Below, in pieces: positions 1-64,000 of a stretch of DNA of 64,000 nt (positions within the stretch are counted from its first letter, which is position 1; every line of letters starts with the position of its first letter). The position numbers were made by a program, and so were the translations under genes. This DNA comes from Rhizobium sp. NFR03. Its GTDB lineage: Bacteria > Pseudomonadota > Alphaproteobacteria > Rhizobiales > Rhizobiaceae. The stretch is from positions 1 through 64,000 of the forward strand of contig NZ_FOGR01000012.1 in the NCBI RefSeq assembly GCF_900111275.1, given 5' to 3'. Below the pieces are notes generated by a model that saw only the letters and a program-made list of their open reading frames with translations, did no database searches and was not told the DNA's origin.

Positions 1-564
1 CAGGCCCGGCGGCGCCTTGGCACTTGCGGCCGATCGTAGGGCATCGATAAACAGAACCTCCAGCAGCCGGTGAAGCACCATCTCGCGCGCGACCCGGTCA
101 GCCCGCGTCTCCTCGTTGATCATGCGGACCAGAGCCATCAGTCGATCTTCACCGTGAACATGGATGACTTCTGGCAGCAGCGACACGAGAAGAGCCCTGT
201 CATCCGAGCCGAAAGCACAATGCCCGACCAGGGCCTTGATCTCTGCCGGTGCTTCGGGGTCGCCCAAGCGAAAGACACCGGGGCTGGTCTCCAGACGTTG
301 GGCAAGTGCGCCGCGTGGCGGCGGCTCCATGCTGCTCATCGTGAAGGAGAAGATCTTCGGGACCAGGACGAAGTCACCCTCACCGAGCACCATTGGGTCA
401 CGACCGGCAATCGTCATCAGGCAGTGGCCTTCGACGACAGCGCAGTAGAAGGGACTCCCGAGCTCCGTGCGCTCAACCAGCCACCGACCGCCGCCCGTGA
501 CCAGCTTTGAGATCGACGGGCTTGGTTTCAGCAATGATACGACTTCGGCAACCGGATCGGTCAT
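1..564 (-). CDS. AraC-family regulator, N-terminal part (runs off the left edge)
   Basis: The reverse strand reads 188 codons without a stop from an ATG at 562-564 to base 1, so this is the 5' part of a longer gene. The product begins MTDPVAEVVSLLKPSPSI and contains GGRWLVE, a cupin stretch (MVLGEGDFVLVPK) and ALVRMINEE...LLEVLFIDALRS. This matches the AraC-type N-terminal ligand-binding cupin (Cupin_6) found in regulators with a C-terminal AraC helix-turn-helix. That DNA-binding half would lie outside the window. The gene is divergent from the SDR gene at 664, the usual arrangement for an AraC activator next to its target oxidoreductase. The ligand is unknown. Confidence 0.8.
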   Translation of the reverse strand, partial: MTDPVAEVVSLLKPSPSISKLVTGGGRWLVERTELGSPFYCAVVEGHCLMTIAGRDPMVLGEGDFVLVPKIFSFTMSSMEPPPRGALAQRLETSPGVFRLGDPEAPAEIKALVGHCAFGSDDRALLVSLLPEVIHVHGEDRLMALVRMINEETRADRVAREMVLHRLLEVLFIDALRSAASAKAPPGL

Positions 565-663
565 GTTTTTCGGACTCCTGCTAAACAGTACCGGACCTAC
601 GCATATAGCAAGTCCGGGTGACCAGGTCCATCTTCAGCCTAGTTAAATGTCAGGAGACGGAAG

Positions 664-1422
664 ATGCCAAAGATCCTCATCACCGGTTGCTCGTCCGGTT
701 TCGGCCTCGCCATCGCTCAGAAATTCGTCGACGCGGAGTGGGACGTGGTCGCGACCATGCGCACGCCGCGCTACGACCTTCTTCCCTCGAACAACCGGCT
801 TGAAATCCTGGCGCTTGATATCACGAGCGCCGACAGCATCGCGAAGGCGGTCGAGGCCGCCGGCACCATCGATGCACTGGTCAACAATGCCGGCGTCGGC
901 ATGCTCAATGTACTCGAAGGCTCGGAGATGACGAAGATCCGCGAACTGTTCGAGACGAACGTCTTCGGCGCGATGGCGATGACCAAGGCCGTGCTTCCGC
1001 AGATGCGTGACCGTCGCTCAGGCGTCATCGTTAACGTCAGCTCTACTGTGACGCTGAGGCCGCTGCCAGCACTTTCGGTCTACAGCGCCAGCAAGGCGGC
1101 CCTTAACGCATTCACGGAAAGCCTCGCGCTCGAAGCGGCGCTGTTTGGCATCCGCGCCAAACTTGTTTTGCCTGGCTCCGCGCCGACGACTGGCTTCGGC
1201 AAGAATGCCGTCTCGCGCATGGGCATGGAAATTCCCGAGCCGTACACCGCCTTCGTCGACGACTACATGACGAAGCTGCGTTCGGGCACCGAGGTCACGA
1301 CTGCGGATGCGGTCGCAGAAGCCGTCTGGCGGTCTGTGACAGAGATCGATGCACCGATGAAGATCCCCGCCGGCGCCGACGCGGAAACCTCGTTCCACGA
1401 AGCGGGGCATCTGCTCGCCTGA
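664..1422 (+). CDS. SDR family NAD(P)-dependent oxidoreductase
   Basis: Product of 252 residues, typical of classical SDRs. It has a cofactor motif TGCSSGFG at residues 7-14, NNAG near residue 75, a catalytic Ser in VNVSST, and YSASK with Tyr140 and Lys144. The start ATG follows a good ribosome site (AGGAGA, 7 bases upstream). It is divergently transcribed from the AraC regulator on its left, and the hydrolase gene starts 40 bases downstream, so the two probably form an operon. A cytoplasmic alcohol/ketone oxidoreductase is expected; the substrate cannot be inferred. Confidence 0.88.
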   Translation: MPKILITGCSSGFGLAIAQKFVDAEWDVVATMRTPRYDLLPSNNRLEILALDITSADSIAKAVEAAGTIDALVNNAGVGMLNVLEGSEMTKIRELFETNVFGAMAMTKAVLPQMRDRRSGVIVNVSSTVTLRPLPALSVYSASKAALNAFTESLALEAALFGIRAKLVLPGSAPTTGFGKNAVSRMGMEIPEPYTAFVDDYMTKLRSGTEVTTADAVAEAVWRSVTEIDAPMKIPAGADAETSFHEAGHLLA

Positions 1423-1461
1423 ACCTCACCATCCGAAATCCACCTTCGAAGGTCCAGACTC

Positions 1462-2406
1462 ATGAACAATTTGATCAATCTCGCCAAGCATATTCCGACG
1501 CCTGAAGCCACTCTCACCGTGGCCTACACGCCGATCCGTCTTTCGATGCGGGGCCGCCAGCCGCTGGAGCTGCGTGTGACTGCGCCCGCAACCGGCGAAA
1601 AGCTGCCGGTCGTGCTGCTGTCGCATGGCTACGGTCCATCCAACTATATACCGTCTAAAGACGGCTACGCTCCCCTTGTCCAGTTCTGGGCGGAGAGAGG
1701 GTTCGTCGTCATCCAGCCGACGCATGCGAGTTCGCGGGTTGGCGGCCTCCCGTCGGATGCACCCGGCGCGCCCTTTTTCTGGCGCGAACGTGTCGAGGAG
1801 ATGAAGGCGATCCTTGACCAGTTGGCTGAAATTGAACGGCAGGCGCCGGCCGTTGCTGGGCGGATGAATCATTCACGCATCGGCGCAGTGGGCCATTCCT
1901 TCGGCGGCCACACCGTCGGGCTACTGCTCGGCGCGCAGCTGGATGGCGAAGATTTCTCTGATCCTCGCATCTCGGCGGGCGTACTTTTGACAACGCCGGG
2001 ACGCGGCGGCAAGGACATGACGCCTGAAAGTGCTGCCCGCTTTCCGTTCTTCAATGTCGACTTCTCGAAGCTGACGACACGCTGCCTGGTCGTTTGCGGC
2101 GACATGGACAATCCGCATTTTACAACTCGCGGGCCGGATTGGCATGCGGACGCGTTCCACGATGCGCCGGGCGCGGACGCGCTTTTGACGCTGCATGGGG
2201 TAGGACACGGCCTTGGCGGTATCGCGGCGCTTGACGCGAAGGAAACCGAGACCGAGGCACCTGATATTCTCGAGGTGACAAAACGCATGACTCTGGCTTG
2301 GCTTCGCACAAACCTGGGAGTGGATGATGCGGCATGGTCTAATGCAAGTCATGCCCTTGAGGACGGAGCGGCCCCGCTTGCTACGGTCACGCGTAGCAAG
2401 CTCTAG
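1462..2406 (+). CDS. Alpha/beta hydrolase (dienelactone hydrolase/chlorophyllase-like)
   Basis: Product of 314 residues. The nucleophile elbow GHSFGG (Ser146) follows an oxyanion strand LPVVLLSHGYG. Likely acid and base residues are the Asp in LVVCGDMDNPH and the His in LHGVGHGLGG. This fits predicted dienelactone-hydrolase or platelet-activating-factor-acetylhydrolase-like enzymes that cleave esters or lactones in the cytoplasm. No signal peptide is visible. It follows the SDR gene in the same direction and probably shares its promoter. The substrate is unknown. Confidence 0.8.
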   Translation: MNNLINLAKHIPTPEATLTVAYTPIRLSMRGRQPLELRVTAPATGEKLPVVLLSHGYGPSNYIPSKDGYAPLVQFWAERGFVVIQPTHASSRVGGLPSDAPGAPFFWRERVEEMKAILDQLAEIERQAPAVAGRMNHSRIGAVGHSFGGHTVGLLLGAQLDGEDFSDPRISAGVLLTTPGRGGKDMTPESAARFPFFNVDFSKLTTRCLVVCGDMDNPHFTTRGPDWHADAFHDAPGADALLTLHGVGHGLGGIAALDAKETETEAPDILEVTKRMTLAWLRTNLGVDDAAWSNASHALEDGAAPLATVTRSKL

Positions 2407-2483
2407 CTTTTGGTCAATTGGATGGCCACTTGGCCTCCCTTGAGACTGGCCGGTGATTGTGCTGAGAAACTAGCTTGCCCGCG

Positions 2484-2509
2484 GCCCCGACGACACGGCG
2501 TGTCGGGGC
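2484..2509 (+). terminator. Strong hairpin after the SDR/hydrolase pair
   Basis: GCCCCGAC at 2484-2491 pairs with GTCGGGGC at 2502-2509, extended by a G-T pair. It lies about 80 bases after the hydrolase stop and before a convergent gene. There is no T-run after it, so intrinsic termination is uncertain. Confidence 0.4.
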
Positions 2510-2619
2510 ATTACGGCCGGTGTATCAACTAACCCGGCTCTTGCAGGTACTGTATGCTGGAATACTGAAAGTGCATGGAACGATGCCGGTATCGTGACGA
2601 ATTGCGGAACAGGAATGCT

Positions 2620-3630
2620 CTAGGTCTCTTGCAGAAAATAGCGGACTGCGGGTTCGATAAACTCACTATTTTCCCACGTGGGATATTCGGCTCGGATGTG
2701 TTCTATCAAATGCCGATCGACGTTAGTTGCCAACCCGATCGATTGGCGAACGTTTCCAAAATATGCCAACACTTCCGCCAAGATCTCGGGCCCACCTATG
2801 CTGCCATGTCCCGGCACGACCAGATTTGGTTGCAACTTCAACATGTCTCCAAGTGCTATCTCCCATTGGGAGATGTTCATGTCTTGCGCGGTAATCATGG
2901 GCGGAAAGAGTGGCACGATCGGGAACATGCGCTCCTCAGCCAGGTCTCCTGTGAAGACTATGCGCTCATCAGGAAGGAAGACAATCTGGTCGCCCGGTGT
3001 ATGAGCTTTTCCCCATGTCCGAAATTCTACCGTCCGGCCCCCGAGATCCAGTGTGGTATGGTCCTGATCGTATGTCTGGTCAGGCGGTGTGAGCACAATG
3101 TTGTCGAGCAGGTACCTGTGGTTGGGGGGCAGGATGTTGGTTCTGAAGCCGTCAAGAAGCTTCTGGCCCGCTCGGCCAAGATATTCCTTTTGCAAGGCGT
3201 TATAGTAGATGCGGCCGTTGTTCTTGAAGACCTGCGCTCCGAAACCATGCTCAGGATGGGCATGTGTGACGGTGAGCACGACTTGCCGCCCGGGCGCAAG
3301 TCGTCTGGCGAGTGCCAGGACGCTTTCAGCGCTATCTATCCCGAGACCGCAATCGACGATGAGAACGGTATCTCGGCCAACTATGATACCTATATTGGGT
3401 ACCAACGGAACCCGTTTGTCCAAAAGGATAAAAACGCCCGATGCCACTTCCACGGGGAAGCGTGCGTCGACCACCGGCAGAGGGCGTTTCGGAAGCGGCA
3501 ACGCTGCTGCGGATTCCTGGCCTGTCGCAACCTCGCTTGAGGCTCCGAAAGCAATCGCACCCAACGCAGTAAGTTGCAGCATCTGGCGGCGCTGAAAATG
3601 AGTGTTCGAAGACATTGCCCTGTAAGTCAT
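2620..3630 (-). CDS. Exported MBL-fold metallohydrolase
   Basis: Product of 336 residues from the ATG at 3628-3630, which has GAAGGA about eight bases upstream. The open frame extends further, but without a ribosome site. A twin-arginine-like leader (FQRRQMLQLTALGAIAFGA) precedes the mature part, suggesting Tat export to the periplasm. The metal signature is THAHPEHG (His123, His125, Glu127, His128), with further ligands in GKAHTPGD, FTGDLAEE and VVPGHG. The usual HxHxDH aspartate is a glutamate here. It resembles the QuiP/metallo-beta-lactamase-type SoxH-like hydrolases. It stands alone, convergent with the hydrolase gene on its left. Confidence 0.82.
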   Translation of the reverse strand: MTYRAMSSNTHFQRRQMLQLTALGAIAFGASSEVATGQESAAALPLPKRPLPVVDARFPVEVASGVFILLDKRVPLVPNIGIIVGRDTVLIVDCGLGIDSAESVLALARRLAPGRQVVLTVTHAHPEHGFGAQVFKNNGRIYYNALQKEYLGRAGQKLLDGFRTNILPPNHRYLLDNIVLTPPDQTYDQDHTTLDLGGRTVEFRTWGKAHTPGDQIVFLPDERIVFTGDLAEERMFPIVPLFPPMITAQDMNISQWEIALGDMLKLQPNLVVPGHGSIGGPEILAEVLAYFGNVRQSIGLATNVDRHLIEHIRAEYPTWENSEFIEPAVRYFLQET

Positions 3631-3909
3631 GAATTCATCCTTCGAATTGATGGTCGTGCTGTCAACTATGAGCGTGGCGCTCATCCTTCCCATCCCGAAA
3701 GCGCTGATTGAAGCAAAGACGATTCTATCGATTTTCAGCATGTAGCCGTATGGATCAGCCAGACTTCAACTGTGGCTGATGCTGGGGATCGCTGGTTTCG
3801 ATTCCAAACCATCGACTACGATCGAACGTGGTTCACTGATCGAGGAAGCTTATGTTGGATCAACAAGCCGGAAGAGGTATCGCCCGGCTCGTTGTCACCG
3901 AAAGAAGGA

Positions 3910-4830
3910 TCAGAAAGTCACGATGATCTTGCCACGCGCCCTGCCAGAGGCCTGGCGCTCGAAGGCTTCTGCGAACGAGGCGATTGGGAAGACACTATCT
4001 ATCAGGACCGAGTGACCCTTTTCGCGCATCGCCTTAGCCAGATTTGAAAGCCGGCCGGCGTTCGACGTGTGGAACACGAAGCCGCCTTCAACCTTGTGGG
4101 CTGTTGCGAAAGCCTGATCGGGCGGAGACACCGTCGACACGAGCTTGCCGGCACTGCGTAAGACATTGAAGGAGCGCTGCTGTGTGTCACCCCCGACCGT
4201 ATCCAGAACAACATCAACGTCCGAGATGTTTTCGGTGAAATCCTCGGATCGATAATCGATGACTTGATCAGCACCCAGTTCACGCGCGATCTCCACACCA
4301 TTTCCTGACGCGGTCGCGATAACGCGCGCGCCAAAACTTCTGGCGAACTGGATGGCAAAGCTACCCACCCCCCCGGAACCTGCATGCACAAGTACGGTCT
4401 GGCCGGCCTTTACATCCGCCATCTCTACGAGCGCCTGCCAGGCTGTCCCTGCAGCGGTTGGCAATCCGGATGCGCTGTTGAAGTTCATATCTTGCGGAAC
4501 AATCACCAGCTGATCCTCCGGCACAATGGCGTATTCCGCAAAAGCGCCCCCCTTGGTGGGATCAAGTCGTGCCATGACCCGATCGCCGATGCGCCAGCGC
4601 GAAGTCAGTGAGCCGACTTTCTCGACTGTGCCGGCTAAGTCCGTGCCCATCATCGACGGAAAGGTGAGAGGGAAATAAGCATGGACTTCACCGCGCTGCA
4701 GCTTGACGTCGAGCGGGTTGAGGGCTGCTGCTGCAATGAGCACGAGCACCTCACCATCTTTCGGTTCCGGCATGGCTACGTCTGTAAGAACAGGGTTTTG
4801 GCCGTAGTCTGAGAGAATGATCTGTCGCAT
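3910..4830 (-). CDS. NADP-dependent MDR oxidoreductase (quinone reductase type)
   Basis: Product of 306 residues. The ATG at 4828-4830 follows TAGGAG by eight bases; a TTG two codons upstream is less likely. It has a GroES-like N-terminal half (ALNPLDVKLQRGE, GTDLAGTVEKVG) and a Rossmann half with HAGSGGVGSFAIQFA, ending GKIIVTF, as in zinc-free medium-chain reductases. The start lies ten bases after the stop of the ester-cyclase-like gene, so the pair is translationally linked. LysR, divergent upstream of both, is the probable regulator. Cytoplasmic reduction of an enone or quinone is likely. Confidence 0.88.
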   Translation of the reverse strand: MRQIILSDYGQNPVLTDVAMPEPKDGEVLVLIAAAALNPLDVKLQRGEVHAYFPLTFPSMMGTDLAGTVEKVGSLTSRWRIGDRVMARLDPTKGGAFAEYAIVPEDQLVIVPQDMNFNSASGLPTAAGTAWQALVEMADVKAGQTVLVHAGSGGVGSFAIQFARSFGARVIATASGNGVEIARELGADQVIDYRSEDFTENISDVDVVLDTVGGDTQQRSFNVLRSAGKLVSTVSPPDQAFATAHKVEGGFVFHTSNAGRLSNLAKAMREKGHSVLIDSVFPIASFAEAFERQASGRARGKIIVTF

Positions 4831-4839
4831 TTTCAACTC

Positions 4840-5283
4840 CTAGTTCTTGACCGGCCAGACACCCATCTGGGCAAACCAACCCATCCAGTCCTCCATGTGC
4901 CAGGTGTGGGTGATCCGGCCGTTGTCGAAGGCATGGAACTCATGGATTGGAAGCGAGAATTGGCGCCCAGTCGGGGCGACCCCGAACCAATCTGCGACAT
5001 GTCGTCCGGTGATGACGGCGCGGACGGCGGCCTTGTCCGGTCCGCCAATCACATCGACGATCTCGATCTTGATGTCAGCGAACGCTGCGGAGAATGCGGC
5101 GATCATCGGCTTGAACCCATCACGCCCCGCCGCTTGCCCCGGTGCGAGTGGAATGTCTTGCCATTCCGGAACGACGCTTTCGTCCAGAAGATCGGGGTTT
5201 CCTTCGAACGACTTGTAGAACGTACGAAGCGTCTGGAGGTCGGTGGCGCTTATTCCGCTGTAGGATGGCTGTTCGTTTCTCAT
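4840..5283 (-). CDS. SnoaL-like/ester cyclase family protein
   Basis: Product of 147 residues, starting at the ATG 5281-5283 with CGGAGTT upstream; the open frame continues 15 codons further without better support. The sequence carries the SnoaL/NTF2-like pattern of ester cyclases: ITGRHVADWFGVAPTGR, then HEFHAFDNGRITHTWHMEDW. The fold forms small cone-shaped barrels that bind hydrophobic substrates. It is the first gene of a two-gene unit with the MDR oxidoreductase and is divergent from LysR across about 90 bases. The substrate is unknown. Confidence 0.8.
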   Translation of the reverse strand: MRNEQPSYSGISATDLQTLRTFYKSFEGNPDLLDESVVPEWQDIPLAPGQAAGRDGFKPMIAAFSAAFADIKIEIVDVIGGPDKAAVRAVITGRHVADWFGVAPTGRQFSLPIHEFHAFDNGRITHTWHMEDWMGWFAQMGVWPVKN

Positions 5284-5343
5284 GGCGAACTCCGTTGGTT
5301 GGCGATAAGCAACAGTACGCTCGGCCATTTCATCGTTGAAATC

Positions 5344-5366
5344 GATATCAGATATGCGGTAATATC
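5344..5366. promoter_or_regulatory. Possible LysR operator between divergent genes
   Basis: GATAT at 5344-5348 and ATATC at 5362-5366 form an interrupted dyad immediately before the LysR start, in the 89-base divergent spacer. The position suits a LysR box, but the dyad is short. Confidence 0.3.
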
Positions 5367-5372
5367 CACCAC

Positions 5373-6287
5373 ATGGATTTACATGGCATCGATCTGAACT
5401 TGCTTGTCGCGTTCGACGCTCTCATGACCGAGCGGAGCGTGACGCGTGCAGGGGTGCGGATCGGGCGTACACAGCCGGCCATGAGTGCTGCGCTCTCTCG
5501 TCTTCGTGCACTCTTGCAGGACGAGTTGTTTATCCGTGGCCCGGACGGGCTGCAGCCGACGCCGCGCGCGCTCGATCTTGCCGAACCTCTTGGTCACGCG
5601 CTTGCGGAGATCCAAAGAACCCTGGAGTTCACGCAGGTGTTCGACCCCTCGAAGTCGACGGTCACATTCTCGATCGGTTTGTCAGAACACGCAGCGTTCG
5701 TTGTCCTGCCAAAACTGCTTGCCGTCTTGCGCGCCCAAGCATCGAGTATCGTTTTGCGGATCCGCAACTTCGATCACCGCGACGCGGTCCTCTCGCTTCT
5801 GGATTCTGGGGAGGCAGATTTAACTGTCGGTGTTCCGCACACCCCGGCCGGTCGTATCATGAGCGAACGTCTATTCGAGGAGAGTTTCATTTGCGTCATT
5901 CGCAAAGATCATCCGCAAGCCGACGCAGACCTAACGCTCGACGCTTTTCTCCAGATGTCGCATCTTCTGGTTTCTCCGGAAAACGAACGGTTCGGGATGG
6001 TCGATGCCGCGCTTGGGAAGATGGGGCTACGACGGCGCCTTGCGCTGACCCTGCCGCAGATGTACGCAGCTCCTCCGCTCGTTGCGTCCTCAGACTTGAT
6101 CGCGACGCTGATGAAGGGCGTCGTTGACGCTTCCGGGTATCGCGAACAGCTTCACGTGCTGAAGCCGCCATTGGAACTTGGCACTGCCAAGTTCGATATG
6201 GCATGGCATAGGCGCAACGACGTTCACCCCGCGCAGCGCTGGCTGCGTAAGGTGATCGCGTCGCTCTTTGAAAAGGCCGCGTCATAA
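5373..6287 (+). CDS. LysR-family transcriptional regulator (NodD-like)
   Basis: Product of 304 residues, normal LysR length. It begins MDLHGIDLNLLVAFDALMTE with an N-terminal winged helix-turn-helix (residues about 7-65: SVTRAGVRIGRTQPAMSAALSRLR, then LFIRGPDGLQPTPRAL). The remainder is a periplasmic-binding-type effector domain (ADLTVGVPH, PHPQADADLTLDAF-type region). It is divergent from the ester-cyclase/MDR unit and probably controls it and itself. The co-inducer is unknown. Confidence 0.9.
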   Translation: MDLHGIDLNLLVAFDALMTERSVTRAGVRIGRTQPAMSAALSRLRALLQDELFIRGPDGLQPTPRALDLAEPLGHALAEIQRTLEFTQVFDPSKSTVTFSIGLSEHAAFVVLPKLLAVLRAQASSIVLRIRNFDHRDAVLSLLDSGEADLTVGVPHTPAGRIMSERLFEESFICVIRKDHPQADADLTLDAFLQMSHLLVSPENERFGMVDAALGKMGLRRRLALTLPQMYAAPPLVASSDLIATLMKGVVDASGYREQLHVLKPPLELGTAKFDMAWHRRNDVHPAQRWLRKVIASLFEKAAS

Positions 6288-6336
6288 GCTTTTGACTACC
6301 GGAACGGTTAGACGGCTTTCGCGAATGTAGCTTGTC

Positions 6337-6828
6337 TTATTCCTGGCTGAGGAGTTGCCGTGCCGCGCGCGCCCAGTCTTCGACGTGATATGTCCGATAT
6401 ACTCTGCCGTCTTGAACTTCGTGGACATCGATCGTCATGATCCGGAAGGCGCGACCCGACTGGGTGACGCCGAGAAACTCGCCGACAGGCGTACCCTGAG
6501 CTTCGCTGCGCACAACGATCCTGTTTCCCATCGTGAGAACATCGCGGATCTCGAACCTGAAGTCTGGTACCTTGGCGATCCGGGCACTCCATCTTGCGAT
6601 CGTCGCCTCGCGGTCATCGCAGGCATCGGTAGAACCGCAATTCTGCCAGTCCTTGGTCGTGCCAGCTTCGACATGAACGCGCACGTCTGCGGGGGACGCT
6701 GCGGTGAGTGCATTGTAGATGGGTCGCACGATCTCGATTGCCCGGTCGACGGATAAGCTTTGTTGTGTAGCAGGCGAAGGCGCGGCCAACGCAATAGCTA
6801 GGCCGGCGGTTTGTAGGATGTCGCTCAT
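6337..6828 (-). CDS. SnoaL-like protein with possible N-terminal leader
   Basis: Product of 163 residues. The N-terminus (MSDILQTAGLAIALAAPSPATQQS) is weakly hydrophobic and could be a short export leader. The rest is a SnoaL/ester-cyclase fold: IVVRSEAQGTPVGEFLGVTQSGR then TIDVHEVQDGRVYRTYHVEDW. The HVEDW ending parallels HMEDW in the 4840-5283 protein, so the two are distant relatives within one neighbourhood. It is convergent with LysR. The SDR gene upstream on the same strand starts about 50 bases away and may be co-transcribed. Confidence 0.72.
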   Translation of the reverse strand: MSDILQTAGLAIALAAPSPATQQSLSVDRAIEIVRPIYNALTAASPADVRVHVEAGTTKDWQNCGSTDACDDREATIARWSARIAKVPDFRFEIRDVLTMGNRIVVRSEAQGTPVGEFLGVTQSGRAFRIMTIDVHEVQDGRVYRTYHVEDWARAARQLLSQE

Positions 6829-6879
6829 CGATGCATGCCTTTGGCAAAAGTTGGACCTTCTTTCGGTTGCATGTTCAAG

Positions 6880-7779
6880 CTATGGACGCTTCGGCTTCAG
6901 GAGGTCTGCTATCCCAAGTCCTTCGAAAAACGAGAGCTGCCTGGCGCCGATCAAGGCTTCGATCTCGTCTGTTCCTTTGGCCTGTGGATCGATCGAAACC
7001 CTGAACGGTTTCGCTCCGAACGGGAGGTCGAGGACATCCTTCACCGCCGTGCCGATGGATTCGACGGTCAAACCGAGGCCTTTGTCGGCATCCAGTGCCT
7101 CAAGCGCCGTCCCGAGGCCGCGAAGTCGATCGGGAAGAACACCGTATTGGCTGACGACGGCAAGGTTTTCCGGTCTGTGCGCGTCCGCGAAATGTTCCGT
7201 CCCAGTCGTGAATGCGCCGGGCACAACAATGACACTCTCAATGCCAAAGGGTGCAGCTTCGAAGCTCATTGCTTCAGCCAGAGCCTCGCCCGCTGCCTTG
7301 CTGGCGATGTAGGGTCCGATGAAAGGCTCATGGATGCGCGAGGTCGTGCTCCCAATGTAGACCAGAACACCTTCTTTCTGCCGGCGCATGATCGGTAGCG
7401 CTGCCCGGTTCACCCGAAGCCAGGAGATTGCGTTGGTGTCTAAAATCCTCGCCATCTGCGCAGGCGTGAAGGCTTCGGCAATGCCGACCATCAGCATCCC
7501 TGCGTTGTTGACGACCACGTCAAGACGGCCGTTCTCCAAAAGCACCTGATCGAACGCTGCTCTTATGCTGCCCTCCGACAGGACATCGAGTTCAAGCGCG
7601 CGCAGATCAACCTGCTTCTCTGCCGCAAACCGCGACAGGTCCTCGAACCGGTCCTTGTTTCGCTCCTCAAGAGATCGCATCGAGGCGTAGACAGTGTGGC
7701 CCGCGATGGCGAGCGCCTCGGCGACGGCGCGACCGATACCGGATCCGGCGCCTGTGACGACGATGACTTTCTGACCCAT
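6880..7779 (-). CDS. SDR family oxidoreductase
   Basis: Product of 299 residues from the ATG at 7777-7779, preceded by GAGGAGGG; the longer open frame has no ribosome site. Motifs: TGAGSGIG near residue 10, NNAG, and YIASK in FIGPYIASKAAGEAL. The tail (LLKPKRP) and length resemble SDRs acting on bulky alcohols or ketones. The gene starts 11 bases after the stop of the next SDR gene upstream, so the two are one operon. The substrate is unknown. Confidence 0.86.
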   Translation of the reverse strand: MGQKVIVVTGAGSGIGRAVAEALAIAGHTVYASMRSLEERNKDRFEDLSRFAAEKQVDLRALELDVLSEGSIRAAFDQVLLENGRLDVVVNNAGMLMVGIAEAFTPAQMARILDTNAISWLRVNRAALPIMRRQKEGVLVYIGSTTSRIHEPFIGPYIASKAAGEALAEAMSFEAAPFGIESVIVVPGAFTTGTEHFADAHRPENLAVVSQYGVLPDRLRGLGTALEALDADKGLGLTVESIGTAVKDVLDLPFGAKPFRVSIDPQAKGTDEIEALIGARQLSFFEGLGIADLLKPKRP

Positions 7780-7790
7780 CGTATCCCTCC

Positions 7791-8519
7791 TCAAGCCAGG
7801 CCGCCGTTGGCGCGCACGACCTGGCCGTTGATCCATCCTGCGGCGTCGGACAGAAGAAAAGCGACGACTTCGGCTATGTCCCGTGGCTGACCGAGACGTT
7901 TGAATGGTGCCGCTTGAGCCATGCGGTCGATCTCAGCCTGGCTTTTGCCTGTAACGAACAACTCGGTTTCGACCGGGCCCGGAGCAACGGCATTGACGGT
8001 AATCCGTCGCACTCCAAGCTCCTTGGCAACGACACGTGTGAGCGCCTCGATGGCGGCTTTCGTCGCGTTGTAAATGCCGTAGGTTGGGGGATTGAGCGCG
8101 AGCGTTGTGCTGGACATGCTGACGATCCGTCCGCCATCGACGAGGCGTCGCGAAGCTTCGCGGATAGCGTTGATTGTGCCGCGGAGATTGGTATCAAGTT
8201 GTTCGGTAAGCGCCGCGTCGTCCAAATCCTTGAGCAATGACGGCCTGATGATCCCCGCACTGTTGACGAGCGCGTTCACGTTGCCATAAGCGCCTTCCGC
8301 TTGATCGAAGAGTTCTTTGATGTCGGAAGCCGATGAAACATTGGCGCGAACCGCGTTGGCACGCCCGCCGCGCCCGACAATCTCTGCGACAACTGATGCT
8401 GCTTCGTCATGATTGTTGGCGTAATTGACGACAACGTTCCAACCGTGCGCTGCAAGGAGCAGTGCGGTGGCGCGACCAATACCGCGCGATCCGCCCGTGA
8501 CGATAACTGTTTTCTGCAT
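7791..8519 (-). CDS. SDR family oxidoreductase (FabG-like)
   Basis: Product of 242 residues from the ATG at 8517-8519, with AAAGGAGG upstream; the longer frame reaching 8681 has no start signal. Motifs: TGGSRGIG, VNSAG, YNATK and a C-terminal VVRANGG close to the FabG type. First gene of an SDR pair with 6880-7779. The products could catalyse successive oxidation or reduction steps in the same route. Confidence 0.86.
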   Translation of the reverse strand: MQKTVIVTGGSRGIGRATALLLAAHGWNVVVNYANNHDEAASVVAEIVGRGGRANAVRANVSSASDIKELFDQAEGAYGNVNALVNSAGIIRPSLLKDLDDAALTEQLDTNLRGTINAIREASRRLVDGGRIVSMSSTTLALNPPTYGIYNATKAAIEALTRVVAKELGVRRITVNAVAPGPVETELFVTGKSQAEIDRMAQAAPFKRLGQPRDIAEVVAFLLSDAAGWINGQVVRANGGLA

Positions 8520-8965
8520 ATGACATGCCTCCTTTAGGCTTTCGATCAGCCATTTTACGGAGCTGTCGGCCTGAGATGGAAATCGACTTACGGTATGCGT
8601 GATTATCCACCCCGTTGATGATGGTTTCGGCGATCCATACGAAAGTCGTCGTTTGGGTATCTCTCGTGACCGAGGTATCAAGGCAAAATGGACATGACGG
8701 TTTGTGGCCGGACCGCGTTTAACGATCCGGCCATGACGCTTCAGTTGAAAATTATGTTGATGGCCCGCAGCGTGCTATCGAAGCGATCTTCTGCTTCGGC
8801 GGCGTCGATGCCTTCCTTAAGGATGTCTGTTGGCATCGAGGGCTGCTAAACAAGCGCCATGACCCGATAGTCAAAGGACACTTCGTCTCGCAGATGAGAC
8901 GATAAACCTGCAGGTTTTGTCATTTGAGCGGCCGGAGGCATTCGCTCCGGATGTCGGAGAAGAGC
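8520..8965. other. Intergenic stretch with a hairpin and a gene remnant
   Basis: No intact gene is seen in these 446 bases. A hairpin of GGCCGGA (8706-8712) and TCCGGCC (8726-8732) is present, and a short TetR-like tail lies at 8741-8836. The part next to 8519 should hold the promoter of the SDR pair. Confidence 0.5.
8741..8836 (-). pseudogene. C-terminal remnant of a TetR-type regulator
   Basis: The reverse strand reads about 31 codons (MPTDILKEGIDAAEAEDR, then FDSTLRAINIIFN and TGA). A stop lies three codons upstream of the first Met. The phrase EGIDAAEAEDRF...TLRAI resembles the last helix of TetR-family ligand-binding domains. No DNA-binding part is nearby, so this would be a decayed 3' end. 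The assignment rests on a short stretch and is tentative. Confidence 0.35.
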
Positions 8966-9580
8966 CTACGCGTGGCCCAAGATCCCAACCCAGGCAGAAG
9001 CAAGCAGAGCCGCGCCCAGCAGAAGATTGAATGCTCTTGCAACCGTGCCGGACTGCACGGCTGGCCCGACCCTCGATCCGAGGGTTGCCCAAATGCCAAG
9101 GCACGGGATCGAAATCATCAGGAAGATGCAGGACAGAAGCGCATACCGCTGAAGGTCGGCATTCACACCGGCAAAGACGCTGACAACGGCGACCGCCATC
9201 CCCCATGTCTTCGGGTTCACCGCTTGCAGGGCCGCAGCAGTCAGTCCGCTCGTCGGCCTGTGCGGTTCGGAGCGCAGGGGTCCGTTCTCCTGTCTGGCGA
9301 TCTGCCAGGCCAGATAGCTCATCCACAGGGCTCCAGCCCAGCTCATAGCCGTCTGAATGTTGGGATGTTCGGACAGCCATCCGCCGATGCCGAAACCAAC
9401 AAACATGACCAAAGTTGCCGATCCCACACATGAGCCAAGAACGATGGGAAGCGTCGCTACAAAGCCGTAGCGGGCACTGTTGCCTAGAACCAGAAGATTG
9501 GAGGGACCGGGTGTAATCGATGCGACGAAGGCGAAGGTCACGAAGGGCATGAGTTGGTTGATGGTGGTGTGCGCAATCAT
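8966..9580 (-). CDS. LysE/RhtB-family translocator
   Basis: Product of 204 residues with about six hydrophobic segments. The family signature SITPGPSNLLVLGNSARYG lies near residues 21-39 and NPKTWGMAVAVVSVF in the middle. These inner-membrane proteins export amino acids or related compounds. The ATG overlaps the stop of the DUF2000 gene (ATGA), so the two are coupled. Lrp/AsnC, divergent on the other side of the DUF2000 gene, is a natural regulator for an amino-acid exporter. Confidence 0.88.
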   Translation of the reverse strand: MIAHTTINQLMPFVTFAFVASITPGPSNLLVLGNSARYGFVATLPIVLGSCVGSATLVMFVGFGIGGWLSEHPNIQTAMSWAGALWMSYLAWQIARQENGPLRSEPHRPTSGLTAAALQAVNPKTWGMAVAVVSVFAGVNADLQRYALLSCIFLMISIPCLGIWATLGSRVGPAVQSGTVARAFNLLLGAALLASAWVGILGHA

Positions 9581-9984
9581 GGGTGCAGCTTTGCTCCCTT
9601 GGTCGCCTTGTCAACGATCTTTTTCGGGCCGCAGATCGCGATCCCGACCAGATCGGGGGCATCCACTGGTTCAGCCTTGAAGACCTCGCGGTTGGCCGCA
9701 TCATGTCCCGTCCCGAACATCGCACGGACATAAGCAGCCGTGATTAATCCGTTTTCACCGGAGATGCGATGGGCGCGCCTGAGTTCGTTCGCGCCGGCTG
9801 CGAAAATCAACATCGGCTGCTCCAGAAGGCGTGCGAACTGTCGTCCAGACGCGTCTTCGTATGGCTCGCCCATGGCTTCGGGGACTGCGGAAGAAATGCC
9901 GGTCGCTAGGAACGCGGTGACGTTCAGCTTCTGCCAGGTTGCGAGATCGTCCTGCACGAGAATGGCAACCTTTGTATCAAACAT
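9577..9984 (-). CDS. DUF2000 family protein
   Basis: Product of 135 residues opening MFDTKVAILVQDDLATWQKL, with LNVTAFLATGIS and later IFAAGANELRRAH. This matches the DUF2000 family, small cytoplasmic proteins often found beside LysE exporters and Lrp regulators. No catalytic residues are established. First gene of an operon with the LysE-type exporter (four-base overlap), divergent from the Lrp-like regulator 94 bases away. Confidence 0.75.
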   Translation of the reverse strand: MFDTKVAILVQDDLATWQKLNVTAFLATGISSAVPEAMGEPYEDASGRQFARLLEQPMLIFAAGANELRRAHRISGENGLITAAYVRAMFGTGHDAANREVFKAEPVDAPDLVGIAICGPKKIVDKATKGAKLHP

Positions 9985-10078
9985 GCTTTATCCTCTGCTT
10001 CATACGCGGTACGCTTAATGAAATTCGACAAAATATTCATAACTCTGAATTTCATTCAGCAAAGAGGGTTTCGGCAGT

Positions 10079-10579
10079 ATGGGTGAAGATACGAACCACG
10101 TTCGGCCGCGTCTGGCACCCCAAGCCCGTTTGGACGACAGAGACCGAACGCTGTTAGGTATGCTTGCTGAAGATTCATCACGCAGTTACGCCGATCTTGG
10201 AAAGTTGCTGCATCTTTCACCTCCTGCCGTGCATGAACGGGTAAAGCGTCTTCGGCAGGAGGGCGTCATCAAGGGAAATGTCGCTCTCCTCGACGGATCG
10301 AAGCTCGGGCGACCACTCCTGACCTTCGTGCATGTCGATACGACAAGTTGGGCAGTCACGCGGCATCTGCTGGCGCTCAAGGAATTGCCGGAAGTGGAGG
10401 AGATCCATACCGTGACAGGTGAAAGCGCCATGCTCCTTAAGGTAAGAACGCGCGACACCCAGGCGCTGGAAGATCTTCTCGAGCGAATCCACTCTATCGA
10501 AGGATTTAAAGGGACCCGCAGCTACATCGCCTTGTCGACATATCTTGAACGTGGCCCCAGTCCCGTATCAACTGAGTAA
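10079..10579 (+). CDS. Lrp/AsnC-family regulator
   Basis: Product of 166 residues. An N-terminal AsnC helix-turn-helix (LDDRDRTLLGMLAEDSSRS, then YADLGKLLHLSPPAVHERVKRL) is followed by the RAM ligand domain (LPEVEEIHTVTGESAMLLKV). It faces the DUF2000/LysE unit and probably controls export of an amino acid. An N-terminal extension of about 20 residues precedes the usual start, and no internal Met offers a better one. Confidence 0.88.
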   Translation: MGEDTNHVRPRLAPQARLDDRDRTLLGMLAEDSSRSYADLGKLLHLSPPAVHERVKRLRQEGVIKGNVALLDGSKLGRPLLTFVHVDTTSWAVTRHLLALKELPEVEEIHTVTGESAMLLKVRTRDTQALEDLLERIHSIEGFKGTRSYIALSTYLERGPSPVSTE

Positions 10580-10640
10580 GTTCGGTTTGTTTACCAAGGT
10601 GTCGTTCCGTTGGGCTAAACGAAGGCGCCACTCTGCACTC

Positions 10641-10760
10641 CTAACACCGCGTAAGAACGCGAAGCTTCGCTCCTTCTTCCGGCGTCATTGCGCCGTAACC
10701 GGTCAGGTCTGTCTTGACGAAGCCGGGGCTAACCTTGAGCCCGCGCAGATGACGCCATAG
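10641..10760 (-). pseudogene. C-terminal remnant of an SDR gene
   Basis: The reverse strand reads about 40 codons ending in a stop, with LKVSPGFVKTDLTGYG followed by AMTPEEGAKL. This matches the post-catalytic region of SDRs (the P-G-x-V-x-T-D motif, then TPEEGA). No Rossmann or YxxxK part is found upstream in any frame, so only the 3' end survives. It marks the edge between the accessory region on the left and the plasmid backbone genes on the right. Confidence 0.55.
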
Positions 10761-11049
10761 TCGAATCCCTTGATCTGGTAAGCTGGCACGTCCACTGCGG
10801 TCTCGCTGGGGCATGTCTGACCAAAGACCGCCTCACGGTGCTCGGCTCGATTGGTATCCGCAACGGCCGGATCGTTTTCTTCCCCTGTGCGCTCAAGCGC
10901 CCATTCCTCGCGATAGCCAAGAAAGCCTCTCCCTGGCCGTCCTCCACTCCGTTTCGGTCCGTTGGATGCGGGCCGATCGTCTCCGGTCCTATCGACTGCC
11001 ATCGAGGCCGCGATGGACGCGGCCCGAACAACCGAAAAGGAATAAGACA
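10761..11049. other. Stretch without a recognised gene before DUF736
   Basis: Several frames are open here in both directions, but none gives a recognisable protein. The last bases carry AAAAGGAA just before the DUF736 start. Promoter sequences for the DUF736 gene are probably here. Confidence 0.4.
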
Positions 11050-11358
11050 ATGGCTACCATCGGCTCTTTCACCGCTTCCGGCAACGGCTTCACCGGCACC
11101 ATCTAGACCCTCAATCTAAACGTCAAGGCGACCATCAGCACCGTCGAGCGCACGTCCGACAAAGGCCCCGACTACCGCATCCTGGCAGGTGCGACGGAGT
11201 TCGGCGCAGCCTGGAAGAAAACCTCGAACGAAGGCCGCGACTACCTTTCGGTCAAGCTCGACGACCCGAGCTTCCCCGCTCCGATCTACGCAACGCTGAT
11301 CGAGGTCGAAGGCGAGGAAGGCCTCTCCTTCATCTGGTCCCGATCAAACCGGGACTGA
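11050..11358 (+). pseudogene. DUF736 family gene with one in-frame amber stop
   Basis: From the ATG at 11050 the frame reads MATIGSFTASGNGFTGTI, then TAG at 11104-11106. It continues without another fault ([15 protein letters not shown], ... [20 protein letters not shown]) to TGA at 11356-11358. The whole is 102 sense-or-stop codons, the usual length of DUF736 proteins that are common on rhizobial plasmids. A lysine codon (AAG) would fit the family at the amber position. All the rest is in frame, so the lesion is a recent point change, or the gene is read through by a suppressor. Confidence 0.8.
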
Positions 11359-11367
11359 TCCGGAGAT

Positions 11368-11389
11368 GCCCCGCCCGACAGGGCGGGGC
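11368..11389 (+). terminator. Terminator after DUF736
   Basis: GCCCCGCCC (11368-11376), loop GACA, GGGCGGGGC (11381-11389), followed by TCTTCCT. It sits between the DUF736 gene and the convergent HU gene and may serve both. Confidence 0.65.
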
Positions 11390-11404
11390 TCTTCCTGTGA
11401 ATGA

Positions 11405-11683
11405 TCACTTGTTCAGTGCATCCTTGAGCGCCTTGGCCGGCGCGAAGGTCAGCTTGTTGGAAGCGGCGATCTTCATGGCTTCGCCCGTTGCTGGATTGCG
11501 GCCCTCGCGTTCAGGCGACGCCTTCACTTTGAACTTCCCAAAACCAGGGATGGACGTTTCCGCGCCGGAGCTTGCTGCATCGGTGATCGCCTGGAAAACG
11601 GCTTCGACGATGGCCTTGCCCTGAGCCTTGGTCAGGCTGTTATCGGCGGCGATCTTGTCAGCGATTTCGTTGGTAGTGGTCAT
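11405..11683 (-). CDS. HU-family DNA-binding protein
   Basis: Product of 92 residues beginning MTTTNEIADKIAADNSLTKA. It has the HU/IHF signature GFGKFKVKASPEREGRNPATGE (read in two parts: GFGKFKVKAS and EREGRNPATGE) and ends APAKALKDALNK. Dimers of this family bend and compact DNA, and plasmid-borne copies may act as accessory nucleoid proteins. The open frame extends 20 codons upstream, but the Met used here gives the normal N-terminus. It is convergent with the DUF736 gene. Confidence 0.88.
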   Translation of the reverse strand: MTTTNEIADKIAADNSLTKAQGKAIVEAVFQAITDAASSGAETSIPGFGKFKVKASPEREGRNPATGEAMKIAASNKLTFAPAKALKDALNK

Positions 11684-11764
11684 GAAAATTTTCTCGAACT
11701 TGAACAATGCAAAATCCGTGTCAGCTTCTTGTCCCGTTGTCATCGGCGACGATCACGGCTTGGG

Positions 11765-12031
11765 TTAGATCCGGGGGATGTCCACAACTCGTTTCGGCTT
11801 GTAGCCTCGCCTGCGTTTTTCCCGAAGGACATCGAGGAACAGGCTGACAGCCTCGCTTTCGTTGTCAAAGAGATGAACCATCTGCTGCCCACGTGTTCCG
11901 ATCCGTCCCCACGCGCGTACAACCGATACCTCGCCGAACAAGGTTGGCTGAACGGCAAGGGCGTAGAAGCGCGCCATGTTCTTTTCAGGTGCGATACGTT
12001 CGACGTAGAGGTGGTAGGGCTGCGCTATCAT
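11765..12031 (-). CDS. WGR domain protein
   Basis: Product of 88 residues from the ATG at 12029-12031 (MIAQPYHLYVERIAPEKN). The WGR domain is visible as RAWGRIGTRGQQ, followed by SEAVSLFLDVLREKRRRGY. Stand-alone WGR proteins of this size are frequent on rhizobial plasmids beside conjugation genes; the domain binds nucleic acids in PARPs and related proteins. It lies between HU and the thermonuclease on the same strand. Confidence 0.82.
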   Translation of the reverse strand: MIAQPYHLYVERIAPEKNMARFYALAVQPTLFGEVSVVRAWGRIGTRGQQMVHLFDNESEAVSLFLDVLREKRRRGYKPKRVVDIPRI

Positions 12032-12126
12032 AGGGACATGATCCCGTGATCGGAATCCGACGTCCAATGAGAGTTTTGAATCGCAACGTGCTCACCGATT
12101 CACGGCGTTGATCTGTCGGCGCCGTT

Positions 12127-12563
12127 TCAATTACACCAACTCCGACGTGATCCGTCCCACTTCCGCGCCAGGCCTTCGGCAATGAGGATTTCGCCGACAG
12201 ATCGATTGCCGCGAAAAACGACCCTGAGTTCCGGCCAAAGCGATCCTCGTCTCTCGCTGTGCTCTTCAAGAAGATTGGACCCGAGTTGAGGATGTCGAGA
12301 AGACGCTGTTTTGCAGCCATGCCGCGTCGGCGTTCACGTTCGCATCTCGGAGGGCTCAGCTCTGGAGTGTCGATGTCGGCAATTCTGATCTTCACGCCTC
12401 GAAGCCAGAAGGTATCACCATCCACGACGCAGGTGATCCTCTGCCCGCTTTCACAAATCGAGAATTGCTCATTCGGTGTCTTTGGTTGCCGCGCTAACCC
12501 CGCGTTTGAAAAGCCGCATAACATCATGATGGCGAAGCTGGCAACGGTCGGCGATGCTCTCAA
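12127..12563 (-). pseudogene. Thermonuclease (SNase-like) gene with a frameshift
   Basis: The 5' part reads a leader (ASFAIMMLCGFSNAGLARQ), then CVVDGDTFWLRGVKIRIADIDTPE (in two pieces: VVDGDTFW and KIRIADIDTPE) and DEDRFGRN, all typical of SNase-type nucleases. Near 12230 the frame is lost. In the -1 frame the conserved end continues as LRVVFRGNRSVGEIL, then AEGLARKWDGSRRSWCN and TGA at 12127. One missing T in GAGTTCCGG explains it. The start is TTG at 12561-12563, overlapping the traG stop, with GAGGAG eight bases upstream. The full protein would be a secreted nuclease co-transcribed with traG. Confidence 0.75.
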
Positions 12564-14533
12564 TCCTTAATCTCCTCAATGTATATCACGCCCATGTCAC
12601 TGGCCTTGGGCTGTTTGATGGCCGGACTGTGGAACCGGTTCTCTCCAACACAGGCCTTCATCTCCGCCCGTCTAAACCAGACGGCGCGCCCGCATCGAAG
12701 CGGAGCATTTCCCGACGTGAAGACGATCTGCTCGTCACTGCGCATGCGCAACACTTCATGCGGCAGGATCAGCGGCCGGCGGCTGAGCTGCTTCGATCGC
12801 GATCGTGACGACCCTTTCATTCCGGAAGATCTGTTTGTCTGGTCGACCTCGACGGTGGTGTCGCCGCAGCGCTTCGAGATGTAGTCAGCCGTATCGGGAT
12901 CGTTGATGGCTGCGAACGAAATCCACGATGCGGATTCGAACCATTTGCTGGTCGCATCGCGGCCGCCATAGGCCTCGCGCATCTGGCCGAGCGACTGAAA
13001 GATCATCGTCAGCGTGATGCCGTATTTGCGGCCGGCGTCGCGGGCGGTTTCGAGAATGCGCAGATAGCCGAGACGTGCCACCTCGTCGAGGAGAAAGAGG
13101 GTGCGATCCTTCACGTTGCCGTTGCGGTTATAGATGGCATTGAGCAGCGAACCGATCACCACACGCGCCAGCCCTGGATGGGCTTCCAGCACCTTGAGAT
13201 CGAGCGCGATGAAGATGTCCGTCTCGCCGTTTGCGAGATCGTCGGTCGAGAAACTGTCGCCGGATACCAGGCCGGCATAGTTCGGGTAGGACAGCCAGTG
13301 TGTTTCCTTGACGGCATTGGCATAGACACCGGAAAATGTCTCCGGCGTCATGTTGACGAAGACGGCGACATTCTCCTTCACAAAATTCGAACCCGACTGT
13401 TCGTAGATCTTCGTCAGGCGTGCCCGAAGCTGCGGCTCTGGTTCGGAGAGATTGGCCCGGACTCGGCGCAAAGTCTGATCTTTCTCGTCGGTGTGGCCGG
13501 ACAGGCAAACGTCGGCGATCAGTGCGGTCAGAAGCTGCATGGCCGAGGCCCTGAAGAAGTCCTCGCGGGCGGACGCCGTGCGCGCATTGTCGGTCATGAT
13601 CCACGTGGCGACGGCGACGATGTCCTCTTCCTTGGTATTGCCGTGACGGCCGATCCAGTCGAGCGCATTGAAGCCGACACCAGACGCGGCGGGATCGAGC
13701 ACGATCACCTTGCGGCCGGCCTGACGCCGGTGCTCGATCACCATCGGCGCGACCTCGCTCGACGGATCCAGCACCACGAGGCCGCCGCCCCATTTGAGCG
13801 CGGTTGGGATCGTCACCGAGGTCGTCTTGAATCCACCGGATCCGGCAAAGACGATGCCATGCGATGATCCGAAGGAACCATCAAAGCAGAGCAGCGGTGA
13901 CTTGCCTCCCGCTCCCCAGCTTTGTTGATCATCAGCGCGAAACGGCAACGCGGCAACACTGTCGCGATCGACGCGATAACGTTCGCCGATGACGATACCG
14001 CCGGCTTCGGGAAATAGCTTTGCAGCTTCGGGCTGTTTCATCCAGTCGGCCTCGCCGTGGACAGCGCGTTTGCCGCCGATCCGCTTCGGGGCTGCCATTG
14101 CGAAGGCGGTATTCCCCTTGATCGCGACCCGCAAGGCAAAGACGCTTCCGATGAAGGCGACGGCCGAGCCGAGCATGGTTGCAGGGTCGGCGTAGGCGAG
14201 AACCGATTGACCGGCCGGGACGTCGCTGGCAATAGCGGCCAGTCTAACGGCCTCCCGTGTCATAGCAATGATAATGACCACAGCATTTCCAGCCAGCACG
14301 CTTAGACCGGCGGCCTTGATATTCGCCGAACCATGGATGGCGAACAGCGCAACAACGCCGATCGCGGCGGCGCCCACATAGGGCAGGGCGAGCCCCGCGC
14401 GGCCCAGTGTCAGCTTCGTCGGCGCTGATGTTCCGAGTGCCGCCAGCCGATGTTCCATGCCTGACGTCAGGATCATGGCTGCGACCATAATTGCCGCGGG
14501 CAGGATTGCCAGAAGCAGCCTATTCGCCGTCAT
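12560..14533 (-). CDS. traG: Conjugative coupling protein TraG (VirD4 family)
   Basis: Product of 657 residues, the size of Ti/Sym plasmid TraG. Several membrane segments fill the first 140 residues. The ATPase domain has a Walker A variant [10 protein letters not shown] near residue 223 and a Walker B region [13 protein letters not shown]. TraG is a hexameric inner-membrane ATPase that delivers the TraA-DNA complex to the Trb channel. The start overlaps the end of traD by 14 bases, and traC lies just upstream, giving the usual traC-D-G operon reading away from oriT. The 18-bp tra box at 15110 should control it through TraR. Confidence 0.95.
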
Positions 14534-14735
14534 CGCTGAAGGCCTCCGCGCCGATTGCCATCAGTCGAGCCTTCTCCATCTCGTCGCCCTTGATCCGCCT
14601 GTTGGCGTCGATCAGCAGGCCGAGCAACAGAGCACGCTTCTCGTAGCGCAGTCCGGCTTTAACGATCAGGCCGCCGAGCTCGATTTTTTCGCGCGTGTCC
14701 TTTTTGCGCGCCTCTGCCGTCGCTGATTTTGCCAT
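14520..14735 (-). CDS. traD: Conjugal transfer protein TraD
   Basis: Product of 71 residues from the ATG at 14733-14735: [20 protein letters not shown], then [21 protein letters not shown]. This is the small TraD of Ti-type plasmids, unrelated to F-plasmid TraD; it resembles helix-rich accessory proteins of the relaxosome. It sits between traC (four-base gap) and traG (overlap), and the longer open frame upstream is a shadow of traC. Confidence 0.9.
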
Positions 14736-14739
14736 CCGC

Positions 14740-15036
14740 TCAAACCTCACCAGCCCCGCCCGCATCCGCGCCAGGCGACTGCGCCGTGAACGGCTCACCG
14801 CCGCTTCCGCTCTCGCCGGTATTCTTTCTCCCGGTCGCAATGCCTTTGCCTCCGCGAAACCGTTTGGCGACGTCCTCGAAGGCAGCCTGAAGCTCTGCCT
14901 CGTCAATCTCGATTTCTCCGAGACCGGCCTTCAGTGCGATGCGGCCGATGCGTTCGGCCTCACGGGTCTCGGCCTGCTTCAGCTGATCCTGCAATCTTGC
15001 GATCTCTTCCCTGATCCGCGACGACGGTTTCTTCAT
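14740..15036 (-). CDS. traC: Conjugal transfer protein TraC
   Basis: Product of 98 residues: [20 protein letters not shown], a coiled-coil start, then [20 protein letters not shown]-type helices and a flexible Gly/Ala-rich end. It is the first gene leftward from oriT. In Ti plasmids TraC is a TraR-controlled relaxosome component. The start is 73 bases from the palindromic tra box, which fits activation by TraR. Confidence 0.9.
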
Positions 15037-15109
15037 TCCGGTTGCTCCTTTTTAAGTCTGGGCGTTGCACTTGCGACGCCCAGACTCTCCCGGATGTGCC
15101 TGAATTGAA

Positions 15110-15127
15110 ATCTGCAGATCTGCAGAT
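15110..15127. promoter_or_regulatory. tra box (TraR binding site) for traCDG and traAFBH
   Basis: A perfect 18-bp palindrome, ATCTGCAGATCTGCAGAT, lies between traC and oriT. It shares the GCAGATCTGC centre with the Ti-plasmid tra box, with changed outer bases. It can serve the divergent traCDG and traAFBH operons. Confidence 0.85.
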
Positions 15128-15178
15128 CGCCAAGGGCGATGCTTTTGTGAATGATCCCGCCGTTCCGAAGGAGCGGTT

Positions 15179-15212
15179 CCAAGGGCGCAATTATACGTCG
15201 CTGATGCGACGT
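15179..15212. other. oriT: oriT with predicted nic site
   Basis: CCAAGGGCGCAATTATACG is followed by the inverted repeat ACGTCGC-TGAT-GCGACGT (15195-15212), as in Ti-plasmid oriT. On the lower strand ATTGCGCC matches the RSF1010-type nic core, placing the nick between 15187 and 15188. Flanked by the divergent traC and traA genes. Confidence 0.88.
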
Positions 15213-15291
15213 GCTGCTCACGGCCCTGGCTGGGCCGTTGGGTGTCGCTCGTTCCTGACGAAGAAGGTTCGCAGTCAGGAGCTTGTCACCG

Positions 15292-18200
15292 GTGGCCATC
15301 GCCCATTTCTCAGCCAGCATTGTCAGCCGCGGCGACGGCCGCAGTGCCGTCCTGTCTGCGGCCTACCGGCACTGCGCTAAAATGGAATACGAGCGGGAGG
15401 CCCGCACCATCGACTATACCCGCAAGCAGGGCCTGCTGCATGAAGAGTTCGTCCTTCCCGCCGATGCCCCGAAATGGGCACGCGCAATGATCGCCGATCG
15501 GTCGGTGTCGGGAGCGGTCGAAGCCTTCTGGAACAGGGTCGAGGCGTTCGAGAAACGCTCCGATGCCCAGCTCGCCCGGGACCTGACCATCGCTCTTCCG
15601 CTGGAACTGACGCCGGAGCAGAATATCGCTTTGGTGCGTGACTTCGTGGAAAGACACATCCTCGCCAAGGGCATGGTTGCCGATTGGGTCTACCACGACA
15701 ATCCGGGCAATCCGCACATCCATCTGATGACGACATTGCGCCCGCTGACCGAAGATGGTTTCGGGGCAAAGAAGGTCGCGGTGACAGGAGAAGACGGCCA
15801 ACCACTTCGCACCAAAGCCGGTAAGATCGCCTACGAGCTTTGGGCCGGCTCCACCGATGATTTCAACAAGCTACGGGATGGTTGGTTCGAGCGCCAGAAC
15901 CATCACCTGGCGCTGGGCGGTATTGATCTTCGCATCGATGGCGGCTCCTACGAGAAGCAGGGCATCGCGCTCGAACCGACTATCCATCTCGGCGTCGGCG
16001 CCAAGGCGATCGAGCGCAAGGCGGAAGTGAGGGGTGTGCGTCCTGAGCTCGAGCGGATCGAGTTGAACGAGCAGCGGCGTAGTGAGAATGCCCGCCGCAT
16101 TCGCCGAAATCCCGGCATCGTGCTTGAACTGATCACGCGTGAGAGAAGCGTCTTCGATGAACGCGACGTCGCCAAGGTGCTGCTTCGCTATATCGACGAT
16201 CCCGGCATTTTCCAGCAGATCTTGGCACGCATACTCCAGAATCCGGAAACCCTGCGTCTGCAGCGCGACACGATCGAGTTCGCGAGCGGACAAAAATTGC
16301 CGGCGCGATACACCACCCGGGAGCTGATCCGGCTTGAAGCGGAGATGGCCCGACGTTCGCTCTGGCTGTCCAAGCGGGAAACGCAAGGTGTCTCCTCGAC
16401 GGTGCTGGCGGCGACCTTCGCGCGACACGCCCGGCTGTCGGATGAGCAGCGAGCTGCTATCGAGCACGTCGCCGGTTCCGCGCGCATCGCGGCCGTTGTC
16501 GGGCGTGCTGGTGCCGGCAAGACCACGATGATGAAGGCGGCACGCGAAGCCTGGGAACTCGGCGGATATCGCGTCGTCGGTGGAGCGCTTGCCGGAAAGG
16601 CGGCAGAGGGTCTTTCGAGCGAAGCAGGGATCCAGAGCCGCACGCTGGCATCCTGGGAACTGCGCTGGAAGAAGGACCGCGACACGCTCGATGCCAAAAC
16701 AGTATTCGTCATGGACGAGGCCGGCATGGTCGCATCAAGGCAGATGGCCGGCTTCGTGGAGGCGGTGGTCAAGTCCGGCGCCAAGCTCGTGCTTATCGGT
16801 GATCCCGAGCAGCTCCAGCCGATCGAAGCGGGCGCCGCGTTTCGCGCCATTGCCGATCGTGTCGGTTACGCCGAACTCGAAACCATCTATCGCCAGCGTG
16901 ATAACTGGATGCGCAAGGCCTCGCTCGATCTGGCGCGTGGCCGCGTCGGCGAAGCGCTCGCTGCCTATCGTTCAGAGGGCAGGGTGCTTGGCTCGGAACT
17001 GAAGGCTCAGGCTGTCGAACACCTGATCGCTGACTGGAACCGTGATTACGATCCTGCAAAGTCTATGTTGATGCTGGCGCACCTGCGCCGCGACGTCCGC
17101 CTGCTCAATGTCTTGGCGCGTGAAAAGCTTGTCGAGCGCGGCATCCTCAGTGAAGGCCATGGCTTTAGGACTGCAGATGGCGTCCGGCATTTCGACGCCG
17201 GTGACCAGATCGTCTTCCTGAAAAACGAAGGTTCGCTTGGCGTCAAGAACGGCATGATCGGCCGTGTCGTCGAGGCAGCGCCGAACCGGATATCCGTCGT
17301 GGTCGGCGAGGGTGATAAGCGACGTCAGGTTACAATCGAGCAACGCTTCTACAACAATCTCGATCACGGCTACGCCACGACGATCCATAAGAGCCAGGGT
17401 GCGACGGTCGATCGCGTGAAGGTGCTGGCAAGCCTCTCGCTCGATCGCCATCTCACCTATGTCGCGATGACGCGCCACCGCGAGGATCTGGCGCTCTATT
17501 ATGGCCGGCGTTCCTTCGCCAAGGCAGGCGGTTTGACAGAAATCCTGTCGCGCAGGAATGCGAAAGAGACCACGCTCGATTACGAGCGCGGTGGCCTCTA
17601 CCGCCCGGCACTCGCGTTTGCCGAAAACCGCGGCCTGCACATTGTCCACGTCGCGCGAAACCTGCTGCGCGACCGGCTCGACTGGACGCTGCGCCAGAGT
17701 TCAAAACTTGCCGATCTCACCGCCCGTCTTCGAGCAGCCGGCGAACGGCTTGGCCTGCTGCAAACCCTGAAATCACATACGAACAAGGAGACCCGCCCGA
17801 TGGTGTCAGGCGTAAAACTGTTCCCCGTACCACTGAGCGATGCCGTTGATCAGAAGGTTGCGGATGATCCCGCTGTGAAGAAGCAATGGGAGGAAGTCTC
17901 GACGCGCTTCCGCTATGTGTTCGCCGATCCCGAGACCGCCTTCCGGGCCATGAACTTCGACGCGGTCCTCGCCGACAAACAGGTGGCAATGCAGACACTC
18001 GACAAGCTTGCGGTCGAGCCCGCGTCGATCGGACCGCTCAAGGGAAAGACCAGTATTCTCGCCAGCAAGTCTGACCGAGAGGCCCGCCGCGTCGCGGAGG
18101 TCAACGCTCCAGCACTGAAACGCGACATCGAAACCTACCTCCGAATCCGCGAGGTCGCCGTACAGCGGATCGAGGCTGAGGAGAAGACGCTACGCCAGCG

Positions 18201-18594
18201 CGTCTCGATTGATATCCCGGCGCTGTCGCCAGCGGCGCAAAGCGTGTTGGAACGGGTGCGCGACGCGATCGACCGCAACGATCTCCCTGCCGCGATGGCT
18301 TGCGCGCTCAGCAATCGCGAAACCAAAGCCGAGATCGACGGTTTTGGCAAGGCGGTGGCCGAGCGATTCGGAGAGCGGACCCTGCTCACCAACACAGCGC
18401 ACAGGCCTCAAAGTCAGCTCTTCGATAAGCTCTCAGAGGGGCTGGCACCCCAAGAGAAGGAGCGGCTGAAAGAAGCCTGGCCGGTGATGCGGACGGCTCA
18501 GCAGCTGTCGGCTCATGAGCGCACGGTTGAAACGCTGAAGCAGGTGGAGGACTTGAAGCTCGCTCAGCGTCAGACACCGGTGATCAAGCAATGA
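15292..18594 (+). CDS. traA: Conjugative relaxase/helicase TraA, copy 1
   Basis: Product of 1,100 residues from the GTG at 15292 ([18 protein letters not shown]), preceded by AGGAGC; the open frame starts three codons earlier at a TTG. The N-terminal MobA/MobL-type relaxase has an active-site Tyr-rich start and the metal-binding HIH in [13 protein letters not shown] near residue 143. A RecD/TraI-type helicase follows: Walker [11 protein letters not shown] near 404, Walker [10 protein letters not shown] near 473, and [19 protein letters not shown] near 700. TraA nicks oriT and leads the strand into the recipient. traF overlaps its stop. A second traA of the same length but different sequence lies at 59141. 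Confidence 0.95.
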
Positions 18595-19121
18595 GCGGGC
18601 GCGGGGCGATCGTCTTCGTTGCCACTGCCGGGAGCCTCGTGGTGGCTCTTGCGGGGATCGGGCTTATCGGTGGCATCAGGCTGAACCTGACGCCGAGCGA
18701 ACCACTTGGTATCTGGCGCATCGAGCAGATAAGCAGAGCTCCAAGTGTTGGCGATCTCGTGTTCATCTGCCCTCCGCCCACGCCGCAATTCGAAGAGGCC
18801 TGGCAGCGCGGCTATGTTCGGCAAGGACTGTGTACCGGCGGTTTCGCGCCGCTTATCAAGACCATTGCAGCGCTTCCCGGCCAGCGCGTCGCCATTGGCG
18901 ACACCGTCGCGATCGACGGCACCGTGCTCGACGCGTCTCTCATCCGCGAGAACGACGGACAGGGCCGTTCAATCATCCCCTATTCCGGAGGCATCGTGCC
19001 GCCGGGACATCTGTTTCTTCACTCATCCTTTGCGAGCTCCTATGACTCCCGATATTTTGGACCGATCCCGATCTCTGGGCTCCTCGGCCTTGCCACGCCG
19101 ATCCTCACCTTTGATCCCTGA
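18591..19121 (+). CDS. traF: Conjugative signal peptidase TraF, copy 1
   Basis: Product of 176 residues. An N-terminal membrane segment is followed by the S26 peptidase box [12 protein letters not shown] (nucleophile Ser36) and [15 protein letters not shown] (Lys90), then the exit motif [16 protein letters not shown]. In RP4-type systems TraF matures and cyclises the pilin TrbC. The start overlaps traA by four bases, and traB begins inside its 3' end. The C-terminal YFGPIP is shared with the second traF. Confidence 0.93.
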
Positions 19122-20310
19122 CCGCTTGCGCGGACCGATCCTGATCGGGCTATCGATCGCGGTGGGCGCGGTGGCCTGGAGCGGAAACATCACGACCATC
19201 CCGGTCGCAGTGTTCTTTCCATTGCTTTGGGCCAAGTCGCCGTCACGCGTGATCGCGGCTGCCGTCTCAGCGGGCTACTTTCTCGCCGCGTCCCGCGGCT
19301 TGCCGCAGGGCGTCGCGAACTTCTACGCCGCCGATCTCTGGCCAGGCCTCATGTTATGGGTGATGGCGTCGTCAAGCTTTACCCTGGTGCACGCCCTCCT
19401 CTGGACAAGGCAACCGGGAGGGGTGCGGGCGGTGCGGTATGTGGTGGCCATGGTGCTGATGGCTCTGCCGCCATTCGGCGTCGTCGGCTGGGCGCATCCA
19501 CTGACGGCGGCTGGCATCCTCTTCCCGGGTTGGGGATGGTGTGGTCTTGGAGCGACCGCGATCCTGTTGGTCGTCATGACCGGTCGACGGTGGCAAATCG
19601 CGATCGCAGTCCTACTGGGACTATACGCCTGGTCTGCCACGGACTGGACGCAGCCAAAGGTACCAGACAGCTGGAAAGGGGTCGACCTTGCGCTCGGGCA
19701 AAATCTCGGTCGAGACGGCGCCCTCCGTTATCATCGTGACTTGATTGCAACCGTTCTTGCGGAGGGCGAAGAGGCCCGTCTCGTGGTTTTGCCTGAGAGC
19801 GCGCTTGGCTTCTGGACACCGACCGTTGCACGAGTCTGGCAGCGTGGTTTGCTGGGATCCGGCATCACCGTGATCGCAGGTGCGGCGGTCATCGCTGCTG
19901 CAGGCTACGACAATGTCATGGTGGCCATCTCAGCCACTGAGGCCCGTATTCTTTACCGGGAGCGCATGCCGGTCCCTGTTTCTATGTGGCAGCCGTGGCG
20001 GGCCTGGATGGGTAAGGGCGGCGGCGCGCGGGCTTACTTTTTTGCCAATCCGGTCGTTGACGTCTCGGGCATGCGGATCGCACCGCTGATCTGCTACGAG
20101 CAGCTCATCCTCTGGCCGATCCTGCAGTCGATGCTTCAATCCCCGGATATCATCGTGGCGACCGGCAATAGCTGGTGGACCTCTGGTACCTCGATCATTG
20201 CCATCCAGCAGGCGAGCGCTGTCGCATGGTCGCGGCTGTTCGGCGTTCCGATCGTCATGGCTTTCAATCAGAACAGCTTTCATTCAGATATTCGGGGAAT
20301 GACAAAATGA
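19042..20310 (+). CDS. traB: Conjugal transfer protein TraB, copy 1
   Basis: Product of 422 residues from the ATG at 19042, which lies inside traF in another frame; the open frame extends upstream but only as a traF shadow. Several membrane helices come first, then a nitrilase-like domain with [11 protein letters not shown] (Glu) and [11 protein letters not shown] (Cys), as in apolipoprotein N-acyltransferase. Ti-type TraB raises conjugation efficiency, and its chemical reaction is not settled. The stop overlaps the traH start (ATGA). Confidence 0.9.
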
Positions 20311-20933
20311 TTGACGCGGCCCTTATTCAACAATGCGCCGACAGAGCTTTGAAGTCTGAGATCGTCGAGATGTTTATCGATCGGGCAGGGTCGCAGGATC
20401 CGCTGGCCATTACCGTGCGTTCTGGAAACCGTATCGTGCTCGTTCCGAAACCCACGACGTCGGACGAGGCCCTCGCACTGATCCGGGACAACCTCGGCCG
20501 CAATACCGTGCGTGTTGGTATCACGCAATATCCTGCCGGGCTCGGCATTATCGGGGCGGGGCAGCTAAAGCCCGATCTCGTCGACACCTGTGAAAACATT
20601 CGTATGGGTACCGCACTGTTCGCTAGGGTCTATCGGATCGTCACCAAGTGGTATGGTAGCCCAACGGCGAAAGATGTTCTGCCGCAGGTCTTCGATGACG
20701 CGATCATCGCCTGGCAGACCGGGTATTTCGAGGGAGTGGCGGTGTTCCGGGCAGAGGATCCGGGTGATGTAAAGCTCACTGAGCCTCAGCCGGTCCGGCG
20801 CGATGGCGCCGAGACACAAGCTGGCCTTCTTGAAAGCGGAACCAAACCCGATGCGCCCGCAGACGCTGTGGCACCCGATGCGAACAAGGCAGGGATTCGG
20901 ATCGATCTGTCTGGGATTGGAGGCAGACCATGA
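20307..20933 (+). CDS. traH: Conjugal transfer protein TraH
   Basis: Product of 208 residues ([19 protein letters not shown]). The middle ITQYPAGLGIIGAGQLKP and CENIRMGTALFARVYRIV resembles the substrate-binding half of lytic transglycosylases (NI-x2-G-T), which would suit a cell-wall opening role, but the catalytic Glu context is not clear. The end is Pro/Ala/Asp-rich. Last gene of traAFBH, coupled to traB by ATGA. Confidence 0.82.
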   Translation: MIDAALIQQCADRALKSEIVEMFIDRAGSQDPLAITVRSGNRIVLVPKPTTSDEALALIRDNLGRNTVRVGITQYPAGLGIIGAGQLKPDLVDTCENIRMGTALFARVYRIVTKWYGSPTAKDVLPQVFDDAIIAWQTGYFEGVAVFRAEDPGDVKLTEPQPVRRDGAETQAGLLESGTKPDAPADAVAPDANKAGIRIDLSGIGGRP

Positions 20934-20941
20934 TCAGATGT

Positions 20942-20959
20942 TTCTGCAGATCTGCAAAA
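20942..20959. promoter_or_regulatory. Second tra box, before traM
   Basis: TTCTGCAGATCTGCAAAA shares the GCAGATCTGC core of the first tra box and is mostly palindromic. It begins nine bases after traH and about 290 bases before traM. It could make traM TraR-activated, the known negative loop of this system. Confidence 0.7.
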
Positions 20960-21031
20960 CGTTTGTTTATCCATCGCTCTAGCGAAAACAATATCAGCCC
21001 TTTATAAGGGCGGCAGGGCAGTACGCGCTGC

Positions 21032-21182
21032 CCGGGGGTGTGGAAACCCCTGCTTAGCGGTTGGTGCCGGCCGGAACGGCGCCAGAATCCTCTGACCATT
21101 TGGCCGGGGGCCTGTGACGTATGTCCAGGCATCTCGGTGTTAAAGGTCACAGGACTGTCTAAGCACAGTTTCCAACCCCCGG
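21032..21182 (+). ncRNA. Candidate structured RNA between traH and traM
   Basis: A closing stem pairs CCGGGGGTGTGGAAA (21032-21046) with TTTCCAACCCCCGG (21169-21182), with one bulged base. Inside are GGTGCCG (21063-21069) with CGGCGCC (21077-21083), and CCTGTGAC (21111-21118) with GTCACAGG (21146-21153). This gives a multibranched fold. A competing hairpin GGGCAG-N6-CTGCCC (21016-21033) precedes it and another, GTTTGC with GCAAAC (21202-21228), lies before traM. A tra box is upstream. No open frame with a good start covers it. It may be a leader of traM or a separate small RNA. No known family was recognised. Confidence 0.5.
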
Positions 21183-21245
21183 CTTGGGATCAGGGATTAG
21201 CGTTTGCGGGGGCGGACCGCGGGCAAACCTTGGGGTGGAACAGGC

Positions 21246-21554
21246 ATGTCATCAGAGAATGAAACAGTGACGGACACATGCGAACTTCGCCCGGTTGTAG
21301 GGCTGACGCGCGGGCTTTCCGCGGCGGACCTTGAAACTTTGACGGTCGACGCGATCCGCACCCATAGGCAACTCGTCGGGAAGGCGGATCAGTTGTTCCA
21401 GGCCCTGCCCGACGACTATAAAACTGGAGCGATTGCCGGCGGCGCCCAGCATCTGGTCTACATCGAGGCGATGATCGCAATGCACGCGCAGATGATCGCG
21501 CTCAACACGCTGCTCGATATTCTGGGCTATATACCGAAGGTCCCAGTCAACTAA
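21246..21554 (+). CDS. traM: Quorum anti-activator TraM
   Basis: Product of 102 residues, the standard TraM length, starting at the ATG 21246; a TTG-started frame from 21204 is less likely. Sequence features are RPVVGLTRGLSAADLETLTV, then IRTHRQLVGKADQLFQALPD and IYEAM-like VYIEAMIAMHAQM with a C-terminal hydrophobic end. TraM dimers bind the TraR C-terminal domain and block it until enough autoinducer has built up. It is convergent with traR, ending 11 bases from the traR stop. Confidence 0.93.
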   Translation: MSSENETVTDTCELRPVVGLTRGLSAADLETLTVDAIRTHRQLVGKADQLFQALPDDYKTGAIAGGAQHLVYIEAMIAMHAQMIALNTLLDILGYIPKVPVN

Positions 21555-21564
21555 ACTTGGTTTT

Positions 21565-22269
21565 TCAGATGAGTTTTGCGCGGATCGCCAGCGCGAGCAG
21601 ATGATACATCGTGTGAATCTCGAGACGTTTCCTGGTCTCGTAGAGCTTGCTCTTGACCGAGTTGTATTTGACCCCTTCCAGATCGGCCGCCTCTTCCATG
21701 GTCTTGCCGACGGCAATCCATTTAAGGTAAGCGGCTTCCTTCGCATCGAGCCACGCCGGGGACTGTATGGTGGGTGTTAGTGGCAGGAGAGACATGCGGG
21801 CATGGAGTTGTCCGACGGCCGCTGCCGCCGCGATGGCGTCGATGTCACGATCGAGGTCAAGCACTGGTTTTTCCGAGGCCAGGGTAAACATCGACATCGA
21901 TCCGTTGGCTGCCTTCACCGGGATGGTAATGCCGGAACGGATCCCGAAATCGGCGGCATTCGCATAGAACGCACGCTCGGCTTTCGAAAGTCGTTTGCCA
22001 TCCAAGTCGTAACCCCATGCAAAAGCTTGTTTGACGGACTTGGCGCGTTTCACGACGGGGTCGACGGCCGCGAGTTTCTGCTCAAAATAGATCGACCGCC
22101 ACTCGGGATGATAGTTCGAGACCGCAAGCGTATGGCCGGGCTGGATGTGAAGGTAAGCATAGCCGCCAAATCCCGCCTCGTCGGCGAGGTGACCAAGGGC
22201 TTGCTTGATAATGCTCTCGTCACCCTGGAGTGCGGTGATGTCGGTGAGCTTGTCCAGCCAGTGCTGCAT
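21565..22269 (-). CDS. traR: LuxR-type quorum regulator TraR
   Basis: Product of 234 residues, as in Ti plasmids. The acyl-homoserine-lactone pocket residues are all present at the classical positions: Trp57, Tyr61, Asp70 and Trp85 in [18 protein letters not shown] and FAWGYD. The C-terminal GerE helix-turn-helix is [20 protein letters not shown]. TraR with autoinducer binds the tra boxes at 15110 and 20942 and activates transfer genes. No traI synthase gene lies in the window. Confidence 0.95.
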
Positions 22270-22454
22270 TTTCTTACTCCGTTTTGGTGTTCAGATGGAA
22301 CAGGTCACGAGAGCTCCTCGATGTTTATTATAGCATGTAATAAAAACAACCTTAGATTGCATAACATACCTTATGGAACTCGCTTCGGCCCGTAGCCGAA
22401 GCAGCCTGGTGACAGATCTTCCGATCCAGATTTGGACCCTATCTGCTGATGGCC

Positions 22455-23030
22455 TTAGGATCCAAAAAGACTTGCAGCAAGGGTGCAGGACACGATCGCG
22501 AGCCAACAGGAGGCAGTTCGTTGAAGTATCATCACACGAATATGGCTTCGCGCGCCGATTTGCGCTAATCTGCCGAAACCACCCCAGATTACAGCGGCAA
22601 AGCTCGCCAAGCCAAGAAAAATGACAAGCTTCATCAGGAAGTCCGGTGCATTTGGCTGCGGTAGAAGAACAAGCCCAAACACAACGGCTTTGGGGTTGAG
22701 CGTCGTCGTTACGAATACACGTCGAGCAGTTACACTGCGATCCAGGCCATCTTCGCTTACTGCGACCCAAAGCTTCATGGCAAGATACATAACCCAAATC
22801 GCTGCTGCGGTCTTCAGTACCAAAGCGCTTTCCGGCCATAGACTGATCAGTTCCCCCCCAAGCCACGTGAGGGGCAAGATCATTGTAAGGTAACCGAGCA
22901 GTTCAGCAGGAAGCAGTTTTGGAACGAGACAAAAACTGTTACGTGCCGACGCCAACCCCATCAACGTGTTTGTGGGGCCGGGACTTAACAGGAGAATGAA
23001 AACCGTTAAGATATACGCGGGGTAGCTCAT
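22455..23030 (-). CDS. LysE-family translocator
   Basis: Product of 191 residues from the ATG at 23028-23030. The signature LLLSPGPTNTLMGLASARNS is followed by TLNPKAVVFGLVLLP, with about five hydrophobic segments. The ribosome site is weak (AGAGAG). An inner-membrane exporter of amino acids or similar metabolites is expected. It lies between the transfer region and the catabolic region, and its promoter side faces the ribokinase gene, which is on the same strand. Confidence 0.82.
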   Translation of the reverse strand: MSYPAYILTVFILLLSPGPTNTLMGLASARNSFCLVPKLLPAELLGYLTMILPLTWLGGELISLWPESALVLKTAAAIWVMYLAMKLWVAVSEDGLDRSVTARRVFVTTTLNPKAVVFGLVLLPQPNAPDFLMKLVIFLGLASFAAVIWGGFGRLAQIGARSHIRVMILQRTASCWLAIVSCTLAASLFGS

Positions 23031-23097
23031 TGCAGGCTCTCTTGTCAAAATCTTCGGTTACACCAGCTTGTATTCAAGCTGGTGCCATCGGCTTTTC

Positions 23098-23973
23098 TCA
23101 GGTCCAACTATCTGTCTCGTTGGTGTGAGGAATGCTGGACTGGCTTCCCGGACGCGAGCAAGCAATAGCAGCGGCCTTGGCAGCTCGTCGCATCGCTGCC
23201 TCGAGCGAGAGTCCTCGATCGAGGGCTGATGCGAGGACGCCTACAAAACAATCACCCGCTGCGGTCGTATCCACCGCATTCACGCGCAGCGCAGGGACCG
23301 TAACCCTCTCGCCATTGATAAAAGCTTCGGCCCCCTCTCCCCCCATGGTGCGTAAGACGCCGGTTTCGAGAGCGTCGGACAGGGATCTTGCGGTCGCCTC
23401 GCAACCAATCCAACGGGCAAGAGCTTCTGCCTCGTCTTCGTTGACGATTACGATGTCCACGAGCGATAAAAGGTCGCGATCAAGCTGGTGGGCCGGCGCC
23501 AGGTTGAGGATCGATTTTGCGGAATGATTGGAAACCCGTCTGATGAGATTTTCGATCTGAAGAGCGTCGTTCTCCATCTGCAGCAGGACGTAACTTGCGT
23601 TATTAAGCAACTCATCTTCAACGCCATCGGACTGGGCCGCCAGGTTGGCGCCTGCAGCAACTGCAATCATATTGCGCCCATCGGCATCGATCATAATTGC
23701 GGCAGAGCCGGTGGGCTTTTCTGATCGGGCCACACGGCTGATATCGACTTCGCGTTCCAAATTCTGAAGGGCGATCGGGGCCATCGCGTCGTTACCCACC
23801 GCCCCGATCATGACGACATCTGCGCCATCCCGTGCAGCTGCAAGAGCTTGGTTGGCTCCCTTCCCTCCAGCCTCCGTTCGGGATCCAAGGGCTAAGACCG
23901 TCTGACCTGCTTGAGGCATCTCGTCTACTAGGTAAATGAGATCAGCATTAATGGACCCAAACGTGACGATCAT
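23098..23973 (-). CDS. PfkB-family sugar kinase (ribokinase-like)
   Basis: Product of 291 residues. The N-terminal substrate glycine motif is EAGGKGANQALAAAR (residues 35-49), and the C-terminal anion hole and catalytic base are in VDTTAAGDCFVGVLA. The length suits ribokinase. It should phosphorylate a pentose or similar sugar in the cytoplasm. It is divergent from IclR1, and palindromic sites in the spacer suggest IclR1 controls both. Confidence 0.87.
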   Translation of the reverse strand: MIVTFGSINADLIYLVDEMPQAGQTVLALGSRTEAGGKGANQALAAARDGADVVMIGAVGNDAMAPIALQNLEREVDISRVARSEKPTGSAAIMIDADGRNMIAVAAGANLAAQSDGVEDELLNNASYVLLQMENDALQIENLIRRVSNHSAKSILNLAPAHQLDRDLLSLVDIVIVNEDEAEALARWIGCEATARSLSDALETGVLRTMGGEGAEAFINGERVTVPALRVNAVDTTAAGDCFVGVLASALDRGLSLEAAMRRAAKAAAIACSRPGSQSSIPHTNETDSWT

Positions 23974-24052
23974 AGCTAAACCCCTATTAACTGATGGCGG
24001 GCAGTGTTAGCCACCACCGCGCACATTACGGTATCGGAATTGATTTATCTTT

Positions 24053-24155
24053 TAGAATCCATTTCTAATTATCTCAAGGGTAAAGAAGGCCACTGAACAG
24101 TTCGGTCTAACGAAGTCGCCGAGATCGCCAGCGAGAGGTTCTGGAAGCCTATTCC
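24053..24155. promoter_or_regulatory. Two palindromes between ribokinase and IclR1
   Basis: TAGAA-N5-TTCTA lies at 24053-24067 and GGAAGCCTATTCC at 24143-24155. The second fits the GGAA-N5-TTCC pattern seen before other genes of the region. They probably bind an IclR regulator acting on the divergent promoters. Confidence 0.45.
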
Positions 24156-24200
24156 AAATTGGAAACAAAGATTGTAGGCTTGCTTAAAAGGAGATTATGT

Positions 24201-25025
24201 TTGACCGTTGCAGCCGTATCACGATGCCTAACGCTCTTAGAGGTTTTAGCTGGGGAAGCAGGATCAATCGAGTTATCCGACCTTGCCGGACGACTTGATA
24301 TGCCAGCGAGCGCAGTCCATCGCCTTTTGACGACGCTGATTAGCCACGGTTGGGTTACTCAGGACGCTGCAAGCCAAAACTACGCCCTCTCTCTTCGGTT
24401 GAGCGCCTTGGCGTTCCGAAATCTCGACGCCCGTAACGTTCCGGACGTGGTCCAATCTGTCCTGAACAGGCTGGCTGCGGAAACGCAGGAATATTGCCGT
24501 CTAGCGATTCTGGAAGGCCAGGATTTGGTATGGGTAGCGCGTGCTCAAGGTGCGATAACCGGGCTTCGATATGATCCGGATATGGGACAAGAGATCGTTC
24601 TTCACGCGACGGCAAATGGCAAGGCATGGCTTTCGACTCTGCCTGAAGAACGCGCGCTGGAGATCGTCTATTCTCGCGGGTTTACCGCCAAACGGAAACT
24701 CGGTCCTAACTCCGCTCGGTCAATCGATGAACTCAGAGTGCGACTAAATGAAACCAGAGAGCGGGGTTTCGCAACCTCTGTCGAGGAAGGCGAGGCCGGT
24801 ACCGCAGCAGTCGCAGTCCCCTTTCGAACGAGTTCTGACGCCGAAGCGCCGGTTGCCGGAACGATATCCGTTGCGGGACCACTGATGCGCATTACCGAAG
24901 ATCGTTGGCCCGACTTGGTGAGTGCGCTCAAAAAGGCTGCGGGCGAGCTCAGCGATATCTGGCCTTTGCGCGTTCGTCAGCGAACCATGACGCCGCTGAT
25001 CGTAACAACCGGCGCAGTCCGGTAG
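24201..25025 (+). CDS. IclR-family regulator 1
   Basis: Product of 274 residues if it starts at the TTG 24201, which follows AAAAGGAG; an earlier TTG at 24159 lacks a ribosome site. The N-terminal winged helix (IELSDLAGRLDMPASAVHRL) and the IclR effector domain (HATANGKAWLSTLPEE, ERGFATSVEEGEAGTAAVAV) are clear. It is divergent from the ribokinase gene and upstream of the FG-GAP protein gene. It probably controls this subcluster. The Ser/Thr/Cys pattern of the effector pocket gives no substrate. Confidence 0.88.
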   Translation: MTVAAVSRCLTLLEVLAGEAGSIELSDLAGRLDMPASAVHRLLTTLISHGWVTQDAASQNYALSLRLSALAFRNLDARNVPDVVQSVLNRLAAETQEYCRLAILEGQDLVWVARAQGAITGLRYDPDMGQEIVLHATANGKAWLSTLPEERALEIVYSRGFTAKRKLGPNSARSIDELRVRLNETRERGFATSVEEGEAGTAAVAVPFRTSSDAEAPVAGTISVAGPLMRITEDRWPDLVSALKKAAGELSDIWPLRVRQRTMTPLIVTTGAVR

Positions 25026-25342
25026 CATCGTTGCCGAGTACGCCAGCAAGATGAGAGACGCTGAACCTGGCAATGGCTGCCTACGGCATTTGCGATTTTC
25101 ATGATCTGTCATCGCGCCTGCGATCCTGCGAGCCTTTCCGCCAAAGAAGCGGGTTCTCAACTTTGCTAGTGGCCCAAGCTAATCGGACAAATGCTCACCG
25201 ATTGAGTTCGCTCTCTTTAGACTTCGCCATCCCCCCGCGCCTGTTGCCCCGACAGGCACCAACCAATTTTCCGCTGGATTTGAAAGGCACTTTCGTTTTA
25301 GAAATCATTTCCAATTCAATTTGCAAGTGGAGAGGGTTTGCG
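25026..25342. other. 317-base spacer with an IclR-like site
   Basis: No gene is recognised. AGAAATCATTTCC at 25300-25312 is a near match to the GGAA-N5-TTCC pattern and stands 30 bases before the FG-GAP gene, whose ribosome site GGAGAGGG is at 25329-25336. Confidence 0.45.
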
Positions 25343-27316
25343 ATGAGCGTAACAAGGTGGGAGGACGACGCCACGCTTTGGCATGGGCCAAACTATGGGT
25401 CGGAGACTTTGAAGTACCATCCAGACGTCAAATCGGCAGCGGTGGCAGGTCGGATCATTACGTGTGTCGAGATTGTCGACTGGAGTGGTACAGGTACAAA
25501 GGACATGCTGATTTCAGCATGGGACGCCTGCTACGATGGTCGTGTTTTTCTGCGCCGCCAGGTTGGTACCAATTCTGATGGCACACCAATTTTGGGCGAA
25601 GAAGAGCTGGTGGAAGGGGTCCGCGGTTACGTGACGGCGGTTAAGGATGGAGATCTCTTCCATCTCGTCTCCGCTTCACGGCTGCGCAAACAGATTTATG
25701 TGTTTCCCAACATCGGGAGAAAAGGCGCGCCGGAATTCGGCGAGCCCGTGCGCCTCGATCTCGACGCAGACTGGGTCAAGGGTAACGAATATTTCCATAT
25801 GGCCCGGTTCCACGATATCGACGGCGACGGGGTCGCAGAACTTCTCGTCGGAAGCGACTACTGGAACGACTATTGGCCGAACGGTCTGGAATGGAACGAC
25901 GAAGGTTATCGCGGCTATGACGACGCGGGCCGTTGGCTCGGCGGTCCGCTGCGTGGCTTCCTGTACGCATTCAAGAACTCAGGTACCCTCGCAGCCCCTG
26001 TGCTCGAAAAGGGTCATGCCCTCGTCGCCGGCGAAACCCCGCTTGAAGTTTATGGGCAGCTGGCGCCTGCTTTCGGCACGTTTGGAACTCGTCAGCAACA
26101 CGTCGTTGCCGGCGAGTTCTGGAATATCCTGCATATTGCTCGGCAGCGCGAAGATGGAACCTTCGAGCCAACCAGTCTGGTGCGCAGTGTCGACGACACA
26201 GTGCTGGAACTCGAACACTGCATCCATCTTCCCTGCGTCGTCGATTGGGATGGCGACGGTCGCGAGGATATCCTTTATGGCGCCGAAGACGGCTATATCA
26301 GCTTTCTCAAGAACGTCGGCGATGGTGAGGATGGCCTCCCACGTTTTGAGCAACGCGGCCGCATCGAGACCACCAAGCCGTTGATCCACGCAGGTATCCT
26401 GCCAAGCCCGACAGCTTATGACTTCAGTGGCGATGGACACTACGATCTGGTCGTTGGTAACAGCACAGGCGAGCTTCTCTTTTACCAAAGCCGAGAGGAA
26501 GCCGGCACCATCTTTCTCGAAAAGGAAGTCATGCTGAAGGGTGGCGACACGCCGATCCGGATTGCAGCTGGCTTGACGGGGTCAATCCAGGGACCGTCGG
26601 AAAAAATGTTTGGCTATTCCTGCCCGACGCTTGCCGACTGGACCGGCAATGGCAGCATTGACATTTTGGTCAGCGACGTCACGGGCCGTCATCGGCTGTT
26701 CCGCAACACCGGTGAAAAGGTCCTGCCGCCACGCTTCGGTGAGGAGGAGTTTCTAACCTTCAACGGCAAGCCCTTGAAGACAGTCTGGCGGGTTCGACCG
26801 GCGGTCGTTGATTGGCTTAACGACAGCGACCTTCATTACATCGCCTTGGATGAGGACGGGGTGCTCAGTGACTGGAAGAAGGCGTCCGACACGGAACTTG
26901 TCGATAAACGCTTCCTCCGTTGGGAAGATGGCGAAGCAATGCGCTTTACGGTTGATGTCGGCGGAGGTCGCGGTCGCGTGAAGCTATGCTTCTGTGATTG
27001 GGAGGGCTCAGGTCGTACCGATCTGATTTTTGGGACCCATGCTCGCGCCTGCGTGCCGCCAGACCCAAAGACCGGCGCACCACGCAACACGACAAAGCAG
27101 GCAGGCTTGTTCTACTCCCGCAATGTCGGCACACCGGACGAGCCACGGTTTGCGTTGCCGATTCCAATCAAGCACCGTAACGAGACCATTCAGATGGCTA
27201 TGCACGTGGCTTCCCCAGAAGTTGTCGATTGGGCTGGCCGTGGAAGCCTCGATATCGTCGTTGGGATCGAGGACGGCAGCATTGTCTGGCTGAAACGCGA
27301 GGAATTGTCGTGGTGA
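25343..27316 (+). CDS. Cytoplasmic FG-GAP/VCBS-repeat beta-propeller protein
   Basis: Product of 657 residues from the ATG at 25343 (GGAGAGGG upstream); the open frame reaches back to 25073 without a start signal. Eight Asp-rich calcium-type motifs follow at about residues 46, 158, 301, 360, 432, 490, 552 and 629. Examples are DIDGDGVAELLVGS, DWDGDGREDILYGA, DFSGDGHYDLVVGN and DWTGNGSIDILVSD; the sixth, DWLNDSDLH, is degenerate. This is the FG-GAP fold of integrin-alpha-type propellers. There is no signal peptide, unlike most such proteins, so it should be cytoplasmic. It overlaps the AroE-like gene (GTGA) and therefore takes part in catabolism. Its activity is unknown. Confidence 0.82.
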   Translation: MSVTRWEDDATLWHGPNYGSETLKYHPDVKSAAVAGRIITCVEIVDWSGTGTKDMLISAWDACYDGRVFLRRQVGTNSDGTPILGEEELVEGVRGYVTAVKDGDLFHLVSASRLRKQIYVFPNIGRKGAPEFGEPVRLDLDADWVKGNEYFHMARFHDIDGDGVAELLVGSDYWNDYWPNGLEWNDEGYRGYDDAGRWLGGPLRGFLYAFKNSGTLAAPVLEKGHALVAGETPLEVYGQLAPAFGTFGTRQQHVVAGEFWNILHIARQREDGTFEPTSLVRSVDDTVLELEHCIHLPCVVDWDGDGREDILYGAEDGYISFLKNVGDGEDGLPRFEQRGRIETTKPLIHAGILPSPTAYDFSGDGHYDLVVGNSTGELLFYQSREEAGTIFLEKEVMLKGGDTPIRIAAGLTGSIQGPSEKMFGYSCPTLADWTGNGSIDILVSDVTGRHRLFRNTGEKVLPPRFGEEEFLTFNGKPLKTVWRVRPAVVDWLNDSDLHYIALDEDGVLSDWKKASDTELVDKRFLRWEDGEAMRFTVDVGGGRGRVKLCFCDWEGSGRTDLIFGTHARACVPPDPKTGAPRNTTKQAGLFYSRNVGTPDEPRFALPIPIKHRNETIQMAMHVASPEVVDWAGRGSLDIVVGIEDGSIVWLKREELSW

Positions 27317-28119
27317 GCGGCGTCATCATTCGGGGTACGACAAAGCTGATTGGCATAATCGGCGATCCTATCGCCCAGGCTAAGTCGCCAGCTGCGGTCA
27401 ATCCTCTTTTTGCGGCACGCGGTGCGGATATCGTGTCTGTTCCGCTCCACGTCCCCGCGAGAGACCTGGCTACGATATGGGCTGGGCTTAGGGCAATGCC
27501 GAACCTTGTCGGTTTCGGCATCACGCTACCTCATAAACAAACTGCGATCGATCTTTGCGACAGTCTCGATCCGGTGGCTGCCCGGGTCGGAGCCGTCAAT
27601 TTCGTTCGGCGAGAACGCGACGGCAGTTTTCGAGGCTATCAATTCGACGGCAAGGGTTTTGTCCGCGGGCTTCAAACGAAAGGAATAGCGATTAACGGGC
27701 GCGACGCTCTCATCGTTGGCGCCGGCGGCGCTTCGGTCGCCATAGCCTTCGCGCTCATTGAAGCAGGTGCCAAGGGTATCACGGTGTCAAATCGAACAAT
27801 TGAGAAAGCCAAGGCCCTGGCGGACTCGGTGAATGCTGCCTTCGGGAGAAACGTTGCAAGAGCAGGTAACGCTGAACCCGAAACAGGCCAGCTCGTCGTC
27901 AATGCCACATCACTCGGTCTTAACGAGACGGACGCCCTGCCGATTAATCCAGACCTCCTGCAGCCTGGCATGACATTAGCTGAAGTCATTGCTCAGCCGG
28001 AGACGACCAGGCTTCTCGCGCTTGCTGCCGAAAAGGGTGTGGAGACCCATTCCGGGATGCATATGATTACTGGCCAGGCCGACCTTACCGTTGACCATAT
28101 TTGCGAGCTTTGGTCATAG
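27313..28119 (+). CDS. Shikimate/quinate dehydrogenase-like protein 1
   Basis: Product of 268 residues from the GTG at 27313, overlapping the FG-GAP stop. It aligns with AroE: GDPIAQAKSP at residues 18-26, TLPHKQ with the catalytic Lys75, AVNFV with Asn96, FDGKGF with Asp112, and the NADP loop VGAGGASVA at 136. In AroE the substrate loop is usually H-S-x-S-P. Here the first Ser is Ala23 while Ser25 remains, so another cyclic or acyclic polyol acid may be oxidised. A second AroE-like gene is at 41296. Confidence 0.85.
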   Translation: MSGVIIRGTTKLIGIIGDPIAQAKSPAAVNPLFAARGADIVSVPLHVPARDLATIWAGLRAMPNLVGFGITLPHKQTAIDLCDSLDPVAARVGAVNFVRRERDGSFRGYQFDGKGFVRGLQTKGIAINGRDALIVGAGGASVAIAFALIEAGAKGITVSNRTIEKAKALADSVNAAFGRNVARAGNAEPETGQLVVNATSLGLNETDALPINPDLLQPGMTLAEVIAQPETTRLLALAAEKGVETHSGMHMITGQADLTVDHICELWS

Positions 28120-28138
28120 CTGTCTAAACGACATATGA

Positions 28139-28167
28139 TCGGCATGTCTGACCCGTCAGCATGCCGA
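28139..28167. terminator. Long hairpin between convergent genes
   Basis: TCGGCATG (28139-28146) plus CTGAC (28148-28152) pair with GTCAG CATGCCGA (28155-28167), a 13-pair stem with one bulge. ATATGA at 28133 and the matching TCATAT near 28185 can extend it. It separates AroE-like 1 from the convergent Gfo/Idh gene. No T-run. Confidence 0.5.
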
Positions 28168-28304
28168 ACGGTAACCATCGAAGATCATATAGCTGACGCA
28201 TACCCTCTCCGCGCACCGTCCTCGAAACCAAGATTCCGGATCAACACCTAGCTTCAGAGAGTGACCTACCCTAACGAACGTCGCTGCGTGCCGGCAGATC
28301 ATCT

Positions 28305-29369
28305 CTAACCGCGCGAGACGGTGACGGGCAAGCCCGTCGTGGCTGCCTCATGAATAGACAGAGTTGCAACAAGGGTACGAAGTCCGTCCTCACCATCGAT
28401 CAGTGGCGATTCCTCGCGTCGGATGACGCGACAAAAATGCTCAAGTTGCGCAATGTAAGCCTCGTTCTGTTGAGTAACCCGCGATTCACGCGAGATTGGC
28501 GATAGCCAGCCCGGCTTTGCCTGATTGACGTAGCGCCAGATCAATAGGTCTGGAAATTCGAGCGAGCCCCCCGATCCTAGGAAACGGAAAGCGTTTTCCC
28601 GTCCTTGGTAGATCAGTGGGTTCTCTCCGGTCGCCGAATCCCACGACCAGGGTGCGGGAGAGGCATCCGAGGCAGTGATAGTCCCAATCGCACCCCCGTC
28701 GAATTTGAGCATCGCAACCACGGTATCCTCGACCGAATTTCCGCGTCCCTTGTTGCTGACGATCGCGGAGACTGTTTCAATCTCGCCGCAGAGATGTCTT
28801 AGAAGGTCAATCTCATGAATGAGGTTGATCAACACGGGGCCGGCACCCTTTTCTTTCCGCCAGGACACGTCGAAGTATTCGTCCGGCTTTTTGACGGCCC
28901 AGAGAACGTTTACCGCAAGCAATCGCCCAATGTAGCCCTCGCTCAGAAGCCGTCGCGCCTCTTTTACCGCCGAGTTGTGGCGGCGATGATGCCCAACCAG
29001 GATCGGGGTATTATTTCGCTTGGCGAGGTCAACAAGCCTCTGTGCGTCAGAAACGGTGTCCGCTATTGGCTTTTCGATCAAAACCGCGACACCGCGCTCT
29101 AGCGCACGTCCAGCTGTCTCGAGATGCAGTTGCGTAGGCGTTGCAATGATGACGCCGTCTGGTTGGACGCGATCCAGCAGGTCCTCAACGTTAGCGAAGC
29201 TTGGGACACCGAGTTCAGCCCCGACTTTCGAGGCCACTGGACCCGGATCGCTTATACCGACCAGTTCGCAGCCTGCGTGAGAGGCACAGTATTTTGCATG
29301 ACGATACCCAATCCAACCAACCCCGATAACAGCAATCCGGGGTTTAGCGATGCGATTGTTCACGTTCAA
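28305..29369 (-). CDS. Gfo/Idh/MocA-family oxidoreductase 1
   Basis: Product of 354 residues. An N-terminal Rossmann motif (AVIGVGWIGYRHAKYC) and the EKP motif in LIEKPIADT are followed by the catalytic loop INLIHEIDLLRHLCG. This family oxidises sugars or cyclitols (inositol dehydrogenase, MocA) with NAD(P). It ends a run of four minus-strand genes that begins with Gfo/Idh 2 at 33667, though gaps of 424 and 345 bases suggest extra promoters. An inverted repeat precedes it. Confidence 0.88.
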   Translation of the reverse strand: MNVNNRIAKPRIAVIGVGWIGYRHAKYCASHAGCELVGISDPGPVASKVGAELGVPSFANVEDLLDRVQPDGVIIATPTQLHLETAGRALERGVAVLIEKPIADTVSDAQRLVDLAKRNNTPILVGHHRRHNSAVKEARRLLSEGYIGRLLAVNVLWAVKKPDEYFDVSWRKEKGAGPVLINLIHEIDLLRHLCGEIETVSAIVSNKGRGNSVEDTVVAMLKFDGGAIGTITASDASPAPWSWDSATGENPLIYQGRENAFRFLGSGGSLEFPDLLIWRYVNQAKPGWLSPISRESRVTQQNEAYIAQLEHFCRVIRREESPLIDGEDGLRTLVATLSIHEAATTGLPVTVSRG

Positions 29370-29421
29370 ATTCCTCCCAACATGGCTTGTAGATAGTCGC
29401 GGAATGCTTTCGAGACCCGGT

Positions 29422-29448
29422 GATCACTGAATGGCTGAGACAGTGATC
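29422..29448. promoter_or_regulatory. Inverted repeat upstream of Gfo/Idh 1
   Basis: GATCACTG (29422-29429) and CAGTGATC (29441-29448) form an 8-bp perfect dyad with an 11-base spacer, about 53 bases before the gene start. Probably an operator. Apart from this and the terminator at 29733, the 423-base spacer (29370-29792) shows no gene. Confidence 0.4.
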
Positions 29449-29732
29449 TCGGTTACGTTCCCAAGTCGCCAGTCAGAGCGTTTCGGATCACTTTTGGACA
29501 GGAAGGCGACTGATCAGTCCAAAGGCTTGATTTCACCAGACCTATGGCGGTTACGAGCCCGGCTTCCGGACAATGCCGGAGATGCACGCAAGGACTGTTT
29601 GCTGATAGTCTTCCCTTGAATTATGACCGGTAGGCGAAGCGCAAAAACAAGACACTTGGCCCGCATTTGTAATTGTCAGGAAATCCCGCTGCAGGACCTG
29701 CAAGGCGCTGACCCTGCAATTTACGAGGATCT

Positions 29733-29760
29733 AAAAGACGGCGGGCTGAAACCCGCCGTC
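29733..29760 (-). terminator. Intrinsic terminator of the carboxylesterase gene
   Basis: On the lower strand GACGGCGGG, loop of six, CCCGCCGTC is followed by TTTTAG. It lies 33 bases after the esterase stop. Confidence 0.8.
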
Positions 29761-29792
29761 GTCGATCGCACCCGTTGAAGGGTAGCCGGATC

Positions 29793-31337
29793 TCACTTGG
29801 CCTCGTCGCGCCACAGTGCGAGCTGGGCGTCTTGCCACTCTGATGTCTTGAAGTCTTCGTCGATCTCAAGATAATTGCGCGCTGCGGGAGTCCACTGCGG
29901 CCAAGCAGGAACCCCTGGTGCTGTAGGTTTTCCGGTCTTCACGAAATTAACCCACAGTGCGTGCATTGCTGTGGCACGCGCCTGGATCGCTGCATCGGGG
30001 ACAATGTAACGCGCCCTCAAAGCCTCGACATTATCGAAAACGTAGGACATTTCCGCCCCGTGAAAAGCAAAGCCGGCGTTCTTGCCGCTGGGGGGTGCCC
30101 AAGTCCAGTAGTAGGCATAAGTCGATCCGCCCGCCGACGAATGGCCGTCGGCAATCATCCAGCTCGGTGCACCAAAAAGGCGGGTGGCTCCAAATCGCCG
30201 CTTCCATTGCTCTTCTGTCAGGCCAGGGTGAAAAGCCTTAAATCTTTCAAAGACCGGTCCCGAAGCGTCTTTCCCCAGCCCAGCAATCTCGTCGCGATTC
30301 CATCCGATGAGCAGCGACACGTTTTTGTTGACGCCTGACGCAATTGTCTGGCGGGGTCTTGCGGCTAGCAAATCCCCATCGACGAAAGGGGCATTCTGGA
30401 AACCTGGCACTTTGTCGACGAAATTCTCCACCGGTGCAGTCAGGATATCACGCCCCTGAATGCCTCTCTTCGCAAAGGCGGCCGCCACGACGTCGGCCGA
30501 AGCATACACTTCGTCTTTTGTAAGGACTGTGCCATCCCCGCCGCTTTGCGAAATGACCCCTCGATACAGTCCGGCAGTGGCCGGAGCGCCAAGCATAGCG
30601 CATACGTCGTATCCGCCTGCCGATTGACCTCCAATCGTTACGTGATCCGGGTCTCCGCCGAACGCGCTGATGTTTGCGCGCAACCATTGGAGGGCGGCGA
30701 TCTGGTCCCAGACTGCATTGTTGCCGCTTCCTGCGTATTCCGGGCCAATCAGCTTGCCCAGTTCAAGGAAGCCGAGGATGCCAACACGATAGCCGACGGT
30801 GACGAAAACTACGCCATCGCGGGCAAAACTAGCGCCATCGACCCGATCCTCTAGTTGCCAACCAGAAGAATTACCGCCGCCATGAAAGAAAACATAGATG
30901 GGATGCGGCCCGGCTGTCGATGGTGCGGTGATGCTGAGTGTGAGGCAATCCTCGCTGACCTTGGTATCCGCTGGCGCATTACTATTTATCGCGTCCTGCA
31001 GCGCCTGGATCGGGGCCGCTGGGTTCTCAATAGCTTTGCGCGTTCCGCGCCATCCGGGATGCTGTGCGGGCCGCTTGAAACGAAGCGTGCCGATCGGCGG
31101 GGCCGCGTAAGGGATCCCTCGGAAATAGCGAATTCCATTCGCGGCGGCGACCCCTTCGAGCACGCCTTCCCGAACAGTGGCGAAGGTTGACGTGCCCTCA
31201 GGCACGGGTTCGACACTTTCCCTATAGCCGCCGGGATAATCGGTCTGTCCAGCCTGTGCCATTGCTTTGTGGACGATACCAGTGAAAAGGCCAGCCGCTG
31301 CCAGGCCCTTCATGAGTTCGCGTCGCTTGTACATCAT
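29793..31337 (-). CDS. Type-B carboxylesterase with Tat-like leader
   Basis: Product of 514 residues. The N-terminus MMYKRRELMKGLAAAGLFTG is a twin-arginine-type leader, so the enzyme may be periplasmic. The type-B esterase fold shows FFHGGG (oxyanion hole), EDCLTLSI, and the nucleophile elbow GGQSAGG with Ser239; the usual G-E-S-A-G-G has Gln here. The ExxH-type acid and base residues are expected further on (HGAEMSYVF near the His). It would cleave esters of a plant-type substrate before import. It has its own terminator and a palindromic operator in its promoter. Confidence 0.87.
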   Translation of the reverse strand: MMYKRRELMKGLAAAGLFTGIVHKAMAQAGQTDYPGGYRESVEPVPEGTSTFATVREGVLEGVAAANGIRYFRGIPYAAPPIGTLRFKRPAQHPGWRGTRKAIENPAAPIQALQDAINSNAPADTKVSEDCLTLSITAPSTAGPHPIYVFFHGGGNSSGWQLEDRVDGASFARDGVVFVTVGYRVGILGFLELGKLIGPEYAGSGNNAVWDQIAALQWLRANISAFGGDPDHVTIGGQSAGGYDVCAMLGAPATAGLYRGVISQSGGDGTVLTKDEVYASADVVAAAFAKRGIQGRDILTAPVENFVDKVPGFQNAPFVDGDLLAARPRQTIASGVNKNVSLLIGWNRDEIAGLGKDASGPVFERFKAFHPGLTEEQWKRRFGATRLFGAPSWMIADGHSSAGGSTYAYYWTWAPPSGKNAGFAFHGAEMSYVFDNVEALRARYIVPDAAIQARATAMHALWVNFVKTGKPTAPGVPAWPQWTPAARNYLEIDEDFKTSEWQDAQLALWRDEAK

Positions 31338-31681
31338 TCCTCCTATGGTGCATTCACGAAAGAGAAGTTCGGTTCAGCCGTCGAACAGGTGGCAACGCCC
31401 TCAGGGCGTCAGCACGTCGTTCCAAAGCATCAAGTTCGCTGCAAGTAGGTCACTCCCGAGTCAATGATGGAACGGCGTTCCGTTAATGTAAACTGTTTTT
31501 TCAAGGACAGCGGGGAAGCGCGCTGCCTAATCCCACACGCAATGAAAATGAAGCGAGTATCGACCAGACCCCCGGTAAGGGCGCCAGACTGCAACCTACA
31601 CAACCTGCCTCAAATTCTTTCCAGGTTTATCGATTAGCCGCAGCCAAGATGACTGTGGCGCTCTCTCGAGATAACCCAAGT
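31338..31681 (-). promoter_or_regulatory. Promoter and IclR-type operator of the esterase
   Basis: No gene in 344 bases. GGAACGGCGTTCC at 31469-31481 is a perfect-armed palindrome. On the lower strand TTTACA-N17-CATCAT could be the -35/-10 pair, with the palindrome inside the spacer, which suits repression. Confidence 0.55.
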
Positions 31682-32623
31682 TCAGGCTCGAATGTCTTTT
31701 CCCTGATTTTGCAGTCTTAGGCCCTGCTCCTGCCACCGAAGCAGACCGACCTGGCCAGTTAGCGACAGCGTGACGACGGCATGATGCAAGTTTTGGCCAA
31801 TAAAACCGAGGTTTGTCGGGTAGATCTCCGGCATCCACACTTGGTCGAGCAACTCGCCACGCGGTGAGACCACTGTTATGCATCCGGATACTAACGTTGA
31901 TATGCAGATGTTGCCGGAAGCCGTGACCTTCAGGCTGTCAAAGCGCTGGAACCCGCCAACGCCAATTACAAGCTCACCGCCATTTTGGCTTGGAAAAGGC
32001 TCCTTATGGAGGCTTCCTGGCTCAGCGATGGCGTAACTCCACAATCGTGCCGTCTCCATCTCTGCGACGTAGAGGGTCTTTAAATCTGGCGACAGACCAA
32101 TTCCATTTGGTGTGAGAAGTGGGAATGCCACCTTCTTGATCAGACTGCCATCGGCTTTTCCGTAATAGACACCACCGTGGTCGCGCTGAAACTCCCGGAC
32201 CCTACCCGTGTCAGTGAAATAAAAGCCACCCTGATCATCGAAAACGATATCATTAGGTCCGTTAAGTTGTCGGCCGTCGCACCGGTCATATAAGATTTTG
32301 ACCTCACCCGTATCGACGTCCACCCTCTGGATCTTTCCACCGCTATAATCTGGAGGCAGCCCAACGGGCCGCAACCATCCACCCTCCTCGGCCCAAGAGA
32401 AGCCACCGTTGTTGCAAACGTAGAGCGCTCCATCCGGCCCTAACGCCATCCCGTTCGGGCCACCGCCGGTCTGGGCCAGTACTTCGTGTTTTCCCCCTCC
32501 GCTGATCCTAACGATGCGACCGGCCCCGATCTCGACAACGGCAATCGAACCGTCCGGAAGTTCGACCGGTCCTTCCGGAAAGCCGAGTCCCGTTGCAATT
32601 ATCTCAATGTCGGTTTTCGTCAT
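31682..32623 (-). CDS. SMP-30/gluconolactonase family lactonase
   Basis: Product of 313 residues. The six-bladed propeller signature is visible: GFPEGPVELPDGSIAVVE with the metal-binding Glu, GGPNGMALGPDGALYVCNN, LNGPNDIVFDDQGGFYFTD and TPNGIGLSPDLKTLYVAE. This family hydrolyses sugar lactones formed by Gfo/Idh-type dehydrogenases, which fits the two flanking Gfo/Idh genes. Cytoplasmic. It follows Gfo/Idh 2 by about 36 bases and is probably co-transcribed. Confidence 0.88.
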   Translation of the reverse strand: MTKTDIEIIATGLGFPEGPVELPDGSIAVVEIGAGRIVRISGGGKHEVLAQTGGGPNGMALGPDGALYVCNNGGFSWAEEGGWLRPVGLPPDYSGGKIQRVDVDTGEVKILYDRCDGRQLNGPNDIVFDDQGGFYFTDTGRVREFQRDHGGVYYGKADGSLIKKVAFPLLTPNGIGLSPDLKTLYVAEMETARLWSYAIAEPGSLHKEPFPSQNGGELVIGVGGFQRFDSLKVTASGNICISTLVSGCITVVSPRGELLDQVWMPEIYPTNLGFIGQNLHHAVVTLSLTGQVGLLRWQEQGLRLQNQGKDIRA

Positions 32624-32659
32624 TTATCGCACCGATCATGAACGAAGTCGGCATGCGAC

Positions 32660-33667
32660 TTAACTAGTCATTTCAACATCCTCAGGTGCTCCACCTCTTT
32701 CGGCAGATCGGTATCCGGCCTCAAGCACGGCGAGCGCGCGCTCCGCTTCTAGCAGACCTGCAACGGGACGAGTTCCGCTGGCTAGATCCGCCCAGCTCCG
32801 ACGCAGGAAGACTGGGTAATATTCGTCGGTGTTGTACTCGATATCCACGGCAAACGCCTTCCCTTGTTCGGGCGACTTGGCGTAGAATTGATCGGCATAC
32901 CCTCGAATATAGCGTTCACGATGAGAGAGCGAAAACGCAAAGTCTCGTTGATCATCGGCGGTCGAGGGGTACAAGTAGCCAGTCTCGATGACCCCTATTT
33001 GTCCCGCGGCAGTTTGGCAGGTGAACACTGCCTGTTCGTCGACAGTTACGTCAGGTCGGTAGATCCGAACCTCGCCTGCGACACGGATGATGGGGCTTTG
33101 CGTGAGTGTCGAGATCAAGTCGATGAAGTGAATGCCAACATTGAGCATCGATCCCCCCCCAGCGTGGTGCTTGTCGAGCATCCAAGCGCATCCATTCCGC
33201 TCGTAACGGGCAACCGACCCGACGATGAACCTGAAGGACAAATGTTGAAAGCCGTCCGGCGTTAACCCTGCGGCCGGTGATAAACGATCGGCCAATTCAC
33301 TTACGCGTTGAATAAAAGGCACACTCACGTAAACGCCGCGTTGTTCGGCCAAAGTGCGTATACGACGAACCTCCTCCAAGTTAAGCCCGCATGGCTTTTC
33401 AATCAAAAACGGCGTACCCTTAACGATCAGTTGCTCAGCAAGTTCGGCCATGTCGGAGTGCCGGCTCAATACCAGCGCGAAGTCAAAATCTGCGTTCAGA
33501 AGCTCTTCATTGGAGCCGTAGAGTTTACAATTGAGCAGATTTGAAAAACGAGAGCCTGCAAACGCAGCGCTGTCTGATATTCCAACGACCTCGATTCCCG
33601 GATCTTTTAGCGCAGGGATGTAAAGTGGAAAGTGCCAATGGCTGACGTCGAAAACTGCGATCTTCAT
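32660..33667 (-). CDS. Gfo/Idh/MocA-family oxidoreductase 2
   Basis: Product of 335 residues from the ATG at 33665-33667 (GGAGTTGGG upstream); a longer frame of 366 codons lacks a start signal. It begins MKIAVFDVSHWHFPLYIPAL, has the EKP motif in LIEKPCGLNLEE, and the helix GGGSMLNVGIHFIDLISTL with the likely catalytic His. The Rossmann fingerprint is unusual (FDVSHWHFP instead of GxGxxG), as in several atypical family members, so the cofactor may differ. It is divergent from IclR2 with a palindromic site between them. Confidence 0.84.
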   Translation of the reverse strand: MKIAVFDVSHWHFPLYIPALKDPGIEVVGISDSAAFAGSRFSNLLNCKLYGSNEELLNADFDFALVLSRHSDMAELAEQLIVKGTPFLIEKPCGLNLEEVRRIRTLAEQRGVYVSVPFIQRVSELADRLSPAAGLTPDGFQHLSFRFIVGSVARYERNGCAWMLDKHHAGGGSMLNVGIHFIDLISTLTQSPIIRVAGEVRIYRPDVTVDEQAVFTCQTAAGQIGVIETGYLYPSTADDQRDFAFSLSHRERYIRGYADQFYAKSPEQGKAFAVDIEYNTDEYYPVFLRRSWADLASGTRPVAGLLEAERALAVLEAGYRSAERGGAPEDVEMTS

Positions 33668-33795
33668 CCCAACTCCGTTTATTGCGGGTTCATCAAGCAA
33701 GGAGCCGGTGGCGGAAGTGTTGGCCAGCCGGACGCGGACTGACGTGTTGACCGCCGTCAAGCGGCTCCTTGTGAAACGCCCTCCACAATGCTATT

Positions 33796-33808
33796 GGAAT
33801 AGCATTCC
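33796..33808. promoter_or_regulatory. IclR-type operator before IclR2/Gfo-Idh 2
   Basis: GGAATAGCATTCC, arms GGAAT and ATTCC around AGC, lies 24 bases before the IclR2 start in the 164-base divergent spacer. Confidence 0.6.
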
Positions 33809-33831
33809 GACAAACCGAATATCGTGGTACC

Positions 33832-34662
33832 ATGCGCCTTGTCAAATCTCTTCTAGACCGCTGCTTCGACGTCATTACGCTGTTGAGCGAGAACGCGAGT
33901 GGGCTCTCGCTTGGCGAGATCAGCCGTCGGCTGGATGTCCCAAAGAGCGCGGCGCATCGCCTACTCAATAGCCTATGTGACTTGGGCTGGGCGGAACAGG
34001 ACCCCGAAAATGGGTTCTACCGACTTTCGTTGCGTCTCGCCGTGATGGGTCAGCGCCTACTGGCCGGAACACGCATTCCAGACATCTGCCAACCGATCCT
34101 AGACAGATTGGCAAGCAATACTAAGGGACTGGGCAGGATTGCGATCCTGGATCCTGATGGCTTGACGTGGATTTCCCACTCACAAGGGATGCGATCTGGC
34201 TTGATCTACCAGCCGGAACTCGTTGCAAAAGTCCCGTTGCATACGACTGCGAACGGAAAAGCCTGGCTCGCGACCCTGGATCGGGAGGAGGCGTTGGCAA
34301 GGGCAGTAGCGAGTGGACTGGGCCGCACAGATTTGGGGGGGCCGCGGGTTATCACTTCTAAGGCGACGTTTTCTGCAGCCTTGGATGAGACTGAAGAACG
34401 GGGATGGGCAACTGCAATCGAGGAAGCAGAAGCGGGTGTCGCTGCTGTTGCCGCTGTCATTCGCGTGGGCACGCAGCTTGTTGGAACGGTGAGCATCGCA
34501 GGACCGATCCACCACTTTTCGCCGCTTGTCCTTCCGCAATTGGCGGAACAGGTGAAGGCGACTGCGCAGGAACTCTCCGAACTTTGGCCCTATCGGATCG
34601 CATCGCCTACGCTGCAAACCGGCCTTTCGAAATCTTCGCAAGTTGTTGGTAACATTATCTAA
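33832..34662 (+). CDS. IclR-family regulator 2
   Basis: Product of 276 residues. Winged helix LSLGEISRRLDVPKSAAHRL, then the effector domain with HTTANGKAWLATLDREE and ERGWATAIEEAEAGVAAVAA. It precedes the ABC importer genes and is divergent from Gfo/Idh 2. A GGAA-N5-TTCC palindrome lies on each side of it (33796 and 34729). It is the best candidate to bind this site family across the region. The inducer is unknown. Confidence 0.88.
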   Translation: MRLVKSLLDRCFDVITLLSENASGLSLGEISRRLDVPKSAAHRLLNSLCDLGWAEQDPENGFYRLSLRLAVMGQRLLAGTRIPDICQPILDRLASNTKGLGRIAILDPDGLTWISHSQGMRSGLIYQPELVAKVPLHTTANGKAWLATLDREEALARAVASGLGRTDLGGPRVITSKATFSAALDETEERGWATAIEEAEAGVAAVAAVIRVGTQLVGTVSIAGPIHHFSPLVLPQLAEQVKATAQELSELWPYRIASPTLQTGLSKSSQVVGNII

Positions 34663-34707
34663 AAATTTTTTCTAGTTTCTGGTGTCGCGGAGCAACACCA
34701 AGGCCTG

Positions 34708-34741
34708 TTGACACCCGCCTTTCTTAGTGGAATAACGTTCC
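34708..34741 (+). promoter_or_regulatory. ABC operon promoter with overlapping IclR operator
   Basis: TTGACA (34708-34713), a 17-base spacer and AATAAC (34731-34736) look like a sigma-70 promoter. GGAATAACGTTCC (34729-34741) covers the -10 element, so a bound regulator would repress. Confidence 0.6.
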
Positions 34742-34806
34742 GATAGCGATCGGGGAGATCGCGGTGGGTTGAGTGGCCGCGTCGGTGGCCGGTAGGAGGA
34801 AAATAG

Positions 34807-35859
34807 TTGGCCAATGTTGAGCTGAAGTCCGTTCGCAAAGCCTACGGCGCCGTAAGCGTCCTTCATGGTGTGTCTGTCGATATCCAGGAAGGGGAATTTG
34901 TAACCCTCGTCGGACCCTCGGGTTGTGGAAAATCGACCCTATTGCGGATGATCGCGGGCCTGGAAAATATTACTGGCGGCGAAATCCAGATCGGGGGTCG
35001 CACCGTCAACGACATCCCGCCGAAGGCTAGGGATATCGCCATGGTCTTCCAAAGTTACGCCCTCTATCCGCATATGACAGTTGCGGAAAATATGGGATTT
35101 TCGCTGAAGCTCAAAAAGGCTCCGCGCGAAGAACGAGAGACCCGCGTTCAACGCGCTGCAGAGATCCTCAGTCTCACGAAGCTTCTTGATCGCTACCCTC
35201 GCGAACTCTCGGGCGGCCAGCGCCAGCGCGTGGCGATGGGTCGCGCAATTGTCCGCAATCCGCAAGTTTTCCTATTCGACGAGCCGCTTTCTAACCTTGA
35301 CGCAAAATTGCGAGTGCAAATGCGTGCCGAGATTAAGGAATTGCATCAGCGGCTTAAAACCACGACCGTGTATGTTACCCACGATCAGGTCGAGGCGATG
35401 ACAATGGCCGATAAGATCGTCGTCATGCACGACGGTTATGTTGAGCAAGTCGGTGCGCCGCTTGAACTGTATGATTACCCTGCCAACGTATTTGTAGCTG
35501 GATTTATCGGATCTCCATCGATGAACTTCCTCAACGGCCGAGTAGAGGAAGGCCGGTTCGTTCTCGAGGACGGACACAGGCTTCCTCTGCCTGCGGGCGT
35601 CGCCGATACGTCGGAAAAGGTGATCTACGGCGTGCGTCCTGAGCATCTCGCGATCAGTGACGAGGGGCTGCCTCTCACCGTGACAGTCGTCGAACCGACC
35701 GGCTCCGAGACCCAGATCATCGCTCGGCATGGCACGCAAACCATCGTCTGCATATTCCGAGATCGCGTTCTTCCGAAAGTTGGAGAGACCATCACCGTGG
35801 CTCCGGATCTTTCACGCGTTCACCTCTTCAGCGAGAGCACTGGCAGGCGCTTGTCTTAA
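34807..35859 (+). CDS. Sugar-type ABC importer, ATPase subunit (UgpC/MalK type)
   Basis: Product of 350 residues from the TTG at 34807, with AGGAGGAAAATAG just upstream. Walker A GPSGCGKST, Q-loop MVFQSYALYPHM, signature LSGGQRQRVAMGRA, Walker B VFLFDEPLSNLDAKL, the H-loop in YVTHDQVEAMT, and a C-terminal TOBE/MalK regulatory region. It energises a sugar importer with the two permeases and binding protein that follow. First gene of the operon. Confidence 0.93.
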   Translation: MANVELKSVRKAYGAVSVLHGVSVDIQEGEFVTLVGPSGCGKSTLLRMIAGLENITGGEIQIGGRTVNDIPPKARDIAMVFQSYALYPHMTVAENMGFSLKLKKAPREERETRVQRAAEILSLTKLLDRYPRELSGGQRQRVAMGRAIVRNPQVFLFDEPLSNLDAKLRVQMRAEIKELHQRLKTTTVYVTHDQVEAMTMADKIVVMHDGYVEQVGAPLELYDYPANVFVAGFIGSPSMNFLNGRVEEGRFVLEDGHRLPLPAGVADTSEKVIYGVRPEHLAISDEGLPLTVTVVEPTGSETQIIARHGTQTIVCIFRDRVLPKVGETITVAPDLSRVHLFSESTGRRLS

Positions 35860-35912
35860 CGACGCGCCGCCGCCTCCCACTCTTCCTGATACGGACACAG
35901 GGGAATAATCGA

Positions 35913-36854
35913 ATGTCGATACCACCGCTGCAAGTCAGCACCAATCAAGGCGCGGCGCACCTGGCGAGCGACGTCGTGGACGCCACTGACAACCCGAACC
36001 GCTTTAGCTGGTCTCCCTTTCTCTGGTTTACACCCGCGATCCTGATCCTTTTTCTTGTCACGCTCTATCCGACAATCTTTGTGATCTGGTTGAGCTTCCA
36101 GAAAACGAAATACTATGAGCTCGTCGGCTTTACCGGTCTCGCAAATTACGTCGAAGTGCTGCGCTCATCCGAGTTCTGGGACACGACGATAATTTCTCTG
36201 ACCTACGTTGGAGGGTCGCTGGCCGGCGCGATAGTCCTTGGCATGGCCTCGGCACTGGTTTTGAACCGCGCGGGCGTCACTGGCTCTACGCTGCGGGTGT
36301 TCATTCTTTTCCCTTGGACGCTGTCCATGTCTGTCGTTGGCAGCATCTGGCTCTGGCTCCTCAACCCCTCGTTTGGGCCGGTTCCCTACGTGATCCAGAA
36401 GCTGGGTATCGATCCCGGCCTGATGCTAGGGGATCCAGGCATGGCATTGCCCCTCATCATCATCGTCACGGCTTGGTGGTCATTTCCCTATGTCATGGTG
36501 ATGGCGACAGCAGCCATGCAGTCCATTCCGAAGGAACTCTACGAAGCTGTAGAGATTGATGGAGGCGGCGCGTTCGTGAAGTTCCGTTACGTCACACTCA
36601 CGGAGATCCTCCCCACCTTGGGAAGCACCGCGCTTACGCTTTCGATCATGTACCTGACCTTGATGACGCTGATCATTGTCATGACTGGCGGTGGACCACT
36701 GGGGTCGACCACCACACTTAGTTTCGAAGCTTTCCGTGGAACCGTTCAGGCGGTCAATATTGGGCCAACTGCAGTTGTTTCGATTGTCGTCCTTATCATC
36801 AATGTCGCCCTTGGTGCTCTTTACAGCCGGCTGACCGGCCGCGCTACCGGATAG
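35913..36854 (+). CDS. Sugar ABC importer, permease subunit 1 (MalF type)
   Basis: Product of 313 residues with six predicted membrane helices, starting PFLWFTPAILILFLVTLYP. The EAA loop is ELYEAVEIDGGGAFVKFRYV, where the ATPase docks. An N-terminal cytoplasmic tail of about 35 residues is present. It pairs with the permease encoded next, forming the channel of a carbohydrate-uptake (CUT1) importer. Confidence 0.92.
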   Translation: MSIPPLQVSTNQGAAHLASDVVDATDNPNRFSWSPFLWFTPAILILFLVTLYPTIFVIWLSFQKTKYYELVGFTGLANYVEVLRSSEFWDTTIISLTYVGGSLAGAIVLGMASALVLNRAGVTGSTLRVFILFPWTLSMSVVGSIWLWLLNPSFGPVPYVIQKLGIDPGLMLGDPGMALPLIIIVTAWWSFPYVMVMATAAMQSIPKELYEAVEIDGGGAFVKFRYVTLTEILPTLGSTALTLSIMYLTLMTLIIVMTGGGPLGSTTTLSFEAFRGTVQAVNIGPTAVVSIVVLIINVALGALYSRLTGRATG

Positions 36855-36862
36855 GATCAGAT

Positions 36863-37708
36863 ATGAGTAACGCTCTCTCGAACCGATCGAACGGTCAAAT
36901 ACCCGCGATCCTGGGGTCTCTGCTTGTTGCGATTATCGTTCTCGGGCCAGTGCTTTGGGCCTTTGCGACATCTTTTAAGACGGAAGTGGAAGCGGTTGTC
37001 ATTCCGCCTACTATTTGGCCGACGGCGCCAACCTTGGAAAATTACACAAAGGTCTTCCAGGATCCTTCTTTCCTCAACGACCTTTGGAACTCCGTTGCCT
37101 ACTCCGTTGGCGCCGTGATCATAGCTCTCCTCGTTGGAATTCCAGGAGGATACGCCGCAGCCCGCTTTTCTTTCAAAGGCAAACGGACGTTGATGCTCGT
37201 TATTCTCGGGACCTCTATGGTGCCGGGCGTGGCGTTGCTGGTTCCCACCTACTATCTGCTGGAAAAGGTTGGGTTGCTGAACAGCGGAATCGTGGTGACG
37301 ATCATCCTTTCAGCGCGAATTATCCCGCAAACGGTCTGGTTCATCGCCAACTTTGTTGAAGCCGTTCCAGTCGAGATCGAAGACTCCGCTATGATCGATG
37401 GCGCGTCTCGTTTCCAAATCATTTGGGAGCTGATCTTACCGCTCATTCGTCCTGGCCTCGCAGCTGTCGCGACAATAGGTATCGTGACCACCTGGAACGA
37501 CTATATCACGGTGGCGGTCTTTGCGCCCGAGGTCGCAAAACGGACCTTGCAGGTCGCCCTCGTCAACCAGGTCTTCGACGCTGTCGGTATTTCCTGGTCT
37601 TACATGTTGGCCTTCGTGATGGTCGCATCATCACCGGTGATCTTCATGTTTGGCTTCGTCCAAAAGTGGTTCATCTCGGGCCTGACGGCCGGCGCTGTAA
37701 AAGGCTGA
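36863..37708 (+). CDS. Sugar ABC importer, permease subunit 2 (MalG type)
   Basis: Product of 281 residues with six membrane segments. The EAA loop EIEDSAMIDGASRFQIIWEL is well conserved, and the C-terminal QKWFISGLTAGAVKG is the standard ending of MalG-type permeases. It begins eight bases after permease 1. The substrate class is set by the binding protein next in line. Confidence 0.93.
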   Translation: MSNALSNRSNGQIPAILGSLLVAIIVLGPVLWAFATSFKTEVEAVVIPPTIWPTAPTLENYTKVFQDPSFLNDLWNSVAYSVGAVIIALLVGIPGGYAAARFSFKGKRTLMLVILGTSMVPGVALLVPTYYLLEKVGLLNSGIVVTIILSARIIPQTVWFIANFVEAVPVEIEDSAMIDGASRFQIIWELILPLIRPGLAAVATIGIVTTWNDYITVAVFAPEVAKRTLQVALVNQVFDAVGISWSYMLAFVMVASSPVIFMFGFVQKWFISGLTAGAVKG

Positions 37709-37757
37709 TGACCTACAGAAACATCCACACACCATGTTCAACCTGGGAGGAAGACGT

Positions 37758-39056
37758 ATGCATACCATTTTAAAACGGAAACTCATAAAATCATCCGCAG
37801 CGCTGGCGATCGGGACCGCCATCTTTGCTTTCGTTACACCACAAGCCTTCGCCGAAAGCACGAAGATCGTCTACCAGACGTACCTGGATCCGAACAATTC
37901 GAAAGACCCACGTTCGGCTGCCCAGACCAAAATGATTGACGCGTTTCAGTCGAAGAACCCTGACATCAAGATCGAGGTGCTTGTCGATTCAACCGGAGCC
38001 ACTGCATCCCGTGCGATCAAGTCGGGCAGCCAGACACCTGACGTGATCCGCGTAACCGGACAGGGCGTCGCAGAATTTGCCGCCACTGGAAATCTTCTTC
38101 AACTCGACGATTTGGTGAAGAAGGATGGCATTCCCGAGGACGACTTTCTCCTACCCCTTTCGAACGCACGACTGGGGGGAAAGCTGTTCGTAATCCCTCA
38201 AGATTTTCGTATTCCGATCCTCTTCTATCGCAAGAGCATGTTTGAGAAAGCCGGCGTCAAGCCGCCGACGACATGGGATGAAGTCTGTGCGATGGGCGCC
38301 AAGTTCGGGCAATCGGACGTCATCCCATTTGCCGTTCCACTGGGAGCCACCGGCGGCCTTGGTGGCGCTCAGGCTCTTGGAGAATTTCTCTTGAGCACGA
38401 TGCTGCCTGAACAGGGTGGTCAATACTTCACCTCTGAAGGCAAGATCGCGTTCTCAAAGGAGTCGTTCATCAAGGCGGCAGAGACGATCAAAGGCTTTTA
38501 CACGACGTGTAAAGTGACGCCACTACGCAGCGCACAGATGGGCTTCAATGAATTACATGACGCGCTGCGGTCCGGTGGTGCAGCGTCAGCCGTGTTCGGA
38601 CTCTACCGCTACAAGACGGTTCAGAGCCAACTCGGTGGTGATGATCTTGCCTGGGCTCCGGCGCCTGCTTATTCGGCAAACGATAAACAGACGGTCTACA
38701 GCTATAATATTGGGATCAACAAGAAATCCGCCGATCAAGAAGCTGCCTGGACCTTCGTAAAATACATGGTGTCCCCGGAGGCACAGGCTCTTGCAGCCGA
38801 GGGTGGGGAAGTCGTATCGCGTAAGTCAGCGTACAGCGCGCCATACTTTCAAAGTGAAGCCGGTAAAGACCAGAAGAAATGGTCTGAACTGGTCATCCAG
38901 CGCGGTCAGACTATGACTTACACCCCCATCATCACAAACTATCACACCATCCTGGGCGAAGCTTTCCAAAGAATGGTCCTGAAGGACGGATCGCCGGCAG
39001 ATGCTTACGACGAACTGATCAAACGATATGACGCAGCACTCGCAAAGGCGCAGTAG
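37758..39056 (+). CDS. Sugar ABC importer, extracellular solute-binding protein
   Basis: Product of 432 residues from the ATG at 37758, with GGGAGGAAG upstream; the frame opens eight codons earlier at a weaker ATG. A signal peptide (KSSAALAIGTAIFAFVTPQAFA) precedes the mature family-1 binding domain (KIVYQTYLDPNNSKDPRSA, ... SGSQTPDVIRVTG, GGKLFVIPQDFRIPILFYRK). Mature protein would be periplasmic. Last gene of the importer operon. A hairpin follows. Confidence 0.92.
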   Translation: MHTILKRKLIKSSAALAIGTAIFAFVTPQAFAESTKIVYQTYLDPNNSKDPRSAAQTKMIDAFQSKNPDIKIEVLVDSTGATASRAIKSGSQTPDVIRVTGQGVAEFAATGNLLQLDDLVKKDGIPEDDFLLPLSNARLGGKLFVIPQDFRIPILFYRKSMFEKAGVKPPTTWDEVCAMGAKFGQSDVIPFAVPLGATGGLGGAQALGEFLLSTMLPEQGGQYFTSEGKIAFSKESFIKAAETIKGFYTTCKVTPLRSAQMGFNELHDALRSGGAASAVFGLYRYKTVQSQLGGDDLAWAPAPAYSANDKQTVYSYNIGINKKSADQEAAWTFVKYMVSPEAQALAAEGGEVVSRKSAYSAPYFQSEAGKDQKKWSELVIQRGQTMTYTPIITNYHTILGEAFQRMVLKDGSPADAYDELIKRYDAALAKAQ

Positions 39057-39078
39057 CTAGCCTCCTTGAAACGAGAGT

Positions 39079-39100
39079 GGATGGCGGGTCACCGCCATCC
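39079..39100 (+). terminator. Hairpin after the ABC operon
   Basis: GGATGGCGG, loop GTCA, CCGCCATCC (nine pairs), starting 23 bases after the binding-protein stop. No T-run, so it may stabilise the mRNA end or stop transcription weakly. Confidence 0.5.
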
Positions 39101-39292
39101 AGCTCCCAACCGACAACGCAATCCACGGTCGCCGTCGGAACCTCGATGCTGATTTTTGTGTTTTGGGCGGCCTCAGTCTCGCTCAACGGCGGCTGAAATG
39201 CCGATTGGTACTGCTGTGCCATACGCTCTCACATGTCGTGCGCAAACCCTGGTCCAGGGAAATTACATTCAGACTGATGAAAGGCATCCGCC

Positions 39293-40360
39293 ATGAGATA
39301 TCGATATCTTGGAAGAACCGGAGTTCAGGTCAGCGAGTACATGCTGGGCACGATGAGCTACGGAGCTGATGGAAATACTGACGAGAAGGAATGCATCCAG
39401 ATTTTGCACAGCGCGCTCGATCGAGGCATCAACTTTATCGACACGGCTGACACTTATTCCCATGGTGAATCCGAAGAGATCGTCGGCAAAGCGATTGCCG
39501 GTCGTCGAGACAAAGTGGTGCTTGCGACCAAGTTTCGTTTGACGGCTGGTGAAGGACGCAACGAACAAGGCGCGTCACGCTACTGGATCATGAAACAGGT
39601 CGAGAACAGCCTGCGGAGGTTGAACACCGATCATATCGATCTTTACCAGATGCACCGGCCCGACCTTCAGACCGATCTTGAAGAAACACTCGGTGCTCTC
39701 AACGATCTCGTGGCCCAGGGCAAGGTTCGCTATATCGGCTGTTCGACGATGCCCAGCTGGTATCTTGCAGAGACGCAGTCCGTAAGTCGTTTAAACAAGA
39801 CAGCGCGGTTTATCAACGAAAGCTCGCCCTACTCGATTTTTCAACGAGCCGTGGAGAGAGAGACCCTCCCCGCCGTTCAACACTACGGCATGGGGTTCAC
39901 CGCCTGGAGCCCGATGAATGGCGGCTGGTTGACCGGAAAGTACAAGGCCGACGTCTCGGTACCAGCGGGATCCAGAGCCGAGCGAGTCCAGGGACAGTGG
40001 GGACAGCATTACCCAATCCTACAAACTCGCTTCGATATGCAGCGGGAGGGGAACCGGCGCAAACTGGAACTGCTTCCAAAACTTGAGAGCATTGCGACAG
40101 AGGCCGGCGTGTCTCTGATGCACATGGCTCAAGCGTTCCCACTGGCGCACGCCGCTGTGACATCTGTGATCCTTGGCCCCCGCACGCTCGAGCAGTTCAA
40201 GAGCATGGAAGCGGGATTTGAGACAGTCCTTCAGTCCGCAACGCTCGACCAGATTGATGCGCTTGTTCCGCCAGGATCGCTCATCGAAGAAGCCGACCGT
40301 GGTTATGTTTCTCCGTGGCTAGCGCCAGAGGTTCGTCGTTATCTGGGGAAGGCTGCCTGA
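39293..40360 (+). CDS. Aldo/keto reductase
   Basis: Product of 355 residues. It begins MRYRYLGRTGVQVSEYMLGT. The catalytic tetrad is visible: Asp and Tyr in FIDTADTYSHGESEEIVG, Lys in VVLATKFRLT, His in DLYQMHRPDLQTD. NADPH-binding is in ILGPRTLEQF. It resembles YghZ/AKR12-like enzymes that reduce sugar or keto intermediates. First of a seven-gene plus-strand run leading to the SDR at 45918. Confidence 0.9.
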   Translation: MRYRYLGRTGVQVSEYMLGTMSYGADGNTDEKECIQILHSALDRGINFIDTADTYSHGESEEIVGKAIAGRRDKVVLATKFRLTAGEGRNEQGASRYWIMKQVENSLRRLNTDHIDLYQMHRPDLQTDLEETLGALNDLVAQGKVRYIGCSTMPSWYLAETQSVSRLNKTARFINESSPYSIFQRAVERETLPAVQHYGMGFTAWSPMNGGWLTGKYKADVSVPAGSRAERVQGQWGQHYPILQTRFDMQREGNRRKLELLPKLESIATEAGVSLMHMAQAFPLAHAAVTSVILGPRTLEQFKSMEAGFETVLQSATLDQIDALVPPGSLIEEADRGYVSPWLAPEVRRYLGKAA

Positions 40361-40488
40361 CGAAACGCCGAATGCGATCGGGCTTTGGTGGCAGATAAGC
40401 CGTCTGTCTGCCAATCGACCACGCGCCCTGACGCCGTTCCCGCGACCTAGCATGGTCACAACCATCATTTTCAAACCAAGAGGGGCCG

Positions 40489-41292
40489 ATGACGAACATT
40501 GTCTTCAACCACGCCACAGTGCGGGAGAGAGCAGATATGTTGACCTATCTTCGTCTCTGCTCGGAGCGAGGGCTCAAAGCCGTTTCCATATGGGGAGACG
40601 AGATCGCCAAGGTTGGCGAAAACGACGCTCTTTCTGTCTTGCAAGATTTTGGAATGAGGGTCTCGGGATACAATCGTGTTGGGCCGTTAAATGATTATCA
40701 ATCCGACCTGGCAGAGGCGGAACTCGAGCGCGCGGCGAAGTTCGAGGCTGACCACGTCTTCCTATTCACGGGTGGCTTGCGAGACAATGAAAAGGATTTG
40801 GCGTCAGCAAGACGAAGAATTGAAGATACAGTTGGCAAGGTCCTCGACAGCGCACGCAAGATCGGCGTGAAGCTGGCCATTGAGCCACTCCATCCCATGG
40901 TCGCGGGCGACCGCAGCGTCATCTCAAGCCTCTCCCACTCAAATTCTATCTGCGACGCGCTGGGACCGGGCATCGGAGTAGTCGTCGACGTCTATCACTG
41001 CTGGTGGGATGAGCGACTGCCAGTCGAAATCGCCCGTGCAGGCGAAGCCGGCCGGCTCTTCGGGTTTCACGTCAATGACTGGCTCATCCCAACCCGGCAT
41101 GTCCTGACAGATCGGGGCATGATGGGCGACGGGATCATCGACCTGCGCGGCATCCACTCGATGATGAAACGAGCCGGATACGATGGAGCGGTCGAGGTGG
41201 AAATCTTCTCGACCGACTGGTGGTCTCGCGACCCGGCGCAGGTGATGGATATCGCCATCGATCGCTGCCGGAACCTGTTCAGCGTGGATTAA
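40489..41292 (+). CDS. TIM-barrel sugar isomerase/epimerase 1 (AP-endonuclease-2 fold)
   Basis: Product of 267 residues. Expected metal ligands are Glu132 in AIEPLHP, Asp167 in VVVDVYHCWWD, His194 in FHVNDW and Glu238 in VEVEIFS. This is the IolE/IolI/hydroxypyruvate-isomerase/3-dehydroshikimate-dehydratase superfamily, so isomerisation, epimerisation or dehydration of a keto-polyol is possible. AroE-like 2 begins three bases after its stop, as expected for consecutive steps. RBS AGAGGGG. Confidence 0.85.
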   Translation: MTNIVFNHATVRERADMLTYLRLCSERGLKAVSIWGDEIAKVGENDALSVLQDFGMRVSGYNRVGPLNDYQSDLAEAELERAAKFEADHVFLFTGGLRDNEKDLASARRRIEDTVGKVLDSARKIGVKLAIEPLHPMVAGDRSVISSLSHSNSICDALGPGIGVVVDVYHCWWDERLPVEIARAGEAGRLFGFHVNDWLIPTRHVLTDRGMMGDGIIDLRGIHSMMKRAGYDGAVEVEIFSTDWWSRDPAQVMDIAIDRCRNLFSVD

Positions 41293-41295
41293 ATC

Positions 41296-42123
41296 ATGCG
41301 AGTGAATATTCCCAACCTCGACGGCAACTCGCGTGTCTATGCTGTCTTCGGCGACCCGATACATCAGGTTCAAACGCCGCGACTGATAAACCCGATCTTC
41401 GCGGCCGCCGGGGTCAACATCTACGCAGTGCCATTCCTGATAACCGCTGAACGTTTCGCGGCGGCGTGGGAGATATTTTCTGCCATACCCAATCTCTGCG
41501 GTATCAGCACGACGATCCCTCATAAGGTCGCAGCGGCCAAGAGGTGTTCAACGCTTACGCCAACTGCGAAGGCCGTGGGAGCCGTCAACTGCGTGCAGCG
41601 AGGAGAGGACGGACAGATGCACGGCGCGCTTTTTGATGGTGTAGGCTTTATTGAAGGTCTTGGAGAGGCGAAATCGCGACTGCTCGGCGCTCGTGTGCTG
41701 ATTATCGGAGCAGGTGGAGCTGGCCGCGCGATCGCGTTTGCCCTCGCTGAGGAAGGTGTTGCCAAGATCGAGCTGATGGATCTGTCAGCTGAATCTGTCG
41801 TCTTCACTGCGGGTATGGTCAACACTTTGCGTGGTGAAGAATGCGCGGTTGCGGTCGATGGGTCGGCAGGGTGGGACTACGATATCGTCGTCAATGCATC
41901 GCCGATCGGCGTCAAGGGTGACAGCAAATTCCCTATGCCGGCTTCCGCGATCCGGCCCGAGATGCTCGTCGCTGATATCGCCAGCTTAAGTGAGGAAACC
42001 GCACTATTACGCGCCGCCAAGGCGGCCGGCGCAACGGTGTCTGACGGCAATGACATGCTGCTTGCGCAGATCCGCCTGATGGCGGGGTTTGCCGCAGGTT
42101 TGCCGGCAGGAACGGCACTTTGA
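41296..42123 (+). CDS. Shikimate dehydrogenase-like protein 2
   Basis: Product of 275 residues, AroE-like throughout. Catalytic Lys77 (TIPHKVAA), Asn98 (AVNCV), Asp114 (FDGVGF) and the NADP loop IGAGGAGRA are present. The substrate-anchoring loop is GDPIHQVQTPRL where AroE has two serines (H-S-x-S-P), so both are replaced (Val25, Thr27). It should oxidise something other than shikimate or quinate. It lies between the TIM-barrel gene and the DapA-like gene. Confidence 0.84.
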   Translation: MRVNIPNLDGNSRVYAVFGDPIHQVQTPRLINPIFAAAGVNIYAVPFLITAERFAAAWEIFSAIPNLCGISTTIPHKVAAAKRCSTLTPTAKAVGAVNCVQRGEDGQMHGALFDGVGFIEGLGEAKSRLLGARVLIIGAGGAGRAIAFALAEEGVAKIELMDLSAESVVFTAGMVNTLRGEECAVAVDGSAGWDYDIVVNASPIGVKGDSKFPMPASAIRPEMLVADIASLSEETALLRAAKAAGATVSDGNDMLLAQIRLMAGFAAGLPAGTAL

Positions 42124-42152
42124 CAACCAGGGAAACAGAGAAAGAGTATATC

Positions 42153-43085
42153 ATGAAAATCCAAGCCCAGGGTATCGTCCCGGTTATGCTTACCCCGTTC
42201 ACGCCGGATAATCGGATCGATTGGGAGGGTCTGGAGCGACTTGTCGAATGGTATATCGCCAATGGCGCCGACACCCTCTTTGCCGTTTGCCAATCGAGCG
42301 AGATGCAGAAGCTATCGCTGGAAGAGCGGGTCGAACTTTCGAAAAACGTCGTCTCGTTGGCTGCCGGACGCGTGCGGGTGATCTCGTCGGGACACATCAG
42401 CGACGGCCGCGATGACCAGCGCGCCGAACTGGTGGCGATGGCCGATACAGGCATCGATGCGCTTGTCCTGGTCAGCAACAGGCTCGACACAAAGAATGAG
42501 GGGACGGAAGCATTTCGCTCAAGCCTCGACGCCATCTTGAGCTGGCTCCCGAGCGATTTGGCCCTCGGTCTATACGAATGCCCGGCTCCTTATCGCCGTC
42601 TTCTGAGCGATGACGAGTTCAAGCTGTGCCGCGACACCGGCCGCTTCGTAACACTGAAAGACGTTTCCTGCGATCTCGAAACCGTCAAGCGACGCGTCGC
42701 GCTCTCCGGCGATTCCGGCTTTGCCATTGTTAACGCCAATGCGGCCATTGCCGCCGCCGCTATTCGCGCGGGCTCGAAGGGGTTCTCTGGTGTTTTCACC
42801 AACATCCATCCCGACCTCTACGCCTGGCTTTACAAACACGCGTCTGAAGATAGCGATCTGCGCCGCGAACTCGAAATCTTTCTTGCGCTCGCAGCGATGG
42901 CTGAACCGATGGGATATCCGGGTCTTGCAAAAGTCTGGCACAAGCGGCTCGGCACATTTGACAGCATTCATTCTCGCGTCACGGATTATGACATTGCCGA
43001 GCGGCACTGGGCAGTCATGGATCTTCTGGACCATATCCAGCAGGGAACGCAGAGTTTTCGCGAGCGGATCAAGCAGGCGTCCTAA
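42153..43085 (+). CDS. DapA/NanA-family aldolase or lyase
   Basis: Product of 310 residues from the ATG at 42153 (GAAAGAG upstream); a longer frame begins inside AroE-like 2. Schiff-base Lys169 in FVTLKDVS and Tyr141 in GLYECPAPYRR are in place. The usual G-T-T-G-E loop is CQSSEMQKLS, so the acceptor or 2-keto acid differs from the classic members. The family condenses or cleaves 2-keto acids to give pyruvate. In the pathway it would cleave the opened carbon chain. Confidence 0.87.
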   Translation: MKIQAQGIVPVMLTPFTPDNRIDWEGLERLVEWYIANGADTLFAVCQSSEMQKLSLEERVELSKNVVSLAAGRVRVISSGHISDGRDDQRAELVAMADTGIDALVLVSNRLDTKNEGTEAFRSSLDAILSWLPSDLALGLYECPAPYRRLLSDDEFKLCRDTGRFVTLKDVSCDLETVKRRVALSGDSGFAIVNANAAIAAAAIRAGSKGFSGVFTNIHPDLYAWLYKHASEDSDLRRELEIFLALAAMAEPMGYPGLAKVWHKRLGTFDSIHSRVTDYDIAERHWAVMDLLDHIQQGTQSFRERIKQAS

Positions 43086-43090
43086 GGGTA

Positions 43091-43134
43091 GTGCCCGGCG
43101 CATCTTGCTCTCAGCAGCATGTGTCGCCGGGCAC
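43091..43134 (+). other. Long hairpin in the operon between lyase and hydratase genes
   Basis: GTGCCCGGCG (43091-43100) pairs perfectly with CGCCGGGCAC (43125-43134), with a smaller TGCT-AGCA pairing inside. It starts five bases after the DapA-like stop. It may be a partial terminator or an mRNA stability element. Confidence 0.45.
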
Positions 43135-43208
43135 GCCTTCGTTCAAGGCACTGGCCATCGAACGATCGGATGCCTTCATCAGCCGCCGTCGAAATGACCA
43201 AGAGAGAC

Positions 43209-43976
43209 ATGACCTCTATGCCAGCTACTCCCGAGATCAATGCATCGGCTCAACAGCTATACAGCCTCCGCTGTGACGGAAGCCAGATACCAACCGCCCA
43301 GCTTGTATCAGTACCCTCAACGCTTGAAGATGCCATCGTAGTACAGAGCCAGTTGTCGAAGCTCGAAGGAGCAGACCTCCACGCCTGGAAAGTGGCAAAA
43401 TCGCCCAGCGGCGACCCCGTCGCCGCTCCGCTTCATCCCTATCTGGATAATCTTCCACGTGCGGTGCTTTCGTGGCGGAGGGGTATGAAAATCGAGGTAG
43501 AAATCGCTGTTGAGCTCAGCCAGGATTTGCCTGTTCGCAAGGACACTTCCTATGAAAGAGCCGACATCGAGGCCGCGATTTCCAACGCTTACCTGGGCGC
43601 TGAACTGGTTTGGAGCGGCATCTCGGAAGGCGGTAGCATCTCTTTCCCCGCCTTCATGGCAGATCGCCTGGGAAACCTGGGGTATGTGCGGGGGCCAGCC
43701 CTACCTCTAGCAGTCCTCCAGCCCGGCTCGAGCACCTCTTTGAAGCTTTGGCTCAACGGCCAAATCGCCTTCGACGCGGCCGGACAACACCCAACCAAAG
43801 ACCCACTCACCTGGCTCTGGGATTACGCCAACAATCACTCAAGGCCTTCAACGGCGCTGAGAGCAGGCTCGATCATCACGACGGGTAGCCTCTGCGGTGC
43901 AATCGAAGTTGCCGGGCCGGGCGATGTATCAGTTCAACTAGGCAACGACGACGACATGCACTTCGCCTTGTCGTAG
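43209..43976 (+). CDS. FAH-family hydratase/decarboxylase-like protein (MhpD type)
   Basis: Product of 255 residues from the ATG at 43209 (AAGAGAG upstream), with an alternative Met three codons later. Landmarks: AWKVAKSPSGDPVAAPLHPY, IEVEIAVELSQDLP with the likely metal-binding Glu pair, then SGISEGGSISFPAFMADRL. The domain is that of 2-keto-4-pentenoate hydratase/2-oxohepta-3-ene-1,7-dioate hydratase. It would act on a 2-keto acid before or after the DapA-like step. Confidence 0.76.
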   Translation: MTSMPATPEINASAQQLYSLRCDGSQIPTAQLVSVPSTLEDAIVVQSQLSKLEGADLHAWKVAKSPSGDPVAAPLHPYLDNLPRAVLSWRRGMKIEVEIAVELSQDLPVRKDTSYERADIEAAISNAYLGAELVWSGISEGGSISFPAFMADRLGNLGYVRGPALPLAVLQPGSSTSLKLWLNGQIAFDAAGQHPTKDPLTWLWDYANNHSRPSTALRAGSIITTGSLCGAIEVAGPGDVSVQLGNDDDMHFALS

Positions 43977-44006
43977 GCCGACCCAACATGCCCTGAGGAA
44001 TCCAAC

Positions 44007-44831
44007 ATGACGCAGCCGAACGCTCCTTATACGGTCAACACCTATTCCTACACGAGCCGTTACACCGCTCTGGATTGCTTAAATCATCTTTCTGATTTGG
44101 GGTTTTCCAGCTTTGAGATGATGCTTATGCCGAGCCATTTCTGGCCCAGCACCTCTACAGCAGGGGAACGCAAGGCGATCGGAAGGCTTCTGGAAGAGCG
44201 AAAAATTCGCATCGAAACCCTTAACCAGCCAAATCTCGATCTCAATCTTGCAGCCGTTACGCCCGAATGCCGCGACTATTCTTGCGCCGTTGTTGCGTCT
44301 GCGCTGGAACTGGCGGCTGACTGGGGCGCATTCGGGGTCGTCGTCAACCCAGGAAAGTCAAATCCGGTTTTCCCGACGAGTATCGAAAAACTTACCGAAG
44401 GTTTCAAATACTCTCTCGATACCTTGGTGCCACGCGCAGCAGAACTGCAAGTGAAGCTGATCGTTAAGAACCACCCACTGTCATGGCTATACAAGGGAGC
44501 CGACCTGTTGGCCTTTTTCGACCGTTACGGATGGGCGAATATCGGGCTGGGTTATGACGTTGCAAACGCGGCCTTTGGACGCGACCCGGCAGTAGAGGCG
44601 ATTTCTCTGATCAAGGAGCACCTCTCAGCGATCTACCTCGCGGATACGCCGCTGAGCGATTTTCGTCACGATCCAGTCGGAGGCGGTGAAGTGTCGTTCG
44701 AGCCCGTCGCCGACGCCTTGAGGCGCATAGGTTATTCCGGACCCTCGATTTTTGAGGTCGTTTCAGCCGAACCTGACAGAGCACTTCTGGAAAGCGCATA
44801 CTATCTCAACAGGCTTCGCTGGCCCGGGTGA
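44007..44831 (+). CDS. TIM-barrel isomerase-like protein 2, metal site altered
   Basis: Product of 274 residues (GAGGAAT ribosome site). Its fold follows that of the next gene: INTYSY-like VNTYSYTSRY, GFSSFEMMLMPSHFWP, GLGYDVANAAF. Aligned with it, two of the four usual metal ligands are changed: Glu to Lys154 in LIVKNHPLSW, His to Tyr210 in AIYLADTPL. Asp184 and Glu250 remain. It may be a non-catalytic partner, or act without a metal. Confidence 0.8.
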   Translation: MTQPNAPYTVNTYSYTSRYTALDCLNHLSDLGFSSFEMMLMPSHFWPSTSTAGERKAIGRLLEERKIRIETLNQPNLDLNLAAVTPECRDYSCAVVASALELAADWGAFGVVVNPGKSNPVFPTSIEKLTEGFKYSLDTLVPRAAELQVKLIVKNHPLSWLYKGADLLAFFDRYGWANIGLGYDVANAAFGRDPAVEAISLIKEHLSAIYLADTPLSDFRHDPVGGGEVSFEPVADALRRIGYSGPSIFEVVSAEPDRALLESAYYLNRLRWPG

Positions 44832-44947
44832 TCGCAACCGTATCTGCCGGAACCCGCATCTTTGACAGTCGTGGTGACCGCGCGAAGAAATTCTACGAAT
44901 GTTTGTGAAAAATTGGACGTCGCGTTTAACGCGGCCTGGAGGGACCG

Positions 44948-45760
44948 ATGATCATCAATACTTTTTCATATCTTTGGAAGTGCACTGCAATCGAGGCAAT
45001 ATCAGAACTTGCCCGGCATGGCTTCAAGGTCTTCGAAGTTCCCGTGAGCTCCCCGCACTGCTGGCCGGACGAAATGTCGGCAAGTTCGCGTTCGGATGCG
45101 AGAAAGCGACTTCAGGATCACGGGGCGAGTGTCCGGTCGCTAAATGCTGGTGGATACGATATCAATCTCGCCAGCCCCGCGGCCAATATGAGGCGCAAAA
45201 GCACAGACCATATAAAGGATGTCCTTCAACTTGCAGTCGATTGGGGTGTTGCCGACGTTGTGATCTCTCCAGGGACGCGGCGTCCAATGATCTCCCCAAC
45301 GATCCCTCAGGCCCTTGGCTGGTTTTCCGAAAGTCTCGACGTGCTTCTGCCGGTCGCAAAGCAAGCGGGCGTGCGGTTGCTCATGGAAAACACCCCATAT
45401 TGCTTTAGACCGACGATCGGAGAGTTGGTCGATCTCGTAGAAGAGATCGGCGATAAAAATCTGAGCATTGTCTATGACGTCGCGAACGCCGCTTACATAG
45501 GCGAAGATCCAGTTGCCAGTCTTATGTCGCATCACTCACACATTGGTCTTGTGCATATTTCTGACACGGGTACGGACGTGTGGGGACATGATCCTATAGG
45601 CACGGGGATAGTCGATTTCGAAGGTCTAGGGCGCGCCGTCGCCTCTGTGTTTAGTGTCGATGATGTTGTTCTTGAGATCATTCGCGAAGAAAGACCCCTT
45701 CAGGAAGTCAACGACGGAGTGGAGGAACTGAAGAAAAAGGGCTGGAACATCAAGGCATGA
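44948..45760 (+). CDS. TIM-barrel sugar isomerase/epimerase 3
   Basis: Product of 270 residues (GGAGGG ribosome site). All four metal ligands are present: Glu147 in LLMENTPYC, Asp177 in IVYDVANAAY, His203 in GLVHISDTG, Glu243 in VLEIIREE. It is a clear relative of the protein encoded just before it (shared VANAA, SHCWP-like HCWP and HDPIGTG motifs), so the two arose by tandem duplication. It probably isomerises or epimerises a sugar or cyclitol derivative, perhaps together with its partner. Confidence 0.85.
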   Translation: MIINTFSYLWKCTAIEAISELARHGFKVFEVPVSSPHCWPDEMSASSRSDARKRLQDHGASVRSLNAGGYDINLASPAANMRRKSTDHIKDVLQLAVDWGVADVVISPGTRRPMISPTIPQALGWFSESLDVLLPVAKQAGVRLLMENTPYCFRPTIGELVDLVEEIGDKNLSIVYDVANAAYIGEDPVASLMSHHSHIGLVHISDTGTDVWGHDPIGTGIVDFEGLGRAVASVFSVDDVVLEIIREERPLQEVNDGVEELKKKGWNIKA

Positions 45761-45834
45761 ACCTTGCGGCCTCATTCGCAGCCCCGGTTATCATCAACAC
45801 GCCCGGAGCTAGGCTGCCGCTTGCTCAAATCCTA

Positions 45835-45849
45835 ATGGATAGCATCCAT
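45835..45849. promoter_or_regulatory. Palindrome before SDR 1
   Basis: ATGGATAGCATCCAT has 6-bp arms around AGC and resembles the GGAAT-AGC-ATTCC site at 33796. It lies about 70 bases before the SDR start. Confidence 0.35.
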
Positions 45850-45917
45850 CGCGACGATGAGCCGCGGCGGCGCTGATCTTGGCTACCGGCGAATTCGAAC
45901 TAGCAGGAGTTACTTAT

Positions 45918-46709
45918 ATGAGGGTCTTGGTCAGCGGAGGAAGTCGCGGAATTGGCGCGGCGGTGTGTATCCGGATTGCAGAAGCAGCGGCTTCAAGAGG
46001 AGAGCGTGCTCAGATTGCGATATGCGGTCATGGGTTGTCCCAGCAACAAGAGGATGTTGCTCAAGCCGTGCGCGCGATAGGCGGACAAGCGATCCCTTTG
46101 TCGGGAGACCTGGGTGACCCTGAGGTGCCAGCGGCGCTTGTGGCGGCTGCGGTGGCAGAATTCGGCGGTCTCGACGGACTGGTAGCCAATTCTGGAATAG
46201 CAAGCCCCGGGGCCCTATCCGAATTGTCGGTTGCCGATTGGGATCATATGCTTGCCGTTAACCTTCGGGGTCCCTGGTTGCTTGCGAGAAGCTGCTATCC
46301 TTATCTGAAGCAGAACCGTGGTGCCGTATGTTTCGTCTCTTCGATGTCAGGCCAACTGCCTCACGCTGGATCCGGCGCTTACAGTCCCGCCAAGGCAGGG
46401 TTGACCATGTTAGCGCAGACGCTGGCACTGGAGTGGGCACCGGACGGCATACGGGTCAACGTCGTATCGCCCGGCATGACGCGCACTCCCATGACTGAAA
46501 AAATGTATGCCGATCCGACATTAAAAAAAGCAAGAGAAGACCTCATCCCGCTCTCCAGGATCGGAGAGCCCGAGGATATTGCCAACGCCATCGAGTTTTT
46601 AATGGGGCCGAATGCGGCGTTTGTGACTGGCCAGGATCTCTGTGTGGATGGAGGCTTCTCCAAGTCAATCCTCAGCCATATTCCAGGAAGGCCCAGATCT
46701 CAGAGCTAG
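45918..46709 (+). CDS. SDR family oxidoreductase 1 of a paralog pair
   Basis: Product of 263 residues from the ATG at 45918 (AGGAG ribosome site). Cofactor motif SGGSRGIG, VANSG in place of NNAG, catalytic YSPAK in GSGAYSPAKAGLTML, and the FabG-like ending GQDLCVDGGF. A near copy of the same length lies at 52704, with nearly the same first 30 residues and the same ending SKSILSHIPGRP. Last gene of the plus-strand run. Oxidation of a hydroxyl intermediate is likely. Confidence 0.9.
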   Translation: MRVLVSGGSRGIGAAVCIRIAEAAASRGERAQIAICGHGLSQQQEDVAQAVRAIGGQAIPLSGDLGDPEVPAALVAAAVAEFGGLDGLVANSGIASPGALSELSVADWDHMLAVNLRGPWLLARSCYPYLKQNRGAVCFVSSMSGQLPHAGSGAYSPAKAGLTMLAQTLALEWAPDGIRVNVVSPGMTRTPMTEKMYADPTLKKAREDLIPLSRIGEPEDIANAIEFLMGPNAAFVTGQDLCVDGGFSKSILSHIPGRPRSQS

Positions 46710-46887
46710 CTTCACTTTCTGACCTGGCTGTCAGCGAACCTAAGTTTCAGGACGGAGACGTTGCAGAGCCATAATTTCCCAAGAGGACATGCGGGCACAC
46801 AAGCGGCCACTGCCCGCGCCGGGCAGGAACACGCGTGCAGTTAGAATGTCTGCTCCTCGGCTGCGGCTGCACCAATGACAGACAGGC

Positions 46888-47709
46888 TCAGCGGGTTGCG
46901 ACATTTTCACGATGATTGCCGTTGACGAGATTAACGATCTCCCGCGCCGGCCAAAGGTCGGCAATCTCAAGGGCGATCGTGTCAAGAACGGGGGCGAATT
47001 CTGCCATCCGCTCTCGCGTTAGCCGAGCTGCCGGCCCCGCGATGCTTATAACCCCCACGGCGACGAGATCCCGCCCTACAATGATTGCCTGGGCCATCGC
47101 ACTTGTGCCGAGTTCGCCCTCCTCTATCGACACACCGTAGCCGCGCTTGCGGGTGACCTCGAGCTCGGCTCGAAGGCTAGCCTCGTCGTGTGCTATCGGC
47201 CTGCCGCTACCTACCGTGGTTTTAAAGCCTTTGGACTTGACGAGCGCTACGGCCACCTCTTCATCCAAAGTGACCAGCCAGGCCTTACCTACCGAAGTCG
47301 AGTGAAGATCTACCGGATTTCCAAGGTAGGGGTCATATCGAAGCGGAGAGGAAGACCCTTGCGCCTTTGCGATCCAAAGCAATCCGTTACCATGCACGAC
47401 CGCAAGACGGACAAGTTCTCCAGTATGTCGAGCGAGCCGATCAAGGGATGGCTGACAAATGTCTGACGTTCCGGACGCACTTAGAAACCGAAGGCCGACT
47501 GCAGCGAGCTTGACGGTCATGCAGTATCGCTGGCTCATCTCATCCTGGACAACAAACCCTCGTTGGCTCAAAGTGTTGAGCATCCGATGGGCAGCGCTTT
47601 TCGGGATATCGAGTTGCTGGGCGATCTCGCTTACCTTCATCCCTGCAGGCTTGTCAGCGATCAGCTCTATTATTTCCATGACGCGATCGACAAAATCACC
47701 AAGTGGCAT
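46888..47709 (-). CDS. IclR-family regulator 3
   Basis: Product of 273 residues: winged helix MKVSEIAQQLDIPKSAAHRM, effector domain HSTSVGKAWLVTLDEE and RKRGYGVSIEEGELGTSAMA. It is convergent with SDR 1 and upstream of the P450 system on the same strand, transcribed away from it. A different palindrome (47731) near its start may be its own operator, so it might not share the GGAA-N5-TTCC site with IclR2. Confidence 0.88.
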   Translation of the reverse strand: MPLGDFVDRVMEIIELIADKPAGMKVSEIAQQLDIPKSAAHRMLNTLSQRGFVVQDEMSQRYCMTVKLAAVGLRFLSASGTSDICQPSLDRLARHTGELVRLAVVHGNGLLWIAKAQGSSSPLRYDPYLGNPVDLHSTSVGKAWLVTLDEEVAVALVKSKGFKTTVGSGRPIAHDEASLRAELEVTRKRGYGVSIEEGELGTSAMAQAIIVGRDLVAVGVISIAGPAARLTRERMAEFAPVLDTIALEIADLWPAREIVNLVNGNHRENVATR

Positions 47710-47730
47710 GAGATCCTCGAGTCGGGGTGA

Positions 47731-47747
47731 GACATGCTAATCATGTC
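47731..47747. promoter_or_regulatory. Palindrome upstream of IclR3
   Basis: GACATGCTAATCATGTC is a dyad with 6-bp arms, 22 bases before the IclR3 start. The rest of the 361-base spacer (47710-48070) shows no gene or clear structure. Confidence 0.4.
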
Positions 47748-48070
47748 CCTCGATCTTTAATGTCAACAGTGATCTATGGCTGGTTTCTGCACCAAGACCA
47801 CCGAACCGGCGTCTATGACCTGACGTTGAAGCAGTCAAGGCAAATGGTGGGATACCCGCATTCTCATAATTTCCTTCGATGCCCTCGTGAGCACATCCGC
47901 CTTTTGTGGAATTACCCTCAGGTTTCGATGACTTTCCTCTCTCGCATGCGCGCAGTCCCAAAGGGACATGCCACCAAGACCTATCTGGACTTGACCTTCA
48001 CACAGGGACGATGCGCCGCTTTGAGCTAGGGCTTTGGGAAGCTGGAAGCGCGCTCGCCCAGCTAATTCGA

Positions 48071-48433
48071 CTAGCTGTCTTCGGGTGCCAGCTCAACTTC
48101 TGTTTCATCGAGCAGCGACAGGTCGAACACCTGACAGGACAACCGTGATCTACCCGGATCGAAAGCTTCGCTTCCCTCAAGAAGTTCTCTTTCGTCCTCG
48201 CTTTTTTCACCGAGTTTCGCGATAATCTCCGGGTCGAGGTGGACATGACAGGTTGCGCATGCGGCCACGCCTCCGCATGAGGCCAGGACGGGTAAGCCAT
48301 GATCCCTCAGCGCTTCCATCAAAGACTGGCCCTTCTGCCATTCGACATCGTGGTAGGCACCTTCTCGATCCTTGACCTTGATGTTGCCGGACTGTCTTCC
48401 GCTGTGTGTGGCGTGCGATTGAATGGCGTTCAT
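48071..48433 (-). CDS. [2Fe-2S] ferredoxin, adrenodoxin/putidaredoxin type
   Basis: Product of 120 residues. The cluster cysteines are Cys53, Cys59, Cys62 and Cys100 (C-x5-C-x2-C, then C) in ASCGGVAACATCHVHLDP and RLSCQVF. An N-terminal tail of about 18 residues comes before the fold. It passes electrons from the reductase encoded upstream to the P450s. It follows the reductase gene by 14 bases. Confidence 0.9.
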   Translation of the reverse strand: MNAIQSHATHSGRQSGNIKVKDREGAYHDVEWQKGQSLMEALRDHGLPVLASCGGVAACATCHVHLDPEIIAKLGEKSEDERELLEGSEAFDPGRSRLSCQVFDLSLLDETEVELAPEDS

Positions 48434-48447
48434 TTGATTGATCTCCC

Positions 48448-49692
48448 TTAACGAGGTCCGTGGGTTTCTTCGAAAGCTGTGACCGTTTCAGTCAGCTTGA
48501 CGGCGGGGTCCCCAGCCTTTTCGATGTCCAGGATGGCGCGAGACGCGATGAGCTTCTTGCCGATCATGAAGTCTTTGAGCGTCCCGACGTTGTCGATCGC
48601 GACAAGGCGTTTTTCTTTCAGATAGAGGACAGCGAAGCGGCCGGACTCTATGTTGCCGCGGACGACCACGTGGTCATGGCCGTGCAAGAGCCCCGCGGTT
48701 TGCAAGCGCACCCCATATTGGGTTGTCCAGAACCACGGCACCTCGTGCTTGACCGACTGGATTCCCAGAATATCATCGGCGACAGCGAGTGCCTGAGCGC
48801 TCGCGTTCTGCACGCTTTCCAGCCTGACGGACCCCGTCCCATTCTCATTTGGTGAACGCGCAACGTCGCCGATCGCGTACACATCCGGATCTTCAGTCCG
48901 AAACTGGGCGTTCACCAGAATGCCGTCCTGACAGGCCAACCCACTCGCCCTAGCGATTTCATCGTTAGGCTGCACACCTATCCCAACAACCACCATGTCA
49001 GCCGGATGTACCGAGCCATCCTGTGCGATCACCCGCCCGACGCGATCTACGCCCTGCAGCTCACTGACACCTGTCTGCAAGAGAATTTTGACGTTATGCA
49101 TCCGGTGCAGGTGTTCGAAATAGCGGGAAACGTGCTCACCCGTCACACGCTTCATCAGGCGATCCTGCGCTTCAATAATCGTCACGTCCTGCCCGGCCTC
49201 AGCTGCAGCCGCCGCGACTTCGAGGCCGATGTAGCCTCCCCCGATCACGACGATGCTCCTGCACCGACCGATAGCACGATGTATATCTTGTGCGTCGGCC
49301 AGTGTCCGCAGCATGTGAACACCGTTCAGGGATCCGCCAGGCACGGGTATTTTGCGTGCTCGTGCGCCGGTCGCAACAATCACCCGGCTGTATGGTATCT
49401 GTGATCCATCTGCGAGTTCAACAGTCCGCAAACCACGATTTATAGCCGTCGCCATGCGTCCGCGCATGAGATCTATTCCGTGCTCGGCGTAAAACTCGTC
49501 CTTATAGAGTTTGACAATGGCATCCGGACCGTCTTTGAGAATTTCCTTCGATAGAGGCGGCCGCTCGTAGGGAAAGGCTTGATCCTGATCAAGGAGAACA
49601 ACGCTGGGTGCGGGGGATGCAGATTTCAGAGCTACAGCAAGCCGGACACCTGCATGTCCGGCCCCAATGATGACTACCGGTGAAATGGGCAT
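48448..49692 (-). CDS. NAD(P)H-dependent ferredoxin reductase (FAD, rubredoxin/putidaredoxin reductase type)
   Basis: Product of 414 residues. It has the FAD motif VIIGAGHAGVRLA (residues 7-19), PPLSKEILKDG, the NAD(P)H motif VVIGGGYIGLEVAAAA, and the second FAD motif DVYAIGDVARSPN. This is the single-chain reductase that serves class-I bacterial P450s. It overlaps the P450 1 stop by 19 bases and is followed by the ferredoxin gene, so the three-part electron chain is one operon. Confidence 0.92.
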   Translation of the reverse strand: MPISPVVIIGAGHAGVRLAVALKSASPAPSVVLLDQDQAFPYERPPLSKEILKDGPDAIVKLYKDEFYAEHGIDLMRGRMATAINRGLRTVELADGSQIPYSRVIVATGARARKIPVPGGSLNGVHMLRTLADAQDIHRAIGRCRSIVVIGGGYIGLEVAAAAAEAGQDVTIIEAQDRLMKRVTGEHVSRYFEHLHRMHNVKILLQTGVSELQGVDRVGRVIAQDGSVHPADMVVVGIGVQPNDEIARASGLACQDGILVNAQFRTEDPDVYAIGDVARSPNENGTGSVRLESVQNASAQALAVADDILGIQSVKHEVPWFWTTQYGVRLQTAGLLHGHDHVVVRGNIESGRFAVLYLKEKRLVAIDNVGTLKDFMIGKKLIASRAILDIEKAGDPAVKLTETVTAFEETHGPR

Positions 49693-50951
49693 GAGGCAGC
49701 TCCATCTAGTGGTTGGATGTCGATGCGGAGTGTCTCCGGCCCGTTGATCATGCTGTTCCCTTTGAGAAACACGAGGTCGCGATGCGGGTCGAAGGTCACT
49801 CGCTTGAGCTTCCGTCCAAATAGCTCTGCCAGAATACGCATTTCAATACGTGCAAGCGGTGCCCCAAGACACCCATGGATACCGTAGCCGAAGCCAAAAT
49901 GATGCGTCGGATCACGGTCGATGTTGAACTTGTCCCCGTCGGGCCAGACAGCGTCATCGCGATTTGCGGATGCGATCATAAGCCGGACCAAGGTATGGCG
50001 AGGGGCAAGATACCCACCTATTTCGACTTCCGACGCGGTTCGTCTTACGGAGCGATGCGTTGGCCCCCGCATTCGAACGAGTTCTTCCACGAAGCGGCGC
50101 GGCGCCTCCGGGTCTACTCGAAGCCTCTCAAGGAGAATTGGGTTATAGTGTAGCTCCAGAAGACTGCCTGCTATCAAGCGCGTGCTTGTCTCAAAGCCGG
50201 CGATGAATACGAAGGCGCAGAGTTCTGTCGCCTCCTTCTCCGAAATAATGCCGTCATCTAGCCATGCTCTCGCGAGCGACCCGCCGACCGATTGACTTCC
50301 CTCCTTGTGTAAGCGGCGCAAGTGTCCGTTCACATAATGGAAAAACTCCTGTGCATCTTTTTCGTCGTTCTCGCTGCCGGGCGCGTTTCTGGCCAACCGA
50401 GCAAAGTACACGAAGGTTTGCTCACACCAGTGGTTCACCTGATCAAGGTCATAAACGGGCAAGCCGACAAGTTTGCTGATTGTGGTCATTGTCAGCGGAC
50501 GCGCCAGAGAACCTACCACTTCTCCGCCACCAACAGCGATCATGTCGTCGAGCAGCTTCGAGGCGGTCTGTCGAACTTGGCTTTCTACGGACGCGATGAC
50601 TTTGGGCGTAAATGCAGAGGCGACTACTTGTCGCAAGCGCGCATGATCTGGATCATCCATCGCGGTGATGAATGCGAGCTCCCGATTATCCGTGACCTGG
50701 GACTGAAATAATTTCGGCCTGCGCAGTGCAGCCCGAACATCATCGTAACGGGTCACGATCCAGACATCCAGATCTCCATGGGCAACGCGCATCACGGGCG
50801 CATTTTCCCGTAGCCATGCATAATGTGCGTATGGCTCTCCCTGCGCTCCGTCTGCATCGATCAGCTGATAGGGCGTAATGCTTTTTGGCCAGTTGAGCTC
50901 GTGAGAATAGGGCGGGACCAGGACGTTTATGGAATCTAAGGGAATAGACAT
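49674..50951 (-). CDS. Cytochrome P450 1
   Basis: Product of 425 residues from the ATG at 50949-50951; a longer frame has no start signal. The heme loop is FGFGYGIHGCLG with Cys361. The I-helix is FVFIAGFETSTR, with Glu in place of the usual Asp (A-G-x-E/D-T). The K-helix ExxR is EELVRMR. Cytoplasmic class-I P450 fed by the ferredoxin and reductase encoded downstream. The substrate is unknown; a monooxygenation or O-demethylation is expected. Confidence 0.92.
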   Translation of the reverse strand: MSIPLDSINVLVPPYSHELNWPKSITPYQLIDADGAQGEPYAHYAWLRENAPVMRVAHGDLDVWIVTRYDDVRAALRRPKLFQSQVTDNRELAFITAMDDPDHARLRQVVASAFTPKVIASVESQVRQTASKLLDDMIAVGGGEVVGSLARPLTMTTISKLVGLPVYDLDQVNHWCEQTFVYFARLARNAPGSENDEKDAQEFFHYVNGHLRRLHKEGSQSVGGSLARAWLDDGIISEKEATELCAFVFIAGFETSTRLIAGSLLELHYNPILLERLRVDPEAPRRFVEELVRMRGPTHRSVRRTASEVEIGGYLAPRHTLVRLMIASANRDDAVWPDGDKFNIDRDPTHHFGFGYGIHGCLGAPLARIEMRILAELFGRKLKRVTFDPHRDLVFLKGNSMINGPETLRIDIQPLDGAASCPFHR

Positions 50952-51131
50952 CGGGCTTCCGACCTTCCTTATCAGCGACTGATACATCCACAGAGAGACC
51001 CGAGAGGGCGTTAAGATGGTCCGGCTGAAAGAGCACGCCACTAATCGTCAGCTCTTTCAACCGATGCGGGATGACTTTTAAACAACCCGCGATTTGGGGA
51101 CGGCAGTCTGGTTTTCGCGCCGACCCGGTTC

Positions 51132-52367
51132 TTAAGCGGCTACGCTTTGGCCGAACGGTGTCATCCTGACGTGCATTGACGATAGGCCGGTGAACTGGAA
51201 CGTGCCGCCGGTGTAGGGAACGATTGGGATCTCCCTCGCCACTTCGACTTTGGAAACGAGGTTCGCTACGGAGGTGTACACGATACGCGCCTCTGACCGG
51301 GCCAGCCACATTCCCAAGCATGTGTGGACACCATAACCAAAGCCGAGGTGCCCAGTCGGATCGCGGTCCATGTCGAACGAATCCCCGTCAGGGAATTTCG
51401 CGTCATCCCTGTTTGCCGAGCCCGAAAGCAGTTTGACCTGGGAATTTGCCGGGATGCGGAAGCCCGCCACCTCAACGTCCTCTGTTGTGATCCTGGCAAG
51501 CATCTGCGGTGCAGACCGGTGACGGGCTAGTTCTTCCACGAAACGGCCGACATCCTCCGGATTCCCGCGTAACCTCTCGAGAAGGTGCGGTTGCTCCGCC
51601 AACGTTAGAAAACCGTTTGAAATCAAGATGGCGGTTGTATCGAACCCGGCGAGAAACATGAAGACAAGGAAATGCAAGGTATCTTCCTCGCTGATGAGGC
51701 CCTGCTCGATTTGATCCGCGAAGGCCGCAACAATCGTCCCGTTCTGGTTTCTTCTGGCTTCTTCCAGCTTCCCTCGCAAGAACTCGATCAGCTCGAGAAA
51801 TCCTTTTTCGTCACCGTCGCAGCCGGGAGCGTGTCGCGCCACTCTTCCCTGGAAGAAGACTGACTTCACTGCAAGATCGCGCAATCTCTCGAAGTCTGTG
51901 AGAGGAAAACCCAGAAAGGCACAGATAGTCCCCATCGTCATTTGTTCGGAAAACTCGCTGCATATGTCACCTCCCCCACGGGCCAATATTGGGAGAAAGT
52001 ATCTGTCGAAGGTTTCCTGCAGATTTTCCTGGAACGCCGAGATCGCCTTTGGCGTGAACGCCGAAGCTACAAGCTTGCGCATTCGCGTATGTTCCGGTGC
52101 ATCCATGATAGTGATGAACCGGAACTTGTCCTGCTTAACAACAGCAGACGAGAAGCGTTTGAAATCACGCAGTCCGTTCTGAACGTCGGCAAAGCGAGCA
52201 ACAAGATAAAGATCACCTTGAGGCACATGCGCCTTCAGGACCGGCGCATTCTCTCGCATGAACTTGAAGTACTCAAAAGGGTTCGCCTGGATTTTTTCGC
52301 TATGAGGGTCGTATGGGCCCAGCTCTTCCGGCCATGAAATGTCGAGAACGTCAGGGACTTCGCGCAT
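51132..52367 (-). CDS. Cytochrome P450 2
   Basis: Product of 411 residues. Heme loop LGFGYGVHTCLGMWLAR with Cys350, I-helix FMFLAGFDTTAIL, ExxR in EELARHR. It differs widely from P450 1, so the two should act on different positions or compounds. It is the first gene of the P450/ferredoxin operon, with a promoter and palindrome just upstream. A 180-base gap separates it from P450 1. Confidence 0.92.
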   Translation of the reverse strand: MREVPDVLDISWPEELGPYDPHSEKIQANPFEYFKFMRENAPVLKAHVPQGDLYLVARFADVQNGLRDFKRFSSAVVKQDKFRFITIMDAPEHTRMRKLVASAFTPKAISAFQENLQETFDRYFLPILARGGGDICSEFSEQMTMGTICAFLGFPLTDFERLRDLAVKSVFFQGRVARHAPGCDGDEKGFLELIEFLRGKLEEARRNQNGTIVAAFADQIEQGLISEEDTLHFLVFMFLAGFDTTAILISNGFLTLAEQPHLLERLRGNPEDVGRFVEELARHRSAPQMLARITTEDVEVAGFRIPANSQVKLLSGSANRDDAKFPDGDSFDMDRDPTGHLGFGYGVHTCLGMWLARSEARIVYTSVANLVSKVEVAREIPIVPYTGGTFQFTGLSSMHVRMTPFGQSVAA

Positions 52368-52425
52368 GGAAATATCCTTTTTCTTTCGTCAACCCGTAAC
52401 CGCCGCTACCGATCTCGCGTCGGAT

Positions 52426-52467
52426 GGAACGCTGTTCTATTTGCTCATTGCATCGAGTTCGTGTCAA
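52426..52467 (-). promoter_or_regulatory. P450 operon promoter with IclR-type site
   Basis: On the lower strand TTGACA (52462-52467), an 18-base spacer and CAAATA (52438-52443) resemble a promoter. GGAACGCTGTTCT (52426-52438) overlaps the -10 end and differs in one base from GGAA-N5-TTCC. The 336-base spacer (52368-52703) has no gene. Confidence 0.5.
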
Positions 52468-52646
52468 CAGAAATCTCACAATCAGCCGTTTATTGGGTTC
52501 GTAGTCTCTGGCGTCCATCACGAATGTCCTGTTGCCGGGCGATAGGCCGCCCGAGCAGCCGGAACCCTACGCAGCGCATTATCGTGATGAGGTAATATAC
52601 GAGGGCTTGCTACGGCTGACTGACCAGTAGGAAAGTTGAAATAGCA

Positions 52647-52675
52647 TTGCGGTTTGGAATCGAATTCCATATTGT
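52647..52675 (+). promoter_or_regulatory. SDR 2 promoter with IclR-type operator in the spacer
   Basis: TTGCGG (52647-52652), 17 bases, TATTGT (52670-52675). The perfect palindrome GGAATCGAATTCC (52656-52668) fills the spacer. Confidence 0.55.
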
Positions 52676-52703
52676 GCCTCTACCATCCAAACGGAGAGAC
52701 CAG

Positions 52704-53495
52704 ATGAGAGTTCTAGTAAGTGGAGGAAGTCGCGGGATTGGAGCGGCGGTTTGCATCCGAATTGCCGAAGCTGCGGCGTCGCGGGGTGAGCGCGCGAAGA
52801 TCGCCGTCTGTGGCCGTGAACCGTCAGAGGGGCAGGAGGACGTCGCCCGTTCGGTTCGCGCTTTGGGAGCTGATGCTATCGCGCTGTCCGGTGACCTCAG
52901 CAACGTCGAAGTGGCCGCTGGCTTGGTAGAGTCGACAGTATCGGAATTCGGCGGTCTCGACGCTCTCGTTGCCAATGCGGGAGTAGCAAGCCCTGGCAAA
53001 ATCTGTGATCTAACCGTTGCAGACTGGGACAATATGTTCGAGGTGAACCTTCGCGGGGCATGGATTTTGGCTAAATACAGTTACCCGCATCTGAAGGAGA
53101 GCCGAGGTGCCGCATGTTTCACATCCTCGATGTCGGGACAGGTCCCACATGCAGGGTCTGGTGCATATAGTCCAACCAAAGCGGCCCTGGCCATGTTGGC
53201 CAAAACCCTTGCGTTGGAGTGGGCTCCAGACGGCATTCGCTCAAATGTCGTCTCACCCGGGATGACTCACACTCCGATGTCCGCAAAGATGTACGCTGAT
53301 CCTGAGATCAAGCACGCAAGGGAGAAACTGATTCCGCTTGGGAGAATCGGCGATCCCGTAGACATCGCCAACGCAATTGAATTTCTGATAAGCCCGCTTT
53401 CAAGCTATATCACTGGTCAAGACCTCTGCGTCGATGGTGGTTTTTCAAAGTCAATCCTCAGCCACATCCCGGGCCGTCCAAGTTCGAAATCTTAG
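52704..53495 (+). CDS. SDR family oxidoreductase 2 of a paralog pair
   Basis: Product of 263 residues from the ATG at 52704. Motifs SGGSRGIG, VANAG, GSGAYSPTKAALAML and GQDLCVDGGF. It is a close paralog of the SDR at 45918, matching in length and in most positions by eye; differences are spread along the protein and many are silent at DNA level, so the duplication is not very recent. It stands divergent from the P450 operon and probably oxidises the alcohol a P450 makes. Confidence 0.9.
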   Translation: MRVLVSGGSRGIGAAVCIRIAEAAASRGERAKIAVCGREPSEGQEDVARSVRALGADAIALSGDLSNVEVAAGLVESTVSEFGGLDALVANAGVASPGKICDLTVADWDNMFEVNLRGAWILAKYSYPHLKESRGAACFTSSMSGQVPHAGSGAYSPTKAALAMLAKTLALEWAPDGIRSNVVSPGMTHTPMSAKMYADPEIKHAREKLIPLGRIGDPVDIANAIEFLISPLSSYITGQDLCVDGGFSKSILSHIPGRPSSKS

Positions 53496-53686
53496 TTTAT
53501 GATGATGCCGAAACCCAAGCGAATCCAGCAGATAGCGGAATTGGGAGCGCCAGTGATCAAGGTGGCACTTTTACGACAGCGTTGACCTGATCCACGAAAC
53601 CAAAGCCACTCCTGGGCGGAATGAGAGAATTATAAACGCGGCACGGCCGCCTCGGAAAATGAGCACGTGATGTTCATCTCGGCTCT

Positions 53687-54991
53687 TCAGCGATACAGGC
53701 CGGAAAACACAATGTCCTGATCTACCAGTACGTTGAAATTGTACCCCGGTCGGATCTCCAACGTCGGCTGCACATCCATATTCCGCTGGATCGTACGGTC
53801 GGCCACCCGCCCGAAGGTCTCGGCAAAATTGCGTCTCGCCGCATCCGACGCCGTATCCTGGGTGGCCAACGTCGAACTCTGCGGGACAGCCATATCAATG
53901 CCAGTCCCGATCAAGGCGATCATGACCGCCGAGCCGAAGGTTTTAAGATAGTGGTTGTGCACCTTGTCATTGAAGCCACCGTACCCTTCAGCACCCGTGC
54001 CGGCCATGCCGCCGATTTGCAAAGTCGAGCCGTTTGGGAAGATGATGTCTGACCAGACGACGAGCACGCGGCTCTGGCCGAATGACACCTTGCTATCGTA
54101 ACGACCGAACAGTTTCGTGCCTTGCGGGATCAGCAGGCGATGGCCTGTTGCGCTGTCATAGACATTCTGGCTGACCTGTGCGGTGATACGCCCTGGAAGA
54201 TCTGAATTGACGCCTGTTATCAACGTCGCCGGAATAACCGAGCCTCGCTTCAGTTCGTAGGGGGACTGTTGCGGCACGACGCGGTTCGGCAGGTAGCCGA
54301 GATCCTTGAGGTCGGCATTGAAGAAATCTTCCTTAGAGCTCTGTCCGTTGGGATCGACATGTGGTCCACCCAAGCCAGCACGCAGTGCTGCGGCGTAAAG
54401 ATCGGAGGCGTTTGCGCTCGCCGCGGCTGTCGTCGTCCGGGCTCCGGCGCTCTCATTTTTTTCCGACCGCGCGTCCAGCTTGCCGCGATCGATGGCGAGA
54501 GGCGCGTCGTAGGCGGAGTCTCGTGCTTGCATTCGGGCCATCCGCTGGCGTTGCTGCTCGCGCAGAACCTGTTCCTGCTGCTCACGGGCGAGCCGCGCTC
54601 GCCACACCTCTTCCGACTCCAGTTCCGCTCCGCGCCGTTGCTCTTGTCTCTGTTCGGGCTGCGTGAACGGATTCGCCGCCTTCTCTTCGGCCTGCTTCGT
54701 CTCGACTGGGGTCGGCTGGAACGTCGTCTGCGGCTGTGGCTCGCCGATGATGCCGTCGGCGACGCCCCTCTTGATCTGGTCGGCATAGGTCGAGGCCGGA
54801 TTGCCCGAACTGGTGTCCGGACCACTATCCTTGCCGAAGTAAAGCCCGCGCGAGGCAAGCCCATAGAAGATAATGCCGAGAAAGACGACCAACAGCACGA
54901 TCACGACGATGACCGGCACGCGGTTCACACGCTTGATGCCGGACGTTGTATCACTGTTCGCGGCACCGCCAAGCCTGAGAGACTGCACCAT
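53687..54991 (-). CDS. trbI: Conjugal transfer protein TrbI (VirB10 family)
   Basis: Product of 434 residues. An N-terminal membrane anchor (VPVIVVIVLLVVFLGIIFYG), a long Gln/Glu/Arg-rich linker, then the VirB10-type C-terminal domain (SPYELKRGSVIPATLITGVN, ... LLIPQGTKLFGRYDSKV). It bridges inner and outer membranes in the mating channel. Last gene of the trb operon in its direction. Confidence 0.94.
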   Translation of the reverse strand: MVQSLRLGGAANSDTTSGIKRVNRVPVIVVIVLLVVFLGIIFYGLASRGLYFGKDSGPDTSSGNPASTYADQIKRGVADGIIGEPQPQTTFQPTPVETKQAEEKAANPFTQPEQRQEQRRGAELESEEVWRARLAREQQEQVLREQQRQRMARMQARDSAYDAPLAIDRGKLDARSEKNESAGARTTTAAASANASDLYAAALRAGLGGPHVDPNGQSSKEDFFNADLKDLGYLPNRVVPQQSPYELKRGSVIPATLITGVNSDLPGRITAQVSQNVYDSATGHRLLIPQGTKLFGRYDSKVSFGQSRVLVVWSDIIFPNGSTLQIGGMAGTGAEGYGGFNDKVHNHYLKTFGSAVMIALIGTGIDMAVPQSSTLATQDTASDAARRNFAETFGRVADRTIQRNMDVQPTLEIRPGYNFNVLVDQDIVFSGLYR

Positions 54992-55003
54992 GATGTTTCC
55001 CCC

Positions 55004-55486
55004 TCACCCGCGCCGCATGAGCGACAAAGCGCTTGTCGGTGTCGCACCCGCTGTCGTCACGGTGTAGGCCCGACCAACCTCGACGCTACTGGTCGAGAGC
55101 CGTGCCAGCACCTGGCCGTCATAGGGCACGATGACATAGGCGAGCGGGATGACGGCCGCGCCGCCATCCGTCTTCTGATCGGCGACAACGGCATAGCCCC
55201 ATCCCTTCAGGGCTGCTTCAAGTGCCTGCCCGAACGCCGAACCGTCTTGTTTGAGCACAACGGTCGCCTTCCCCTGTCCGATCTGTTCGGCAAGACGGCT
55301 GACCATATCGCCCGCAATGGCGCCCGCCGCCGGTCCGGAGATCTCTGGCGGTGCCGCGCTAGCGGCGAGACCGTCGGTGCCCATCGACTGGCAGCCGGAA
55401 AGGAGCATGGCGAGGCCACTGGCTATGGCCAGGCAGCGGAAGGGTCCGAGGCTGTTCGCGCTGCGGCGAAGGAGGTTCAGCATCAT
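55004..55486 (-). CDS. trbH: Conjugal transfer lipoprotein TrbH
   Basis: Product of 160 residues. A lipobox LLSGC with Cys32 follows a hydrophobic leader, so it should be a lipoprotein. The rest ([20 protein letters not shown], ... [17 protein letters not shown]) matches TrbH of Ti-type systems. It overlaps trbG by four bases and precedes trbI by 12. Confidence 0.88.
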
Positions 55487-56337
55487 CGCCCTCCCCTGCT
55501 GATTGTCACCTTCTGCTGTTTCCAGCCAACGCCTGAGACGAGGACAGCGCGATCGATATTGTAATCGACCACCATCATGTTGTTCTTCATACGATAGTTG
55601 ACGATGCGGTTCTGTCCGCCGGAGACGACGAAGAGAACCGGCGCATCCTGACCGGAGATCGACCGCGGAAACTGGATGTAGGTCTTTTGTCCATCCGAAT
55701 AGACCCGGGTCGGCCGCCAGCCGGCACTGCCGGAGACGGAATAGGCAAAGGTCAATTGCTCAGCCGTAACGCCGGCACCGGGGATCGTGCTGGCTTCCAG
55801 CCTTGCGTTGACGTCGGCAAGTTTTGTCGAGACGTCCTCGGGGTATTCAAAACCGACGCGTGCCATATACTGCGTGGCATGCGATTTCAGCTGGATATGA
55901 TAGGTCCGCCGCGACGTCGTCACGACCATCGACGTGACCAGACCCGGCTCCGATGGCTTGACGATCAGATGGATCGCCTGCCCACCTGATGCACCCGAGG
56001 TCGCGGGTTCCACCTTCCAGCGCACAGTGTCGCCGACCAGAACGTCGCGAACGACCTCGCCACCCTGAAGCTCGATGTCGCAGACCTGCAACGGCGAGCA
56101 AACGACAGACGGCTGCACTTCTCCATAGAGGAAAATCACCTTTCCATCGGCGCCTTTCGTCACGAGCCCGCGGCTTCCACGCCATTGTGTCGAAATGCCC
56201 ATGCCTTTCGCCTCGTTGGCAGTGACACCATCGGCGGCAATTGCGTGGAAGGGGGCGAAACCCATCACCGGGAAAATGAGCAGCATGGCGGCGCTCGCAG
56301 TCAGCGTGGCCCATATTCTGAATTGTCTTATGTTCAT
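55483..56337 (-). CDS. trbG: Conjugal transfer protein TrbG (VirB9 family)
   Basis: Product of 284 residues from the ATG at 56335-56337; a TTG at 56358 overlapping the trbF stop is an alternative. A signal peptide ([19 protein letters not shown]) leads to a VirB9-like domain ([38 protein letters not shown]). With TrbI and TrbH it forms the outer-membrane core. Confidence 0.93.
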
Positions 56338-56354
56338 GTTGGGAGCCAGGCCTT

Positions 56355-57017
56355 TCAAAGCTGTGCAGTCCAGTCGAAGTCGCGGAGATAGAGACCGATG
56401 GGATTGAGGCGGATGACGCCCTCGTCCTGAGGTGGCGTCAATGTCACGGTGGCGATCCCGCGGAAGCGGCGCGTGGCTGTCTCCTTGCCGCGGCGATCCC
56501 GCTCGAACTCAGTCCAATCGATCTGGTAGCTCTGGTTCGACAACGCGACGATGTTGTTGACCTCGATTGCCACTGTCGCGGTCTTCGCCTTTTCGAAGGG
56601 TGAATTCGAGCGAAACCACGCGTTGACCTTTTCGGTCGCGGGATCGGAGGTGCGCAACAGCCCATAGGTTCGGTCGATATATTGCTTCTGCACGACCGCA
56701 TCCGGTGTGACGGATCGGAAGTTCGACACGAAACTGCCGAGGGTAGCGCGCACCACGCGCGGATCGGCATACTCAATCTGCTGCGGGAAGCCGGCATTGA
56801 CTGATGTGCCGAGCTTGTGGACTTCGACGATATACGGGATCAGCTTGACCTGTGTGCTCTGGTAGAGCGCATAACCAAAGCCGACGACCGCCATGGTCAT
56901 TCCGGCTATGCCGACGACGCGCCACGCGGCTGCCGCTTTGACGTACGAGCCATAACGTTCGTTCCATTCGTTGCGCGCGGCGATGTAGGGATTATCTGGA
57001 ACATTCTGTCCGGCCAT
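56355..57017 (-). CDS. trbF: Conjugal transfer protein TrbF (VirB8 family)
   Basis: Product of 220 residues. One membrane helix ([20 protein letters not shown]) is followed by the VirB8/TrbF periplasmic domain ([20 protein letters not shown], ... [19 protein letters not shown]). It assembles the inner-membrane complex. Its stop and the trbG TTG overlap, so the genes are tightly packed. Confidence 0.93.
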
Positions 57018-57032
57018 TCTTTCAGCGTCCCG

Positions 57033-58223
57033 TCACTTGCTGTCGTTAATCGGTGGTGGTGGAGGCGTTGTGCCTGGCCGGCCGGATGGTTGATCGAGTT
57101 TGGCGTTGGCAAGGCCGAGCATCGATCCGGCATATGCGCCGGGCGAACCAATCGCCTTTTCCTTTGCTGCCGAGCCGACGGCACCAGCGGCTCCGCCGAT
57201 CCCGGCCTGCATGCCGCGCAGCGCCGCACTGGCAAGAGACGCGCCCCCTGCCCTTGCGGCACTGGCGGCCCCGAATCCTCTGTTGGCCGCGCCGATCGTT
57301 AGAAACCCGGCGCCGAGTGCAGCGGATGCGGCCTGCCCGCCATGACGAATGGCTTCCATGCCGCCGCCGACCGATGCGCCCTGGACCACGCCCTGTAAAA
57401 TGGGCGGCACATACATGGCGATGACGAAGACGACGACGGAGATACCGGCAATCGCCAGCGTCGTGATGAACTGTTCCGATGTCGCGGTGGGCGCCTCTGC
57501 CAGACCAAGAAGGATGTCCGAGCCGATCTTGGCGATCATCACCAGGGCCATCAGCTTCATACCGACGGAGAAGGCATAGACCAGATACTTGATCGCGAAG
57601 TCCTTGGTATGGGAGGAGCCACCGAGCCCAAGCATGATCATGCCGGCGAGCAGGCCGACATACATCTCGACCATGACGGCCACAAAGATCGCAGCGACCA
57701 GGCTAAACGACACGACGACCACTACCATGGCGAAGACGGCGGCGATCGCCAGTGCATTATCCTCCCAGAGACCGAACTTCGCCTGTTCCGACATCTTCGT
57801 TGCGACACGAATGCCGGCATCGAAGATGTTGGCGGGCGATGCCGAGCCGCCACCGGCGCCAATCTGATAGAGGCTGTCCACCACGGCCTTGGCGAAATCA
57901 GGTCCTCTGTCGAGGATGAAGGCAAACAGGCCGATGAACATGATGCGCTTGACGAGTTCGGCGAACCAGCTTTCGAGCGAGGCGGCGTTGATCGCCAGCC
58001 ATACGGCAGCGATCCCGACCTCGATGCCGGCGAGGATCCAGAACAACGAGCGGGCGGCATTCATCACCGTCGTCTCCCAGCCTTTTGCAGCGGTGACGAC
58101 GGAGTTTTCGAGTGTGGTCAGCATCTGGCCCTGTTGCGCCAGCGCGGGCGTGGTCGCCAGAAGAACGACCGCCATCGCGATAAACACCCGTTCGAGCGCG
58201 CGGGAAGAGGGAATGGCTACCAT
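57033..58223 (-). CDS. trbL: Conjugal transfer protein TrbL (VirB6 family)
   Basis: Product of 396 residues. A signal-like start (FIAMAVVLLATTPALAQQ), at least five further hydrophobic segments and an Ala/Gly-rich tail fit the polytopic channel protein TrbL. Its start overlaps the trbK end by seven bases. Confidence 0.92.
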   Translation of the reverse strand: MVAIPSSRALERVFIAMAVVLLATTPALAQQGQMLTTLENSVVTAAKGWETTVMNAARSLFWILAGIEVGIAAVWLAINAASLESWFAELVKRIMFIGLFAFILDRGPDFAKAVVDSLYQIGAGGGSASPANIFDAGIRVATKMSEQAKFGLWEDNALAIAAVFAMVVVVVSFSLVAAIFVAVMVEMYVGLLAGMIMLGLGGSSHTKDFAIKYLVYAFSVGMKLMALVMIAKIGSDILLGLAEAPTATSEQFITTLAIAGISVVVFVIAMYVPPILQGVVQGASVGGGMEAIRHGGQAASAALGAGFLTIGAANRGFGAASAARAGGASLASAALRGMQAGIGGAAGAVGSAAKEKAIGSPGAYAGSMLGLANAKLDQPSGRPGTTPPPPPINDSK

Positions 58224-58450
58224 CGAGGCTTCATCTCCTGGCCGCCGCGGATGTCGCGGCCGGAATTCCCGCCAAAGAACTCTTCGCGATGTCGGCGCTG
58301 TTCTTCATCGGAGGAAGAATTCGCTGCGGCCGTACCCGACCCTGAGACTGGCGCGGCTTGCGGTTGGACGATGATCCAGGTGATTGCGCTCGCACCGGCC
58401 GCGGAACCGATTGCGACGAGGGCAATAAAGAGGAACAGACGCGGGCTCAC
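58217..58450 (-). CDS. trbK: TrbK-like entry-exclusion protein
   Basis: Product of 77 residues with an N-terminal hydrophobic segment (LFLFIALVAIGSAAGASAIT). It is in the trbK position between trbJ (ATGA overlap) and trbL. TrbK normally blocks entry of related plasmids as a lipoprotein, but no cysteine is present here, so it should not be lipid-anchored. The tail GRDIRGGQEMKPRW closely resembles the end of TrbJ. Confidence 0.82.
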   Translation of the reverse strand: MSPRLFLFIALVAIGSAAGASAITWIIVQPQAAPVSGSGTAAANSSSDEEQRRHREEFFGGNSGRDIRGGQEMKPRW

Positions 58451-59028
58451 CAGCGCGGCTCCATGGTCTGGCCGCCCCTGATGTCACGCTCGGTTCCGCT
58501 GAAGAACTGTTCAAGCCGTGCTTGCGCCAGATCCTTTTGCGCCTGCTCGGACTGGTACCAGGTCCCCATCATTGTCATCTGCTGGGAAACCAGACCGCGC
58601 AGTTTCTGCATCTGGGCGACCTGCTGCGCTGCGATCCCGTGGCCGACCTGCAATGCCTTCATCTGGCCGTCGGCTGTTTCCGACATCGATCGCAGCGAGG
58701 ACATGGTATTCTCCTCACTGGAGAACTGTTCGGCCGTGAGATTGGCGGCCTTCAACGTGCCGGCAATCGTGTCGCGATTGGTGTCGGACCAGTTCTGATA
58801 GGTCGTGGAGAAGCTCGCGCCGTCAGGCAGGTTGCTCTTCATGTCGGCGAAGCTCTGGAAGCGCTGCTTCAGCACATCGTCGACGTTGCCCATGGAGAAG
58901 GCGACGCCCTGTCCCTGGTTGACGACGTTCTGGAGGTTCTTCAGATCGCTTTCGACCTGGCCCCATATGTGGTTTGGGAGCTGCGCGGTGTTCTGCAGCA
59001 TGTTCTTGTAGATGTTGAGCTGGTTTTA
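58447..59028 (-). pseudogene. trbJ: trbJ, 5' end missing, fused to oriT remnant
   Basis: From the junction the frame reads NQLNIYKNMLQNTAQLPNHI (first full codons only) and continues as a normal TrbJ/VirB5-type protein (QVESDLKNLQNVVNQGQGVA, ending ERDIRGGQTMEPRW). A TAA made by the oriT sequence lies immediately before it. The signal peptide and the first part of the protein are gone; about 190 residues are left of the roughly 255-270 usual for the family. A Met inside could start a shorter product, without export. Upstream genes trbE-D-C-B and traI are absent. Confidence 0.9.
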
Positions 59029-59047
59029 TACGTCGCTGATGCGACGT
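59026..59047. other. oriT remnant at the trbJ/traA2 junction
   Basis: TTATACG and the inverted repeat ACGTCGC-TGAT-GCGACGT (59030-59047) are identical to oriT at 15191-15212. The nic core (CCAAGGGCGCAA) is replaced by trbJ sequence, so the site should not be nicked. Confidence 0.88.
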
Positions 59048-59140
59048 GCTTGCTCACGGCCCTGGCGGGGCCGCCATAGGGTTGCCGCTCGACCTGGCTG
59101 CTCTTTGGGGACGAGGTTCGAACCGGGAGTGTCTTACGCC

Positions 59141-62100
59141 GTGGCCATCGCCCATTTCTCAGCCAGCATCGTCAGCCGCGGCGGCGGCCGCAGCGTGGTG
59201 CTGTCTGCGGCCTACCGGCACTGCGCGAAGATGGAATACGAGCGCGAGGCCCGTACCATCGACTACACGCGCAAACAGGGGCTCCTACACGAGGAGTTCG
59301 TCTTGCCTGCCGATGCCCCGAAATGGGTCCGCGCGATGATTGCCGACCGCTCTGTTGCCGGAGCTTCGGAAGCCTTCTGGAACAAGGTCGAGGCCTTCGA
59401 GAAGCGTTCCGACGCGCAACTCGCTCGCGACCTGACCATAGCGCTTCCAGTGGAGCTGTCGTCCGAGCAGAACATCGCCCTGGTGCGGGACTTCGTTGAT
59501 AAGCATATCCTGGCAAAAGGTATGGTCGCAGACTGGGTTTATCATGACAATCCCGGCAATCCGCATATCCATTTGATGACCACATTGCGCCCGCTGACGG
59601 AGGACGGGTTCGGGTCGAAGAAGGTTGCGGTCAATGGCGAGGACGGCCAGCCGGTCCGTACGAAGTCCGGGAAAATCCTGTATGAGCTCTGGGCCGGGTC
59701 GACGGATGACTTCAACGCCCTGCGCGATGGATGGTTCGAGCGGCTGAACCATCATCTGGCGTTTGGCGGAATCGATCTCCGTATCGACGGCCGTTCCTAC
59801 GAGAGGCAGGGTATCGACCTCGAACCGACGATCCATCTCGGCGTTGGCGCCAAGGCGATCGAGCGCAAGGCGCAGGAGCAGGGCGTCCGGCCAGAGCTCG
59901 AACGAATCGAACTGAACGAACAGCGGCGGTCGGAAAACACCCGCCGCATTCTGAACAATCCAGCCACCGTGCTCGACCTGATCACGCGAGAGAAGAGCGT
60001 CTTCGATGGACGCGATGTCGCCAAGGTTCTGCATCGCTATGTCGATGATCCGGCTGTCTTCCAGCAGCTGATGTTGCGCATCATGCTGAACCCGGAAGTT
60101 TTGCGTTTGCAGCGCGACACGATCGAGTTTGCGACCGGAGAAAAAATACCCGCCCGTTATTCGACCCGGGCGATGATCCGGCTGGAAGCGACGATGGTGC
60201 GACAGGCGTTGTGGCTGTCGAACCGGGACGGTCACGCTGTCTCTGGCGCTGCTCTGGACGCAACGTTCCGGCGGCATGAGCGGTTGTCTGAGGAGCAGAA
60301 AGCGGCGATCGAGCGGATCGCCGGATCCGTGAGGATCGCGGCCGTGGTTGGACGCGCGGGCGCCGGCAAGACCACGATGACGAAAGCTGCCCGCGAAGCG
60401 TGGGAACTGGCCGGATACCGCGTTCTCGGCGGTGCGCTTGCCGGCAAGGCGGCCGAGGGGCTGGAGAAGGAAGCCGGCATCGAGAGCCGGACGCTAGCGT
60501 CATGGGAGCTGCGCTGGAACCACGGCCGAGACGTTGTGGACGACAAGACGATCTTCGTCATGGACGAGGCCGGCATGGTGGCCTCGAAACAGATGGCCGG
60601 CTTTGTCGATGCCGTCGTCAGGGCAGGCGCCAAGATCGTGCTGGTCGGCGATCCCGAACAGCTCCAGCCGATCGAGGCGGGTGCTGCCTTCCGCGCCATC
60701 GTCGACCGCATCGGTTATGCCGAACTCGAGACGATCTATCGCCAGCGCGAGGACTGGATGCGCAAGGCATCACTCGATCTGGCCCGGGGCAATGTGGAAA
60801 AGGCGCTGACCGCCTATGATGCCAATACCAGGATCACGGGAACGCGCCTCAAGGCCGAGGCGGTCGAGCGACTGATCGGGGACTGGAATCACGATTACGA
60901 TCAGACGAAGACAACGCTGATCCTCGCGCATCTGCGTCGTGACGTTCGGATGCTGAACATTATGGCCCGCGAAAAACTCGTCGAACGCGGCATTGTCGGG
61001 GAGGGCCATGTCTTTAAAACGGCTGACGGTGTCAGGCAGTTCGACGCGGGCGACCAGATCGTTTTCCTGAAGAACGAAGGTTCACTCGGCGTCAAGAACG
61101 GCATGATCGCGCACGTCATTGAGGCCGCACCAAACAGGATCGTTGCTGTCGTCGGAGAGGGTGATCAGCGCCGGCAGGTCATCGTCGAGCAACGCTTCTA
61201 CAGCAATCTCGATCATGGCTACGCCACCACGATCCATAAAAGCCAAGGCGCGACCGTCGACCGTGTGAAGGTGTTGGCGAGCCTCTCGCTGGACCGGCAT
61301 CTGACTTATGTGGCGATGACCCGCCATCGCGAGGATTTGCAGCTTTACTACGGCCACCGGTCTTTCGCCTTTAACGGCGGCCTGGCCAAGGTACTCTCCC
61401 GTAAGAATGCCAAGGAGACCACGCTCGATTACGAGCGAGGAAAGCTTTACCGCGAGGCGCTGCGGTTTGCGGAAAGTCGCGGCCTCAACATCGTCCAGGT
61501 GGCCCGCACGATTGCGCGCGACCGGCTCGACTGGACACTGCGACAGAAGACGAAACTGGTCGATCTCGGCCAGCGCCTTGCCGTCTTTGCAGAGCGTCTC
61601 GGTCTGCACCACCCCTTAAAAACCCAAACGATGAAGGAGGCCGCGCCGATGGTTGCAGGCATCAAGACATTCCCCGGTTCTGTTGCCGATACGGTGGAGC
61701 AAAAGCTCGACACTGATCCAGCCCTTAGGAAACAATGGGAAGAGGTCTCGACCCGCTTCGCTTATGTGTTCGCCGATCCCGAGACCGCATTCCGGGCGAT
61801 CAACTTCGATGCGGTGCTAGTGGATAAGGAAACGGCCAAGCTGGTGCTTCAGACGCTGACGACCGCCCCGGCGTCAATCGGACCACTGAAGGGCAAGACC
61901 GGCATTCTTGCCAGCAAGACTGAGCGCGAGGACCGTCGCGTTGCAGACCTAAATATTCCGGCCCTGAAGCGCGATCTTGAGCAGTATCTGAGGATGCGCG
62001 AGACCGCCGTGCAGCGGCTGCAGGCTGACGAGAAGGTATTGCGTCAGCGCGTGTCGATCAACATCCCGGCATTGTCGCCGGCAGCACATGTGGTGCTGAA

Positions 62101-62443
62101 GCGCGTGCGTGATGCGATCGACCGCAACGATCTGCCGGCGGCCATGGCCTATGCACTGAGCAATCGGGAAACCAGGCTGGAAATTGACGGGTTCAACCAA
62201 GCCGTCACCGAACGCTTCGGCGAGCGAACCATGCTCACCAATGCCGCGCGCGAACCCTCGGGAAAGCTCTTCGACAGACTCTCAGACGGGATGCAGCCCG
62301 AGCAGAAAGAGCGTCTGAAGGAAGCCTGGCCGATCATGCGCACGTCCCAGCAGCTCGCCGCTCACGAGCGCACCGTCCAGACCCTGCGTCAGGCCGAAGA
62401 TTTGCGGCTCGCCCAGCGCCAGACGCCGGTGATGAAGCAATGA
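59141..62443 (+). CDS. traA: Conjugative relaxase/helicase TraA, copy 2
   Basis: Product of 1,100 residues from the GTG at 59141 ([20 protein letters not shown]); the open frame reaches back to 59012 through the oriT remnant. Exactly as long as copy 1 and collinear by eye, with many substitutions (for example [20 protein letters not shown] in place of [20 protein letters not shown]). All motifs are kept: [42 protein letters not shown]. It looks intact. No tra box is seen in front, and only half an oriT. traF2 overlaps its stop. Confidence 0.95.
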
Positions 62444-62967
62444 GGCGGCGGCTTCTCCTGTTCCTGGCCGGCCTGGGCGGGATGATCGCCGCTCTGGCGG
62501 CAATCGCGTACTTCGGCGGCTTTCGATTGAACCTGACGCCGAGCGAGCCGCTTGGGCTCTGGCGTATCATGGCCCTGCAGCGTCCGGTCGAGGTCGGGGA
62601 TCTCGTGTTTATCTGCCCACCGCCGACCGCGTCATTCGAGGAGGTACGCCGCCGCGGCTATGTCAGGCGTGGCCTCTGCCCCAGTGGCTTTGCGCCGCTG
62701 ATCAAGACAGTGGCGGCACTTCCCGGACAGCACATCGAGATCGGCGCGAATGTCACTGTCGACGGCAAGCCTCTCGCCTCATCGATCGTTCGAACGAGCG
62801 ATGGCGAGGGCAGGCCGATCACACCGTTCAAAACCGGCATCGTGCCACTGAGAAATCTGTTCCTTCACTCATCCTTTGCGAGCTCCTATGATAGTCGGTA
62901 TTTTGGACCGATTCCCGACACTGGCCTTCTCGGCCTGGCGCGGCCGGTCCTCACTTTCGAACCGTAA
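62440..62967 (+). CDS. traF: Conjugative signal peptidase TraF, copy 2
   Basis: Product of 175 residues. Membrane start ([20 protein letters not shown]), S26 box [12 protein letters not shown] (Ser35), [15 protein letters not shown] (Lys89), ending [20 protein letters not shown]. One residue shorter than copy 1 and clearly diverged. The gene overlaps traA2 by four bases, and traB2 starts within it. Confidence 0.93.
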
Positions 62968-64000
62968 TTGGCAGCTAACCTGCCTGCTCATCGCCGCATC
63001 TGTCGCCTGCGGCTGGATAGCCTGGAGCGGTCATGTCCTAACCCTTCCGGTCGCTGTGTTGTTTCCGGCGCTCTGGGGGATGTCGCCGGCGCGGCTGACG
63101 GCGTTGCTCGTGTCGGCCGGATATTTTTTAGGCGCCTCGCGTGGGCTGCCGCAGGGCGTCGCCAACTTCTATGCCGCCGATCTCTGGCCTGGGCTTCTGC
63201 TCTGGACAGCTGCTTCGCTCTCCTTCACCGGCGTGCATGCGGCGCTCTGGAAGCGTCGACCAGAAGGCAAGTCTCCTGGAGTATGTCGAACGGGAATGGC
63301 AATGGTGGCGCGCTATCTGGCGGCGGCGATGCTCTTAGGCCTGCCGCCCCTCGGCATAACTGGCTGGGCGCATCCGCTCACCGCTACTGGCGTGCTATTT
63401 CCGGGATGGGGATGGTGGGGGCTGGTCGCGATGACAGCCGGCCTCGCGATGATGACGTCGCGATATTGGCCGGCTGTCGCCATCGCCCTGGGAGGATTCT
63501 GGCTCTGGTCCGCCGCTATGTGGACATCACCGAATCTACCCGAGGGATGGAAGAGCGTCGACCTCGAACACGGCGCGAGCCTCGGACGAGACGGCTCGCT
63601 TGACTATCACCGTGACCTGATCGCAACGGTGCGCGCGGCTGCAGGAGAGAAAACCCGGTTCATCGTTCTTCCTGAAAGTGCACTGGGCTTCTGGACGCCG
63701 ACCGTGGCGAGACTTTGGCAACAAGGCTTGCGAGCCTCGGAGCTCACTGTGATCGCCGGCGCGGCTGTCATCGACCCGGGCGGCTACGACAATGTCATGG
63801 TTGCGATTTCGGCTGACGAGGCACGAATTCTCTATCGCCAACGCATGCCGATCCCGGTGTCCATGTGGCAGCCTTGGCGGGCATGGACCGGGCAGGGTGG
63901 AGGAGCCCGCGCAAACCTTTTCGGCAATCCAGTTGTGCAAAGCGACGGCCAGAAGCTCGGCGTGCTGATCTGCTACGAACAGCTTCTCCTCTGGCCGGTC
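62888..64000 (+). CDS. traB: Conjugal transfer protein TraB, copy 2 (runs off the right edge)
   Basis: From the ATG at 62888 the frame is open for 371 codons to the window end. It begins [20 protein letters not shown], has the membrane part ([20 protein letters not shown]) and the nitrilase-like residues [11 protein letters not shown] and [11 protein letters not shown], all aligned with TraB copy 1. Roughly 50 codons should be missing. A plus-strand frame starting at 62968 is a shadow. Confidence 0.92.

Follow-up and report, generated by a model that had tools for sequence, protein, structure and literature searches.

A blunt trbJ-oriT joint five bases from a predicted nic site in Rhizobium sp. 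NFR03 and its possible origin by plasmid deletion

Transfer genes of intact Ti-type plasmids and of Rhizobium sp. NFR03

The Ti-type repABC conjugative plasmid pAtLMG292b (complete, 155,815 bp) carries the genes trbI-H-G-F-L-K-J-E-D-C-B-traI on the minus strand up to 155,438, repABC at 1-3668, and traG-D-C, oriT, traA-F-B-H-M and traR at 62-72 kb. Between the two points of this plasmid that correspond to the joint described below, 150,460 in trbJ and 64,992 in oriT, lies an arc of 70,346 bp (5,355 + 64,991). The same order is found on one contig of another genome, G028, with an arc of 42,450 bp including traI, repABC and traCDG, and in both cases the trbJ and oriT ends are collinear and have the same orientation. 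More generally, trbJ and traA share a strand in 24 of the 25 contigs with matches to both, the exception being G176; the rows for this count were read by eye, with our own genome left out and two candidates scored per genome. The plasmids pAtLMG292b, pAt15-1187-1-2a2 and pQ15_94_4 all share with the locus described here traG-D-C, oriT, traA-F-B-H, traM and traR, as well as the oriT core and its inverted repeat. Two side observations concern these relatives. A gene annotated as ligD (end-joining ligase), near error-prone polymerase genes, lies at 51150-52202 of pAtLMG292b (L192), within the arc that separates trb from tra. The trb operon of pY9 from Rhizobium sp. Y9 (L008:12829-13653) is seemingly cut right after trbJ, with no upstream trb gene annotated, and the frame next to trbJ resembles the end of trbE by eye.

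The window, that is, the whole stretch of 64,000 nucleotides that was analysed (positions 1 to 64,000 of contig NZ_FOGR01000012.1, C33 in our numbering), has the same trb genes in the same order as pAtLMG292b. The mating-pair formation genes trbI, trbH, trbG, trbF and trbL of Ti type occupy 53687..58223 on the minus strand (NCBIfam, above cut-off), and trbK was placed between trbL and trbJ by DNA match to annotated relatives. The trbJ gene itself is a remnant at 58447..59025 on the minus strand, which keeps codons 78-269 of 269 and has lost its 5′ part (tblastn with TrbJ of pAtLMG292b; NCBIfam TrbJ). What distinguishes the locus from pAtLMG292b-type plasmids is that the arc from trbJ to oriT is gone and that its ends are joined.

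On the plus strand to the right of the joint follow half of an oriT and a second, full-length traA at 59141..62443, encoding a MobA_MobL relaxase with a helicase domain of 1100 amino acids (Pfam on ORF 59012-62443; tblastn, 1-1100 of 1100), the reading frame of which is open through all 1100 codons. This frame, 59012-62443, includes an ATG at 59012 inside the antisense of trbJ, a possible 43-codon extension created by the joint. The second copies of traF and traB come next (62440..64000, plus strand; NCBIfam traF, traB), traB being cut by the end of the window. Past the window lies DNA matching traH, followed by traM and traR, which tblastn located at 65103-66177 of the contig; the right part of copy 2 matches the traA-F-B-H-M stretch of pAtLMG292b at the DNA level. 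The right end of C33 (66266-66594) recurs with 100% identity where C12 starts and again on C29; this repeat is probably an insertion sequence. Copy 1 of the tra genes consists of traG, traD and traC at 12560..15036 on the minus strand (NCBIfam; tblastn) and a full-length traA at 15292..18594 on the plus strand (Pfam; tblastn); no counterpart of traG-D-C was found for copy 2. The nearest relatives of the two halves around the joint differ: the trb part (53682-59025) has 89% DNA identity to pAtLMG292b, whereas the second tra part is ~91% identical to the loci L007 and L009 and 76% to pAtLMG292b.

The joint and the predicted nic site

The trbJ/oriT junction is present in the assembly at 59025|59026. 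Alignment to the intact trbJ and traA regions of relatives, proposed as a check in the preliminary description, places the break at this position on both sides and confirms that trbJ is sharply cut and joined to a second traA beside the predicted nic. The trbJ-side match ends exactly at 59025 in 26 of 30 loci and 3-12 bases short of it in the other four (two of the 30 are the same place, and the window's own loci were left out), and the oriT-side match begins at 59026 in five of five loci (copy 1, L007, L009, L017 and L029). In a BLAST search of the window the matches to L004, L008 and pAtLMG292b stop at 59025, and those to L007, L009 and copy 1 start at 59026. A few trbJ rows in the family-genome comparison extend one or two bases beyond 59025, as chance allows. 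On the oriT side the more distant pAtLMG292b aligns only from 59115, though its oriT core is present.

Aligned to both intact parents, the joint has no shared base. Intact trbJ reads GAGCTGGTT|CTGGATCTG, intact oriT reads CCAAGGGCGCAA|TTATACGTCGC, and the junction reads GAGCTGGTT|TTATACGTCGC; the base after the break in intact trbJ is C and the base before it in intact oriT is A, with T|T at the junction. The joint is thus blunt, with 0 bases of microhomology. An insertion sequence as the cause was dropped, as trbJ passes directly into oriT and the joint holds none, and recombination between the two oriT copies was dropped as well, the joint showing no such structure.

MobA of RSF1010 is reported to cut at TAAGTGCG/CCCT (PMC4814116). 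The nic position used here for TraA is a prediction by analogy; we found no mapped nic for this clade. The intact oriT of copy 1, at 15183..15212 on the minus strand, is composed of GGGCGCAATTATACG and the inverted repeat. Its minus strand reads TATAATTGCG/CCCTTGG (TTGCG/CCCTTGG) in the RSF1010 frame, and by this rule the predicted nic is 15185|15186, two bases off the 15187|15188 given previously. The junction corresponds to 15190|15191 of copy 1, on the inverted-repeat side, which makes the distance to the RSF1010-type nic five bases instead of four. The earlier statement that this is not a perfect oriT-oriT joint holds, whereas the bases lost are not three (TTG) but the five up to the predicted nic (TTGCG, minus strand).

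The oriT remnant of copy 2 (59026..59050) keeps the inverted repeat at 59030-59047 and has lost the nic-side GGGCGCAA, as seen by alignment and pattern scan; its nic box is replaced by trbJ DNA. If an oriT-traA module is defined by the inverted repeat and a GGGCGCAA nic box upstream of traA, copy 1 belongs to this class and copy 2 does not. The identity to copy 1 noted earlier for the sequence right of 59026 is exact for the 25 bases of 59026-59050, but the 5-kb copies are just 73% identical overall. A palindrome at 15110..15127, upstream of the copy 1 nic, resembles a tra box; its core is 72 bp from the nic, likewise in three relatives. The tra-box-like site before traA2 is lost from copy 2, and a second such palindrome at 64803 of the contig, between the traH-like stretch and traM, is retained. 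The exact palindrome core is found within 300 bp left of the nic in only 17 of the 102 canonical loci among the matches listed, so that its loss matters for this clade and not for all.

Missing parts of copy 2 and surveys for similar breaks

No second exact oriT core with a nic side was found in the genome, where matches with 2-3 mismatches occur at control level. A search of the genome for a second traG yielded just a 48% identical TraG on C12, and for a second trbE, besides the complete operon of C28, just a 26% relative on C9. The reciprocal joint, which would combine the traC-nic half with the 5′ half of trbJ, was sought and not found, the sole exact core with a nic side being that of copy 1. 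RepA, RepB and RepC of pAtLMG292b gave no tblastn match on the 66,606 bases of C33, and the copy 2 remnant therefore presumably rides on another replicon, which fits a cointegrate having lost one of its two rep regions. The contig C28 has a complete trb operon, traI and repABC. A profile search of the genome identified two Ku and one LigD above cut-off within 914-919 kb of C15.

The joint itself did not recur in the collections searched. A query of 1301 bases across it was covered to at least 80% in none of 277 matching plasmid-collection records, and the exact junction 20-mer was found in no viral contig. Of the other genomes compared, 296 of the family (with two candidates scored in each) and 6 of the genus, none has the same junction. 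A scan of 394 family genomes with a pattern of the inverted repeat plus eight upstream bases, which misses broken sites with T first, gave 56 matches in 47 genomes: 53 have GGGCGCAA, one has GGGCGCAC and one GTGCGCAA, both one-base variants, and one is the present junction, with no further broken nic site among the other 55. A second scan, of genome contigs, returned at least 117 inverted-repeat loci, 102 of them canonical among the matches listed. The 15 non-canonical ones of the listed 117, judged by eye, include nine one-base variants of the box, four TGCGCGC boxes with weak traA/traG relatives, L076 with a 34% relaxase relative and just 224 bases to its left, and L163, where no transfer gene was found and which was taken as a chance match; in none of the 117 listed loci is a Ti-type traA clearly fused to foreign DNA at the nic, L076 being a doubtful case. 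An intact oriT query was covered to at least 80% in 470 of 520 matching plasmid records, and none of the 60 rows sampled from these 520 has an outer edge 10 bases or less from the nic, four two-piece rows being judged on outer edges alone. With only one broken site in these surveys, either breakage near the nic seldom happens or its products seldom survive.

Several loci attracted attention for other reasons. At L066:6230-6285 (Agrobacterium vitis CG118) and at L154, both from one search and probably related, 28 bp are duplicated in tandem immediately to the left of oriT. The edge of this duplication is ambiguous over three bases with the predicted nic as one option; it is perhaps another repair event or a replication slip at the nick and would hint weakly at a nick origin. 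L133 (Agrobacterium rosae, ~3232 on the reversed locus) keeps oriT and traC, has no traA match in 4.7 kb rightward and diverges from its relatives shortly past the inverted repeat. L141 shows an intact oriT core at ~6309, and its 8 kb hold nothing that matches traA or traC at E 1e-4; this may be an orphan origin open to mobilisation.

Origin of the joint

As intact relatives carry trbJ and oriT in the same order and orientation, deletion of one arc yields the observed joint. A plain deletion would therefore suffice and no strange fusion would be needed, a point missed in the preliminary description, which rightly allowed for ordinary illegitimate recombination. We give roughly an even chance to the following reading: a single large deletion, in a Ti-type repABC conjugative plasmid or in a cointegrate that included such a plasmid, left the junction as its scar, with a break at the nic end joined to trbJ by Ku/LigD. 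The arc lost would begin within trbJ, take in trbE-D-C-B, traI, repABC and accessory genes, and finish with traG-D-C and the nic half of oriT. Both halves would once have been in one plasmid, but their nearest relatives differ, and they may instead derive from a fusion of two plasmids. One end would be a double-strand break that fell on the nic or no more than a few bases from it, most likely a TraA nick hit by a replication fork. Replication that passes over a nick at oriT can convert it into a one-ended break. Such a break would sit at the nic, and trimming of the nic-side end by about five bases, followed by blunt sealing to a break in trbJ through Ku/LigD end joining, would produce the joint as observed. 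In Rhizobium etli a loss of 1-6 bp is reported for 32 of the 34 end-joining events that were sequenced, and in the small-plasmid set described no microhomology was detected at deletions (PMC10932983). Both expectations of end joining, here a five-base loss and 0 shared bases, are seen at the joint, and the genome has genes for Ku and LigD, the putative joining agents. The deletion may plausibly have started from a TraA nick; the complete sequence of events, in which the nick becomes a double-strand break, Ku/LigD seals the inverted-repeat side to distant DNA, and the rep region and half of the transfer genes are deleted from a cointegrate, is put forward tentatively, as somewhat short of an even chance.

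The nick origin is argued from one event, and the same end-joining deletion with a break that fell near the nic by coincidence, unrelated to TraA, is a serious possibility, if a rather doubtful one. If the break was confined to the traC-traA gap (252-271 bp), a position within 5 bp of the nic is reached by chance in 11 of 270 cases (~4%), which is no proof of a nick origin, the finding having been picked after the fact. The 55 unbroken matches of the family scan, the 60 plasmid records with no outer edge near the nic and a trbJ end that has no nic-like site all favour coincidence too, whereas without the requirement that traA be kept the same 11 positions over the whole 42-70 kb arc bring the chance down to the order of 1e-4. 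We consider it improbable that a linear transferred strand lost five bases from its 3′ end (the inverted-repeat side) and was joined by that end to trbJ in a resident plasmid, in the manner of an imprecise T-DNA left end. The kept side would be the trailing 3′ end expected by RSF1010 polarity, five bases short, and the two halves differ in their nearest relatives; however, this reading requires two plasmids and a second, unseen joint while the gene order already fits a simple deletion, and C33 stops in a repeat past traR2, so that the other side of copy 2 is not readable.

An assembly or library artefact is very unlikely. The assembly is a draft of 34 contigs and the junction is in no other searched record, but the joint offers no overlap for an assembler to collapse on, the only paralogues of its flanks in this genome have diverged from them (85% and 79%), and the missing parts of copy 2 were not found elsewhere in it. 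Least of all do we expect that TraA made the trbJ-oriT joint on its own, by nicking off target and transferring the strand, the mis-joining by a TraA-type relaxase suggested at the outset. TraA1 and TraA2 are both full length, and MobA of RSF1010, also a MOBQ relaxase, is reported to recombine two oriTs on single-stranded DNA (PMC5572225), but the product should retain TTGCG up to the nic and these bases are gone, which contradicts this reading for any nic other than one placed five bases deeper in the repeat side. Nor did an oriT-like core turn up in trbJ: at the break, intact trbJ of pAtLMG292b agrees with the nic context in 5 of 17 positions, and its best match on either strand, 10 of 17, does not exceed the mean of 10.4 obtained after shuffling.

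We regard the junction as a new instance of something ordinary, a neat deletion scar on a plasmid. Judged from its sequence, copy 2 leaves a full-length relaxase gene with neither a predicted nic of its own nor a tra-box-like site upstream. Given the inverted repeat identical to copy 1 over 25 bases, TraA2 might perhaps act on the intact oriT of copy 1, to which the cis-preference reported for TraA of an R. etli plasmid runs counter (PMC6856555). If end joining acts on oriT nicks, conjugation would have a hand in the architecture of plasmids even without successful transfer, and if the nick-origin reading is true, the relaxase nick itself would be a source of plasmid restructuring; deletion ends near the nic would then be countable across plasmids, with one scar at present.

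Judged by titles and abstract openings, no literature report of a deletion ending beside a TraA nic was found. The R. etli end-joining scars described in PMC10932983 resemble this joint in the few bases lost and the lack of microhomology, and differ from it in that their break was made by I-SceI, whereas here we infer the cause of the break. With the relaxase-mediated oriT recombination reported for TrwC of R388 and MobA of RSF1010 (PMC5572225), the locus shares a joint beside the nic and, with MobA, the MOBQ class; in contrast to those recombinants, its joint is not exactly at the nic and the partner sequence is one without nic-like sequence.
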